DNA of 64,000 nucleotides from Agroathelia rolfsii (Eukaryota > Basidiomycota > Agaricomycetes > Amylocorticiales > Amylocorticiaceae), in the NCBI GenBank assembly GCA_018343915.1, contig JABRWF010000008.1, positions 2,852,001 through 2,916,000 on the forward strand, in the 5' to 3' direction. The notes below the pieces were generated by a model. It ran no database searches and was not told the origin of the DNA. It saw only the letters and a program-made list of their open reading frames with translations. Of this stretch, positions 1 to 64,000 are shown one piece after another. The position numbers and the translations under genes were made by a program. The stretch's first letter is position 1, and the number at the start of each line of letters is the position of its first letter.

Positions 1-176
1 ATTGATTAGAGTACAATCAAGAGGGAGAACCAAGCATAATCATCCCAGATAGGAAAGATGCACTAGTGTGGACATATGGCAACTTCAGGGATTGATGTCA
101 AGAAGGTCAGTCAATATATGGAATGCTCTGATAGGCAGAAGCACATTAGTGATGGGAAGGAAGCACGAAGGGAGGC
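1..176 (-). repeat. R1 LTR copy a, first segment (interrupted)
   Basis: This is part of a reverse-strand copy of the R1 LTR family, the commonest repeat in the window. It aligns with the complete copy at 19531-20406. The copy starts upstream of the window, is broken here by Cop1, resumes at 12932 and ends at 14091. The 5 bases before Cop1 (GAGGC, 172-176) are repeated after it at 12927-12931. ORFs crossing this segment are chance frames. Confidence 0.85.
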
Positions 177-364
177 TGTTGGATAATAAGGACAATACAC
201 AGCTATGAATATAGTATGTACTTTTATATGCGTCAGAACAATTATTCTTTTTGTATCTTTTGTAGTCTTTTATCTTATGTCTCACAATTAACGTATATGT
301 ATAAAACCGATACATTTTATCTACCGAATATACAAGTCATTTTCTCATCACATTTATTCCAACA
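177..364 (+). repeat. Cop1 5' LTR
   Basis: 188-bp LTR opening TGTTGG and closing CCAACA, matched by 12739-12926. It contains an AT-rich stretch with TATAAAA-like sequence near 300 that may be the core promoter. Confidence 0.95.
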
Positions 365-365
365 T

Positions 366-381
366 GTTATGAGCCCTGAGC
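366..381 (+). other. Cop1 primer-binding site (half-tRNA-iMet type)
   Basis: GTTATGAGCCCTGAGC begins 2 nt after the LTR. It matches, at 15 of 16 positions, the complement of the anticodon stem-loop of fungal initiator tRNA-Met as I recall the yeast sequence. This is the internal half-tRNA priming known for Drosophila copia and Ty5, rather than tRNA 3'-end priming. The same site occurs in Cop2 at 40766-40782. Confidence 0.75.
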
Positions 382-465
382 TTTAACTAACTTCATTTAA
401 ACCCGCTGCTTATAACTCTGAACTCTCTCTGCTTATCACACCCTTGATTGACACTTGCCGATACA

Positions 466-1337
466 ATGTCAAAAGATACTTCCACCAGTGATCTCGGCCG
501 TATGGACCACCTTCATGGTGCCGAAAACTATAGTGCATGGAAATGGAAAATGGAAGACGTACTTGAGGAGCTGGGGCTCCTTGGTCATGTAAAAGGTGAA
601 ATTACTCAACCGGAGGAGAGCAAAACTACAGAATGCCAGGAATGGAATCAGAAGCAGCGGAAGGCGCTTCGGGTGATCCAATTGCATGTGGCTGAGAAAG
701 TGGCCAGCACCCTTGCTATGGCTGAAACCGGTATGCAGGCCTGGAATATTTTGAAAAATTGTTTTCAGGCTTCGGGTGATTATGCAGCACTCACACTCAG
801 ACAGAAAATGTACCGAACTTTTTGTTCGGAGGGTGAGTCCGTCGAGGAGTTTATTAATAAATTCAAAGGATGGCAGGATGAACTACAGCTTATGAACAAG
901 CAGTTAACTGGTGAAGATTTTTGTTATTTACTTATGTCAGCTTTATCAGATTCGTGGGAGCCATTCATCAAAGCGGCGTCAGGAGAGGATTACAAAGATC
1001 TGGAGAAGCTGATGTCAAAGATTGCCGAGGAGGATAACCAGCTCCAGGTGCGGCATGGAACCGATGAGACCACACTTGCCTTTAAAGGTAAGGCTGGAGG
1101 TCGAAGCAGTGGAAAAGCACCAGTAGAATGCTTTAATTGTGGTAAAAAGGGTCATATTGCTAAATTTTGTAGGTCTAAGGGCAAGAAAAAGGATGATGGC
1201 GCAGCCACTGGCATGGCCAAGTCATTTCCTATTACAGCAGAAGCCCTACTCAGCGAAAAGGATGAAAATTTATGGCTGGGCGATACAGGTGCCAGCATAC
1301 ATGTAGCATTTGACAAATCATTTTTTAGGAACTACAC
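466..1337 (+). pseudogene. Cop1 Gag and protease start (5' part of Gag-Pol)
   Basis: First segment of the Cop1 polyprotein, frame 1. The first ATG is at 466; an upstream TTG at 448 is in frame but less likely as start. The protein has a copia-type Gag region and a CCHC zinc knuckle at 1131-1172 (C-X2-C-X4-H-X4-C) that would bind element RNA. Next comes the protease active site D-T-G-A-S near 1282-1296. The segment itself is open. It is cut at 1338 by a solo GypA LTR, so the frame now runs into LTR sequence and stops at 1467. Reading resumes at 2322 in the same frame. Confidence 0.88.
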
Positions 1338-2316
1338 TGTTATAAGTCGCTCGATGTATTGTAATTTTATTTTGAATTTTTCACTATTTCTCCGAATTTT
1401 TCCTGATTTTTCTCTATTTTTTGATATATATATTGTATATTACGTAAACACATACTCTGATGACTAAGCAAGTCATGTGACCAGTCGACCACGTGACTGG
1501 CCATCATGTGACCACTAGTCATGTGACATATTATGTAAACAAGAGTCTAGAGCATGGGTCCGGATCATGACACCACTTTGACTCGCTATAACTAATAATG
1601 GTGCGATATCACGCCATACTTAGCATTACTGCGCACAGACCACGTAGCTGCGCACAGACCAGGTAGAATTAGTATATAACCCTGTAGTGCCTCTACCTGA
1701 AGACCTCAGATTCGTTCTCTTCGTCTTCAGGTAAGCACAGTAGTGCTTTGTACTAGATAGATGCTAACATAATAAAAACCTTCGTCTTCAGAGCCCCTCA
1801 CCTCTCAAGGCGTGACTGCCTGTCTCCCCCTCTCTCTCTATCATCCTCCAAATCCCTTAGGCTTGGTGCCAGAGGGTTACTGCGTGCTCTGTGCTGCAGT
1901 AGTTAAAGAGGTCGCTTAGTGCCCCTCTTCCGTTAGCACGCATAAGACAGGTCCAGGCCTTTGGCTGACCATTTGCGTAGCTGTATACACTACATAGTGC
2001 TTAGTGCACTCAAGCAAACAAAGGCAGTGCCCTGCGTTTGTCGCGGTTAAGATACATCGTACCCATATCCATATACACAAGACATTTCTTGCCTTGATAG
2101 TAGACCTCGTGTGAAAGCTTTGTAAGCTTGGAGTAACACTTGGTGACTGAAAAGCTAGAAGTTGCGTGATAGCAGAGACCGGGCAAGGAAGTGTACACCC
2201 GCGCGTCCTAAGTCTTAGGAGTTGTAAAATAGCCTTACTGGCTACCCCGTACCTTTGAGGGGTTGACGTAGACTTTAGTTGAGTTTTAGTAGCAAGAGGC
2301 AGGTGTGCTCTTGACA
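1338..2316 (+). repeat. Solo GypA LTR in Cop1
   Basis: A 979-bp LTR of the GypA family with TGTTA...TTGACA ends and the target duplication TACAC at 1333-1337 and 2317-2321. It is a relic of a GypA insertion that lost its body by LTR-LTR recombination. It is more diverged from the GypA LTRs than those are from each other, so it is older. It keeps the TATA box, the paired GCGCACAGACCA motif and both copies of the CTTCGTCTTCAG repeat. The ORF at 1916-2326 on the reverse strand is an LTR artefact. Confidence 0.95.
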
Positions 2317-2321
2317 TACAC

Positions 2322-4344
2322 CACATCGAACATCAAGTAGATTAAAGGCGCCGGTTCTGCAAAGGTCGCAGGCACTGGCTGCATTGACGTTATCACTCAT
2401 GTTGGTGACAAAACGTACGAGCTTACACTTAAGGATGTCTTACATGTGCCGAGCATGAAATTCAACCTTATTTCTTTGGGACAGATGGAAAAGGCAGGTT
2501 TATCATTTTATTTGACAGATGGCCAAATGGATAGTATCAAGCAACCGAGCAATACAACGATTATTCAAGGCGAGCAGCTGGACAGCCACCTCTACAAGAT
2601 ACATGTGGAACTCCAGCATATCACTCCTGTTACCTACCCCGTGACCCAGTCCAGAACTGAAGCACAGCCACAAGGACCAGTGCAATGGTCTTGGACTGAA
2701 TGGCATCAGGCGCTTGGGCATATCAATTTCCCAGCACTGCAATATTTATAGCAGAAGGGCATGGTTACAGGATTCGAGGTCACCACTAAATCACCTGAAT
2801 CAATAGCGTGTGAAGCATGCATCCAGGCCAAGAGTCATGTGAAGAATATCCCAAAGGAAACAGCAACAAAAATCCACCAGATTGGGGAACTTGTGGTTTT
2901 GGATGTATGGGGACCAGCCCGGGTAACCGGCATTAACAAACACCGGTATTTCTTTTCATTTACTGATGCTGCAACCCGTTATACAATGGTATATTTCTCG
3001 GACCAAAAGTCTGATGCTCCTAAATTTGTTTAGGCTTACAAAGCATTTTTGCTAACCCAAACAGGAAAGTAGATGAAAATACTTAGAGTAGATAATGGTA
3101 AAGAATATATTAACTCTGAGTTACAGGACTATTTACGAAAAGAGGGCATTCGAATTGAGACCATGGCGCCACATTTGTCATTCCAAAATGGCATTGCTGA
3201 GCACATGAACCGCACACTTGTCGAAGCTGCAAGGGCCATGATTTTTGGTGCTGACGTCAGCATCTCACTATGGCCAGAAGCCATGGCCTATGCATGCTAT
3301 ATCAAGAATCGCACCCCTCACAGAAAATTAGTCAGCGTCACACCCTATGAAGCCTTTTGGGGCAAGAAGCCCGACATCAGTCACATCCGCCCATTTGGTT
3401 CAAAGTTCTGGGTCCATGTTCTGGACCAGAAGTGTCACAAGCTCGAACCAAAAGCCTGGGAATTCATTTTTACTGGGTTCTCTGAAACGTCACTTGCACA
3501 CCGTTACTAGTCACCTCAATCACGCCAGATCCTCACATCACGCAACGTCACATTCATACCTAATGATTGTGTCACATCGTCACCCGGTCCTGTGACATTC
3601 AAGAAAACATCAATTGAAGACACATGGTCACAGGAGGAGGAGGAAGATGAAGATAACGATGATGGAAAGGGTAGTGAGGAGGAAAAGGAGGAGGCTGGTA
3701 GTAAAGAAGATAAAGAGGATGAGGAAGAAGGTGATGAAAAAGGAAACCATGATGAAGAGGAGGAGATGCCTGAAGAAGATGACGATGAGGGAGATGATGA
3801 AAATTCCCAAAACAAGAAATTATCTATCAAAATCAAACCCCGAAAACTACGCCGATCCCAGCACCTTGCCGAAAAGGAGAAAGCCAAAGAAGGCAGCTCG
3901 GACGCACCTGCAGAAGAAACTCACCATGACATTCATTTTGCTTACGTATTTGGAGTTATGGAGGGACAGGAGGAGCTGAGGACGTGGTCTGAAGCTAATA
4001 GAAGCAGGGATGCCAAGAAGTGGAAGGGAGCAATGGATCGGGAAATGGGTCAGTTGGTGGATAGAAAGACATTCAAACTTGTAGGTCTTTCGGCCGGACG
4101 CTGGGCACTCACTTCCAAATGGGTATACAAGATCAAACGAGATGAAAAGAGGAACATCGTCAAGTACAAGGCTCGACTCGTCGCACGTGGTTTTGAGCAG
4201 AAACCTGGCATTGACTACAAGGAGACGTTTGCTCCTGTGGTTCATCATAACTCACTACGCATGCTGTTCGCAATGGTGGCAGAGAAGGATATGGAAATTC
4301 ATCAGATGGATATAGTTAATGCTTACCTAAACAGGAAGCTGGAG
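2322..4344 (+). pseudogene. Cop1 integrase and N-terminal reverse transcriptase
   Basis: Middle part of the Cop1 polyprotein. From 2322 it shows the end of protease, then the integrase zinc-binding region (HQALGH... with CEACIQAKSH near 2810), then the integrase core: D in VLDVWGP near 2905, D in VDNGKEY near 3087, and E in the NGIAEHMNRT region near 3200. A linker follows at 3630-3800, extremely rich in Glu/Asp/Lys. The RT starts near 4020 (KWVYKIKRDE, YKARLVARGFEQ). Frame 1 throughout, broken by TAG at 2749, 3031, 3070 and 3508. Several of these are readable as Trp or Gln codons altered by a G:C to A:T change. GypA enters right after the RT catalytic-aspartate region (HQMDIVNAYL). Confidence 0.88.
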
Positions 4345-4480
4345 TGTTACGAGTCGCTCGTTGTACTATAATTTTATTTCGAATTTTTCATTATTTTTCC
4401 GAATTTTTCCTGATTTTTCTCTATTTTTTGGTATATATATTGTATATTACGTAAACATATACTCTGATGACTAAGCAAAG

Positions 4481-4535
4481 TCATGTGACCAGTCGACCAT
4501 GTGACTGGCCATCATGTGACCACTAGTCATGTGAC
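4481..4535 (+). promoter_or_regulatory. Four-fold CATGTGAC (E-box-like) array in GypA U3
   Basis: Four copies of (T/C)CATGTGAC start at 4481, 4497, 4512 and 4527, about 15 nt apart. CATGTG is an E-box half-palindrome of the kind bound by fungal bHLH factors such as Cbf1. Similar TCATGTGA or CACGTG boxes occur in the U3 of the GypB, GypD and S5 LTRs. Confidence 0.5.
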
Positions 4536-4636
4536 ATATTATGTAAACAGAGTCTAGAGTATGGGTCCGGATCATGACACCACTTTGACTCACCATAACT
4601 AATAATGGTGCAATATCACGCCATACTTAGCATTAC

Positions 4637-4686
4637 TGCGCACAGACCATGTAGCTGCGCACAGACCAGGTAGAATTAGTATATAA
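4637..4686 (+). promoter_or_regulatory. GypA core promoter: paired TGCGCACAGACCA plus TATA
   Basis: TGCGCACAGACCA occurs at 4637-4649 and 4656-4668, followed by TATATAA at 4680-4686. The same doublet just upstream of a TATA box is seen in GypB (51837-51870), GypC and, on the reverse strand, GypD and GypF, although the surrounding LTR sequence differs. Confidence 0.65.
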
Positions 4687-4701
4687 CCCTGTAGTGCCTC
4701 T

Positions 4702-4739
4702 ACCTGAAGACCTCAGATTCGTTCTCTTCGTCTTCAGGT
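4702..4739 (+). other. Hairpin around the GypA start site
   Basis: ACCTGAAGAC (4702-4711) and GTCTTCAGGT (4730-4739) are perfect 10-bp inverted repeats enclosing the predicted start site. The right arm contains the predicted splice donor. RNA starting at 4715 lacks the left arm at its 5' end but has both arms in its 3' LTR copy. Confidence 0.6.
4715..4725 (+). promoter_or_regulatory. Predicted GypA transcription start and self-primer
   Basis: AGATTCGTTCT lies 35 nt downstream of the first T of the TATA box and is the exact reverse complement of the 11-nt PBS at 5326-5336. By analogy with Tf1 of fission yeast, the RNA 5' end would fold back on the PBS and prime reverse transcription. The start site itself is inferred. 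Confidence 0.75.
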
Positions 4740-4797
4740 AAGCACAGTAGTGCTTTGTATTAAATAAATGCTAACATAATAAAATCTTCGTCTTCAG
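4738..4797 (+). other. Predicted 60-nt 5' leader intron in GypA LTR
   Basis: The donor is CAG|GTAAGC at 4738, the branch-point-like GCTAAC is at 4770-4775 and the acceptor TTCAG ends at 4797. The 13-mer TCTTCGTCTTCAG ends at both 4737 and 4797, so the intron is bounded by a direct repeat with exactly the intron length as offset. Comparable units exist in GypB, GypC, GypD, GypF and S5 LTRs. Splicing is not demonstrated. Confidence 0.5.
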
Positions 4798-5325
4798 AGC
4801 CCTTACCTCTCAAGGCGTGACTGCCTGTCTCCCCCCCTCTCTCTATCCTTCTACAAATCCCTTAGGCTTTGTGCCAGAGGGTTACTGTGTGCTCTGTGCT
4901 ACAGTAGTCAAAGAGGTCGCTTTGTGCCCCTCTTTTGTTAGCGTGCATAAGACAGGTCCAGGCCTTTGGCTGACCATTTGCATTTGCTGTATACACAAAC
5001 ATAGTGCTTAGTGCACTCAAGCAAGTAAAGGCGTTGCCCTGCACTTGTCGCGGTTAAGATACATTGCACCCATATCTGCACACACAAGATATTTCTTGTC
5101 TTGACAATAGACCTCGTGCAAAAGCTTAGTAAGCTTGGAGTAACACCTGGTGATTGGAAAGCTAGAAGTTGCGTGACAGTAGAGACCGGGCAAGGAAGTG
5201 TACACCCGCGTATTCTAGGTCTTAGGAGTTGTAAAACAGCCTTACTGGCTACCCCGCACCTTACAGGGGTTGACGTAGACACTAGTTGAGTTTTGGTGGC
5301 AAGAGACAGGTGTGCTCTTGACATT

Positions 5326-5336
5326 AGAACGAATCT
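5326..5336 (+). other. GypA primer-binding site (self-priming)
   Basis: AGAACGAATCT starts 2 nt after the LTR, and no tRNA 3'-end complement (TGG...) is present. It is the exact reverse complement of 4715-4725. Confidence 0.75.
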
Positions 5337-5722
5337 CCCCACCATTTTTCTGCGCTAGTTGCTTTGTGCACTAGAGGAGGTGTAACGAGCCTCGTTATTT
5401 GAAGCAAAAGACACATCACATACGCAAATTTAGTAGACTACCACGGACTCTTTACCTACAAAAAGTAGTAGTTTTCAATTTCGCACGTTTCTTTATTTTT
5501 GGGAAATTCTTGGCTGGCTTGCGCTTGGTGTTAGAAAACCAAGGGTGCATCAGTTTTCACGAGCTATTAAAGGGAACGCAACCCGAGTGGATAGACGTGA
5601 AAGGCTCCGGCCGACACAAGTAGCCCATATAAAGCAAACCGTTTAAGTAGAATAGGCCTAGCTTCAAGGGCAAAAACAAATTTTTATATACAAATCCGTT
5701 TTGGGAGTCTCCAGTCTTACTG
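5337..5722 (+). other. GypA 5' untranslated leader
   Basis: Leader between PBS and gag. It contains no convincing ORF; the short frame at 5399-5623 matches nothing recognisable. Packaging signals would be expected here but none can be identified by eye. Confidence 0.5.
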
Positions 5723-7015
5723 TTGAGCTTGCCCACCATTTCACACCCAAACCCACCACGAGAACCCACTCCTCCTCAACCTGAGTCAGAAGAAGAATCC
5801 TCTGAAGCAGAATCATCTGAAGAGGAATCTTCTGACGAAGAAAACCCCACCTTTTTCCCTCCGTTTCCATCCGCACACGCATCCGCACACAACTCCCCTC
5901 GCCCCCAATCACCAATGGCACAACAAGTCGACAATGCTGCCTTAATGCAGCAGCTCATCCAAAACCAAACAATGATGATGCAATGGATGCAGCAACAGGG
6001 TGAAGCACGAGGCAAGCCTAAGGAAATAGGGCATGCACCACCAACTTTCGATGGACAATGGGTCAATTACCACCCTTTCCTTCAGAAGTTTCAAGCTTAC
6101 CTGGAGCTAAATCCCAGAGTGTACATTACGGATGAGGAAAAGGTGAAATACCTTTTGGGTTTAATGGTGGAAGGTGCCACGGCTTGGTCCAGCTTGTGGT
6201 ACACCGAATTAGGACTACAAAACCGGGTACCTGGGCCCGTAACATACCAGGAAGTAATTGAAAGCTTCAAATCTTTATTTGGGGCCTTTGACGAAAAAGT
6301 AGCAGCAAGAGACCAGCTGCGTCACCTGCGACAAGGCACCACATCCACAAGGAATTTTGGGATGGCCTTTATGTTGCTAGGTAAAAGGACAGGGTTATCC
6401 GATGATGACCTTAGAGAGAAGTACCTGGAGAGGATGAACGTCAAGCTACGACGTATCATTACAGGCTGGGATAGGGATACCTCAACCCTAACTAAGTTGA
6501 TGAATGCGGCACATGACGCAGAAGTCAACCTAATGAAGGAAGAGATGTTATCCAGCAAAAGATACTGGTACAACAACAACCCCCAGTCTGACCTCCAGCG
6601 GAACGATCCTGACGCGATGGATATCTCGGCTACTATATTGGGAAGGACACCCAATGTATCAAAAAACCCATTCCTGAGTGCAGGTCCTGCCCAGCAGACC
6701 TCCCCGTTGCAAGTGGCTGCAACGCAAAATAATCCGACCACACAATCCAACAATCTGTTTAGGCGGAAAGACATCATCTGTTATAATTGCCAAAAGAAAG
6801 GGCATATAGCACGGGACTGTAGAAGTCCAAAAGCTGACAAAGGCAGCTCAAACAATCCTTTCCAAAAGGTAGCGGCAGTATCAACGCCAACGCCAACACC
6901 ACCACCAGCAAACCAGGGGCCGACAAGTAGCCCAATGACACAGGATGATATGTTCAATATGATTCAAGAGCAGGGCCAAATGATTGCGGCCTTAAAAGAC
7001 AAGCTGGGTTTTTAA
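5723..7015 (+). CDS. GypA Gag polyprotein
   Basis: Open Gag frame of about 430 codons. It opens in frame at a TTG (5723); the first ATG is at 5915 (MAQQVDN), so the true start is uncertain, but the Ser/Glu-rich stretch encoded by 5783-5842 resembles one in GypB Gag downstream of its ATG, favouring a longer protein. A capsid-like region (FDGQWVNYHPFLQKF onward) is followed by one CCHC zinc knuckle at 6779-6820 (CYNC...GHIARDC). The C-terminus LKDKLGF matches the AFKDKAGF end of the other gypsy Gags. Gag assembles the cytoplasmic virus-like particle and binds genomic RNA. Pol follows in the -1 frame. Confidence 0.9.
   Translation: MSLPTISHPNPPREPTPPQPESEEESSEAESSEEESSDEENPTFFPPFPSAHASAHNSPRPQSPMAQQVDNAALMQQLIQNQTMMMQWMQQQGEARGKPKEIGHAPPTFDGQWVNYHPFLQKFQAYLELNPRVYITDEEKVKYLLGLMVEGATAWSSLWYTELGLQNRVPGPVTYQEVIESFKSLFGAFDEKVAARDQLRHLRQGTTSTRNFGMAFMLLGKRTGLSDDDLREKYLERMNVKLRRIITGWDRDTSTLTKLMNAAHDAEVNLMKEEMLSSKRYWYNNNPQSDLQRNDPDAMDISATILGRTPNVSKNPFLSAGPAQQTSPLQVAATQNNPTTQSNNLFRRKDIICYNCQKKGHIARDCRSPKADKGSSNNPFQKVAAVSTPTPTPPPANQGPTSSPMTQDDMFNMIQEQGQMIAALKDKLGF
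7006..7012 (+). other. Gag-Pol -1 frameshift heptamer in GypA
   Basis: G GGT TTT sits immediately before the gag stop (CTG GGT TTT TAA) and fits the X XXY YYZ rule for -1 slippage. After slipping, frame 1 is open through the protease. The same heptamer is conserved in GypB, GypC, GypD and GypF. Confidence 0.7.
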
Positions 7016-10000
7016 ATCGGTCAGAGTATGCGGCCAATGCTACTGACCAATTTGTACAAAATAAGATGTCTTCCATTTTTACCTCTTCTTCTTTTTTGAT
7101 TTCTGCCTCTTCTGTACAAGGTGTGCATGGGCAACACCTAAATATACCTATTATGTTCCATGGACATTTCTCTACTATTTCTTTATCAGCTATGATCGAT
7201 TCCGGAGCCACCTCCACCTTCATAAATAAAAAATTTGTAGAAAAACATAACATAAAAACTTCACAATTACATAAAAAAATTCCTTTGTACAACATAGACA
7301 ACTCTCCCAATGCGATTGGTTTCATTTCAGAATACGTTACGCTCTTAACCCAGATAGGACAGGAAAAGCAACAATTGGTGTTCCTAGTAGTGGACATTGG
7401 TACCGAGGATGTAATCTTAGGTATTGATTGGCTAAGACTAGAAAATCCTGTCATTAACTGGAAAAAAGGAAATGTAACTTTAATGGACGACCTGCTAAAA
7501 GATAAGGAATACAAAAAAATTAATAAAATCATAAAAGATGAGGAATCTCCTCCAAAATTGGCTGCAACTGTGGGTTTGCCACCCCAATACCAATAACATG
7601 TCCGGGTATTTTCCGAGGCCGAGTCTCAACGCTTTCCTACCAGCAAACCATATGACCATAAAATCGAACTGGTAGAAGGAGTAGAGATGAAAAGAGCCAA
7701 GGTATACCCCCTGTCAATCCCGGAGTTAAAAGAGCTGGATGCGTACTTGGAGGAAAATCTAGCAAAGGGCTACATAAGAAAATCTCAAAGCCCCTATGCC
7801 TTGCCGTTCTTTTTCATACCCAAGAAAAATGGAAAACTAAGGCCTATAGTGGATTATCGTCAACTAAATAATATCACTATAAAAAATTCCTATCCACTAC
7901 CGCTCATCTCCTCCATTGTCAATGGACTCTCAAGAGCAAAAATATTCACCAAATTAGACCTACGATGGGGATACAACAATGTACTGATCAAAGAAGGACA
8001 TCAAGAGCGGGCAGCATTCATAACCCCTCGAGGACTCTTTGAACCCCTAGTAATGACCTTTGGTTTATGTAATGCTCCAGCCACATTCCAAGCTATGATG
8101 GACGAAATATTTGCAGACCTAATCGCGCAAGGATTAGTATATGTATATATAGACGACATCATTATTGCCACGGCCAACCTAGAAGAACACCGACGACTGG
8201 TACATGAGGTTTTACGGAGGTTAGCAACTAACAACCTATTCGCAAACCTAGAAAAGTGCCTATTTGAAGTACCAGAGGTAGAATTCCTAGGCGTAATAAT
8301 TAGCTACAACCGTATACAAATGACCAACGAAAAAGTACAAGCAATCTTAGACTGGCCCGTCCCTAAAACAGTTAAAGATGTGCAAAAGTTCAGAGGTTTA
8401 GCCAATTATTATCGAAGATTTATCAAAGGGTTCAGCAATATTACCAAACCCCTCGATAAATTAACGGGCAAAGGAGCTTGGAAATGGGAAAAAGAGGAAC
8501 AGAAATCATTTGACGATCTCAAAAAGGCTTTCACTACAGCCCCAGTGTTGGCGATATATGACCATCAGAGAGAAAGTCGAATTGAGACTGATGCCTCGGG
8601 TTATGCAACTGGTGGAGTTTTCTCCCAGTTACAGGATGATGGTGAATAGCACCCTATTGCGTTCCACTCCAAATCCATGGATGATGCTCAAAGAAATTAT
8701 GACATCTGGGATAAGGAAATGCTAGCAATTATCCGAGCATTGGAGGAATGGCGCCATTATATCATTGGATTACCGAAACCGGTAGAAATTTGGTCTGACC
8801 ACAAGAATTTGGAATATTGGGCTACAAGTCAGCATTTAAGCCGTCGACAAGCACGTTGGTATAGGATCCTACAAGAATATAATTTCACGTTATGTTACAA
8901 AAAAGGATCAACCAATGGACGAGCAGATGCCCTATCTCGACAACCAGATTTCTACACGGAAGACTCTCAGGATAATCTCAATATCACCGTATTACAACCC
9001 TCCCATTTCAAGATTATGGCTGCAAAAAGAGGACATATTTTGGTTGAAGGAGAAAAGGAGATCTTGACAGAAATTAGACGGGAGAGCACCGAGTTGTTGG
9101 AATCCCTCTATCAGATTGTCAAGATAGGTCCACGACAAATCGCCCTGGGTTTACAGGATTGGGAAACAGAAGACGGACTAGTGCTATACAAAGAAAAAGT
9201 ATTTGTGCCCCCCAACAAAGATCTGAAAGAAAAAATTCTGGCCAAATACCATGACTCAGCACTAGCAGGACATCCGGGACGCACAAAAACGCTAGAACTC
9301 ATAAGCAGAAACTACTATTGGATCAATATGACAAAAGAGATAAACCAATATGTAGATTCGTGCTTACTATGCCAAGCAAATAAACCTAGCAGACAAGCGC
9401 TACCCGGACTACTTCAACCTCTCCCCGTACCAGGCAAGCCATGGGAACACGTAACCTCAGATTTGATTGTTAAGCTACCCAAGTCACATGGGTTTGATTC
9501 AATTCTGGTGGTAGTAGACCGGCTAACGAAATTGGCACACTTCATACCAACCAATGAAAACATCTCTGCCAAAGACGTAGCCGAACTATACGTCAAAAAT
9601 GTGTTTAAACTTCATGGTACACCGTCAACATGGACCTCGGATCGCGGCCCCCAATTTGCAAGTCAGGTGATGAAAGATATACATGCTAGCCTACACATCA
9701 AGACTGCATTGTCCACAGCATATCACCCACAAAGTGATGGACAAACTGAGCGTGTAAATCAGGAGGTAGAACAGTACCTCAGGATTTTCTGCAATCACCG
9801 ACAAACAAATTGGGTGGATTGGCTACCGTATGCGGAATTCATGCATAACAATAGAAAAAACGAAAGTACACGCACAAGTGCTTTTGAACTTACCTATGGT
9901 TATGTCCCAAATTGGGAAGCCAAAGATATCCAAGATCCAACTCCAGGAGCCTTCAACTGGATAGAAAATGCCAAAGAAGCACGGAAAGAGGCCCAGGCAG

Positions 10001-10569
10001 CCTTGGGGATGGCAAGGGAACAGATGGAACAATCCTACAACAAAGGAAAAAAGATGTTCCCTGACATCGAAGAAGGACAGGAAGTTTGGCTCAATACACG
10101 AAACTTGAAACTTGATAGACCATCCAAAAAATTAAGTCAAAAATGGATTGGACCCTACAAGGTGCAAAAGAAGCTAAACGACCTAAACTACCAATTGGAT
10201 CTTCCAGACAACCTCAAGATCCACGATGTCTTCCATGTCCATCTACTAAAGCCCCACCATGCCTCAGATCGACACCAGAAACCACTACCCCCCGTAGAAG
10301 TAGAAGGAGAAGAAGAGTACGAGATGGAGGAGGTACTCAACTCAAGACTACGGCGTGGGAAACTGGAATTCTTAGTCACTTGGAAAGGATACCCAGGGGA
10401 ACAAACCTGGGTTAGAGAATCTGATATGCATGCAGACGACGCTATTAGAGATTTCTACAAAACCAATCCAAGCGCACCAAGGAAGATCAGTGCAGCAACC
10501 TTTGGACTTCTACCCTTCCAAAACTGGGACAATTTGACGAAATGGCAACCCGAGGCGGATTGCCCCTAA
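7012..10569 (+). pseudogene. GypA Pol (PR-RT-RNaseH-IN-chromodomain), two stops
   Basis: Pol in frame 1, entered by -1 slippage; the first internal ATG is at 7066. Protease D-S-G-A-T is near 7198. RT begins near 7690 and its catalytic Y-I-D-D is intact at 8146-8157. RNase H has ETDAS near 8585. The integrase zinc finger (H...H...C..C) spans 9250-9375, and the D,D-E core includes SDRGPQF near 9637 and HPQSDGQTERVNQE near 9727. A chromodomain (FLVTWKGYPGEQTWV) lies near 10370-10470; in chromoviruses it steers integration to modified histones. In-frame stops are TAA at 7594 (between PR and RT) and TAG at 8647 (a probable Trp codon in RNase H). With only two lesions this copy could still supply partial products. 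Confidence 0.92.
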
Positions 10570-10580
10570 AGAGGGGGTAA
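10568..10580 (+). other. GypA polypurine tract
   Basis: AAAGAGGGGGTAA directly abuts the 3' LTR and would prime plus-strand DNA synthesis. GypB (57779-57791) and GypF carry nearly the same tract. Confidence 0.85.
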
Positions 10581-11559
10581 TGTTACGAGTCGCTCGTTGT
10601 ACTATAATTTTATTTCGAATTTTTCATTATTTTTCCGAATTTTTCCTGATTTTTCTCTATTTTTTGGTATATATATTGTATATTACGTAAACATATACTC
10701 TGATGACTAAGCAAAGTCATGTGACCAGTCGACCATGTGACTGGCCATCATGTGACCACTAGTCATGTGACATATTATGTAAACAGAGTCTAGAGTATGG
10801 GTCCGGATCATGACACCACTTTGACTCACCATAACTAATAATGGTGCAATATCACGCCATACTTAGCATTACTGCGCACAGACCATGTAGCTGCGCACAG
10901 ACCAGGTAGAATTAGTATATAACCCTGTAGTGCCTCTACCTGAAGACCTCAGATTCGTTCTCTTCGTCTTCAGGTAAGCACAGTAGTGCTTTGTATTAAA
11001 TAAATGCTAACATAATAAAATCTTCGTCTTCAGAGCCCTTACCTCTCAAGGCGTGACTGCCTGTCTTCCCCCCTCTCTCTATCCTTCTACAAATCCCTTA
11101 GGCTTTGTGCCAGAGGGTTACTGTGTGCTCTGTGCTACAGTAGTCAAAGAGGTCGCTTTGTGCCCCTCTTTTGTTAGCGTGCATAAGACAGGTCCAGGCC
11201 TTTGGCTGACCATTTGCATTTGCTGTATACACAAACATAGTGCTTAGTGCACTCAAGCAAGTAAAGGCGTTGCCCTGCACTTGTCGCGGTTAAGATACAT
11301 CGCACCCATATCTGCACACACAAGATATTTCTTGTCTTGACAATAGACCTCGTGCGAAAGCTTAGTAAGCTTGGAGTAACACCTGGTGATTGGAAAGCTA
11401 GAAGTTGCGTGACAGTAGAGACCGGGCAAGGAAGTGTACACCCGCGTATCCTAGGTCTTAGGAGTTGTAAAACAGCCTTACTGGCTACCCCGCACCTTAC
11501 AGGGGTTGACGTAGACACTAGTTGAGTTTTGGTGGCAAGAGACAGGTGTGCTCTTGACA
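10581..11559 (+). repeat. GypA 3' LTR
   Basis: 979-bp partner of 4345-5323, followed by the target duplication TGGAG. All differences I noticed from the 5' LTR are C/T or A/G. ORFs inside (for example 11174-11569 reverse) recur in every copy and are not genes. Confidence 0.97.
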
Positions 11560-11564
11560 TGGAG

Positions 11565-12731
11565 GACAATATCTATATGGAGCAGCCGGAGGGATTCGAC
11601 GATGGGCCTGGACGAGTTTGGAAGATGGATCGGGTGATTTATGGATTGAAACAGGCCGGCAGGGTCTGGAACACCAATCTCAATCAGGCGCTTATTGGAC
11701 TCGGATTCACTCCTATAGCAGCTGACCCCTGTGTGTATGTTAGGACATACAGTGCACAGCTTGTCATTATTTCTGTGTACGTGGATGACATGGTCATTTT
11801 TGCTGACTCAGCCAAACTGCTTGGTGCGACCAAGGCAGCTATAGCCAGCAAGTTCGAGATGACCGACCTTGGGCAGGTTCAGCACATTCTCGGCATCGAG
11901 GTTACTAGGGACCGATCCGCGCGGAAGCTCACTCTGTCGCAGGGTGCTTACACGAGATCTATCCTTCAGAAATATCACATGACCACATCATTCCCATTTG
12001 ACATACCCGCAGAACCTAACGTGAAGCTCGCTAAAGCCGCCGATGACGCAACCATCACTTAAGCACCTTACCAGTCTGCTATTAGTGCGTTACTCTATCT
12101 GGCCATCCTCACCTGGCCAGATATCTCATTCGTTGTGCAACACCTCTCTCAGTTCAACTCAAGGCCGACGAACGCTCACTGGAATGCCGTGAAGCGCGTT
12201 TTCAGATACCTACGAGGCACCATCAATGATGGCATTACATATTCACACACCCCCACCAAGCTGAATGTCATCACTTATTTAGACGCCGACTGGGCCTCCG
12301 ACATTACCGACCGCCGGTCTGTTACCGGCTTTGTATTTTTACTCTGCGGCGGCCCGGTCTCGTGGTCCTCCAAGAAACAACCTTCCGTGGCTTTGTCAAC
12401 CATGGAAGCCAAATACATGGCCCTCAGTAACACTGGACGTCACGCTACCTAGGTCACCTTGTTCTTACAAGGAGTCGGAGCCAAACCAACAAAGCCCATC
12501 ACCATTTTCGCTGATAATGCTGCCGCTAACTAGCTCACCCGTAACACTGTCCACCACTCATGTGCCAAACACATTGACATTCGTTATCATTTCATTCACG
12601 AACAAATCTCCAACCACGTCATCGACATTACGTACACGCCGAGCAAGATCAATCGTGCTGATATCCTAACAAAAGCCCTTCCTGGCCCTGCTTACAAATC
12701 ATTGAAGGAAATGCTGGGAATTCGTCGCTGA
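11565..12731 (+). pseudogene. Cop1 C-terminal RT and RNase H
   Basis: Last part of the Cop1 polyprotein; the codon after GAG (4342-4344) is GAC at 11565. It shows the RT region EDNIYMEQPEGF, the catalytic Y-V-D-D at 11778-11789 and the ILGIEVTRD region. RNase H follows (LDADWASD near 12280, STMEAKYMAL near 12400, FADNAAAN near 12510). It ends at TGA 12729-12731. In-frame stops are at 12060 (TAA), 12450 (TAG) and 12531 (TAG). RT and RNase H active-site residues look intact. Confidence 0.88.
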
Positions 12732-12738
12732 GGAGGAG

Positions 12739-12926
12739 TGTTGGATAATAAGGACAATACACAGCTACGAATATAGTATGTACTTTTGTATGCGTCAGAA
12801 CAATTATTCTTTTTGTATCTTTTGTAGTCTTTTGTCTTATGTCTCACAATTAACGTACATGTATAAAACCGATACATTTTATCTACCAAATATACAAGTC
12901 ATTTTCTCATCACATTTATTCCAACA
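12739..12926 (+). repeat. Cop1 3' LTR
   Basis: 188-bp partner of 177-364, preceded by the purine run AGGAGGAG (12731-12738) and followed by target duplication GAGGC (12927-12931). Confidence 0.95.
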
Positions 12927-12931
12927 GAGGC

Positions 12932-13016
12932 CATGCATATGGCTCTGGGGAAACATTGATGGACACATTAGAAATGCATCTAATTCATGGGATACACAGC
13001 AACTCAGAAGGGAGGA
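12932..13016 (-). repeat. R1 LTR copy a, second segment
   Basis: Continuation of the R1 copy started at 1-176, up to the solo GypA LTR; aligns with about 20240-20325. Confidence 0.8.
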
Positions 13017-13996
13017 TATCAAGAGCATACCTGACTCTTGCCACCAAAACTCAACCTAAGCCTACATCAACCCCTCTAAGGTATGGGGTAGCTAAGTATT
13101 GGCTATTTTACAACTCCCAAGGCTAGGGATACATGGATGTACACTTTTTTGCACTATTGATGCTATCATGCAAGTTCGAGTCTTTATATCACCAGGCTTT
13201 ACTCCAAGTCTACTAGACTTTTAAGCAAGGTCTATATGTAGAACACAAACTGTCTTGTATATGTAACTAGGCGTGTGATGTATCTTAACCACAATAAGTG
13301 CAGGGCAAAGCCTTTGCTTACTTAGGTGCACTAAACACAATGAATTTGTTTACAGATACACAAATGGTCACCCAAAGGGCTAGACCTGTCTTATGCATTC
13401 TAACATAGAGGGGCACTAAGCAACCTCTAAACAATAAGCAGCACTAAGCATACTTATTACCTCCTAGTACAAAGCAGAGAGGATTTTGGGTGGGGGAGAG
13501 AGAGAGGGGGAGACAAGCTCTAGTAGCCTAGAGAGGGAATGAACTCTGAAGACAAAGTTTTATTATATTAGCATTTATTTTAATATAAAGCACTACTGTG
13601 CTTACCTGAAGATGAAGAGAATAAATCTAAGGTCTTCAGGTAGAGGCACTATAGAATTATATACCAATTCTACCTAGTCTGTATGCAGTTACATGGTCTG
13701 TGCACAGTAATGCTAAGTATAGTGTAATATTGCACTATTATTGTTATTGTAAGTCTAAAGTGGTATCATGATCTAGACCTATGTTCTAGACTCTGCTTAT
13801 ATAATATATCACATGACTAGTAGTCACCTAATGGCCAGTTATGTGGTTGACTGGTCATATGACTTGCTTAGTCATCAGAGTATGTGCTTACATAATATAC
13901 AATATATACATAAAAAATAGAGAAAAATCAGGAAAAATTCAGAAAAATAATAGAAAATTCAAAATAAAATTATAATACAACAAGCAACTCGTAACA
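13017..13996 (-). repeat. Solo GypA-family LTR in R1
   Basis: 980-bp reverse-strand LTR with target duplication GAGGA (13012-13016 and 13997-14001). Its terminal TGTCAAG has become TATCAAG, and the copy is markedly AT-shifted relative to GypA, so it is old. Confidence 0.92.
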
Positions 13997-14001
13997 GAGG
14001 A

Positions 14002-14091
14002 TGTTACCAGTGACTCCATTATAGTTGTTCATAAATGTCAATGTGCACAATTGGGACATTCAGCGGCTAGGTACATTGGTGGGTTATGACA
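14002..14091 (-). repeat. R1 LTR copy a, final segment
   Basis: Last part of the reverse-strand R1, ending in GGTTATGACA (complement of TGTCATAACC). The next bases, GTATCCCCCTACTATATCCT on the given strand, resemble the complement of the GypE polypurine tract just upstream of the GypE 3' LTR (46645-46664), so this R1 may be the 3' LTR of a decayed reverse-strand element. Confidence 0.8.
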
Positions 14092-14568
14092 GTATCCCCC
14101 TACTATATCCTGAGCCCTCAAAGGATTAGTTGAGACTCTAGACATAGGGAAAACACCATAGGCATGCGGTTTGATGAACCAGAGGAGAAAAATTGAAAAG
14201 TAAAAGTAAAGGTAAGGGAAAATTTTAAGTGAAAAAGAATAGAAATTATAACATAAGAAATTGAAGTTAAAAGGAAAAACAGCATAGGGTGCATAGAAGG
14301 GGAAAGTAAAAAATAAAGACAAAAGTTAAAATTCAACAAGAAAATGCACAAGGTGTAGAGAAAGTAAAAGGGATAGTAAAACAACAATTTAAAGTTAAAC
14401 AAGAGGAAACTATGCCAAAGTGCATAGAAGAAGTGAGGAGAAAATAAAGGACAAGAAAATGAAATTTAAACACCCAAATAAGTTGGAGCTTGCAGCAATG
14501 AAGGTTGAAGCGCCGGGAGCATAAGCATTAAATGGTGAAGGGTGAAGTGTATACTTGGTAGAAATAAC
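14092..14568. other. Purine-rich decayed sequence, no gene seen
   Basis: Apart from the polypurine-like start, this is A/G-rich sequence with only chance ORFs. It may be the rotted interior of the element whose LTR ends at 14091. Confidence 0.4.
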
Positions 14569-14787
14569 TGTTGAAATGGCAATCCATTGCTATAGAGGAT
14601 AGGAGTGACGGAGTCATAGTTATGCACAGCGTGACAAGGCCTTTAGAGTAGCCGCGCATTGTAGTATGTAATTCATTTGTTTGTCCGCGTACCGCGTCCA
14701 TGTACAACGATAAGCGGATGCCTTCAATGGCATTTATCTAGCTTTTTGCTTTACTCTTGGCTGGCTGGCTCGCTCGCTTTTCTCACA
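14569..14787 (+). repeat. Solo S6 LTR (219 bp)
   Basis: Begins TGTTGAAATGG, ends TTCTCACA, with target duplication ATAAC (14564-14568 and 14788-14792). A diverged relative lies at 24371-24567. The size suggests a copia-type LTR. Confidence 0.7.
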
Positions 14788-14792
14788 ATAAC

Positions 14793-14989
14793 AACATCGG
14801 GGTGCTTAGTGAGAGCGCATATGAAATGATTATAAGGGGTTAACCCAAGAAAAGAAACAGTAACACATTGAAAATGTGGATCAATGGCCAATCATGGCAA
14901 AGAAATGCAAAAATGCAAAAAACAAGGAAAACACCAATAAGGGCAGAAGGAAAAACAAAGTGAAAACAAGAGGGAACATAGCAGGGATA
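14793..14989. other. A-rich sequence, nothing recognised
   Basis: Continuation of the decayed sequence interrupted by S6; no ORF or motif supported. Confidence 0.3.
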
Positions 14990-15683
14990 CACTGAGTAAT
15001 AAAACCATCTCAATGTTTGCATTTTTTACAATTTTTGATTTATATCTCCAGAAATAAAATACTTTAAATTATACTAAAAATACTCCTATCAAGTATACCA
15101 TATCTGCTTTAAATCAAGCCCTGGGTCATATGATTTGGTCAATAAACCATAGAGTTATATATTATTCTTTCAAGGGGTATCATTGAGACAGTTTTATTGC
15201 CACTTAATTAAAATATACTTTTTATAGTAAAACTCAAGTTATACTATACTAATTATGTAAGTAGTGCCACTACACATTTAAATACCCCCTATTTAGTATA
15301 AATGAACACAAACAACTCTTAAACTGCCACCATCATCATCTCTATACTACTATAAAACCTTTATTCAATTAATAAGTCCTTAATATTATCTGCTTGCTTA
15401 ATAAACATCATTCTACTAGGGATATTGCTAAAGCTACTAGTGTATCCCATTCTTCTGTTAGCAGAATATGTTCTAAACACTGTCCCCACCTTTCTAAAAG
15501 CTTAGGAGGCCATCCCTCTAAGCTTTTCTCTACTGCTATATGCTATTCCATCCATCTTATTAGCTCTGGTTAGGCTAATACTACTATAGATGTGACTAAA
15601 GCCCTTAAAAACACACTTGGGGAGTCTGTGTCTACCTAAACCATATATAGGAGACTAAGAGAGCAGGGTTTAAAGGCTATAAC
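14990..15683 (+). mobile_element. Tc1-like transposon remnant (5' part)
   Basis: Starts CACTGAGTAA after a TA at 14988-14989 and matches the left inverted repeat of the Tc1-like element at 22703-24323. From about 15362 it carries the decayed start of the same transposase, including the helix-turn-helix region with SHSSVSRICSKHCPHLS. It is cut off at 15684 by an R1 LTR and its other half is not found in the window. Confidence 0.85.
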
Positions 15684-16013
15684 TATCAAGAGCTGCCTTC
15701 ACAGCTAGCTTGGGCGGTGCAGCGATGCCTCTAGAGCACTAACTGCTAAAGCTACTCACTACCGGATGGCAGCCCTGTGGGTTTGTGGAGTTGCCTCTTC
15801 AATATCTCGAAGCCTGCAGCGATATGGGTGTTGCGGCAAACAGACAAGCACATGGCAGGTTGGTGTGGGTGTTCTAGCAAGATCGAGCATAGAGCAGAGA
15901 GATCAAGCAAGAAAGGAGTAACTAGATGAGACACTCGAGGATGCTTGAGTCCACAGGTTGACCACTGGCTATACAGCAGGTGTAGAGCTTGTTTAGGGCT
16001 AAACACACTTAAT

Positions 16014-16873
16014 TGTCATGGGTCACTCATGACTTAAACCAACCAAACACATCTAGCCTGGGAAGGCTAGGCAAAGGGGGGGGGGGTACTACTGATATCT
16101 TTAATCTCTCCCAGTAGGGAGGTGCAACTCATGTTTAAAGACCTAGAGGCAAGGTCTCCCACTGTTTCATGAAGGCTTCCATGCAACATATAATCACTGG
16201 TATTCTTTAAAGTCCCTTTGCCAGATGGGACATGCTGTCTTGGACTAGACACAATTCTTTATACTCCCTGATCCTAGGAGTCCATGTTCACACATCATGG
16301 TGACACATGCTTTCACTCAGTATTATACTCCCTTAGAGCATGGAGTCACAGCATATCCCCTTAACCTTGGGGTCCAGGTATAACAAGTCAAAGATGATGA
16401 TGGGGGGGGGGGGGTAAAACACACAAGAGAGAGAGTAGGAGATGAGAACTTTCAGGTGTGAGTGAGAATGACTCAGAGGGCAAAAGGTGGTCAAGCTGGA
16501 TTGCAAAGGCCCCAAGGGCAGGCCTCTATATACTGTTTACAAGTACTCTAAGAATAGTCCTTAACTCCACATCAAGGGAAATAGAAGAAAGGAAAGAGAA
16601 AGGATCAGAGGAGTTAGAACAGAAGTACAGTATGGGAAAAGATCAAAGATGGAAGAAGTATCAAAGATGGAAGAAGCAGATCAATGATGTACATCAGAAG
16701 ATCAGGAAGCAAACCCAAATGAAGTACAGTACCATATGAACAAAGTAGCAATAAACCAAAAATAAAGAAATAAAGCCTATGCACTCAAATCAAAAGATAA
16801 AAATTCAAGAAAAATAGTAGAAAATACAAAAAAATCAGGAGAACAAGATAAGCCATAAGATCAACTCATGACA
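16014..16873 (-). repeat. Solo S7 LTR
   Basis: 860-bp LTR with TGTCATGG...CATGACA ends and duplication TTAAT (16009-16013, 16874-16878). It is the reverse complement of 20854-21705. Orientation follows the TATATAG box and the T-rich start of the plus copy. Confidence 0.88.
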
Positions 16874-17404
16874 TTAATTTTCCAACTACTGTAACTACTA
16901 CATCAGGTACAGTACATATATATAAAGTACAGTAGTCGAGAAAATGATAAATAAAGAAATAGAGAGAAAACAATAAGGACAATAAGTAATAGCATGCGCC
17001 GTGCACTCTGGTAGTCATGCTATGCTGTGCACAAAGTCGGGATGCATTCCTTTGGAACCATTGGTGGTCTAATTGTCAATCAGAGCGCAATTATGGGGGA
17101 GGTCCAAGCGCGATCTTCCCAGATAGGAAGGATTCACTGGTGTGGGCACATGGCGACTTGGGGAATATTGTTGAGAAGACCAGTCGGCATGTGGAACGCT
17201 CTGATGGACAGAAGCGTGCTATTGATGAGAAGGAAGCACAGGAAGGCACTGTGCACATAGCTCTGGGGAAACATCAGCAGACACATCGGAAATGCTTCCA
17301 ATACACGAGGTACACGGCGACTCAGAAGGGAGGGCATCGCCGGTGACTCTATTGTAGATGTTTGCATGTGTCAATGTGTGCGATTGGGACGTTCGGCGGC
17401 TGGG

Positions 17405-18280
17405 TGTCACAACCCGCTAACGCACCCGGCCGCCGAACATCCCGATCGCACACATTGACACACGCGAACATCTACGACGGAGTCACCGGCGACACCCTCC
17501 CTTCTGAGTCGCCGCATACCCCGTGCATTGGAAGCGTTTCCGATGTATCTGCCAACGTTTCCCCAGAGCCATGTGTACGGCCGCCCTTTGCGCTTCCTTC
17601 CCATCACTGGCACGCTTCTACCTATCAGAGCGTTCCACATGCCGACTGGACTTCCCGAAGATGATCCTCGAGTTGCTATGTGCCCCCACCAGCGGATCCT
17701 TCCTACCTGGGAAGATTGCACTTAGTTCCCCACCATGATCGCGCTCTGATCGACGATCAGACCGCCAATGGTTCCAAAGGAAGGCACCCCCGCCTTTGTG
17801 CACAGCGTGGCACGACTACCAGAGTGCACGGCATGCGCTATTACTTATTGTTCCTATTATTCTTATCCATTTCTTTATTTATCATTTTTACAACTACTGT
17901 ACTTCGTATATATGTACTGTACCTGATGTAGTAGATACAGTAGTCAGAAAATTAAGTGTGTTTAGCCCTAAACAAGCTCTACACCCGCTGCATCGTCAGC
18001 AGTCAACCTGTGGACTCAAGCATTCTTGAGTATCTCGTCTAGCACATTGTCTCTGGCTTAACATCTCTTGCTCTACGCCTAGTCTCGCCGGACCTCCTGC
18101 TCAACCTGCCGTACGTCTGACTGCTTGCCGCGCCACCCGTATTGCCGCAGGCCCTGAGATATCGAAGAGGCGACTCCACAAACCCACAAGGCTGCCATCT
18201 GGCAGTGAGTAGCTATAGCAGTTAGTGCTCCAGGGGCATTGCCGCACCACCCAAGCTAGCTGCAAAGGCAGCTCTTGACA
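17405..18280 (+). repeat. R1 LTR copy c, solo, inside R1 copy b
   Basis: Complete 876-bp LTR, TGTCACAACC...CTCTTGACA, with duplication CTGGG (17400-17404 and 18281-18285). It landed about 20 bp from the end of an oppositely oriented R1, producing a head-to-head palindrome-like junction near 17390-17440. ORFs here on both strands are frames of the CpG-rich LTR. Confidence 0.93.
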
Positions 18281-18305
18281 CTGGGTGCATTGGCGGGTTG
18301 TAACA

Positions 18306-18793
18306 CCTTTGTACATAGCATGGCACAACTACCAGAGCATGCAGCATGCGCTATTCTTTATTATTTCTATTGTCTTTCATCTATTTCTTTATTTATCATT
18401 TTTACAACTACTATACTTCATATATATGTACTGTACCTGATGTAGTAGATATAGTAGTTGGAAAATTAAGTGTATATCGCCCTAAACAAGCTCTACACCC
18501 GCTGCATAGCTAGCGGTCAACCTGTGGACTTGAGCATTCTTAAGTATCTCATCTAGTATTTTATCTCTGCTTGGTCTCTCTACTCTATGCCTGATCTTGC
18601 CAGACCTCCTACTCAACTTGCCATATACTGTAACTACTCACTATGCCACCCGTATCGCCACAGGCCCCGAGATATTGAAGAGGTGACTCTACAAACCTAC
18701 AGAGCTGCCATCCAGTAGTGAGCAGCTTTAGCAGTTAGCGCTCCAGGAGCATTGCCACACCACCCAAGCTAGCTGTAAAGGCAGCTCTTGACA
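18306..18793 (+). repeat. R1 LTR copy d, 3' part only
   Basis: Forward R1 lacking its first half; it matches R1 from the CCTTTGT region to the AGCTCTTGACA end. AT-shifted. Confidence 0.85.
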
Positions 18794-18954
18794 CTCTAGC
18801 CAAAGGCTTCCCGTGTGCTCTCTTTATGTTAAATAGTCTTTACAAAGTTTTTTTACTTGGAGTAGGTGGCTTAGCCCTCTGTACTCTACTAGCACCTAAG
18901 GGGTCTTATTACTGCTCCTACCTGAATGAACAGGGTTTTGGTTCACATATACTG
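18794..18954 (-). repeat. Fragment of GypD-type LTR
   Basis: About 160 bp matching the interior of the GypD LTRs (compare 46920-47080 and 49900-50060), including the GTGTGCTCTCTTT and GGCTTAGCCCTC blocks. Ends not preserved. Confidence 0.7.
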
Positions 18955-19169
18955 TATCAAGAGCTGCCTTTGCAGCTAGCTTAGGTGGTGCGGCAATGCC
19001 TCTGGAGCACTAACTGCTAAGCTGCTCACTGCTAGATGGCAGCCCTATGGGTTTATGGAGTTGCCTCTTTAATATCTCAGAGCTTACAGTGATACGGGTG
19101 GCACGGTGAGCAGTTATGGCATATAGTAAGTTGAACAAGTAGTCTAGCAAGATCAGGTGTAGAGCAAAG
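18955..19169 (-). repeat. R1 LTR copy e, partial
   Basis: First 215 bp (given-strand order) of a reverse R1, interrupted where R1 copy f begins at 19170. Confidence 0.8.
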
Positions 19170-20853
19170 TATCATGACCCACCAATGCACTCAGCCGCCG
19201 AATGTCCCAATTGTGCATATAGATACACACAAATATCTATGATGGAGCCACTAGCAATGTCCTTCTTTCTGCATTACCATGTGTCCTGTACATTGGAAGC
19301 ATTTCTGATGTATCTGCCGATGTTCCCCCAGAGCTATGTGCATAGTGCCTTCCTGTGCTTCCTTCCCATCATCAATGTGCTTCTGTCCATCAGAGCATTC
19401 CACATGCCAACTGGACTTCTCAATGTCAATCCCTAAGTCGCTATATACCTACACTAGTGGATCCTTCCTATCTGGAAGGATTGCACTTGGACTTTCCTAT
19501 AATTATGCTCTAATTGATGATCAGACTGCTTGTCAAGAGCTGCCTTCGCAGCTAGCTCGGGCGGTGCGGCGATGCCCCTGGGGCGCTAACTGCTAAACTG
19601 CTTACTGCCAGATGGCAGCCCTGTGGGTTCGTGGAGTCGCCTCTTCGATATCTCGGGGCTTGCGGCGATACGGGTGACGCGGCGAGCAGGCACGGCGTAC
19701 GGCAAGTTGAGCGGGAGGTCCGGCGAGATCAGGCGTAGAGCAGAAGATGTCAAGCCAGAGGGAGATAACTAGACAAGATGCTCGAGGACGCTCAAGTCCA
19801 CAGGTTGACCGCTGGCTATGCAGCGGGTGTAGGGCTTGTTTAGGGCCAAACACACTTAATTTTCCGACTACTGTAACTACTACATCAGGTACAGTACATA
19901 TATACTAAGTACAGTAGTCGAGAAAATGATAAATAAAGGAATAGGTGAAAGACAATAGAAACAATAAGGAATAGCGCGCGCCGCGCGCTCTGGTAGTCGT
20001 GCCACGCTGTGCACGAAGGCGGAGGTGCGTTCCTTTGGAACCATCGGCGGTCTGATCGTCGATCAGAGCGCGGTCATGGTGGGGAACCAAGCGCGATCTT
20101 CCCAGATAGGAAGGATCCGCTGGTGGGGACACATGGCGACTCGGGAATTGTCTCCGAGAAGTCCAGTCGGCATGTGGAACGCTCTGATGGACAGAAGCGC
20201 ATCGATGATGGGAAGGAAGCGCGAGGGATGGCCTTGCACATGGCTCCGGGGAAACGTCGGCGGACACATCGGAAACGCGTCCGATGCACGGGATACGCGG
20301 TAACTCAGAAGGGAGGGCGTCGCCGGTGATTCCGTCGTAGGTGTTTGCGTAGTTGATGTGCGTGATCGGGACGTTCGGCGGCCGGGTGCGTTGGCGGGTC
20401 GTGACACTGCTGATGGTTCTAAAGGAATGCACCCCCACCTTCATGCACAGCATAGCATGACTACCAGAGCACGCGGCATATACTATTACTTATTGTTCTT
20501 ATTGTTTTCCTTGCTTTTCTTTATTTATCATTTTCTCGACTACTGTACTTAGTATATAGTACTATACTTGATGTAGTAGATACAGTAGTCGGAAAATTAA
20601 GTGTGTTTAGCCCTAAACAAGCTCTACACCCGCTGCATAGCCAGCGGTCAACCTGTGGACTTGAGCATCCTCAAGTATCTCATCTAGTTACTCCCTTCTT
20701 GCTTAATCTCTCCGCTCTATGCTTGATCTCGCTGGAACACCTGCACCAACCTGTTGTGCACTTGTCTGCTTGCTGTAATACCCGTATTACCGCAGGCTCC
20801 GAGATATTAAAGAGGCAACTCTATGAACCCACAGGACTGCTATCTAGCAGTGA
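19170..20853 (+). repeat. R1 LTR copy f (carries R1 copy g)
   Basis: Forward R1 starting TATCATGACCC (decayed TGTCACGACCC). It is split by R1 copy g at 19531-20406 and truncated at 20853 by an S7 LTR. This copy is rich in TpG/CpA where copy g has CpG, showing transition decay. Confidence 0.85.
19531..20406 (-). repeat. R1 LTR copy g, solo, CpG-rich
   Basis: Complete 876-bp reverse R1, TGTCAAGAGC...TCGTGACA, with duplication CTGCT (19526-19530, 20407-20411). It is the least decayed R1 in the window and serves as reference for the family. A TATATA box and a CAGTAGTCGG(A) block near the same spacing suggest the same start-site design as GypE. Confidence 0.95.
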
Positions 20854-21705
20854 TTTCATAAGTTGATCTTATGGCCTATCCTGTTCTCCTAATTTTTCTA
20901 TATTTTCTACTATTTTTCTTGAATTTATATCTTTTGATTTGAGTGCATAGGCTTTATTTCTTTATTTTTGGTTTATTGCTGCCTTATTCATATAGTACTA
21001 TACTTCATTTGGGTATGCTTCCTGATCTTCTGATATACATTATTGATTTGCCTCTCCCATCTTTGATACTTCTTCTATCATTGATCTTTCCTATACTGTA
21101 CTTCTGTTCTAACTTCCTTGATCCTTTCTCTTTCCTTTCTTCTATTTCCCTTGATGTAGAGTTAAGAACTATTCTTAGAGTACTTGTAAACAGTATATAG
21201 AGGCCTACCCTTGGGGCCTTTGCAATCCAGCTTGACCACCTTTTGCCCTCTGAGTCATTCTCACTCACACCTGAAAGTTCTTATCTCCCACTCTCTCTCT
21301 TGTGTATTTTACCCCCCCCCCATCATCATCTTTGAATTATTATACCTGGATCCCAAGGTTAAGGGGATATGCTGTGACTCCATGCTCTAAGGGAGTATAA
21401 TACTGAGTGAAAGCATGTGTCACCATGATGTATAAACATGGACTCCTAGGATTAGGGAGTATAAAGAATTGTGTCTAGTCCAAGACAGCATGTCCCATCT
21501 GGCAAAGGGACTTTAAAGAATACCAGTGATTATATGTTGCATGGAAGCCTTCATGAAACAGTGGGAGACCTTACCTCTAGGTCTTTAAACATGAGTTGTA
21601 CCTCCCTACTAGGGGAGATTAAAGATATCAGTAGTACCCCCCCTTTACCTAGCCTTCCCAGGCTAGATGTATTTAGTTGGTTTGAGTTATGAGTGACCCA
21701 TGACA
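20854..21705 (+). repeat. S7 LTR, forward copy
   Basis: 852-bp S7 LTR with a TATATAG box near 21196. Left flank is R1 copy f, right flank is mid-pol of GypG, and no duplication is visible, so a deletion or recombination removed sequence at one side. Confidence 0.82.
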
Positions 21706-22702
21706 CATAAGATGCTCAAACTTATTAGTAGAAACTACTGGTGGCCTGGAATCACAAAGTCCATCAATATATATGTAGAGTTCTGTCTGATCTGCTAAGC
21801 CAACAAAATATCTAGACAACCTCCGGCAGGTCTCCTATCTCTGCTTCCAGTTCTGAGGCATCCATGGGAACATATAATAGCAGACATGATTATGAAACTG
21901 CTAGAGTTACATAGGTATGACTCAATTCTCGTTATTGTTGACTGTCTTACAAAGATGGTTCATCTGATCCCGACAAAGGAAGCAATTACCTCCGCTGAAA
22001 TGGCTGATCTGTATCTCCGAAACATGTTCTGCCTACATGGCCTTCTGAGACAATGGACCTCCAATTGTGGACCCTAGTTTGCTAGTTAAGTGATGAAGGA
22101 AATACATAAATGGTTAGGAATTAAGACATCTCTTTCCACGGCCTACCATCTATAATTAGATGGACAGACAGAACAACTAAACCAGGAGATCAAGGCATAT
22201 ATTTAATACTATGTTTCACACTAATAAGAGGACTGGTTGGAACTTCTTTCCATGGTGGAATTTGCGCTCAATAATCAGCAACAAGTATCTGTCAGAGCAT
22301 CTCTATTTGAACTCAACTATAGCTTCTCTCTATACATGAACCTCACCATGTCCGGAATTGTCAAAATGATTAGAGTGGAGAACTGGTTAACTAAGGTTAC
22401 AGAACTTCAGGAGGACGCCCAAGCTGCTATAAGCCTAGCAAATAAAAAAATGAAGTATTTCTTCAATTGATATGCAAGTGAACAGCCTAAGTATTCATTA
22501 GGAGACAAAGTTTGGCTCAGTATAGAAAACCTGAAGCTCTGCCAGCCTAGCAAAAAGCTTTCTGCCAAATAGATTGGTCTATATAAAATCACAGAGATTG
22601 TTAGAGATTGAGCTTGCTGTTTGGCCATACTATGGAGATAGGTAATTCATGATGTCTTCCATGTCTCCCTACTGAAACCACATTTTGCCTCCAGTAGAAA
22701 TA
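21706..22702 (+). pseudogene. GypG Pol fragment: integrase region, decayed
   Basis: Gypsy pol from the integrase zinc finger (ISRNYWWP, then a C-X2-C remnant) through the D,D-E core (YDSILVIVD near 21915; LDGQTEQLNQE near 22150) to the IN C-terminal region (KVWLSIENLKL, IHDVFHVSLLKPH near 22650). It is closest to the GypB/GypF type. Many in-frame stops (for example 22075, 22087, 22204, 22468). LTRs, gag, PR and RT are absent. A Tc1 element cuts it at 22703 and 45 bp continue at 24326. Confidence 0.85.
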
Positions 22703-24323
22703 CACTGAGTAACAAAACTGTCTCAATGTTTGCATTTTTTACAATTTTTGATCTATATCTCCAGAAATAAAATACTTAAAATTATACTAAAAATACTCCT
22801 ATTAATTATACCATATCTGCTTTAAATTAAGCCTTAGGTCATGTGATTTGGTCAATAAATCATAGAGCTATGTATTATTCTTTCAAGGGGTATCATTGAG
22901 ACAGTTTTGTTGCTAATATTTTCAAAATACAAATTTTATTAAATTTAGTATCTAGTATATCCTCCTTTTGCTTTTATCACCTCTGCCACCCTTCTAGGCA
23001 TACTTTCAATCAACTTTTGACAAACAGATACTGGAATAGCATCCCACTCCTTCTCTATCCTCTCCCAAAGCCCAGTAAGTGATGATGTAGGCTCATCATA
23101 GTCTGCCAGCTTTCTTTTGAGGTGATCCCATAGATGCTCAATAGGATTGAGGTCTAGGGAGTTAGCAGGCCACTCCATAACTTCCAATTCATGGTTTTCA
23201 AACTATTTCATGGCTAGTTTGCTCTTATGTTTAGGGTCATTATCCTACTGAAATATAGTATTGTTAGTATTTTTACCCCATAACTCCATACTATCCTGGA
23301 GTTCATCCTCTAAAATAGACACATGGACTTCTGAGTCCATTTTCCCAATAATCCTGATTGCATATCCAGCCCCATCCCATCCAAAACATCCCCACAATAT
23401 AATATTTCCACCACCAAACTTTTGTGTTCCCTGAACCAACCTATCACTAAGCCCTTCTCCCTTCTTTTTCCACACCCATTTCCTTCCATCAGACCCAATC
23501 CTATTGATCTTAGTCTCATCAGACCAGATCACCCTCTTCCAGTCCTCTAGATTCCAGTGCTGGTGCTCAAGAGCAAAGTTTAATCTAGCTCTTTTATGAT
23601 GAGGCTTAAGACTAGAACTTTTTTTCTTGGTTACAGCCTTTAAACCCTGCTCCCTTAGTCTCCTATGTATGGTTTGGGTAGACACAGACTCCCCAAGTGT
23701 GTTTTTAAGGGCTTTAGTCACATCCATAGCAGTATCAGCCTAACCAGAGCTAATAAGATGGATGGAATGGTGTATAGCAGTAGAGGAAAGCTTAGAGGGA
23801 TGGCCTCCTAAGCTTTTAGAAAGGTGGGGACAGTGTTTAGAACATATTCTGCTAACAGAAGAATGGGATACACCAGTAGCTTTAGCAATATCCCTAGCAG
23901 AATGATGTTTATTAAGTAAGCAGATAACATCAAGGACTTGTTGATTGGATAAAGGTTTCATAGTAGTATAGAGATGATGGTGGTAGCAGTTTAAGAGTTG
24001 TTTGTGTTTATTTGTACTAAATAGGGGGTATTTAAATGTGTGGTGGCACTGCTTACATAATTAGTATAGTATAACTTGTGTTTTACTATAAAAAGTATAT
24101 TTCAATTAAGTGGCAACAAAACTGTCTCAATGATACCCCTTAAAAGAATAATACATAACTCTATGATTTATTGACCAAATCACATGACCTAGGGCTTAAT
24201 TTAAAGCAGATATGGTATACTTGATAGGAGTATTTTTAGTATAATTTTAAGTATTTTATTTCTGGAGATATAGATCAGAAATTATAAAAAATGCAAACAT
24301 TGAGATGGTTTTGTCACTCAGTA
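22703..24323 (-). mobile_element. Tc1-like DD34E DNA transposon, full length
   Basis: 1621-bp element with about 211-bp terminal inverted repeats (22703-22913 and 24113-24323), flanked by TA target duplications (22701-22702, 24324-24325). Removing it rejoins the GypG frame. It holds one transposase on the reverse strand. Each inverted repeat also has an inverted echo of its outer end at its inner end (ACTGTCTCAATG versus CATTGAGACAGT). A 5' remnant of the same family lies at 14990-15683. Confidence 0.95.
22945..23961 (-). pseudogene. Tc1-like transposase, three in-frame stops
   Basis: Frame of about 339 codons, near full length for the family. It starts MKPLSNQQVLD with an N-terminal helix-turn-helix that would bind the inverted repeats, then a catalytic core with D in VIWSDETK, D in DNDPKHKS and E in DLNPIEHLWDHLK, the DD34E pattern of Tc1 transposases, which cut and paste DNA at TA. 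Three TAG stops interrupt it: after LISSG near 23741, before DNDPKH near 23245 and in the 23205-23215 region. The last two read as altered Gln and Trp codons. Otherwise well preserved. Confidence 0.92.
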
Positions 24324-24325
24324 TA

Positions 24326-24370
24326 CCTCTGCACCAGAACCAGTGGAAATTGAAGGGGAGGAGGAGCATG
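24326..24370 (+). pseudogene. GypG Pol, 45-bp continuation
   Basis: Encodes the EPVEIEGEEEHV stretch that precedes the chromodomain in GypB, in frame with 22702 after the transposon is removed; then cut by S6-like sequence. Confidence 0.75.
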
Positions 24371-24567
24371 TGTTGGAATAGCAATCCGTAGCTATGGAGT
24401 ATATGTGACATAGTCACAGTCACGCATAGCATGACATAGTATTTAGAGTAGCCATACATTATAGTTTATACTGCATCTGTTTGTCGGAGTACCATGACCA
24501 AGTACAATGACAAGCAGAATAATATCTTGCTTTTTATATTGATTTTGGCTGGCTGGCTTGCTTAACA
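24371..24567 (+). repeat. S6-like LTR, second copy
   Basis: TGTTGGAATAGC...CTTAACA; aligns with 14569-14787. No target duplication was found. Confidence 0.6.
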
Positions 24568-24820
24568 AAATAACACAAATAGATCCATGTAGCAGTATGT
24601 AAAATTGCATTCTCCTAGTCACTTAATAGATGAATGGCCATCTAACTAGGCAGTGAGCCGTGACATATCTTACTCTAGCCCCCTTGACAATCTCAGCTCC
24701 TGGAGAGCTTCACGTGCATAAAGGTCAATATACCATGCTGGAATAAATATCCAAAACACTGGAGTTAAGCCACTGCCCAGCTCCCCAATTAACGTGCTTG
24801 AACTAGGCAGCACTAGGCTG
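24568..24820. other. Unassigned sequence
   Basis: No supported gene. On the reverse strand there is a purine run (CAAGGGGGCTAGAG) followed by TGTCACGG near 24650, which could be a polypurine tract plus LTR start of an unidentified element. Confidence 0.3.
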
Positions 24821-24825
24821 CCAGT

Positions 24826-26563
24826 TGTTATGAGTTGTAAATTTGGACTATAGATTTTTCATTATTATTTAAAAACATGTATTATATTTCATTTCATTTT
24901 TCTTTTTTATTACCCTTAGAGCGTGGTCTGTAGGCAGTGAGCGGTCCTATGATTGGCCCTCATATGACTAAGCCACATGTCACGACCCGCTAATGCACCT
25001 GGCCACCAAACGTCCCGATCGCGCACATTGACACATGCAAACACCTACGATGGAATCACCAGCGACATCCTCCCTTCTGAGTTGCCGTGTATCCCATGCA
25101 TCGGAAGTGTTTCCAATGTGTCCACTGACGTTTCCCCGGAGCCATGTGCAAGGCCGTCCCTCGCGCTTCCTTCCTATCATCAATGTGCTTCTGTCCATTA
25201 GAGCATTCCACATGCCGACTGGACTTCTCAAAGACATTCCCCAAGTTGCCATGTGCCCGCACCAGCAGATCCTTCCTATCTGGGAAGATTGCGCTTGGTT
25301 CCCCACCTTGATCATGCTCTGATCAACGATCAGACTGCCGATGGTTCCAAAGGAACGCACCCCCGCCTTTGTGCATAGCGTGGCACGACTACTAGAGCGC
25401 ACGGCACACGCTATTACTTATTATCTTTATTGTTTTCTCCTATTTCTTTATTTATCTTTCTGCGACTATTGTATTCTAGTATATATATACTGTACCTGAT
25501 GTAGTAGATACAGTAGTTGGAAAATTAAGTGTGTATCGCCCTAAACAAGCCTTACACCCACTGCATAGCCAGCAGTCAACCTGTGGACTCGAGCATCCTT
25601 GAGTATCTCATCTAGTTATCTTGTCTCTACTTGATCTCTCTGCTCTATACTTGATCTCGCCGGAACACCCGCACTAACCTGCTGTACGCTTGACTGCTTG
25701 CCGCGTCACCCGTATCACCGCAGGCCCCAAGATATCGAAGAGGCAACTCCACGAACCCACAGGGCTGCCATCTGGCAGTGAGCCGCTTAGCAGTTAGTGC
25801 CCCAGGGGCATCACCGCACCACCCGAGCTAGCTGCGAAGGCAGCTCTTGACACTGCACACTACAGGAGTAATTGTGAGTTGTGCATTTCCTGTTCACCAT
25901 TCCGCACAACTCCGGAGTACAAACCTCCGATCACTAACCAATTCCTAATGGATACTAGTTCCGCTACACACCTCTGAGCTTTCACTCCCAAGCTCCTGCG
26001 GAGCTCCACTCCTAAGCATGGAACCTCCGGAAGTGTTGTATCTCTGCACAGCTACCTGTCAAAGTTAGGGAAAAGGTCTTCCCCTGCATACTCTACTTTC
26101 TCTTTATCTTTCCTCTGCGTCAGAACTAGCGCAGAGCTTTTGTAGTAGTATAAGTAGTGTATGTAACTTGTCCTGAAAGGCCAGCTTTGACCTCTTCGCC
26201 TTTAGGCAAGTATTCAGGTTGTATTTCATTAAAGTAGATTACTAATAAAAACTTTGCCTTCAGGGTTCATTAACCTCCGGGCCTAGCCCCACGTCTTAGC
26301 ACATTAACACATTCAATTGGTAGGGTGAAATTCCCTAGAGTAACTAGTTAGATGCGTGACGTGTGATTTGGAGCCTCTGGAACCTCTACCCTCCTCTGAT
26401 AAAAGTCTTTGGAAGCTTTGTAAGATACAAGGAGAGTACCCTTGCCACCCTCAATAGATTAAGGGGATTAGGTAGTATGGGAAAACTTGCATTTTAGGTA
26501 CTTTGTTTAGTGTTGGGAGATTATTTTGATTATCTCCGCATAGTCAAGAGTGATCCCTTGATA
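24826..26563 (+). repeat. Solo S9 LTR (carries R1 copy h)
   Basis: LTR of about 860 bp of its own, TGTTATGAG...CCTTGATA, with target duplication CCAGT (24821-24825, 26564-26568). It resembles the GypB LTR in layout: ATTGGCC and CATATGAC boxes, TATAAG box near 26150, AGCTTTGACCT start motif, and a candidate intron (donor GCAAGT, TACTAAT branch, CAG acceptor). It is interrupted by an R1 at 24978-25852. Confidence 0.85.
24978..25852 (+). repeat. R1 LTR copy h, solo
   Basis: 875-bp forward R1, TGTCACGACC...CTCTTGACA, inside S9. Flanking pentamers CCACA and CTGCA are probably a duplication diverged at two sites. Confidence 0.9.
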
Positions 26564-26567
26564 CCAG

Positions 26568-27430
26568 TGTCATGAATAGGAAATTTTCGCCGATTTTTCG
26601 GTTATTTTCTTGTATTATTTAGACAAGTATTTAATTAGTTATTGCATTTTCTTCTCCTTTTCTTTTATTTTCTTATAAAAATTACCCCTTAGGGCGTGGA
26701 CTATGGGCAGTGCAGTGGTCATGTGATTGGCCCTCATGTGTTCCAAGCCACACATCACAGGAGTAATCTCAGGGCTGTTCGCACTTTTGTTTCACCATCG
26801 CGCACAGCCTAGGAACACAGCCTTCCTTCCCTGAACTATTCCTAACAGTTACTAGTACTGGTCCAGAAACGGATCTCCACACGGATGCCCAGTGGAGTTA
26901 GGGTAAACGTTCTTCCCCTGCATTGCCACTTCTATACTTCTATTCCCCTCTGCGCACAGACCATTAAAGCTGCGCACGGACCTTTCTGTAGTAGTATATA
27001 TAGTGCATGTAACTTGTCCTGAAGAGCTCAGCTTCAACCTCTTTGCCTTCAGGCAAGTAAAACCTAGGTTGTATCTCCTTACATAGATTACTAATATAAA
27101 TCTTCACCTTTAGGGTAAAATCTCCTTAGGCCTAGGCCACATGTCCTAGCCCCCCCCCTCCCTTCTCTCTTCTTCTTTTCCATTTTCTACTAGGAGGTGG
27201 TGTGAATCCCCTCATAAGTGTAAAAAGCATGAACGTTCACCTGAGCATCGATTAAGTAAGAGATAACTGAGTACCCAGCCATCCCTTCAATAGAATTAAG
27301 GGTTTGGTATCAGTGGGAAAGCTCTTATTTAGGTACTTCAATTTTGGTGTTAAGAGTATATTGTTTGATTGTGCACACTAGTAGGCTCCCCACACCCAAT
27401 ATCACATAGTCAAGGAGTATACCCTTAACA
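26568..27430 (+). repeat. GypC 5' LTR
   Basis: 863-bp LTR, TGTCATGAA...CCTTAACA, similar to the GypB LTR. TATA starts at 26995, the start motif AGCTTCAACCT is at 27030-27040, and a candidate 61-nt intron lies at 27053-27113 (GCAAGT donor, TACTAAT branch, TTTAG acceptor). The S9 LTR inserted at its first base. Confidence 0.92.
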
Positions 27431-27432
27431 TT

Positions 27433-27443
27433 AGGTTGAAGCT
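27433..27443 (+). other. GypC primer-binding site (self-priming)
   Basis: AGGTTGAAGCT, 2 nt after the LTR, is the exact reverse complement of 27030-27040. Relative to GypB both partners carry a compensating change, which supports pairing. Confidence 0.75.
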
Positions 27444-27907
27444 ACCAAGATCCCTCGGACTTCCACGGTCTGAGAAGGCAAGAGTGACGATCTTGCACAA
27501 AGAGCCACCCCTTTCTTATATTTAAAACTTACGTACAAATTCTGAGCACGTAAGCAATAAACTACTTCAGGAAGCAATTGTGTAGCGCCCTCCAAAGCCT
27601 ACTTACAACCCTGTCTAGACAAGAATAGTGTGCACAATCCACACAATTTCTTGGCTGTATCCGAAGTACAATAGGCCTAAACAGCTTGGCATTCTAGGAG
27701 CCCTCATTGGGGGTTAAAGTTTATTGTTGCTAAGCGTGAGAGGCACTTTTACCACCCTCCCCTGCCTTTACAAAATTTGCGTGAACTTTTATGTGATTAC
27801 ACTATGAGCAAGCTCTAGCCCCAGCCGAAGAAGAAAAATCCCGTCCACTGCTTTTGGAAACTGGTATGACCACCGGTGACAAAGAAGAACACACATACGC
27901 TCTGTGA
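27444..27907 (+). other. GypC 5' leader
   Basis: Non-coding leader homologous to 52309-52777 of GypB and to 44731-45196 of GypF on the reverse strand. No gene seen. Confidence 0.6.
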
Positions 27908-28558
27908 ATGAGCACACAAAGGGGTACAGCTTATAAACCCAAAGAAGTACCGGTCCCCTGGGCCACTAAATCCACTGCTTCCCCCCCCTGAAGTAACACA
28001 AGAAGTCGCGTCGAGCTCCACTCCACACGTATCAGAAGAAGAAGAAGAAGAATCCGGCAAAGAAGCCATCTCCACACAAGCCTCCCCCCAAAAAACCCCA
28101 GAAGGGCAAGAAGAAGCACCTTCAGAGTATCCCTCCCCCTCTGAATTTCATCGACGCTTTACCACAGAAGCTTCGTACCCCAAGTCTCCTGTTGTACCAC
28201 ATCCCTCTCCCTCTAAAAGCCACCAAGAACGTCAACAAGAAAAACGCAGAGAAACTCTAGAAGAAGAAGAACCTGAAACAATGTTGTTACTACAGGAACT
28301 AGGACAGATCTTGGCACTTCTTCAAGCTAATCAGGCCTGCATCCAAGCCTCTATGGAATAGATGCAAGAAACTCAGGCGCAATTCACAGACCTTCTCGAA
28401 CGAGAGCAACCCGCTCCTATTACCGTTGCGTCGTCAGCTACTCCTAAGGAAATAGGATAAGCCCCAGAAAAGTGGTCAGGAGATTGGTCAAAATACCAGT
28501 CGTTTGTTTTTGGATTTGAGAACCACATCAAACTCAATCCAAAAATTTATGCCACTGA

Positions 28559-29295
28559 TGTCATGAGTTGAACTTTTGGCTTTTCTACTCTCTTGATTTT
28601 TCTCTGGTTTTTCTATATTTTTCCTGATTTTATTTTATTTTATATGATTTTCTTTGATTTTGTGCATTGAATGTTTTGCTTACTATACTTGCATTTCTTT
28701 TCTGATCATTGAATCTTTTTAGAGAGACCTTAGAGTAGTATTCCTTTACCTTATTTTCTACTCTGATTATCTTATCTCATCTTTGATCTTATTGGATATG
28801 CTTTTTACTTTACATGTTTGCATTTCTCCTCTTTGTGGCTGATGTGGCTACACTTTCATTCTCCTCTTCAATATTAGGACTCAGCTACTGTACAGTTCAT
28901 GTATGTACTTAAGGCTGGCTGTCCTAGAGAATGCTTCTCTAGTTCAGACCACTCTGTTCACCACTCAGTATTCTTTGCTCAATCTACTCTTTTACTTTCT
29001 CATGTCTTGGTGATGATGATGCTGGCTTGTCTCTGCTTATGTTCTATGTCTATATTGTCAAGAGAGGCTGTGTATTCTGATAATCAGTGAGGGATAGGGT
29101 ATCCCAATAGTCTGCTCTGTTAGGGACACAGGTATGTAAAGTCCAATGATGTTTGGCATTTGTTAGCCCTTGCCAGGGGTATTCCCACCATGTTTATTTT
29201 CTCAGTTCCCCACCACCTTTTCCATTGTCTCCTACCCCCCCCCCTTTTATGGTTGTTTGGAGTGGTTGGTCATGGCCTCTGGCCATGCCCTGACA
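28559..29295 (+). repeat. Solo S8 LTR in GypC gag
   Basis: 737-bp LTR, TGTCATGAGTTG...CCCTGACA, with duplication ACTGA/ACTAA (28554-28558, 29296-29300; one G to A change). Its first bases resemble S7 but the body differs. Confidence 0.85.
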
Positions 29296-30113
29296 ACTAA
29301 CTACACAAAGGCCAGATTTTTTGTAGGACTATTAGAAGGCACCCCAAAAGCTTAGAGTCAGAAGTTTGACGACGTTATCGACACCAAAGGGTTCAGCTTC
29401 GAAAAAGACTTATACACTAAGTTCAAAGCATTGTATGGTGCAAGAGACTTTGGGAGGATTGCCCTTCAAAAACTACAAGACCTGAAATAGGGCACATCCT
29501 CAGTTGCAGACTTTATAGCAACTTTCTCTACCCTCGCCAATCAAACCAAGTTGTTAGGAGAAGATTTGAGGGTCCGCTATTGGCAAGCCCTCTCCCCAAA
29601 GATCATAGGCATCATTGGCGGATACCTAAAAGAACGCCGTAACTCCTTGGAAAACCTAATGGAGATAGCCGTGGATGCCAAAGAAGGGCTGTGTGATGCA
29701 GGAGTTTGGACAGATGGATGGAAGCCTCAACCCCGCTTCCAGAACACGCAAGGAACAGCCACAAACCCGATTACTATCAATGTAGCACAAACGCCACCTG
29801 CTCCTCCAAACCTTGCAGCACAAGGGAGTCGTCGCCCACCTAGAGATCTCAGCACTGTACAATGCTACAATTGCCAGCAATGGGGACATTTTGCTTCCAA
29901 TTGCACCAACCCTAGAGTATCTAGGTATTAGGGATCCAAACCAAGGGTTCAGGCAATAACAACCCCCTCCCCGGTTACACCCTCCTCAGATCAACTAGGA
30001 GCATCAGCAGTTGCCGACAACATCAACAAGGGTTCTTCCACAATGACAATGGCCGACTTACAGGTACTGGTAGAATAACAGGCTATGGTATTAGCCACCT
30101 TTAAGGACAAGGC

Positions 30114-30120
30114 GGGTTTT
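30114..30120 (+). other. Gag-Pol -1 frameshift heptamer in GypC
   Basis: GGGTTTT directly before gag stop TAG (30121-30123); the -1 frame is open through the protease. Confidence 0.65.
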
Positions 30121-30735
30121 TAGAAGGGTCGACAGAAAGGGCCATTTCGGCCGACCTATACCTCGCAAATCATTTTTCTTCCTTCCTCTCTTGTAACTCC
30201 GTTTCTATTTCTGGTGCACATGGACAGCACCTTCACATACCTCTTATGTTCCATGGACTTTTTTCTTCCCTTGTAACATTAGCCATGATAGACTCTGGTG
30301 CTTCTTCCTCTTTCATCCATTCTTGTTTTATAAAAGAAAATAACATAAAAACAAAAAAATTACCACAATTAATCTCTGTACATAATATAGACAACTCACT
30401 CAATGCCCAAGGAAAAATCGAAAATATTGCGATTCTTGAAACAAGTATTGGAGGAATTCGGAAGAAACTTCCTTTCTTAGTTACGGATATAGGTCCCGAA
30501 AATGTGATCCTTGGGATAGACTGGCTCCGGTTGGAGAACCCGGTAATAGATTGGTCAGCAGGCAAAGTCACACAACCAGACTGCCTGACCATTTCCTCCA
30601 GTCTCCTACCAGAATGGGCTTCTGAGTATACATCAGTCTTCTCAAAAAAAGCCTCCTAGAGACTGCCACTCAGAAAACCCTGGGATCACAAAATTGAGCT
30701 TAAAGATGGTGTACAACTTCGAAGAAGCAAGGCAT
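30120..30735 (+). pseudogene. GypC Pol, protease and RT start, truncated
   Basis: Pol in the -1 frame relative to gag. Protease active site D-S-G-A-S is near 30290, followed by the ILGIDWLRLENPVIDW signature near 30510. There is one TAG at 30657. The frame reaches the region before the RT (RKPWDHKIELKDG) and is cut by the GypE LTR at 30736. Confidence 0.9.
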
Positions 30736-31496
30736 TGTCATGCGCCACATATCCCGATCAATATCCGGGATGTTTTCCAATGCATACCATAATACGCGCT
30801 TACTTGGGTTTCCCGGCGGTGACTTACAATACACCGTCTTGCCAGAACCTCCATGTCACATGCGCCTATCGGAACCAAACCTGATCGCCGATCAACGAAC
30901 TCTGGATGTACCGCGTGGTTTCACTGATGCTCGGCATCAATCAACAACTGCAGCGCTTCTCACTATGCGTGTCAATCCTTCCCTTTCTTATCATTTCCCT
31001 TTTTGACTCATCATTGATTTTATCCATTTTCTTTATTATTCTCACTCTATTGTACATATTCCACTGAGTAGTAGTATATATACATGAATACTTTGTACCT
31101 ACGTACTCTAGTTCGGAAATTCAAATGTCTAGTGACTAAGAACACTTCCCCTCTCATCCCATTTAGTTAGAAGCAGTGACACAAGGGCCAAAGCTATTTG
31201 TTTGGCCAAAGTCCAGACTAAAGCAACTCGCCCTGTCATCCACTAGCGCTTTTGCATCCAACTCCCTTTCCTCCTCTCTTGATCATCATCTCGTTGAGTT
31301 GTGTCGATCGACTTGGCCGTTTGCCAAAGCAGCCGACCCTCTCGATTCATTGCCCATCCTTAGCCTCGCACGTACCCATCACACTGTTGCCTCCGCGAAT
31401 GCCCTTTGCCGCAACTATCTGTCGCCGCATCACCCGTCCGTGTTCTTATTGCGCCGAACCTTCCATCAGGGTCTCCGGCAAGTTTGGTTTGTGATA
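30736..31496 (+). repeat. GypE 5' LTR
   Basis: 761-bp LTR, TGTCATGCG...TTGTGATA (TGACA decayed). TATATATA at 31075-31082 and start motif AGTTCGGAAAT at 31110-31120, again 35 nt downstream. No intron-like repeat of the GypA/GypB kind was seen here. Confidence 0.92.
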
Positions 31497-31498
31497 GT

Positions 31499-31509
31499 AT
31501 TTCCAAACT
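31499..31509 (+). other. GypE primer-binding site (self-priming)
   Basis: ATTTCCAAACT, 2 nt after the LTR, pairs with AGTTCGGAAAT (31110-31120) except for one position, explained by a single G to A change at a CpG in the PBS. Confidence 0.65.
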
Positions 31510-31539
31510 TCCATCTTATTTCACTGCACATTCATAATC

Positions 31540-34500
31540 ATGTCTTCTCCTTGTATTTGCCTTAACGCTACATCATTTTCCTTACCTAATGCTCTCTCAT
31601 TAACACTTTATGCTCCTGAAATACCCATGATCATTCCAATGCTTCTGGACTCAGGCTCCACGTACTGCTTCATTGATTTGGCATTCATATCCCGTCACAA
31701 CCTCCCATGTACTCCCTCAGAACCCATTACACTTCAACTCTTTGATGGGTCAAGTAATCATGTCATTACCCAATCTGTTGATTTAGATGTCTGTTTTCCC
31801 TCCAGTGACTGCATGTCGGTACTGTTCTTTGTCACACCTCTCAATTCTTCCTGTTCTGCTGTTTTGGGCCACAACTAGCTCGTCCATTACAATCCGTTGA
31901 TTGATTGGTCGAGCAGCAGTATTACCTTTCGAGATAGCCGGCAGAAAGGTCGAAGGAATATGTCTGTAGATAGCAAGTCCTGCAACGATTCTGCCGCCCA
32001 CTAAGCCACAGTGTCTAATCAGGCATCCAGCGAGATGGCACCCACACCTGTTCCCTTTGGAAGCACTTCCATGCAACCCAAGATGTCGTTAATTGGCTGC
32101 TCAGCATTCCTCCGGGCATGCAGAGCAAGTGGTACCGTGTACCAATTGTCCGCTGAATCAATAGACCTCATGGGATGTTCGTTGTCTCAAGAGCCCGCCG
32201 ACCTTTCCAACATTCCCCCTGAGCACCACAAATTTGCCGACATTTTTAGTGAGTCGAAGTCTGAGCTCCTCGCCCCCCACAGGTCCTACGACCTGAAAAT
32301 TGATCTTGTAGATGGCGCTGCTCTACCACACGGTCCGATATACTCACTGTCCGCTCTTGAGCTCAAAGCTGTCAAGAGCACACCTGTCTCTTGTCACTAA
32401 AACTCAACTAGTGTCTACATCAACCCCTGTAAGGTGCGGGGTAGCCAAGTATCGGCTGTTTTACAACTCCTAAGACCTAGGATACGCGGGTGTACACTTC
32501 TTTGCCTGGTCTCCGCTATCATGAAACTTCTAGCTTTTCAATCACCAGGTGTTACTCCAAGCTTACTAAGCTTTTACACGAGGTCTATTGTCAAGGCAGG
32601 AAATATCTTGTATATGTGGATATGGGTGCAATGTATCTTAACCGCAACAAGCGCAGGGCAATGCCTTTGCTTGTTTGAGTGCACTGAGCACTATGTTATG
32701 TTTACAGCAATGCAAGTGGTCAGCCAAAGGCCTGGACCTGTCTTATGCACGCTAACGAAAGAGGGGCACTAAGCAACCTCTTTAACTACTATAGCACGGA
32801 GCACACAGCAACCCTCTGGCACAGAGCCTAAGGGATTTGGAAGGGGACAGGGAGAGGGAGAGTAAGACAGGTAGTCATGCCTTAAGAGGGGAATGACTCT
32901 GAAGACAAAGTTTTCATTGTGTTAGCGTTTATCTAATACAAAGTACTACTGTGCTTACCTGAAGACAAAGAGAACGAATCTGAGGTCTTCAGGTAGAGGC
33001 ACTACAGGGTTATATACTAATTCTACCTGGTCTGTGTACAGTTACATGGTCTGTGCGCAGTAATGCTAAGTATGGCGTGATATTGCGCCATTATTTGCTA
33101 TAGTGAGTTTAAAGTGGTGTCATGGTCCAGACCCATGCTCTAGACTCTGCTTACATAATGTGTCACATGACTAGTGGTCACATGATGGCCAGTTACATGG
33201 TCGACTGGTCACATGACTTGCTTAGTCATCAGAGTGTACGCTTATGTAATATACAATATATATACCAAAAAATAGAGAAAAATCAGGAAAAATTTGGAAA
33301 AATAATGAAAAATTCAAAATAAAATTATAGTACAATGAGCGACTTGTAACAAAAGCCCTCCAAGAATTCATTGATGAGAACCTCTGCACTGGATTCATTC
33401 GCTCTGCTACTTCAGCACATGGAGCCCCGGTGCTCTTTGTCAAGAAGAAGGATGGTTCCCTTTGTCTTTGTGTCAACTTCAGAGGCCTGAACAAAATCAC
33501 CAAGAAGGATCAATACCCACTCCCACTCATTGCCGACCTCCTCAATGCCCCAAGGAAGGCAAGAATTTACACTAAGATCAACCTTAGGCATGCTTACCAT
33601 CTGGTTCACATAGCTAAAGGAGACAAGTAGAAAACAGTGTTCCGTACTCGTTATGGTTTGTTTGAGTAGTGTGTCATGCCCTTTGGCCTCACGAATGTGC
33701 CGGCAGCCTTCCAGCGCTTCATGAATGACATTTTTTCGGATCTCCTTGATATTTGCGTCATATGCTATCTGAACAACATTTTGATCTACTCGGACTCCCC
33801 AGCAATGCATTCTGCTCACGTTCGGGAAGTTCTTCGTAGATTGCACAAGCATGGTCTTTATGTGCGCGCAGATAAATGTTCTTTTAGTATTGACACAGTT
33901 GAGTATCTAGGCTACATCCTCTCACTGGACGGGCTAACAATGGATGCAGCCAAGGTCAAGGACATCGCCGATTGGCCCGAGCCCAGGAAGGTCAAGGACA
34001 TACAGTCTTTCCTTGGGTTCGCGAATTTTTATCGTCAGTTTATACTCAACTACGCCAATATCATTGTTCCCCTGACATGCCTTACTTATAAGGGTATAAC
34101 TTGGAATTTTGATCAGAAGTGTAAAGATTTGTTCAATGCACTGAAAGCGGCATTTACATCGGTACCCATCCTTACTCATTGGGTGCCTGACAAGCAACTG
34201 ACGATAGAGACCGATACCTCTGACTACACAATCGCAGGTATCTTGTCACTCACCAGAGACGATGGCGAAATTTGCCCTGTTGCTTTCCACTCTTGCATGC
34301 TTGGCCCCGCCGAGCTCAACTACGATACCCATGACAAGGAGTTATTAGCCATCTACGAGGCTTTTTGCGCTTGGCAGCACTACTTGGAGGGCGCCGCCTT
34401 GCCCGTGGATATGGTGACAGACCATAAAAATCTCACGTATTTTTCCACCATGAAACTGCTGACGCGCTGGCAGGCCTGATGGTCGGAATATTTGTCCCAA

Positions 34501-36174
34501 TTCAACATAGTTATTTGCTTTAGGCCTGGGCGCCTCGGCGCTAAGCCTGATGCGCTAACTAGATGATGGGACGTCTACCCTAAAGAGGGGGATAAGGGCT
34601 ACGCCCTTTCCAATCCGCACAATTTAAGACCGGTCTTCATGCAAGAGCAGTTGTCTGCGTCTATTCGGGCGACTTCTCTCATGCTACTCTTGCTACGCGC
34701 AGCGGAACTCTTTGACTTTCACGAGTTGCTGAGTGACATCAAAGCCATGCAAGCTGAAGACCCGGCGTTTATACCTTTGCTCGAAGATCGCCGCAATCCC
34801 TGGTGGACTTTGGACCAGGGTATACTGAAACTAGATGAATGCATATATGTTCCTGATGCTCGGAATCTCCAGCTGTGCATTCTCCAGCTCAAACATGATC
34901 ACATCACCGCAGGGCATCTTGGTCAAGCAAAGACGCTCGCCGCCGTCCATAGTGAGTTCGTCTGGCCCAACCTGCGTGTCTTTGTAGAAGAATATGTTTG
35001 TTCGTGTGTAACCTGCAGGAGAGGCAAATCCGTTTGCCATAGGCCTTATGGTCTGCTCCAGCAGCTGCCGATTCCTGAGCGCCCATAGAATTCCATTTCA
35101 ATGGATTTCATCGAACATCTCCCCCCTTCCTTAGGATTTACCTCTGTTCTCGTTGTTGTCAATTGTCTGACCAAGCAGGCAGTGTTCATCCCCACACATG
35201 ACGAGATTACGTCAAAAGGTTTAGCTCAACTGTTCGTGATGCACATCTTTTCAAAGCACGGTGTTCCTTCATACATCACATTGGACAGAGGCCTGGAGTT
35301 TGTCTCCTATTTCTTCAGGTCTCTGAGTGCATTACTGAACATGCAACTTCACCATACATCCAGGTACCATCCCGAAGGCAATGGCCAAACCGAGCGGGTT
35401 AACCAAACCCTCGAGCAATACCTCTGGATGTACTGCAGTTACCAGCAGGACAACTGGGCGGACCTGCTCCCGCTTGCCGAGTTCACTTATAACAATGCGC
35501 TGCACGACTTGACAGGTGTGTCGCCGTTCTTTGCGAACAAAGGCTACCATCCCAACATCATCGCCGTCAACCCCAAAAAGGATGTGACTTCTGCTCGCGC
35601 TCTTGAGTATACTATTAATCTGGATGATTTACATAAGTTCCTGCGTGAGGAACTGGGTCGGGCTCAGCAATGTTACCAAGGTCCTACAGACAAGCGTCGC
35701 CAAGTCCCTCTTCTCTTCAAAATCGGTGACAAGGCTTTTGTCAAGGCTACCTTCTTCCAAACCACTCGCCCATCCAAGAAGCTCTTGGACAAGTTCCTTG
35801 AACCCTTTGAGATTATCAACCAGGCTGGACCGCTCTCATTCACTCTGAAACTTCCAAGTGACATGTGCGCCGTGCATCCCGTTTTCCACGTATCACAGCT
35901 TGAACCTGCTCACAAGAACACAATTCCTAATCGTATTGAACCACCACCAGTCCCGATAGAAATTGAGGGTGAACTAGAATACAAAATCACTGCAATACTG
36001 GACTCAAAGATCAATAATTGATATCGCTGCAAGCTACTCTACAAAGTACGCTGGGCAGGCTACGAGGGCATATCTGAAGAAGAAGAGTGGTTACCTGCGA
36101 CTGAGCTTGACAATGCTCAGGAACTTCTGGCAGACTTCTACGCCGTATATCCTGACAAGCCTGGTCCTCTCTAG
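31540..36174 (+). pseudogene. GypE Pol (PR-RT-RNaseH-IN-chromodomain), decayed
   Basis: Frame 1 from ATG 31540. Protease has LLDSGSTYCFID near 31650. A solo GypA LTR splits it at 32370-33351. RT spans about 33358-34000; its catalytic motif reads Y-L-N-N at 33766-33777 instead of Y-L-D-D, two G to A changes that would kill polymerase activity. RNase H follows (near 34210-34480), then the integrase zinc finger (H...H, CVTCRRGK), the core with NGQTERVNQTLEQYL near 35390, and a chromodomain region (YKVRWAGYEGISEEEEWLP near 36040-36100). Stops at 31876, 32002, 33628, 33667, 34477, 35086, 36019 and others fit altered Trp or Arg codons. It ends at TAG 36172. Confidence 0.9.
32370..33351 (-). repeat. 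Solo GypA-family LTR in GypE
   Basis: 982-bp reverse-strand LTR with duplication AAAGC (32365-32369, 33352-33356). Removing LTR plus one duplication (987 bp) restores the GypE pol frame. The ORF at 32434-32772 is an LTR frame. Confidence 0.95.
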
Positions 36175-36436
36175 GATTATTGCCAATTAACCCGAACAAT
36201 TACTGTACATTTCCTTTTCTCTCTTTCTCTTAGGTATTTGTATTCTTTGGCTTGTTTTTTCCTGTTTTCCCTTTCATTACGATACCTTGTAGTTTCTGTT
36301 TGCCATTTTTGCTTATGTTGTGTTTTTCTTATTCATTTTCTTCTATGTTCTACTTCTTTCATCTTCCTTTTCACTCTATAGGACGTCGACAATGGATGCA
36401 TTAGTGGCCGTTGGCCATGGTGACTACAAAGAATTA
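36175..36436. other. GypE pol/antisense-gene convergent spacer
   Basis: About 260 bp, pyrimidine-rich on the given strand, between the pol stop and the stop of the antisense gene. No gene seen; presumably both 3' untranslated regions. Confidence 0.5.
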
Positions 36437-36737
36437 TTAGGAGGGCGAGGACGCACCGGAGCCCTTGGTGACCTCCTCCTCCTCACCCCTCTCTTCCCCA
36501 TCCTCGTCCGCTACCTCCTCCATCACCTTGTCATTGACCCTTGCGACCACCGCTTCAGCGTCTTCCTCTCTCGGGGCTCCAGAAGGACCAGCAACCGGAT
36601 TCGCGGCCATCTTGTCCAGTATGGGTGGCTCGACGGCTATGACATGCTGCACGCCGGAGCCCTCATTCACCGCTCAACCTGTTATTCCACCTGCGATGAC
36701 CTCGAGGACCTCGATGATCCTGTTCATGGCTCCTAGG

Positions 36738-37145
36738 TGTTATGAGTTCACTAACCTTAGCCCAATTTTTCTTTTATTTTTTCTTTATTTTATCCCTTCT
36801 TTTTATTGATAGTTAAGTAGTATTACTTAGGTTAGAGTTTAGGTCATGTGATTTGCACATCACATGACTATTACTATATCAACCTCATTATGTATACCTG
36901 TAGACTTTAGACTGTTGTCTTTGTCTATAGGTGAGTAACCTATATATTTCTACTTTACTTCAATTTAACTTTGTCTACAGTTCCCTTTTCAGCACCACTA
37001 AGAAGTGTGAAGCTAACCTAGAGAGGTAGCTAGCCCAGAGAGGTAGCTAGCCTAGAGAGGTAGCTAGGCCAGGTGGACAAGGAGTCCAGCCTTGAGGCCA
37101 TCTTAGTGAGAGCATGAGTGGTGTTGGGAGGGGGACCTCCTAACA
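36738..37145 (+). repeat. Solo S5 LTR in GypE
   Basis: 408-bp LTR, TGTTATGAG...CCTAACA, duplication CTAGG (36733-36737, 37146-37150). It contains a palindromic TCATGTGAT...ATCACATGA region, a TATATC box, a hairpin (CCTGTAGAC/GTCTATAGG) and a candidate 50-nt intron at 36931-36980 bounded by TTTGTCT(A)(T/C)AG repeats. Same family as 62025-62432. A triplicated AGAGAGGTAGCTAG unit lies near 37020-37070. Confidence 0.93.
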
Positions 37146-37230
37146 CTAGGAGTCCCACGACAAGGGGGTCGTTTGCCCTTAGCCCATTCCCAAGTCCGAC
37201 GAGCTCGATCCCATTGCACTTCAAGTGGCT

Positions 37231-38076
37231 TGTCAAGGGTCTACTCCTTGACTTCACTGCCTTGGGTGTAGAGGGCCTACTAATAATGTTATCAAACAAT
37301 AAACTCTCTTAACACCAAATCTAAGTACCTAAAGGAATAAGTTTTCCCACAGATATGCAAATCCCTTATCTATTGAGGTGCACCGGGTACTCTGCTTATT
37401 CTCTTACAATGCTCTTAGAATGTTTCACACGCTTATGCACACAAGAGGGGATTTGCACCACCTCCAAGTAGGATAGAGAGAGAGATGAAAGAGAAGGGGG
37501 GGGGGCTAGGACGTAGGGCCTAGGCCTAAGGAATATAACCCTGAAGGCAAAGTGTTATTAGTAATCTATGGAATACAAACTCTTTACTTGCCTGAAGGCG
37601 AAGAGGTCGAAGCTGAGCTCTTCAGGACAAGTTACATATACTATTTATACTACTAGTAAATGGTCCATGCGCAGCTTTGATGGTCTGTATGCAGAGGGAG
37701 TTAGAAGTATTTTTGTGGCAATGCAGGGGAAGATCTTTTAGCCTAACTCCACCGGGCATCCATGTGGAGATCCGTTTCTGGATCAGTACCAGTAACCATT
37801 AGGAATTGATCAGGGAAGGAAGGCTGTGTTCCTAGGCTGTGCGCAATGATGAAAGTGAAAGTGCGTACAGCCCCGAGATTACTCCTGTGACATGTGGCTT
37901 GGAACACGTGAGGGCCAATCACATGACCACTGCACTGCCCACAGTCCACGCCCTAAAGGGTAATTTTATAAGGAAAGAGAAAGAAAAGTAAAGAAAATTT
38001 GATAACTAATTAAATAATTGTCCAAATATTACAAGAAAATAACCAAAAAATTGGCAAAAATTTCCTTCTCATAACA
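37231..38076 (-). repeat. GypF 3' LTR
   Basis: 846-bp LTR (complement TGTTATGAGAAGG...CCTTGACA). The adjacent complement of TTACCCCCTTCC is the polypurine tract (38077-38088). Confidence 0.95.
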
Positions 38077-40593
38077 TTACCCCCTTCCTAAGGGGATTTC
38101 CTCTGGAACATCCCAAGTTCCCATGTTCCTCCAATCCTTTCCATGGTTTCCATGAAGTTTTCTATTGGTTGAAATGGAAGATCTGCAAAGACTGCAGCCA
38201 AAAGGCGTTTAGGTACTTTAGGGTTCTTTTTGTGGAATTCTTTGATCAGTTTCGGGGCGTTTGTGATGTTGGTTTCTTTTTCCCATGAATCTTCTCCTGG
38301 GTATCCCTTCCATTCAACCAAATATTCTAACTTCTTTGTCCTCGGGCTTAGGCGGTTGTCTTTGATTCGCAGGACCTCGTGTTCTTCTTCTCCTTTGACT
38401 TCGATAACTTCCGGAATAGGTGCAAGAGGTCTGGACTCAACCTGAATGTGTGGTTTGATTAGTGACACATGGAAAATATTGTGTATTGTCCATCTTTTTG
38501 GGATTGCGAGCCGTACTGCCTGGTTTCCGATGAGTTCCATGATTTTGTATGGTCTAATCCACTTTGCTCCAAGCTTCTTTGAGGGTTGTGCCAGCTTGAT
38601 GTTTTCAGTACTTAGCCAGACCTTGTTTCCCACCATATACTTTGGAATTTCTACTGCATGTTTATCGAAGAAATATTTTATTCGACTTGCTGCATGATCT
38701 AAAGCTGCTTTGGTGTCTTCCTGAAGTTCTTTGACCTTTTCCGTCCATAGTTGTGCCCCTTCCGTACTTGGGATTCTTGCCGTTGTAAGATTCATTCGGG
38801 GAGAGAAGCCGTAGTTCATTTCGAATGGGGAGGAGCCTGTTGATGCTTGCTGTCAGTTATTGAGGGCAAACTCGGCCAGGGGGAGAAGTCCTGCCCAGTT
38901 GTCTTACCAATAAGAGACATAGTTCCGCAGATAAACTTCTACTTCCTAGTTAAGGCATTCAGTTTGTCCGTCTGATTGCGGGTAATAAGCGGTTGAGAGA
39001 GATGTTTTGATTTCTAATTGCTTGTGAATCTCCCGCATAACCTTTCCGGCAAACTGGGGGCCTTGGTCAGAAGTCCATTGTTGGGGAAGTCCGTGTAACC
39101 AAAAAACATGCGTAAGGTATAGGTCCACCATTTCGGATACCATGATTGCTTCTACGCAAGGAATGAGGTGATATATCTTAGTCAGCCTATCTACTACTAC
39201 CAAAATTGAATTGTATCCCTGGGATTCAGGGAGCTTTATGATCATATCCGAGGTGACATGTTCCCAGGGCCGTTCTGGGGTTGGTAGAGGTGCTAGGGGT
39301 CCTACTGGCATTTACCTAGCCGTTTTGGATGCTAAGCAATTAGGGCATGATGCTACATAGTTGTTAACTGCCTTAGTGAGTCCAGGCCACAAGTAATTCC
39401 TTAAGACAAGTTCTAAGGTTTTGTAGCGGCCGGGGTGTCCTGCAACGGGTACATCATGGTGTAAGTGGATGATGTCGTTTCGTAGGAGAGTATCACGTGG
39501 GACGTAGACCTTTCCAAGATGTAAGATTAAGCCATTCTCTTCATTCCACTCTTCTAGTCCCTTCTGCAGTTTAACTGGGCCTAGTTCCTTGATTTTTCCC
39601 AGAGCGTTAGCAATTTCAGCATCCTTGGCTTTGGCTCGAATTTGGTCTAGAATACCCTTCTCTCCCTGAATCTCAACGTGCCCTCTTCTTGTGGCATTGA
39701 TTCAGAACAACTTAGGGTCTAGTACTATTTGGTCTAAGTTGTCTTCTTTGTCTGATCATTGAAAGTCCGGTCGTCTGGAGAGGGGGTCAGCACATCCATT
39801 TTCTGATCCTCGGAGGTAGGAGATAGTGAACCAGAATTCGGAAAGGAAAAGGGACCATCTTGCTTAGCGTCATGTAAGATTTCTTGCAGTTTTCCAATAT
39901 TCCAAATTCTTGTGGTCTGTACAAATTTCGAAGGGATGTGGAAGTCCGATAAGGTAGTGGTGCCATGCATCAAGAGCCCTGATGATTCCCAACATTTCTT
40001 TGTCCCAGATGTCATAATTTCGCTCTGCATCATTCATGGCTTGGGAAAGGAATGCAATTGGTCTCCATGAATTGTCTTCTTGTTTTTGGAGGAGTACTGC
40101 CCCAGTAGCAAAGTTGGAGGCGTCAGTCTCTAAACGTGTTTTGGTGGTTTGGTTGTATGCTCCTAATACTGGAGCCAAAGTAAAAGCCTTCTTTAGACCG
40201 TCGAAAGCTTCTTGTTCTTCTAGTCCCCATTTCTATTCAGTTTTCCCTGTTAGCCAATCTAAGGGTTTACAGATTTGGGCAAAGTTTTTGATGAACCGTC
40301 AGTAGTAATTGGCAAGTCCGTGGAAGTGCCGAACATCAGAGACTTTCTGGGGTAATGGCCATTCGAGGACTGCCTTGACCTTTTCCGGGGTTATACGGAT
40401 TGAACCAAATGAAACCAGGGCACCTAGGATGTCTACTTCAGGCACGTCATACTCAAACTTTTCGAGGTTTGCAAAGAGGTCATTGTCCTTAAGAACCCTT
40501 AATACTTCTAGGACTCGTTTACGTAGCTCTCCTTCTGTTTGCGCGCCAATGATAATATCATCTATGTAGTGAACCAGCCATCCTAGTTAGTTG

Positions 40594-40765
40594 TGTTGTG
40601 TTTTGGTTGCATTATCACAGTCAATTAGTTATACTTACATAATTTAGTCATACTCATGTATTTGTTACTACCATCACACCTAATGTGACTCTCTGTCTTT
40701 GCCACCACCCATCATCAGTGTCTGTGTCTGTGTCTGTGCCTCTTTCCCCATCTACTGCTTCAATA
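40594..40765 (+). repeat. Cop2 5' LTR
   Basis: 172 bp, matching 42063-42234 with a few C/T differences. Confidence 0.93.
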
Positions 40766-40782
40766 GGTTATGAGCCCTGAGC
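40766..40782 (+). other. Cop2 primer-binding site (half-tRNA-iMet)
   Basis: GGTTATGAGCCCTGAGC directly after the LTR; identical over 16 nt to the Cop1 site at 366-381. Confidence 0.75.
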
Positions 40783-40903
40783 TCCTCTAAACTTCACTAT
40801 ACCTCTTAACTCTGCTTTTGTTTTTGCCTCTCTTCAATAGCCCTAATCAGCACTATTCATCTCCTCCCTATTCATCACCACCATCATATTTACTCTCTTC
40901 ACA

Positions 40904-41883
40904 ATGGTTCACCTTGATACTCGTGCCCTTGATGGTGTTACTCTCATTACCCCTGATACATGGCGCCGCTCTGAGATTGATCTCAAAATGGCCTTCCTTG
41001 CCATTGGCCTTCCTGGCATCATTAATGGTGCTAAACCCACTGAACCATCTACACTTGCAGATTAGAACCAGCTTAATAGTAGGGTTATGGGCCTCTTATA
41101 CCAGAGGGTGGATGACCAGTTCAAATACCTCATTGAAAACTCCACCACTGCTGAGGAAGCATACACAGCCCTTAAAGCTGAGTTTGTTAAACCTTCCATA
41201 TGTGCATATATCCAAGCCCGCCAGGCCCTTTACACCATTGTCCACGACCCCTCTCGCCCTATCTCTGCCTTTATCTCTTCCATTGAGGATGCTGTTAAAG
41301 CTCTCACAGCCCTTGGTGTCACTATCACTGAGGATGAGCAGAAAGATGTCCTGCTATTCCGTCTTCATGAATCCTACACTGTTGTTCACACCACCATCTA
41401 TTCCCAACCTACTGAACCTAGCCTATCCATAATCAAGGCTATATTAAAAGGAGCAGACAATAACACAATGTCTTCTGATGATCTTTGGGTTAAACCAGAG
41501 CCTATCAGTACTGCCTTACGTACACAGACAATCCGTGGCTGTGCCCCTTCCCATTCAAAGGATTCTGGATCTCCTTCATCCTCATCCTCTCGTGGTAGCC
41601 GACGGGATAAAAAAGGATATGATTGGTGTGACACTACTTGAGAAGGTGTTTGTCATTGTTGTGGACATTATGGATATATTGCAGCTCGTTGTATGTATTC
41701 TATGCCTCAATAGGTTAAGGATTGGATTATGGCCTCTGCTTCCCCTACTCATAAAGAAGCCTATGATCAGATTGCTAGATTTGTATCTATCTTACCTCCC
41801 TTACTAGATCAGCATATAGAGACTGCTAGTACAGCCCATCCTATCTTCAGTACAGAAGCTAATGGACCTTCTCTACTTATTTA
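40904..41883 (+). pseudogene. Cop2 Gag
   Basis: Copia-type Gag, frame 2, from ATG 40904 (MVHLDTRALDG). A gag-polypeptide region spans about 41080-41460 (MGLLYQRVDDQFKYLIE, then ARQALYTIVHDPSRPISAF). A Ser-rich linker follows, then a zinc knuckle near 41653-41694 reading C-X2-C-X4-Y-X4-C, with the expected His replaced by Tyr. Stops at 41063 (TAG), 41639 (TGA), 41711 (TAG) and 41882 (TAG) all sit where Trp is plausible (TGG to TAG/TGA), so decay is strikingly one-sided. No other domain follows before the purine tract. Confidence 0.85.
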
Positions 41884-42062
41884 GAGAAATAGAGGATTAG
41901 GTGGGAGTTTTAGAGATAGTTTTGGTTGGGTGGGAGTTTTTCATTTGCTGCTTTTCTTGGGTTTCCTTTTCCTTTTCTTTTCTTTTCTTATATCCTACTA
42001 TATTTACTAAGTCACTTTTCTATCTTTTCTTTCTTTCTTTCTGTGACTCTGCAAGGTGGGAG

Positions 42063-42234
42063 TGTTGTGTTTTGGTTGCATCGTCACAGTCAATTAGTTA
42101 CACTTACATAATTTAGTCACACTCATGTATTTGTTACTACCATCACACCTAATGTGACTCTCTGTCTTTGCCACCACCCATCATCAGTGTCTGTGTCTAT
42201 GTCTGTACCTCTTTCCCCATCTACTGCTTCAATA
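42063..42234 (+). repeat. Cop2 3' LTR
   Basis: 172-bp partner of 40594-40765. Confidence 0.93.
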
Positions 42235-43266
42235 GGTTGAACTTGTAGAACAGGTCGTCCATCATTGTCTGCATAGTGGCAGGTGCATTACAGAGACCAA
42301 ACGTCATTACAGTGGGCTCAAACAGTCCTTTGTTGGTAATAAAGGTAGCTTTGTGCTCGTCACCTTCTTGGATCCGGATGTTGTTAAAGCCCCATTGTAA
42401 ATCGATTTTACAGAAGGTCTGGAACTTAGTTATTTTGTCCTGAAGTTTGGAGATAAGAGGGAGGGGGTATGCATTCTCAATTGTTTCTGCATTGAGCTTG
42501 TGGTAATCTTGAACTGGACGGAGCAAACCGTTTTTCTTTGGAACAAAGAACATCGGGGTGGTAATTGGACTCTTAGACTTTCTAATGTACCCTTTTTTGA
42601 GGTTCTCTTTGAGATAATCAACAAGCGCTTCTTCTTCTTTGATAGATAGCGGGTATGCTTTACTTCTCCGGAGTTGGGCTCCATCTTTAAGCTCGATTTT
42701 GTGGTCCCAGTGTTTTCTGAGTGGTAATCTTTGAGAGGCTTCTTTTGAGAAGACCGATGTATACTCAGATGCCCATTCTGGCAAGAGACTGGAGGAGATA
42801 GCTAGGCGGTCTGGGTCCGCTACCTTGCCTGCTGACCAGTCTATCACCGGGTTTTCCAACTAGAGCCAGTCAATTCCTAGGATCATGTTTTCGGGCCCTA
42901 TATCTATGACTAAGAAGGGAAGCTTCTTTTGAATTCCGCCGATACTTGTTTTGAGCACGGCAATCTCTTTAATACTTCCTTGGGCATTGAGGGAATTGTC
43001 TATATTATATACAGGAATTGTTCGAGGTAATTTTTTTGTATGTATTTTGTTTTCTTTAATAAATCGGGAGTAAATAAACGAAGAGGAGGCTCCTGAGTCA
43101 ATCATTGCTACAGTTACAAGAGAGGAAAATTGTCCATGGAACATAATGGGAATATGGAGGTGCTATCCATGCACACCAGAAATTGAAACAGAGTTTAAGG
43201 AAAGAAATGAGGAGAAACAATTTGCGAGATAGGGGTCGGCCGAAATAGCCCTTTCCATTGACCCTT

Positions 43267-44730
43267 CTAAAAACCCGCCTTGTCTTTGAAGGCGGCTAGT
43301 GCTATCGCTTGTTGCTCAACCAATGCTTGTAGGTCGGCCATTGTCATCATTGAAGAGCCTTTATTGATGTCGTTGGCAGTGGCCAAAGCGCCTAGCTGGT
43401 CTGTAGAAGGTGGTGCCGGTGTTGTCGTGGCCTGGACCCTGGGTCTAGATCCTTGATATCTTGAGACATGAGGATTTGTACAGTTGGAAGCAAAATGCCC
43501 CCATTGTTGACAATTGTAGCATTGTACTGTACTTAAGTCTCTAGGAGGGCAATGACTTCCTTGCAATATAGCAGGAACTAGGGTGGAAGGTTGGGCTTGT
43601 GCCGCATTGATGGTGATTGGATTAGCGGCTGTTCCCTGATTCTGGAAACATGGTCTAGGCTTCCAGCCATCTGTCCAGATTCCTGCATTACGTAAACCTT
43701 CTTCTGCATCGACGGCGGCTTCTATAAGGTGTTCTAGGCTGTCGCGCCGTTCCTTTGGGTATCCGCCAATTACTCCTTTAATTTTTGGGGACAGGGCTTG
43801 CCAATAACAGACCCTTAAGTCTTCTCCTGACAGCTTTGTTTGATTGGCAAGGGTAGAAAAAGTGGCTGTGAAGTCTGCCACCAAGGAAGTCCCTTGTTTC
43901 AAGTCCTGGAGTTTTTGGAGGGCGATCCTTCCAAAATCTCTTGCTCCATACAGTGCCTTGAACTTGGTGTAGAGATCTCTTTCAAAATTGAAACCCTTAG
44001 TATCAATGGCGTCATCAAACTTTTGGCTCCAAGCTTTTGGGGCTCCCTCCAGAAGTCCTACAAAGAAGTGTGCCTTTGTATAATCTGAAGAATAAATCTT
44101 TGGGTTCAGCTTGATGTGGTTTTCAAATCTGAACACAAAAGATTGGTATTTGGACCAATCGCCTAAGAATTTCTCTAGGGGTTGGCCAATTTCCTTTGGA
44201 GTTGAGGTGGCTGCGACAGTAGCGGGTGCAGGCTGTTCTCGTTCTAACAGGTCAGCGAAGCGCACCTGTGTCTCCTGCATCTATTCCATGGAGGTTTGGA
44301 TGTGTGCTTGGTTTGCTTGTAGGAGTGCCAAGATCTGTCCTAGTTCCTGAGGTAACAACATAGTGGGGGGCTCTTCTTTGACTGTTTCTCTGTATTTTTC
44401 TTTTCGGCATTCTCAGCGACTTTTGGAAGGAGAGGGGTGTGAGACAATGGGGAACTTGGGGTACGATGCTTCTGTAGTATAGCAGCGGCAGAATTCAGAA
44501 GGTGAGGGGTATTCAGAGGGAGCTTCTTCTTCTCCTTCTGGTGTCTTAGGTGGCAATGCTTGGGTGGAGAGAACTTCTTCTCCTGATTCTTCTTCTTCTT
44601 CTTCAGAAATATGTGGAGCCAAGCTCGATACAACTTCCCTTGTGACTTCTGGTGGGGATGTGGTAGACTTAGTGGCCCAAGGGACCAGTACTTCTTTGGG
44701 CTGATAAGATGTGCCCTTACGTGTACTCAT
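43267..44730 (-). pseudogene. GypF Gag
   Basis: Reverse-strand Gag of about 488 codons starting at ATG 44730 (MSTRKGTSYQPKE). Acidic region with EEEEEESGEE near 44610-44590. Capsid-like region (KYQSFVFRFENHIKLNPKIY onward) near 44160-43700. Zinc knuckle CYNCQQWGHFASNC near 43520-43480. It ends AFKDKAGF at TAG 43267-43269. Two in-frame stops: TGA at 44413-44415 and TAG just before 44280. Gag drives particle assembly and RNA packaging. Confidence 0.92.
43270..43276 (-). other. Gag-Pol -1 frameshift heptamer in GypF
   Basis: Reverse complement reads G GGT TTT followed by TAG, as in GypB. Confidence 0.65.
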
Positions 44731-45209
44731 TCACAGAGCTTTTTGTAATGATTTTCTTCGTCACCGGCAGTCGTGCTGGTTTCCAAATGGATAGCAGGAT
44801 TTTTTTCTTTGGCTGGGGCTAGAGCTTGCCCATATAGTAGTCATACAAAAAATCACATAAAAGTTATGAATGGTGGGGGGAGTAGTAAAAGGTGCCACTC
44901 ATGCTTAGCAGTGATAAACTTTGATCCCCATAAGGGACTCCTAGAACACCAAGCTTTTTAGGCTTGTATTGTGCTTCGGATACAGCCAAGAAATCAGGTA
45001 GGATGTATACCCTATTCTTGTCTAAACAGGGTTGTCAACAGGCTTTGGAGGGCACTGCACAATGTCTTCCTGAAGTAGTTCACTGCTTACATGCTCAGAA
45101 GGTGTTCTTTTTGTAAAACAAAGAAAAGGGGTGCTCTTTATAAGCGATTACTACTTACTTCTTCTCAGACCGTGGAAGTCCGAGGGATGTCCTGGTAGCT
45201 TCGACCTAA
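44731..45209 (-). other. GypF 5' leader with self-primer PBS
   Basis: PBS AGGTCGAAGCT (complement of 45197-45207) lies 2 nt inside the LTR. It pairs with AGCTTTGACCT (complement of 45576-45586) with one G:U pair. The rest of the leader is non-coding and homologous to the GypB leader. Confidence 0.7.
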
Positions 45210-46048
45210 TGTCAAGGGTCTACTCCTTGACTTCACTGCCTTGGGCATGGAGGGCCTACTAACAATGTTATCAAACAATAAACTCTCTTAATACTAAATC
45301 TAAGTACCTAAGGGAACAAGTTTTCCCACAGATATGCAAATCCCTTATCTATTGGGGTGCACCGGGTACTCTGCTTATTCTCTTACGACGCTCTTAGAAT
45401 GTTTCACATGCTTATGCATACAAGAGGGGATTTGCACCACCTCCAAGTAGGATAGAGAGAGAGATGAAAGAGAAGGGGGGGGGCTAGGACGTAGGGCCTA
45501 AGGAATATAACTCTGAAGGCGAAGTGTTATTAGTAATCTATGGAATACAAACTCTTTACTTGCCTGAAGATGAAGAGGTCAAAGCTGAGCTCTTCAGGAC
45601 AAGTTACATGCACTATTTATACTACTAGTAAATGGTCTGTGCGCAGCTTTGATAGTCTGTGCGCAGAGGGAGTTAGAAGTATTTTTGTGGCAATGCAAGG
45701 GAAGATCTTTTAGCCTAACTCTACCAGGCATCCGTGTGGAGATCCGTTTCCGGATCAGTACCAGTAACCGTTAGGAATTTATCAGGGAAGGAAGGCTATG
45801 TTCCTAGGCTATGTGCAATGATAAAAGTGGAAGTGCATATAGCCCCAAGATTACTCCTGTGACGTGTGGCTTGGAACATGTGAGGGCCAATCACATGACC
45901 ACTGCACTGCCCACAGTCCATGCCCTAAAGGGTAATTTTATAAGGAAAGAGAAAGAAAAGTAAAGAAAATTTGATAACTAATTAAATAATTGTCCAAATA
46001 TTACAAGAAAATAACCGAAAAATTGGCAAAAATTTCCTTCTCATGACA
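45210..46048 (-). repeat. GypF 5' LTR
   Basis: 839-bp LTR. On the reverse strand: TATAAATA starting at 45621, start motif 45586-45576 (35 nt downstream), candidate 51-nt intron 45563-45513 with GCAAGT donor, TACTAAT branch and TTCAG acceptor. Confidence 0.95.
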
Positions 46049-46539
46049 TGGCTGTTCTGACAAGGGATGCATTTGGCCCCGCCGTCCCAAGGCCACTTGC
46101 AGGCCTTTGAGCGTCTTTGGCATGCGTCGCACGCCTATCCACAATGTTAAGGAAAAATTTTGAAATTAATTATTAGGGGACTCACCACCAGAGGCAATGG
46201 CTCTGTTGCCCTTTGCTTCACCGCGGGGGCCTCGACTTTGATGTTGCTGGCACGCTTGCATGACTTGCCACCCTCTGGCATTATCCAGGCTGGTTTCATA
46301 TACTCCGTCTTCCTCGCCGCCTCCTCCTTGCATTATTTCTCCTCTTCCTCCTGCTTTCTCTTTTCTTCCACCGCGTGCTCCGCCTCCTCGCATCTTCGTT
46401 GTGCCACGTCCTGCTCTTCATGCAGACATGCCATCATCTCCTCATGCTTGCGCATTTGACGCTCGAGTTCCTCCTCTTGGTCGATTTCGGAGGAGGGGAG
46501 CCTGGCTTTACTTTTTCCTTTGTTGTTACGAGGCGCCAT

Positions 46540-46664
46540 GTTTGTTGTGAAGCAAGAGTAGTCTGCACAGTCACAGCATCACGCCGTTGAGTCAAGGTTT
46601 TAGAACTCCACAATCCTGTAGCGTAGGCTACCCTTCAAGGGCTCAGGGCCTAAGAGGGGGATAC
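46540..46664 (+). other. GypE 3' non-coding end and polypurine tract
   Basis: Between the antisense gene start and the 3' LTR, ending CCTAAGAGGGGGATAC (46649-46664). A similar tract flanks R1 copy a at 14092, linking the R1 and GypE families. Any promoter of the antisense gene should lie here or in the LTR. Confidence 0.7.
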
Positions 46665-48433
46665 TGTCACACGCTGCATATCCCGATCAATATCTGGGAC
46701 GTTTTCCAATGCACACCACAATATGCGCTTACTCGGGTTTCCCAGCGGTGATGTCAAGGCTTATGCTCTTGACTTAACCAAACGACGTAACCCTCTCGAA
46801 GGTACGAGGGTGGACTGTAAGGTCCCTTTTACACGTATATATGTCTGGTCTTTAATAGGCGCATACGTGCTCCCATTGCTATCCTTTGTAATAGTAACCC
46901 TGGAATTCCTACTTTGCTAGGATTGCATTCAGTACTCTTGCCAAGGGCTTTCCATGTGCTCTCTTTGCATCAAATAGTTATTTGCTAGGTTTTCTTACTT
47001 GGAGTAGGCGGCTTAGCCCTCCGTACTACAACTAACGCCTAAGAGGACTTGTTTCTGCCTCTACCTGAACGAACAGGGTTTTGTCATGCGCAATTACCTC
47101 CTTGTATTGAGGACTTATGTTTGACTTATACCCTCTGGTACTAGGGCTTACGTATTCTACTTAGATGCCCTTAAGGCCTTACACTAAATAGAGGGGAGAG
47201 AGAGAAAGGGGATAGTGGGCTAGGACATAGATAAGCCTGAAGGCAAAAGTATATTAGCTTTACATAAGTATACAAGAGGTGGGGTGCCCTTACCTGAAGG
47301 TGAAAAGGTCGAAGCTAAGGTTCAGGTAAGGGCTACATACTTGTATTTATACGTAAAGTGAAGGGCCCGTGCGCAGCCTTGATGGTCTGTGTGCAGCGGG
47401 GATCATAAGCGGAAATGACTAGAATGCAGAGGCAGTGCTTTGTACCTAAGTCTGATGAGCAACTGATTGGAATGATGAGTCTAGTACTCCTTAGTAATCG
47501 CACAGTGATCGGAACGACCCTGGTTCCTGAGTCTAGACCTTTTGATGAAAAAGAATGATCTAGACTCTGCCTTCCTAATATACTCTTGTCATGAGCACTC
47601 CTGTCACGTGGGGCTAACACAGCCAGTCATGTGCGAGTCAAGATGTCGCCTGCAAGGTATTTTGTCCATATCTCAATAAATAAAAATCGTAAAAATACAG
47701 TAAAAATATGCACAAGTTCGTAAGAAAAAGGCGAAAAATGTCCAACTCATAACAGGTGACTTATGATACACCGTCTCACCGGAACCTCCATATCGCACGC
47801 GCCTGTCAGAACCAAACCTGATTGCCGATCAACAAACTCCGGATACACCATGTGGTTTCACTAATGCCCAGCATCGATCAACAACTGCAGTGCTTCTCAC
47901 CATGCGTGTCAATCCTTCCCTTTCTTATCATTTCCCTTTTTGACTCATTATTGATTTTATCCATTTTCTTTATTATTCTCACTCTATTGTACATATTCCA
48001 CTGAGTAGTAGTATATATACATGAATACTTTGTACCTACATACTCTAGTTCAGAAATTCAAATGTCTAGTGACTAAGAACACTTCCCCTCTCATCCCATT
48101 TAGTTGGAAGCAGTGACACAAGGGCCAAAGCCGTTCATTTGGCCGAAGTCCAGACTAAAGCAACTCGCCCCGTTATTTGCTAGCGCTTTCGCATCCAACT
48201 CCCTTTCCTCCTCTCTTGATTATTGTCTCGTTGAGTCACATCGATCAACTTGGCCGTTTGCCGAAGCAGCCGACTCTCTCGATTCATTGCCCATCCTTAG
48301 CCTTGCGCATATGCATCACGCTGTTGCCTCCGCAAGTGCCCTTTGCCACAACCATCTGTCGCCACATTGCCTGTCTGTATTCTCATTGTGCTGAACCTTC
48401 CGTCAGGGTCTCCAGTGAGTTTGGTTCGTGACA
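46665..48433 (+). repeat. GypE 3' LTR (carries solo GypD LTR)
   Basis: 761 bp of its own, TGTCACACG...TCGTGACA, equal in length to the 5' LTR; split at 46752-47754. Confidence 0.92.
46752..47754 (-). repeat. Solo GypD LTR in GypE LTR
   Basis: 1003-bp LTR with duplication GGTGA (46747-46751, 47755-47759). Reverse-strand reading has TATAAATA, start motif AGCTTCGACCT 35 nt downstream, and a candidate intron (GTAAGGG donor, CTAAT branch, CCTTCAG acceptor). Confidence 0.94.
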
Positions 48434-48492
48434 TTGTGTTGATGTGCATGATTGGGACATTTGGCAGCCAGGTGCATTGGTGGGTCATGACA
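48434..48492 (-). repeat. R1 LTR stub
   Basis: 59 bp matching the last bases of reverse R1 copies (compare 20351-20406). It shows that GypE's right half abuts an R1. Confidence 0.75.
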
Positions 48493-49230
48493 ACAATACT
48501 CAATAGGGTTCTTATATAGAGAATGTACACCTCTACTTAAGCCTAATGTAAAAAATACATTGTCACAACCAAAATAGAGTTAGGTTTTCCATTAAATACT
48601 TGATCCCTAAGTACTTAGAGTAGGGATTAGATTTTGTATTGAAAACCTGATCCAAATTACTTAATAAGGGGATCAGGTTTTAAATTGTAATACTTGACCC
48701 CTTAATATTTGAAGTAGGGATCAAGTTTTGTATAAAAAACTTAATCCCATAGTACTAGATAAGTGGGTCAGGTTTTGAGTTACAATACTTAACCCCTAAG
48801 TAATTAGAGAAGGGGTTATGTTTTGTATGAAAATATTTAACCCTAAAGTACTTAATAAGGAAATTATATTTTGAGTCAAAATACTTAATCTAAGAGTATT
48901 TAATAAGGATTAGATTTTAAATCAAAATACCTGTTTTATAAGTACTTAAAATAGAGATTAGATTTTGTATTAAAATACTTAAATACTTAGAAAGAGGGTT
49001 AAATTTTGTATTAGAATACTTAATTTTAAAGTATCAAGATCTACCTTTTAAACTCTTTAAATACTACTATATAAAGCTAAAAATAGCTAAAATTAAATTA
49101 TCTTAATATTATTATATAGTTAAAAGATTTGAAAATTAACTCTTGGGATACTACTATATATAGCTAAAATTAACCCTTTAATTATTGCTAGATAAAGTTT
49201 AGTAGCTAAAAGCTAATTCTAGTATATAGC
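48493..49230. repeat. AT-rich degenerate minisatellite
   Basis: From about 48590 to 49030 a unit of roughly 50-60 bp recurs imperfectly, built around TACTTAATCCC, AAGTACTTAG and GGGATCAGGTTTTG blocks. No gene seen. Confidence 0.6.
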
Positions 49231-49563
49231 TAAAATACTTAAAAGTTAACACTCTATATACTACTAAATATAGCTAAAAATAGGCAAAAGTTGACCCTCT
49301 ATATACTACTAGGTATAGCTAAAAATAGACAAAAGTTGACCCTTTATATACTACTAGGTATAGCTAAAAATAGACAAAAGTTAACCCTCTATATACTGCT
49401 AGGTATAGCTAAAAATAGACAAAAGTTGACCCTCTATATATTGCTAGGTATAGCTAAAAATAGACAAAAGTTGACCCTCTATGTACTGCTAGATATAGCT
49501 AAAAATAGGCAAAAGTTGACCCTCTATATACTGCTAGGTATAGCTAAAATACTTAAAAGTTGA
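49231..49563. repeat. 45-bp tandem repeat
   Basis: About seven copies of a 45-bp unit containing GACCCTCTATATACT and GGTATAGCTAAAAATAG. Because 45 is a multiple of three, it creates a 90-codon frame with a 15-residue repeat (LTLYILLGIAKNRQK) that is not a credible gene. Confidence 0.9.
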
Positions 49564-49721
49564 CCCCTAAATACACCCTTATAAAATACTGGATCATCCT
49601 TTATTATATGTCTATTCTAGGGGTCAATTGCCTAATTTGGTATTTGAGCTGGTTTAATTTCCTAAAAGAAACATAATCCCTAAAAAATGACCCCCTGCAA
49701 TTTTTCATGACTCCATGTAGT
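49564..49721. other. AT-rich flank of GypD
   Basis: No feature. GTAGT (49717-49721) is the expected left target duplication of GypD; its partner lies beyond the window. Confidence 0.5.
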
Positions 49722-50736
49722 TATCAAGGCTTACGCACTTGACTATACCAAAAGGGACAACCTACTTGTAAGGCATGCAGGTGGGCTGTAAGGCCAGGTT
49801 TTATATCCGCTACTAGTTTGGTATTTATTATCGAGTACTCATGTGCTCCCGTTGCTACTAGTTGTAATAGTACATACTCGGATTTACTATGCTAGGATTG
49901 CAATCAGTACTCTAATCTAAAGATTTCCTGTGTGCTCTCTTTGTGTCTAATAAATCCTTCAAATGTTTCTTACTCAGGATAGGCGGCTTAGCCCTCCGTG
50001 ATCTACTAACACTTGCTAGGACTTGTTTCTGCCTAGGCCTAAATGAATAGGGCTTATTTCACGCGCAATGCCTCCTAGTGTATTGAGGACTTATAAAGAC
50101 TTATGACCTTCTTGTATCAAGGTCTACGTATATGCTTACTAAGCTACCGTTTAGGCTTTATACTTAGCAAGGGAAAGAAAAGGGGTGATGGTGTGATGGG
50201 CTAGGACAAGTAAGCCTGAAGGCAAAAGATATATTAGTTTCTATGTAAAAGAATACAAGGTGGGGTACCCTTACCTGAAGGCAAAAAGGTCAAAGCTAAG
50301 GTTCAGGTAAGGGTTATATGCTTGTATTTATACATAAATGAAAGGGCCCATGCGCAGCCTTGTTGGTCTGTGTGCAGCCAGGGTTTGTAAGCAGGAACAT
50401 GTCAAATGCAGGGGTAGTGCTTTGTACCTAAGTCCAATGAGCAGCCAATTGGAATGATGAGTCTAGTACTCCTTAGTAATTGCACAGTGATCGGAATGAC
50501 CCTGGTTCCTAAGTCTAGACTTTTTGATGAAAAGGAACAGTCTAGACTCTGCCTTCCTAATATACTCTTGTCATGAGCACTCCTGTCACGTGGGGCTAAC
50601 ACAGCCAGTCACATGCATGTCAAGATGTTGCCTGTAAGGTATTTTGTCTGTATCTCAGTCAATAAAAATCGTAAAATTACAATAAAAATATGTACAAGTC
50701 CGTAAGGAAAAGGCGAAAAATGTCCAACTCATAACA
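49722..50736 (-). repeat. GypD 3' LTR
   Basis: 1015-bp LTR (terminal TGTC decayed to TATC). Candidate intron on the reverse strand 50274-50216 (59 nt, GTAAGGG donor, ACTAAT branch, CCTTCAG acceptor) with the repeat TTTTGCCTTCAG at both borders; start motif AGCTTTGACCT at 50297-50287. The polypurine tract abuts at 50737. Confidence 0.93.
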
Positions 50737-51451
50737 TTACCCCCTTCTCAAGGGAGTTACTCCGGAACTTCCCTAGTTCCCATCCTGCGGTTTCCTTCGT
50801 ATTTGTTTCTGTGAAGTTTTCTATTGGCCTAAAAGGTAGATCTCCAAAGACTGCAGTATTTAAGCATTTGGGTGCATTGGGATGCCTTTTGTAAAAGTCT
50901 TGGATTCTGGCCTTGGCGTGTGTCAGGTTATCTGCAGGTTCCCAATTGTCTTCTCCTGGCACATCCTTCCAGCTGACAAGGTATTCGAGTCATTTGGGTC
51001 TTCCAGAGATTCTTAAATCCTTGATCTTAGCAACCTCCCATTCTTCTTCTCCTTCAACTTCTATTAGTTCTGGAGGGGGTTGATCCCGTTCAGATGGTTT
51101 ATGAGCTGATAGGAGGGAGACATGAAAAACGTCATGAATGGACCATGTTTGGGGAATCTTTAGACGATATGCTAGGGGACCGATTCTTTCTAAGATTTCA
51201 TAGGGACCAGCAAACTTAGCGGATAACTTCCTTGTTGGTTGGGATGTTTTCAGGTTCTCAGTAGATAACCAGACTTTGTTGCCCTTCTGCCATTGAGGTG
51301 ATTTTCGTATGTGCTTATCAAAGGATTCCTTCATCCTTTCTGCAGCTAGGTTAAGAGCTGCTTAGGCATCTGACTGTGCATCTGCAATGACGTGTAGCCA
51401 GTCTTCTACAGCTGGTGTTTCGAAAATTCCCATAAGAGAGAAATCCATACA
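50729..51451 (-). pseudogene. GypD Pol C-terminus with chromodomain
   Basis: Covers the IN C-terminal region (GNKVWLSTENLK, SIHDVFHVSLLSAHK near 51250-51120) and a decayed chromodomain (CQLE...PGEDNWEPADN near 50970-50930). Stops near 51362 and 50990. The frame has no stop before the polypurine tract and ends at TGA 50729-50731, inside the first bases of the 3' LTR. GypB inserted at 51451/51452. Confidence 0.85.
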
Positions 51452-51915
51452 TGTCATGAGAAGGGAATTTTCGCCGATTTTTCGGTTACTTTCTTGTATT
51501 ATTTGGACTACTATTTAATTAGTTATGGCATTTTCTTTCTTTTTCTTTACTTTTTCTTATCAAATTACCCCTTTAGGGCGTGGACTATGGGCAGTGCAGT
51601 GGTCATGTGATTGGCCCTCACGTGTTCCCAAGCCGCATGTCACAGGAGTAATCTCGGGGCTGTGCGTACTTCTATTTTCACCATCACGCACAGTCCAGGA
51701 ACACAGCCTTCCTTCCCTGAACAATTCCTAACGATTACCGGTATCGGTCCGGAAACGGATCTCCACACGGATGCCCGGTGGAGTTAGGGTAAACATTCTT
51801 CCCCTGCATTGCCACTTTCATACTTCTATCCCCCTACGCGCACAGACCATTCATGCTGCGCACGGACCATTATAGAATAGTATAAATAGTGCATGTAACT
51901 TGTCCTGAAGAGCTT

Positions 51916-51926
51916 AGCTTCGACCT
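51916..51926 (+). promoter_or_regulatory. Predicted GypB transcription start and self-primer
   Basis: AGCTTCGACCT, 35 nt downstream of the first T of TATAAATA, is the exact reverse complement of the PBS at 52298-52308. Confidence 0.75.
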
Positions 51927-51938
51927 CTTTGCCTTCAG

Positions 51939-51998
51939 GCAAGTAAACCCAGGTTGTATCCTCTTACAATAGATTACTAATGAAATCTTCGCCTTCAG
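51939..51998 (+). other. Predicted 60-nt GC-AG leader intron in GypB LTR
   Basis: GCAAGT donor after CCTTCAG, TACTAAT branch at 51975-51981, CCTTCAG acceptor. CTT(T/C)GCCTTCAG occurs at both borders with a 60-nt offset, as in GypA despite different sequence. Confidence 0.5.
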
Positions 51999-52297
51999 GG
52001 TTTACTTTTGGCCTAGAGCCAGGTTCCTAGCACTCCCCCCCTCTCTCTCTCTCTCTTTCTCTCTCTCAATAGGAGGTGGTGCGAATCCCCTCATAAGTGT
52101 GTGAAATCATAAGAGCATTGTAAGAAGTAAGCAGAGTACCCGGTGCTCCCTCAATAGATTAAGGGCTTGCGTATCTGTGGGAAAACTTGCTTTTTAGGTA
52201 CTTAGTCTTAAGGTTGAGAGGTTTATTGTTTTGATTGTGATACAAGTAGGCCCCCCACGCCCAACGTAACATAGTCAAGGAGTAGACCCTTGACATT

Positions 52298-52308
52298 AGG
52301 TCGAAGCT
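52298..52308 (+). other. GypB primer-binding site (self-priming)
   Basis: AGGTCGAAGCT, 2 nt after the LTR; exact complement of 51916-51926. Confidence 0.78.
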
Positions 52309-52777
52309 ACCAGGAAATTCCTTGGACTCCCGCGGTCTAAGAAGAAGCGAGTGACAATCGCTTACGAAGAGCACTATACTTTTCAAAGAAACCTTTCTTA
52401 CGTACAATTTCTGAGTGCATAAGAAGCAAACTACTTCGGAAAGCAATTGTGTGTGGCCCTCCAAAGCCCACTTACAACTCCGTCTAGACAAGAATAGCGT
52501 GTACGTTCCACGCGATTTCTTGGCTGTATCCGAAGCGCATCAACAGGCCTAAACAGCTTGGCGTTCTAGGAGTCCCCCTTGGGGATTAAAGTTTATTGCT
52601 TCTAAGTGCAAGTGGCACCTTTTCCACCCCTCCCTGCCATTACCCTTTTTTGAGCAAATTTGTGTGATTACATTACGGGCAAGCTCTAGCCCCTGACGAA
52701 GAAGAAAAATCCTGTCAATCGCATCAGGAAACCGGTACGACCACCGGTGATGAAGAAGAACGCTTTCTGCTCTATGA
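52309..52777 (+). other. GypB 5' leader
   Basis: Non-coding leader conserved in GypC and GypF; likely holds packaging signals. No gene. Confidence 0.55.
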
Positions 52778-54247
52778 ATGAGCACACGTAAAGGAACCTC
52801 CTACAAGCCAAAAGAAGTCCCAGTTCCGTGGGCAACAAAATCCACCGCATCTCCACCAGAAGTCACGAGAAAAGTCGCGTCGAGCTCCGCTCCGCATTTA
52901 TCAGAAGAAGAAGAAGAGGAATCAGGCGAGGAAGCCGTTTCCACACAAGCATCTCCTCCAAAGACACCAGAAGGGCAAGAAGAAGCGCCCTCAGAATACC
53001 CATCCCCCTCCGACTTTCGCCGACGATACACCACCGAAGCCCCGTACCCAGAATCCCCCGTTGTTCCCCATCCTTCTCCTTCTAAGAGCCGACAAGAATG
53101 CCGCAAAGAAAAACGCAAAGAAATTTTAGAAGAAGAAGAAGCAACGATGTCGTTACCACAGGAGCTTGGCCAAATTTTGGTTCTACTCCAGTCCAACTAG
53201 GCACGCATCCAGGCCTCAATGGAGCAAATGCAAGAAACACAGGCTCGCTTCGCCGACCTTCTCGAGCGAGAACAACCTGCTCCCGTCACTGTCGCATCAT
53301 CTTCTACCCCTAAAGAGATAGGACAAGCCCCAGAAAAATGGTCGGGAGATTGGTCGAAGTACCAGTCTTTCGTCTTTGGATTCGAGAATCACATTAAACT
53401 CAATCCAAAGATCTACGCCACTGACTATACAAAGGCCAGATTTTTTGTGGGACTATTGGAGGGTGCGCCAAAAGCCTGGAGCCAGAAGTTTGACGACGTA
53501 ATTGATACCAAGGGCTTCAACTTCAAGAAGGATCTATACGCAAAGTTCAAAGCTCTGTATGGTGCAAGAGATTTTGGCAGAATAGCTCTCCAAAAGTTAC
53601 AAGACCTGAAACAGGGCACATCATCAGTCGCCGACTTCATGGCAACATTCTCTACCCTTGCCAACCAAACCAAGCTGTCAGATGAAGATTTAAGGGTACG
53701 CTACTGGCAGGCCTTGTCGCCCAAAATAAAAGGGGTTATCGGTGGATATCCGAAGGAACGACGTAATAGCCTAGAAAATCTGATGGAAGCAGCTGTGGAT
53801 GCAGAAGAGGGATTACATGATGCTGGAATCTGGACAGACGGGTGGAAACCTAGACCTCGCTTCCAGAATACGCAGGGTACGGCCACAAATCCTATCACCA
53901 TCAACGCGGTACAGGCACCACCCTCCCCTCCAAGCCCTGCGGCACAAGGGAGTCGTCGCCCACCTAGAGATCTTAGCACTGTGCAATGCTACAATTGCCA
54001 ACAATGGGGGCACTTCGCTTCCAACTGCACCAATCCAAGAGTATCTAGGTATCAGGGATCCAGACCAAGGGTCCAAGCAACGACATCCCCATCACCGGCC
54101 GCACCTTCCTCGGATCAACTAGGGACATCTGCGGCTTCTGACGACATCAATGAGGGTGCATCCACAATGACAATGGCCGATTTGCAGGCTCTTGTAGAAT
54201 AGCAGGCAATGGCGCTAGCCGCTTTCAAAGATAAAGCGGGTTTTTAG
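52778..54247 (+). pseudogene. GypB Gag, two TAG codons
   Basis: 489-codon Gag from ATG 52778 (MSTRKGTSYKPKE). Acidic segment near 52905-52940, capsid-like region 53330-53800 (KYQSFVFGFENHIKLNPKIY onward), zinc knuckle near 53986-54027 (CYNCQQWGHFASNC), and C-terminal AFKDKAGF ending at TAG 54245-54247. In-frame TAGs at 53198 and 54200 correspond to Gln positions in relatives (C to T). Gag forms the particle; the C-terminal TAG lies only 15 codons before the frameshift site and would block Gag-Pol synthesis. Confidence 0.93.
54238..54244 (+). other. Gag-Pol -1 frameshift heptamer in GypB
   Basis: GCG GGT TTT TAG: slippery G GGT TTT abutting the gag stop; the -1 frame (frame 1) is open into pol. 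Confidence 0.7.
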
Positions 54248-57200
54248 AAGGGTTGACGGAAAGGGCCATTTCGGCCGACCCATATCTCTCGAATCGTTTT
54301 TCTTCTCTCATCTCTTGTAACTCAGTTTCCATTTCTGGTGTGCATGGACAGCACCTACATATTCCCCTTATGTTCTATAGACATTATTCTTCAATTGTAA
54401 CATTAGCTATGATAGACTCGGGTGCCTCTTCCTCTTTCATTCATTCTTGCTTTGTAAAAGAAAATAAAATAAATACAAAAAAATTACCTTGTAGTATCCC
54501 TGTGCATAATATCGACAACTCTTTAAACGCACAAGGCAAAATTGAAGAAATTGCAGTCCTTGAAACAAGCATTGGAGGAATACGAAAGAAACTTCCATTC
54601 TTAGTCACTGACATCGGCCTTGAAAATGTGATCCTAGGGATTGACTGGCTCCGGTTGGAAAACCCAGTAATAGATTGGTCAGCAGGAAGAGTCGCACACT
54701 CAGACCGCCTAGTCATCTCCTCCAGTCTTCTACCAGAATGGGCTTCTGAGTATACGTCAGTCTTCTCTAAAGAAGCCTCCCAAAGACTGCCCCTCAGAAA
54801 ACCCTGGGATCACAAGATCGAGCTCAAAGACGGAGCTCAGCTTCGAAGAAGCAAGGCATACCCGCTGTCTGTCAAAGAAGAAGAAGCGCTCGTCGACTAT
54901 CTCAAGGAAAACCTCGAAAAAGGATACATCAGAAAATCCGAAAGTCCAATTGCCGCTCCTATGTTCTTTGTCCCAAAGAAAAACGGCTCCCTCCGCCCAG
55001 TCCAGGATTACCGCAAACTCAACGCAGAAACAATTGAGAATGCGTACCCTCTCCCACTCATTTCCGAGCTCCAAGACAAAATGACCAAGTTCAAGACATT
55101 CTGTAAAATTGACTTACGATGGGGATTCAACAACATCCGTATTAGAAAAGGCGACGAACACAAAGCCGCCTTCATCACAAACAAAGGATTGTTTGAACCA
55201 ACAGTCATGACTTTTGGACTTTGTAACGCGCCTGCCACTATGCAAACTATGATGGATGACTTATTCTATAAGTTTAACCAATTAGGATGGTTGGTACATT
55301 ACATTGACGACATTATCATTGGAGCTCGAACAGAAAAGGAATTACGAGAAAGGGTCTTAGAAGTGTTAGGGGTCCTCAAATCAAATGATCTCTTTGCCAA
55401 CCTTGAGAAGTTTGAATATGACGTACCTGAGGTAGATATTTTGGGGGCCTTAGTCTCGTTTGGTTCGATTCGCATGACCCCAGAAAAGGTCAAAGCAGTA
55501 TTAGAATGGCCAGTTCCCCAGAAAGTCTCCGACGTCCAACGATTCCGCGGCCTTGCAAATTATTACCGACGCTTCATTAGAAACTTCGCACAGATTTGTA
55601 AACCTTTGGATAGGCTCACTGGCAAAACTGAATGGAAATGGGAAAAGGAAGAACAAGAAGCCTTTGATAACCTAAAAAGGGCATTCACTTCCACACCGGT
55701 ACTCGGCGCGTACTCCCAGATGGCAGAAACTCGCTTAGAAACTGACGCCTCCAACTTTGCAACGGGTGCTGTCTTACTTCAGAAACAGAGCGACAACTCC
55801 TGGCGCCCCATTGCCTTCCTCTCACAAGCCATGAACGATGCTGAACGAAACTACGACATATGGGACAAAGAAATGCTAGGAATCATCCGTGCCCTGGATG
55901 CGTGGCGTCATTATCTCATTGGCCTCCCTCACCTCTTTGAAATTCGAACCGATCATAAAAACCTGGAATATTGGAAAACGGCCAGGAACCTTACACGCCG
56001 ACAAGCGAGATGGTCCCTTTTCCTGTCCGAATTCCGATTTACAATCTCCTACCTCCGGGGTTCTGAGAATGGCTGTGCTGACCCCCTTTCCCGACGACCG
56101 GACTTCCAAAGAACGGACGAAGAAGACAACCTTGACCAAGTAGTTCTAGACCCAAAACTTTTTCGAATCAATGCCGCAAGAAGAGGTCACGTGGAGATAC
56201 AAGGCGAGAAGGCAATTCTAGACAGAATCAGGAGTAAGGCAAAGGATGCTGAAATTGCAAACGCCCTGGGATTGGTTAAGGAGCTCGGTCCGGTAAAACT
56301 GCAAAAAGGTCTGGAGGAATGGAACGAGGAGAATGGCTTGATTTTACACCTTGGCAAGGTTTACGTACCTAGGGACACCACTCTGCGTAACGATATCATA
56401 CGACTTCACCATGACGTACCAGCAGCCGGTCACCCAGGACGACACAAGACTCTAGAATTAGTCTCTAGAAACTATTGGTGGCCTAGTCTTACTAAAGCCG
56501 TTAATGACTACGTAGCATCATGCCCAGACTGCCTCGCTTCTAAGACCACCCGATCAATGCCAGTAGGACCCCTGGCACCGCTCCCCACTCCAGGACGGCC
56601 CTGGGAACACGTAACCTCAGACATGATTGTCAAGCTTCCAGAGTCTCAGGGGTTTGATTCAATCCTTGTGGTCGTAGACAGACTGACCAAGATGTGTCAT
56701 CTGATCCCCTGTGTTGAGGCAATTACAGCGTCAGAAATGGCGGACTTGTATTTAGCCAACGTCTTTCGATTACACGGACTACCACGGCAATGGACCTCGG
56801 ACCGAGGACCCCAGTTTGCTGGAAAGGTCATGAGGGAAATACACAAGCGGTTGGACATCAAGACTTCTCTATCCACCGCTTACCACCCACAGTCTGATGG
56901 ACAGACAGAACGACTCAACCAAGAAGTCGAAGTCTACTTACGGAACTATGTATCCCACCGACAAGACAACTGGGCCGGTCTCCTTCCGCTTGCCGAATTT
57001 GCCCTCAATAATTGACAACAAGCTTCCACGGGATCATCCCCTTTCGAAATGAACTATAGCTTTTCACCCCGCATGAACCTTACAACTGCAGGAATACCAA
57101 GCACCAAAGGGGCGCAAGTATGGACAGAAAAGATCAAGGAACTCCAGGAAGATGCCAAGGCAGCTCTAGATCATGCAGCCAGCCGAATGAAGTATTTCTT

Positions 57201-57780
57201 TGACAAACACGCAGCAGAAGTCCCAAAATATGCTGTAGGAAACAAAGTTTGGCTAAGCACGGAAAACATCAAGCTGGCCCAACCCTCAAAGAAGCTCTCG
57301 GCTAAATGGATCGGACCTTACAAAATCACTGAACTCGTAGGAAACCGAGCAGTCCGGCTTGCAATACCGAAAAGATGGACCATCCATGATGTCTTCCACG
57401 TATCCTTGATCAAACCTCATGTCCAGGTAGAATCCAGGCCCCTTGCACCAATCCCAGAAGCTGTTGAAATAGAAGGAGAAGAGGAACATGAGGTATTACT
57501 TATCAAGGACAGCCGCCTAAGCCCACGAACGAAGAAACTCAAATACCTGGTCGAATGGAAAGGATATCCAGGAGAGGACTCATGGGAAAAAGAAGCCAAT
57601 ATCACTAACGCCCCCCATCTAATCAAAGATTTCCACAAGAAAAATCCCAAAGCACCTAAACGCCTCTCGGCTGCAGTCTTTGCGGATCTCCCCTTTCGAC
57701 CAATCGAAAACTTCACGGAAGCCACGGAAAAGATAGGAGGAACTTGGGAACTTGGGATGTTCCGGAGGAAATCCCCTTAG
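54244..57780 (+). pseudogene. GypB Pol (PR-RT-RNaseH-IN-chromodomain), one TGA
   Basis: Nearly intact pol of about 1178 codons. Protease D-S-G-A-S near 54415; RT about 54880-55480 with intact Y-I-D-D at 55300-55311; RNase H ETDASNFATG near 55740 with ERNYDIWDKEMLGI near 55850; integrase zinc finger (H...H, CPDCLASK) near 56410-56550; D,D-E core with DSILVVVD near 56660, SDRGPQF near 56800 and E in QTERLNQE near 56900; chromodomain (YLVEWKGYPGEDSWEKE) near 57545-57600. A single TGA at 57013-57015, followed by C, precedes QQASTGSSPFE; GypF has TGA at the same codon. Ends at TAG 57778. Confidence 0.95.
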
Positions 57781-57791
57781 GAAGGGGGTAA
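57779..57791 (+). other. GypB polypurine tract
   Basis: AGGAAGGGGGTAA next to the 3' LTR. Confidence 0.85.
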
Positions 57792-58635
57792 TGTCATGAG
57801 AAGGGAATTTTCGCCGATTTTTCGGTTACTTTCTTGTATTATTTGGACTACTATTTAATTAGTTATGGCATTTTCTTTCTTTTTCTTTACTTTTTCTTAT
57901 CAAATTACCCCTTTAGGGCGTGGACTGTGGGCAGTGCAGCGGTCATGTGATTGGCCCTCACGTGTTCCCAAGCCGCACGTCACAGGAGTAATCTCGGGGC
58001 TGTGCGTACTTCTATTTTCACCATCACACACAGTCCAGGAACACAGCCTTCCTTCCCTGAACAATTCCTAACGATTACTGGTATCGGTCCGGAAACGGAT
58101 CTCCACACGGATGCCCGGTGGAGTTAGGGTAAACGTTCTTCCCCTGCATTGCCACTTTCATACTTCTATCCCCCTACGCGCACAGACCATTCATGCTGCG
58201 CACGGACCATTATAGAATAGTATAAATAGTGCATGTAACTTGTCCTGAAGAGCTCAGCTTTGACCTCTTTGCCTTCAGGCAAGTAAACCCAGGTTGTATC
58301 CTCTTACAATAGATTACTAATGAAATCTTCGCCTTCAGGGTTTACTTTTGGCCTAGAGCCAGGTTCCTAGCACTCCCCCCCTCTCTCTCTCTCTCTTTCT
58401 CTCTCTCAATAGGAGGTGGTGCGAATCCCCTCATAAGTGTGTGAAATCATAAGAGCATCGTAAGAAGTAAGCAGAGTACCCGGTGCTCCCTCAATAGATT
58501 AAGGGCTTGCGTATCTGTGGGAAAACTTGCTTTTTAGGTACTTAGTCTTAAGGTTGAGAGGTTTATTGTTTTGATTGTGATACAAGTAGGCCCCCCACGC
58601 CCAACGTAACATAGTCAAGGAGTAGACCCTTGACA
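57792..58635 (+). repeat. GypB 3' LTR
   Basis: 844-bp partner of 51452-52295. Its start motif reads AGCTTTGACCT, one transition from the 5' copy. Confidence 0.97.
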
Positions 58636-58642
58636 ATACACG

Positions 58643-59516
58643 TGTCACAACCCGCCAATGCACCCGGCCACCAAACATCCCGATCGCACACATCGACACA
58701 CGCAAACATCTACAACGGAGTCACCAGTGATGCCCTCCCTTCTGAGTCACTATGTACCCTGTGCATCGGAAGCGTTTCCAATGTGTCCACCGACATTTCC
58801 CCGGAGCCATGTGCATGGCCACTCTTTGCACTTCCTTCCCATCACTGGCACGCTTCTGCCTATTAGAGTGTTCCACATGCTGACTGGACTTCCCAAAGAC
58901 ATTCCCCGAGTTGCCATGTGCCTGTACCAGCGGATCCTTCCTATCTAGGAAGATCGCACTTGGACTCTCCTTATGATCACGCTCTGATCGATAATCAGAC
59001 CGCCAATGGTTCCGAAGGAATGCACCCCTGCCTTCGTGCATAGTGTGGCATGACTACCAGAGTGCGCAGCGCGCACTATTACTTATTGTCTCTATTGTTT
59101 TCTCCCATTTCTTTATTTATCTTTCTGCGACTACTGTATTCTAGTATATAGTACTGTACCTGATGTAGTAGATATAGTAGTCGGAAAATTAAGTGTGTTT
59201 GGCCCTAAACAAGCCCTACACCCGCTGCATAGCCAGCGGTCAATCTGTGGACTCGAGCGTCCTCGAGTATCTCGTCTAGCACCTTGTCTCTGGCTTGACA
59301 TCTCTTGCTCTACACTTGATCTTGCTGGACCTCCCGTTTAACCTGCCGTATGCTTGACTGCTCACCACGCCACCCATATTGCCACAGGCCCCAAGATATC
59401 AAAGAGGCAACTCTACGAATCCATAGGGCTGCCATCTGGCAGTGAGCCACTTAGCAGTTAGCACCCCAAGGGCATCGCCGCACTGCCCAAGCTAGCTGCG
59501 AAGGCAGCTCTTAACA
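58643..59516 (+). repeat. R1 LTR copy i, mismatched flanks
   Basis: 874-bp forward R1 lying 7 bp after GypB. Flanking pentamers ACACG (left) and CTAGG (right) do not match, and the GypD integrase core is missing at this point. It is probably a hybrid LTR left by recombination between two R1 insertions in GypD. Confidence 0.9.
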
Positions 59517-61791
59517 CTAGGCCACCAATAGTTGCATGATATCAACTCAAGTGTCTTGTGTTGTCCTGGATGACCACTGAGTAAGCTGTCATAATACATA
59601 GAGATGACTTTGGTCCAGATTTCTTTATCTGCTGGCACATAAACCCTGCTTTATTGTAGAATAATCCCATTTTCCTAATTCCATTCCTCTAGTCCTCTTT
59701 GAAGTTTGACGGGACCTAGATTCTTGACCAATCGAAGTGCTTCTGTAACCTCTGTCTCAGGAGAGGCATTCCGGATTCTCTTGAGTAGTTCAGATTCTCC
59801 TTCCATTAATACATGACCTTGTCGAGTGGTATTTATCCGGAATAACTTGGGTTCGAGCAGAACTACTCCTTGGTTGTCATTGGCATCTGAGACCTGAAGA
59901 TCGGGATGGCGAGATAACACATCGGCCTTGCCATTTTCAGCACCCTTCTGGTAATGGATACGGAAATTGAAGTCTACCAAGAAGAGGGACCAGCAAGCCT
60001 GACGATGGGTAAGATTGCGAGTGGTTGTCCAGTATTCAAGGTTCTTATGGTCTGTCCAGATTTTAAAAGGTTCGGGTAGTCCTTGGAGAAGGTGATGCCA
60101 GTGTTCTAGAGTGTGGATAACTCCCAGCATTTCCTTGTCCTAGATATTATAATTCCTTTCAGCATCATTCATGGACTGGGACAGGAAAGCGATTGGGTGC
60201 CAGGCACCAGATTCATCCTTTTGGTTAAGGACCGCACCAGTAGCATATGAAGAAGCATCTGTCTTGACTTAGGTTGGGGCCTTCTGATCGTAGGATCATA
60301 GAACTGAAGCAGTGCTAAAAGCCTTTTTGAGGTTGTCAAAGCTTTCTTACTCTTCAGAACCCCAAGTCTAGTCAACCTTGCCTATCAGGCAATCCAGGGG
60401 TTTGCAAATCTTCCCAAAGTCTCGAATGAAATGCCTGTAGTAATTGGTCAGTCCCCAGAATTTGCAGACCTCCTTGATATTCTTAGGGGTGGACCCGTCA
60501 AGGATTGGTTTGACCTTGTTGGGATCCATGTGTACTTGCTGGTGGGAGACCACGAAGCCTAGGATGTTGACCTCAGGTTTTTTGATCTCAAACTTGTCTA
60601 GATTACCATACAGGTTATGCTCTTGTAGGATGAAGAGGACTTTGCGTGTCACTTCTCATAGCTTTTCCTTGGTTTCAGCTCTAATAATGATATTATCAAT
60701 ATAAACCCTGACGAATCCTAGTTGGACTAGACAAAGAAGGATATCGTCCATCAGGGCTTGCATAGAAGAGGGTGTGTTACAAAGGCCAAAGGGCATAACC
60801 AGGGGTTCAAAGAGTCTACGTGACATAATGAAAGCTGCCTTTCACTCGTCTCCCTCTCTAATTTGGATATTGTTGAAACCAGCTCATAGGTTGATCTTGG
60901 TGAACCAGCAGAACCTGGTCATATGTTCAACGATTTCGGAAATCAGGGGAAGGGGGTATGCATTTTTGACAGTTTGCTCATTGAGTGCCCGGTAGTCCTA
61001 TACTGGATGAAGTTTCCCATTTTTCTTGGGTACGAAAAACATTGGAGCTGCAAATTCACTTTCAGACTTACGAATATATCCCTTGGCCAGGTTGTTGTCA
61101 ATCCATTCATTGAGTGCATCAGTTTTGTTGCTGCTAAGGGGATATACATGCCCTCATCTGAGCTTGGTTTCATCAAGCAACTCAATCTTATGGTCTGATG
61201 ACTTGTGGCTAGGTAATCTACTTACTTCTTCTTCAGAGAAAACATTGGCAAAGTCTTTGTATCCAGGTGGCATGCTTGAGGTAGCTTGTATGATCTCCTT
61301 TTCAGGTAAGAAGGTAACCTTGGCAGATTTCCAATCAATTACAGGGTTTTCAAGGCGTAGCCAGTCTATGCCAAGGATGACGTTTTCTTGACCAATATCT
61401 ACAACACAGAGTGGCAGGTACTTTCGTTCGGATCCTATCATGGTATCTAGGATTGCAACGGATTCGATTTTTCCAATCTGGTTTGCAGAGTTATCAATAT
61501 TATACAAAGAAATAGGTCAGGGTAATTTTTTTGTAGGTATTTTATGTTTTTCTATGTATCTATAATTTACAAAGGAGGAAGAAGCACTAGAGTCAATCAT
61601 AGCAGATATAGAGAAGTTTCTAAAAGGTCTATGGAACATGATAGGAACCTTGAGGTGCTGTCCATTTGCACCTGCAAGGGAAAAGTAAGAAGAAGATGAA
61701 ATAGAAATAGTATTACAAGAAGAGAGAGAAGAGAAACAATTTTGAACATATTGGTCAGTCTGAATAGCCCTTTCAGCTGACCTCAGGAAAA
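59517..61791 (-). pseudogene. GypD Pol: protease to integrase zinc finger
   Basis: Reverse-strand pol entered by slippage at 61795-61789. Protease region near 61600-61380 with VILGIDWLRLENPVIDW. RT about 61060-60450, catalytic motif Y-I-D-N near 60690 instead of Y-I-D-D. RNase H near 60260-60120 (KTDASSYATGA, NDAERNYN). Connection and integrase finger (GHPGQHKTLELI, NYWWP) near 59560-59520, then cut by R1. Stops scattered (for example near 60655, 60365, 60135, 59675), largely explicable as Trp, Arg or Gln codons changed by transitions. Confidence 0.88.
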
Positions 61792-61795
61792 ACCC
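61789..61795 (-). other. Gag-Pol -1 frameshift heptamer in GypD
   Basis: Reverse complement ATG GGT TTT TCC TGA: heptamer G GGT TTT one codon before the stop; the -1 frame is open. Confidence 0.6.
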
Positions 61796-62024
61796 ATCTA
61801 GTCTTTTAGGGCAGCAATGGTGGCTGCTTATTCCTCCATGATTTGCATCACATGGTCCAGGACCGTATATGCTGGCGGGCTTATAGAAGGGGGCAGGATT
61901 ACGGATAGAGCAACTGCTGGTGCTATAGGCTGAACTGATGTAGAGATGGAGGCCTGGCCTTGGGGTGCAAAGGATCTAGGCTTGTATCCTAGAAGAGGGC
62001 ACTAATACTTAGGATGACCCAGCT

Positions 62025-62432
62025 TGTTATGAGTTCACTAACCTTAGCCCAATTTTTCTTTTATTTTTCCTTTATTTTATCCCTTCTTTTTATTGATAGT
62101 TAAGTAGTACTACTTAGGTTAGAGTTTAGGTCATGTGATTTGCACATCACATGACTATTACTATATCAACCTCATTATGTACACCTGTAGACTTTAGACT
62201 GTTGTCTTTGTCTACAGATGAGTAACCTATGTATTTCTACTTTACTTCAATTTAACTTTGTCTACAGTTCCTTTCTCAGCATCACTAAGAAGTGTGAAGC
62301 TAACCTAGAGAGGTAGCTAGCCCAGAGAGGTAGCTAGCCCAGAGAGGTAGCTAGGCCAGGTGGATAAGGAGTCCAGCCTTGAGGCCATCTTAGTGAGAGT
62401 ATGAGTGGTATTGGGAGGGGGATCTCCTGACA
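62025..62432 (+). repeat. Solo S5 LTR in GypD gag
   Basis: 408 bp, TGTTATGAG...TCCTGACA, duplication CAGCT/TAGCT (62020-62024, 62433-62437; one C to T). Same length as 36738-37145. Its candidate splice donor has decayed from GTGAGT to ATGAGT. Confidence 0.92.
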
Positions 62433-63698
62433 TAGCTGTCCACAATGGAAGTACTGAGCCTTCGACCAATCCCTTGAAGGGAACGATGGTCTTCCCTGAA
62501 ATGAGGGTTGACTAGTTGAAGGTACAGCTACTTGAGCCGTGTTAATCAAGATGGGGTTTGTAGCTGATCCGGACACTGGGACCCGGGGTCGCCATGTATC
62601 TTGCTAGAGACCTGCAGAGCGCAATCCCTGTTCTGCGCGTAAGGCTGCATCTATCACATTTTGGACTGTTTCCAAGTTAGTTTGATCCCAGCCTCCAAGT
62701 ACATTCCTGATCTTGGGGTTTAAGCCATCCAGGAAATGTACATGCCAGTCTTCTTTGGATAAATCAGTCTGCTGCGCCGTTGACCAGAAATCCGTGATAT
62801 AGTCCTGGGTACTACGTGACCCCTGCTTCATGCCCTTGAGTTTATCAAGAGCTGATCGCTTGTAGTCCCAGGAACCATAAAGTCCCCGGAACGCCTTGTA
62901 AAAGTCCTCAAAGATAAAAGGGGGTGCTCCCTTGACCTTTTCCTCTGCCTTGATCATATCGGACCATTTTTCCGACCACCTCCTAGGACCTCCCTCTAGT
63001 AGAGAGATCAGTAGTCTACCCTTGTCACAATCAGAGCTGTATATGGTAGGATTCAAACCCAGGTAGTTTTCAAATCCTAAGATAAAGTCCTTGTATTTTT
63101 TATGGTCACCCATGAACTTTGAAGGTTCTTTGCCTCTTTCTTTTGTTGAGGCTACGGTAACAACCTGAGGTGCTGGTGTTGGAGCAGGAACGGGTGTAGG
63201 AGTGGGATGATTAGCAATTTTGACCAGCTTGCACTGGGTTTCCGTCATATGCCTCATTATTTCTGTTGTCTGACACTACATTTCCAGCATCTGACCCATA
63301 AACTATTCGAACCCAGAAGATATGGTAGGCGAAGCGGGGCGAGTAACAGCGGGGGTTTGGGTATGAGGGGTAGGGATAGGTATGCAGATTTTAGGAGTGA
63401 CAGCAGGGGTAGGAATATGTGAGTGGGTGTAAGAGGTGACTGGTTCGGACGCAGGTTTGGGTTCTCTATAGTCAGAAGGGGAGGGGTAAAGTTCCTCTTC
63501 AACTTCTTCTTTGTCTTCTTCCTCCTCTTTGGATTCTTCAGGTGAAGCAGCTTTAGGAGGAGAAGAGACCTTGGGCGGGGTTGGAACTTTAGGTGGTTAT
63601 GAGAAAGTAGGCTGGGGGGCAGGTGCAGAGATGGATGGGCAAGCAGAGGTTTTAGCAGCAGGTTGTGCAGGTGCCTTTCCTTTTCTGGATTGGCTCAT

Positions 63699-64000
63699 AA
63701 ACTTGTGGAGCTAGGGCTCAACACGAATTTGTTGTCTTCTTCAAGCTTAGGCACCAAGCGGAGTGCCTCTGGTAATGTATGTATAAAAGGAAATAAAATG
63801 ATTTGTTTAGGCAGGCAGTTTTGCACCTAAAGAGGTGTCCCTAGAAGCAGCAGACTAACCCTGCAGTAGTGCCTTCGGGTAACGACACAAGGTTTCCCTG
63901 GAATGTGCAGGTACTCCCAAGCCTAAATCTGAACAGGTTAAAACTGGGTATTAGATCCCAGCTAATTGCTTCTGTAAACAGTTCAAGCCCAACATAAATT
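63699..64000 (-). other. GypD 5' leader (partial)
   Basis: Upstream of the GypD gag start; non-coding, continuing past the window end. PBS and 5' LTR not reached. Confidence 0.55.

What the first reader, a model, noticed from the sequence alone, without database searches (positions are those of the whole stretch)
36437..46539. Antisense, spliced Zn2Cys6-type gene inside the gag-less gypsy element GypE
With the nested S5 and GypF insertions removed, the reverse strand between GypE pol and its 3' LTR holds a two-exon gene of about 271 codons. Exon 1 is exactly 118 codons, the 51-nt intron has GTGAGT...ATAG borders, and the frame continues. Exon 2 encodes six cysteines spaced 2-6-10-2-6, the GAL4-type zinc-cluster pattern, followed by an acidic tail. 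Only two stops break it, comparable to or fewer than in pol, and the spacing and splice sites are unlikely by chance. A retroelement carrying an antisense transcription-factor-like or nucleocapsid-like protein is unusual; it might control the LTR promoter or substitute for gag functions.
Basis: partly seen in the sequence, partly recalled or inferred. Interest (0 to 1): 0.88.

Follow-up and report, generated by a model that had tools for sequence, protein, structure and literature searches.

The report
Antisense zinc-cluster gene in fungal retrotransposons
A group of fungal jumping genes carries, on the strand opposite to its replication genes, a small intron-containing gene under selection that looks like a DNA-binding regulator, probably used by the element to control itself.

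Summary
In the window it is broken by two stops and two nested insertions with 5-bp duplications; sister copy L011 lacks both insertions. All four GypE copies found carry it (one without the zinc part). Of 18 related chromodomain-gypsy pol loci, 17 have it downstream and antisense; 12 sister-group loci examined lack it within 1.5 kb. A second LTR family (B), with no pol found in the one copy read between its LTRs, carries it antisense too. In 12 B copies exon lengths are multiples of three (11/12, 12/12) while intron lengths vary freely (54-58 nt), and dN/dS is 0.23 (0.19-0.28); GypE against B gives 0.18. The cysteines are C-x2-C-x6-C-x9/10-C-x2-C-x6-C; PF00172 is the top Pfam family but under its cut-off, and the predicted fold resembles Gal4, Put3, Ppr1 and Leu3, without significant E-values. 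Best reading: a self-encoded, spliced antisense DNA-binding regulator of the element, like HTLV-1 HBZ or plant antisense aORFs but with a GAL4-type module. Expression, binding and LTR control are untested. GypE has no gag (2 of 2 copies readable there); gag replacement is possible, not supported.

The parts
30736..31496 (+). GypE 5' LTR (761 bp, TGTCA...TGATA)
   Evidence: 89% identical to the 3' LTR over the aligned 677 bp
31540..36021 (+). GypE pol remnant: protease (weak Pfam match), RT, RNase H, integrase; starts 44 bp after the LTR with no gag; interrupted by a solo LTR at about 32373-33351
   Evidence: Pfam; 5' end read in the window and L079; L079 lacks the solo LTR
36437..36737 (-). 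antisense gene, exon 2, 3' part (acidic tail), one TGA
   Evidence: 55% match to the B-family exon 2 at 36440-36736
36738..37145 (+). nested insertion S5, 5-bp duplication CTAGG at 36733-36737 and 37146-37150
   Evidence: sequence; absent in L011
37151..37230 (-). antisense gene, exon 2, middle part with the sixth Cys (SHLKC)
   Evidence: sequence; direct repeats from 37231 and 45210; absent in L011
46054..46134 (-). antisense gene, exon 2, 5' part: five of the six Cys (CDACQRRSKACKWPWDGGAKCIPC)
46135..46185 (-). 51-nt intron GTGAGT...GGATAG
   Evidence: borders GTRAGT...AG kept in 16 of 16 rows counted
46186..46539 (-). antisense gene, exon 1, 118 codons, charged coiled-coil-like, one TAA at about 46333-46335
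46652..46664 (+). polypurine tract of GypE, shared with family B
46665..48433 (+). GypE 3' LTR, split by a 1003-bp solo LTR of another family at 46752-47754

Best explanation
A clade of chromodomain Ty3/gypsy elements in this fungus carries a conserved two-exon gene antisense between pol and the 3' LTR. Its protein (about 270-345 aa) has a charged coiled-coil-like N-terminus, a GAL4-like six-cysteine module and an acidic tail. Most likely it is a DNA-binding regulator of the element's own LTR transcription, made from an antisense promoter in or near the 3' LTR, working like HTLV-1 HBZ or plant antisense aORFs. Shown: gene, splice borders, selection, clade-wide presence, retention in a second LTR family with no pol found in the copy read. 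Supported by prediction: the Zn2Cys6-like fold. Inferred: promoter position, DNA binding, LTR control, cis preference.
For: Frame kept across introns of varying length: exon 1 a multiple of three in 11 of 12 B copies, exon 2 in 12 of 12, introns 54-58 nt, GTRAGT...AG in 16 of 16 rows. dN/dS 0.231 (codon bootstrap 0.190-0.282) in 12 B copies and 0.179 (0.114-0.257) for three GypE copies against B, exon 1; in B and GypE-by-B every other frame and the opposite strand give higher values. In the Zn segment of B no transversion at codon positions 1 or 2; 66 of 72 Cys codons kept in 12 B copies. 17 of 18 pol loci of one 100/100 clade have it downstream and antisense; the 12 sister-group loci examined do not within 1.5 kb. 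Intron at the same place, phase 0, just before the first Cys, in GypE/B, L053 and L054. PF00172 matched by 8 of 8 members at E <= 1, best E 8.5e-4. Predicted fold: 10 of 13 Foldseek matches are Zn2Cys6 factors, as are the 15 VIA rows shown, which are drawn from Foldseek's own list (14 by title or recall, one labelled only 'DNA-binding protein'). ATG 125 bp from the 3' LTR in GypE. Tail net charge -22 in 80 residues of one B protein.
Confidence: 0.57

Rival explanations
1. It stands in for Gag or nucleocapsid: the element has no gag, and the zinc module plus coiled coil packages RNA.
For: No gag between the 5' LTR and protease in 2 of 2 GypE copies readable there. The L053 pol frame of 1296 aa leaves little room for a gag (inference).
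Against: The six-Cys spacing and predicted fold match DNA-binding Zn2Cys6 factors, not a CCHC knuckle (recalled). The gene is antisense, so it is not made from the genomic RNA. The 5' ends of the sibling families were not read.
Confidence: 0.1
2. It is an anti-silencing or host-directed factor: it binds element or host DNA to lift repression or change host genes rather than drive its own LTR.
For: DNA-binding-like module under selection. Kept in an element family with no pol found in the copy read. Differences between copies look like CpG decay by eye.
Against: B would gain from it only if it acts mainly in cis or on many relatives at once (inference).
Confidence: 0.2
3. Only the antisense RNA matters (double-stranded RNA or transcriptional interference); the protein is incidental.
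For: Antisense transcripts of retroelements can act so (review PMC7264820, passages read).
Against: Frame and codon-position constraint, dN/dS 0.18-0.24, frame kept across introns of varying length.
Confidence: 0.04
4. Chance open frame, mirror of a sense-strand gene, or a host gene caught once.
For: Sense-strand mirror frames are also long and open.
Against: The opposite strand's best frame gives dN/dS 0.26-0.50 against 0.17-0.26 for the gene frame over the same stretches, always lower for the gene. Present in three pol families and in B.
Confidence: 0.02

Closest known systems
brtn of Boty-like gypsy elements, Botrytis cinerea (Zhao et al. 2011, seen only as a reference entry; passages in PMC8365987)
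   Same: Additional antisense gene in a fungal gypsy element
   Different: Sequence of brtn not available here, so homology is untested; I have seen no zinc cluster reported for it
Antisense aORFs of plant Retand/Grande elements, often with TRP28 (PF04195) (PMC11963269, passages read)
   Different: No TRP28 here; six-Cys zinc module, splice conserved, chromoviral pol, fungal host
HBZ of HTLV-1 (starts of abstracts in a search listing)
   Same: Antisense-strand gene; a transcription-factor-like protein
   Different: bZIP there, zinc cluster here; 3' LTR promoter not tested here
Fungal Zn2Cys6 transcription factors (PF00172: Gal4, Put3, Ppr1, Leu3)
   Same: Cysteine spacing, predicted fold, acidic region
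   Different: Below the Pfam cut-off; module in mid-protein; encoded by a retroelement

Membership tests
Zn2Cys6 binuclear cluster (PF00172) | Six Cys, C-x2-C-x6-C-x5..12-C-x2-C-x6..8-C (pattern recalled) | tested here: met
   x9 in GypE and B, x10 in L053 and L054
Zn2Cys6 binuclear cluster (PF00172) | Score over the curated Pfam cut-off | tested here: not met
   Best E 8.5e-4 over 8 members; member 1 has 19 bits against 21; whole proteins E 0.16-0.23 or no hit
Zn2Cys6 binuclear cluster (PF00172) | Fold of the cluster | tested here: inconclusive
Zn2Cys6 binuclear cluster (PF00172) | Two zinc ions bound, CGG-type DNA sites (recalled) | not testable with these tools
   needs protein
[quoted passage not shown]
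   17 of 18 clade pol loci antisense and downstream; 3' LTR beyond the gene seen in four GypE copies; not read in the L053 family, and in L054 only a similar purine tract at the edge of the locus
Retand-type aORF with TRP28 | PF04195 domain | tested here: not met
   no PF04195 in Pfam scans of four proteins
HBZ-like antisense retroviral gene | Transcript from an antisense promoter in the 3' LTR, spliced | not testable with these tools
   splice borders conserved; no RNA data
HBZ-like antisense retroviral gene | bZIP domain | tested here: not met
   no bZIP family in Pfam scans of four proteins
brtn | Homology to brtn | not tested
   sequence not held here
Chromovirus (Ty3/gypsy) | Chromodomain at the end of integrase | tested here: met
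   PF00385 over cut-off in L050, L053, L054, the three scanned
Chromovirus (Ty3/gypsy) | gag present | tested here: not met
   GypE: protease frame starts 44 bp after the LTR in the window, same in L079; siblings' 5' ends not read
Non-autonomous LTR element (family B) | LTRs present, pol absent | tested here: met
   One copy read between its LTRs: about 3.9 kb internal, LTR ends 98% identical; no pol match in its gene locus by tblastn; the last 876 bases checked only by ORF listing

The most novel reading that the evidence does not exclude
A whole clade of fungal chromoviruses runs on its own spliced, antisense GAL4-type transcription factor, a convergent counterpart of HBZ. The factor is so useful to its carrier that an element family with no pol keeps it as its only selected gene, implying that it acts largely in cis on the LTR next to it; in the gag-less autonomous partners it may have taken over part of the role of Gag.
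Probability: 0.3. Interest if true: 0.88.

Novelty: new variant of a known kind. Interest (0 to 1): 0.7.

Why it matters
Antisense genes of LTR retrotransposons are known in plants and in Botrytis, but the two plant papers read in passages call their function unknown. Here the protein has a recognisable DNA-binding-like module, an intron that shows the coding strand, and clear selection, so LTR control becomes directly testable with one protein and two LTRs. Retention of the gene by elements without pol raises a sharp evolutionary question: why a parasite of another element's machinery keeps a regulator.

Tried and rejected
Homologue searches with one B-copy protein (read with its in-frame intron; whole, and its zinc region) found nothing at E <= 0.001 among the candidates scored (7997 and 173); the first was probably crowded by low-complexity words. 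The four-sequence profile then found three proteins of JGI origin, none of which covers the zinc module. A viral-contig scan found none. The idea that gene-bearing LTRs are rich in CGG/CCG sites was dropped; CpG content explains it. L054-family copies are mostly dead: exon 2 dN/dS 0.43 (lowest frame), exon 1 0.64 with two other frames lower. GypE alone gives 0.79 for exon 1. The AF2 model of the whole exon 2 is poor (pLDDT 51). No target duplication was found for GypE itself (GGCAT against TTGTG, read by eye). Rows dropped before the frame counts: L012, L024, L025 (internal insertions) and L028 (matches only its first 302 bases); L026 was counted for splice borders only; exon 2 lengths of L009, L010, L011 are not multiples of three (479, 500, 458: inserts, truncation or indel) and L026 (531) is interrupted by other sequence; the L019 exon 2 (492) ends in LTR sequence, so its multiple of three may be chance. 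The claim that I found no antisense Zn2Cys6 gene of this kind in print rests on the capped listings, open-licence papers only.
Full report
1. Setting. The window is C8:2852001-2916000 of an unnamed 37.7-Mb genome held as G000. PF00172, a family known from fungi, matches 20 places in it and 0 of 14 control genomes, so I take the host as a fungus (inference; species unknown).

2. The element. GypE has a 5' LTR at 30736-31496 and a 3' LTR at 46665-46751 plus 47755-48433, split by a 1003-bp solo LTR. The protease frame starts 44 bp after the LTR with no gag before it, in the window and in the second GypE copy read there, L079. Pol holds a protease (weak match, under the cut-off), RT, RNase H and integrase and, in the sister copy L050, a chromodomain over its cut-off.

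3. The gene in the window. On the minus strand, exon 1 is 46186-46539, the intron 46135-46185, and exon 2 is in three pieces: 46054-46134, 37151-37230 and 36437-36737. Two insertions separate them, each flanked by a 5-bp duplication read: 37231-46048 (TGGCT) and 36738-37145 (CTAGG). L011, a natural GypE copy on C1, runs through both sites without them. There are two stops, one TAA in exon 1 and one TGA in the tail. The cysteine spacing is 2-6-9-2-6, not 2-6-10-2-6.

4. Other copies. DNA of the gene's 5' part matches 27 places, and exon 1 protein 22 places, all on C1, C4 and C8, the window included. Integrase finds four close GypE copies (87% or more, the window included), then 14 siblings at 50-69%, then a large group at 34-41% (129 of 414 candidates scored, so counts are lower bounds). 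Using gene positions, 17 of the 18 loci L049-L066 have the gene downstream and antisense: 13 within 1 kb of the integrase match, two at 1.5-2.6 kb, two at 8.5-9.6 kb, where an insertion is assumed; L055 has none. The GypE copy on C4 keeps only exon 1 and the tail end of the region; its zinc part is deleted. In a tree of 30 integrases these 18 form one clade (100/100), and the other 12 fetched (L067-L078) form the other side; none of those 12 has the gene within 1.5 kb, except that L068 has a B-type fragment beyond its LTR. The remaining members of that large group were not fetched. Two L054-type gene copies on C6 have no listed pol near them.

5. Family B. The other gene copies, mostly 68-76% identical to GypE in DNA, share with GypE only the gene and its immediate flanks. 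In the copies compared their surroundings are alike and belong to another LTR family: an LTR of about 880 bp, and in the copy on C8 near 3.657 Mb an internal part of about 3.9 kb between LTR ends that are 98% identical over 484 bp. No pol was found there: tblastn with twelve pol queries found none in its gene locus L018, and the ORFs listed for the whole internal part show none (by eye). Its polypurine tract matches that of GypE, which shows that the gene is antisense there too. Intact genes exist in this family.

6. Is it a gene? In 12 B copies exon 1 is 363, 384, 387 or 396 nt in 11 and 398 in one; exon 2 is 486, 492 or 456 nt, always a multiple of three (the 492 of L019 ends in LTR sequence); introns are 54-58 nt without that constraint; GTRAGT...AG is kept in 16 of 16 rows, including three GypE copies and L026. 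The frame can survive such intron changes only if the intron is removed. dN/dS in the 12 B copies is 0.216 (exon 1), 0.240 (exon 2), 0.231 together (0.190-0.282), and 0.17 in the zinc segment with no transversion at codon positions 1 or 2. Other frames and the opposite strand give 0.36-1.8. Leaving out changes that CpG decay could explain keeps the pattern (0.071, 0.058, 0.192 for positions 1, 2, 3 of exon 1). GypE against eight B copies gives 0.18 in exon 1 (three GypE copies) and in the first 115 codons of exon 2 (L011 only), with silent sites near saturation. Within GypE alone exon 1 gives 0.79, as expected of decaying copies. Of 72 Cys codons in 12 B copies, 66 are kept. For the L054 family exon 2 gives 0.43, still the lowest frame, while exon 1 gives 0.64 with two other frames lower.

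8. Beyond this record. A profile of four spliced natural proteins finds three proteins of JGI origin on short contigs (E 3e-15 to 4e-12). Two match the tail and one matches exon 1; none covers the zinc module. The exon 1 relative ends ...STEAAGSEAREVP followed by what looks like a read-through of the intron position, as L054 would. Their species is not given.

9. Mechanism. Shown: gene, splice borders, selection, position, clade-wide presence. Supported by prediction: DNA-binding module. Inferred: an antisense promoter in or near the 3' LTR (ATG 125 bp from it in GypE; in L054 about 160 bp from a similar purine tract at the edge of its locus; but about 2.4 kb in B), nuclear action, control of the LTR. 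Family B is the telling case: elements without pol usually shed genes that act in trans, so retention suggests an advantage in cis (inference from general knowledge).

10. What is known. [quoted passage not shown] Retand TRP28 in PMC11963269, passages) and in Botrytis Boty-like elements (brtn: passages in PMC8365987; the original paper not seen). HBZ of HTLV-1 is the retroviral parallel (starts of abstracts in the listing). I found no report of a zinc-cluster antisense gene in the listings. Hence: new variant of a known kind.

Noticed in passing
G000 contigs C1-C8: Zn_clus matches come in pairs of equal or nearly equal score on C4/C5, C1/C2, C6/C7 and C8/C2, which looks like two haplotypes or nuclei. 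The GypE/B gene copies lie only on C1, C4 and C8 (27 places), the L054-type copies mostly on C6 (8 of 12 rows).
   Followed up: no
C1, C4, C8 ends: 12 of the 27 DNA places of the gene lie within 100 kb of a contig end, about 4% of those three contigs, so family B and GypE seem to gather near chromosome ends. Some places are pieces of one copy.
   Followed up: partly
window 17403-18280, 19530-20407, 24977-25852, 58642-59520: LTR copies of family B in the window; at 14041-15002 (-) the 3' internal end of a B-like element with the same polypurine tract.
   Followed up: partly
gene copies, alignment: Many differences between copies are C/T before G or G/A after C (by eye), as expected of CpG methylation decay.
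   Followed up: partly
L018 476-758 and 3039-3521: Family B has 76-bp and 30-bp tandem repeats on either side of the gene, as Retand elements have in the same region.
   Followed up: no
window 49187-49621: 45-bp tandem repeat, seven overlapping register copies.
   Followed up: no
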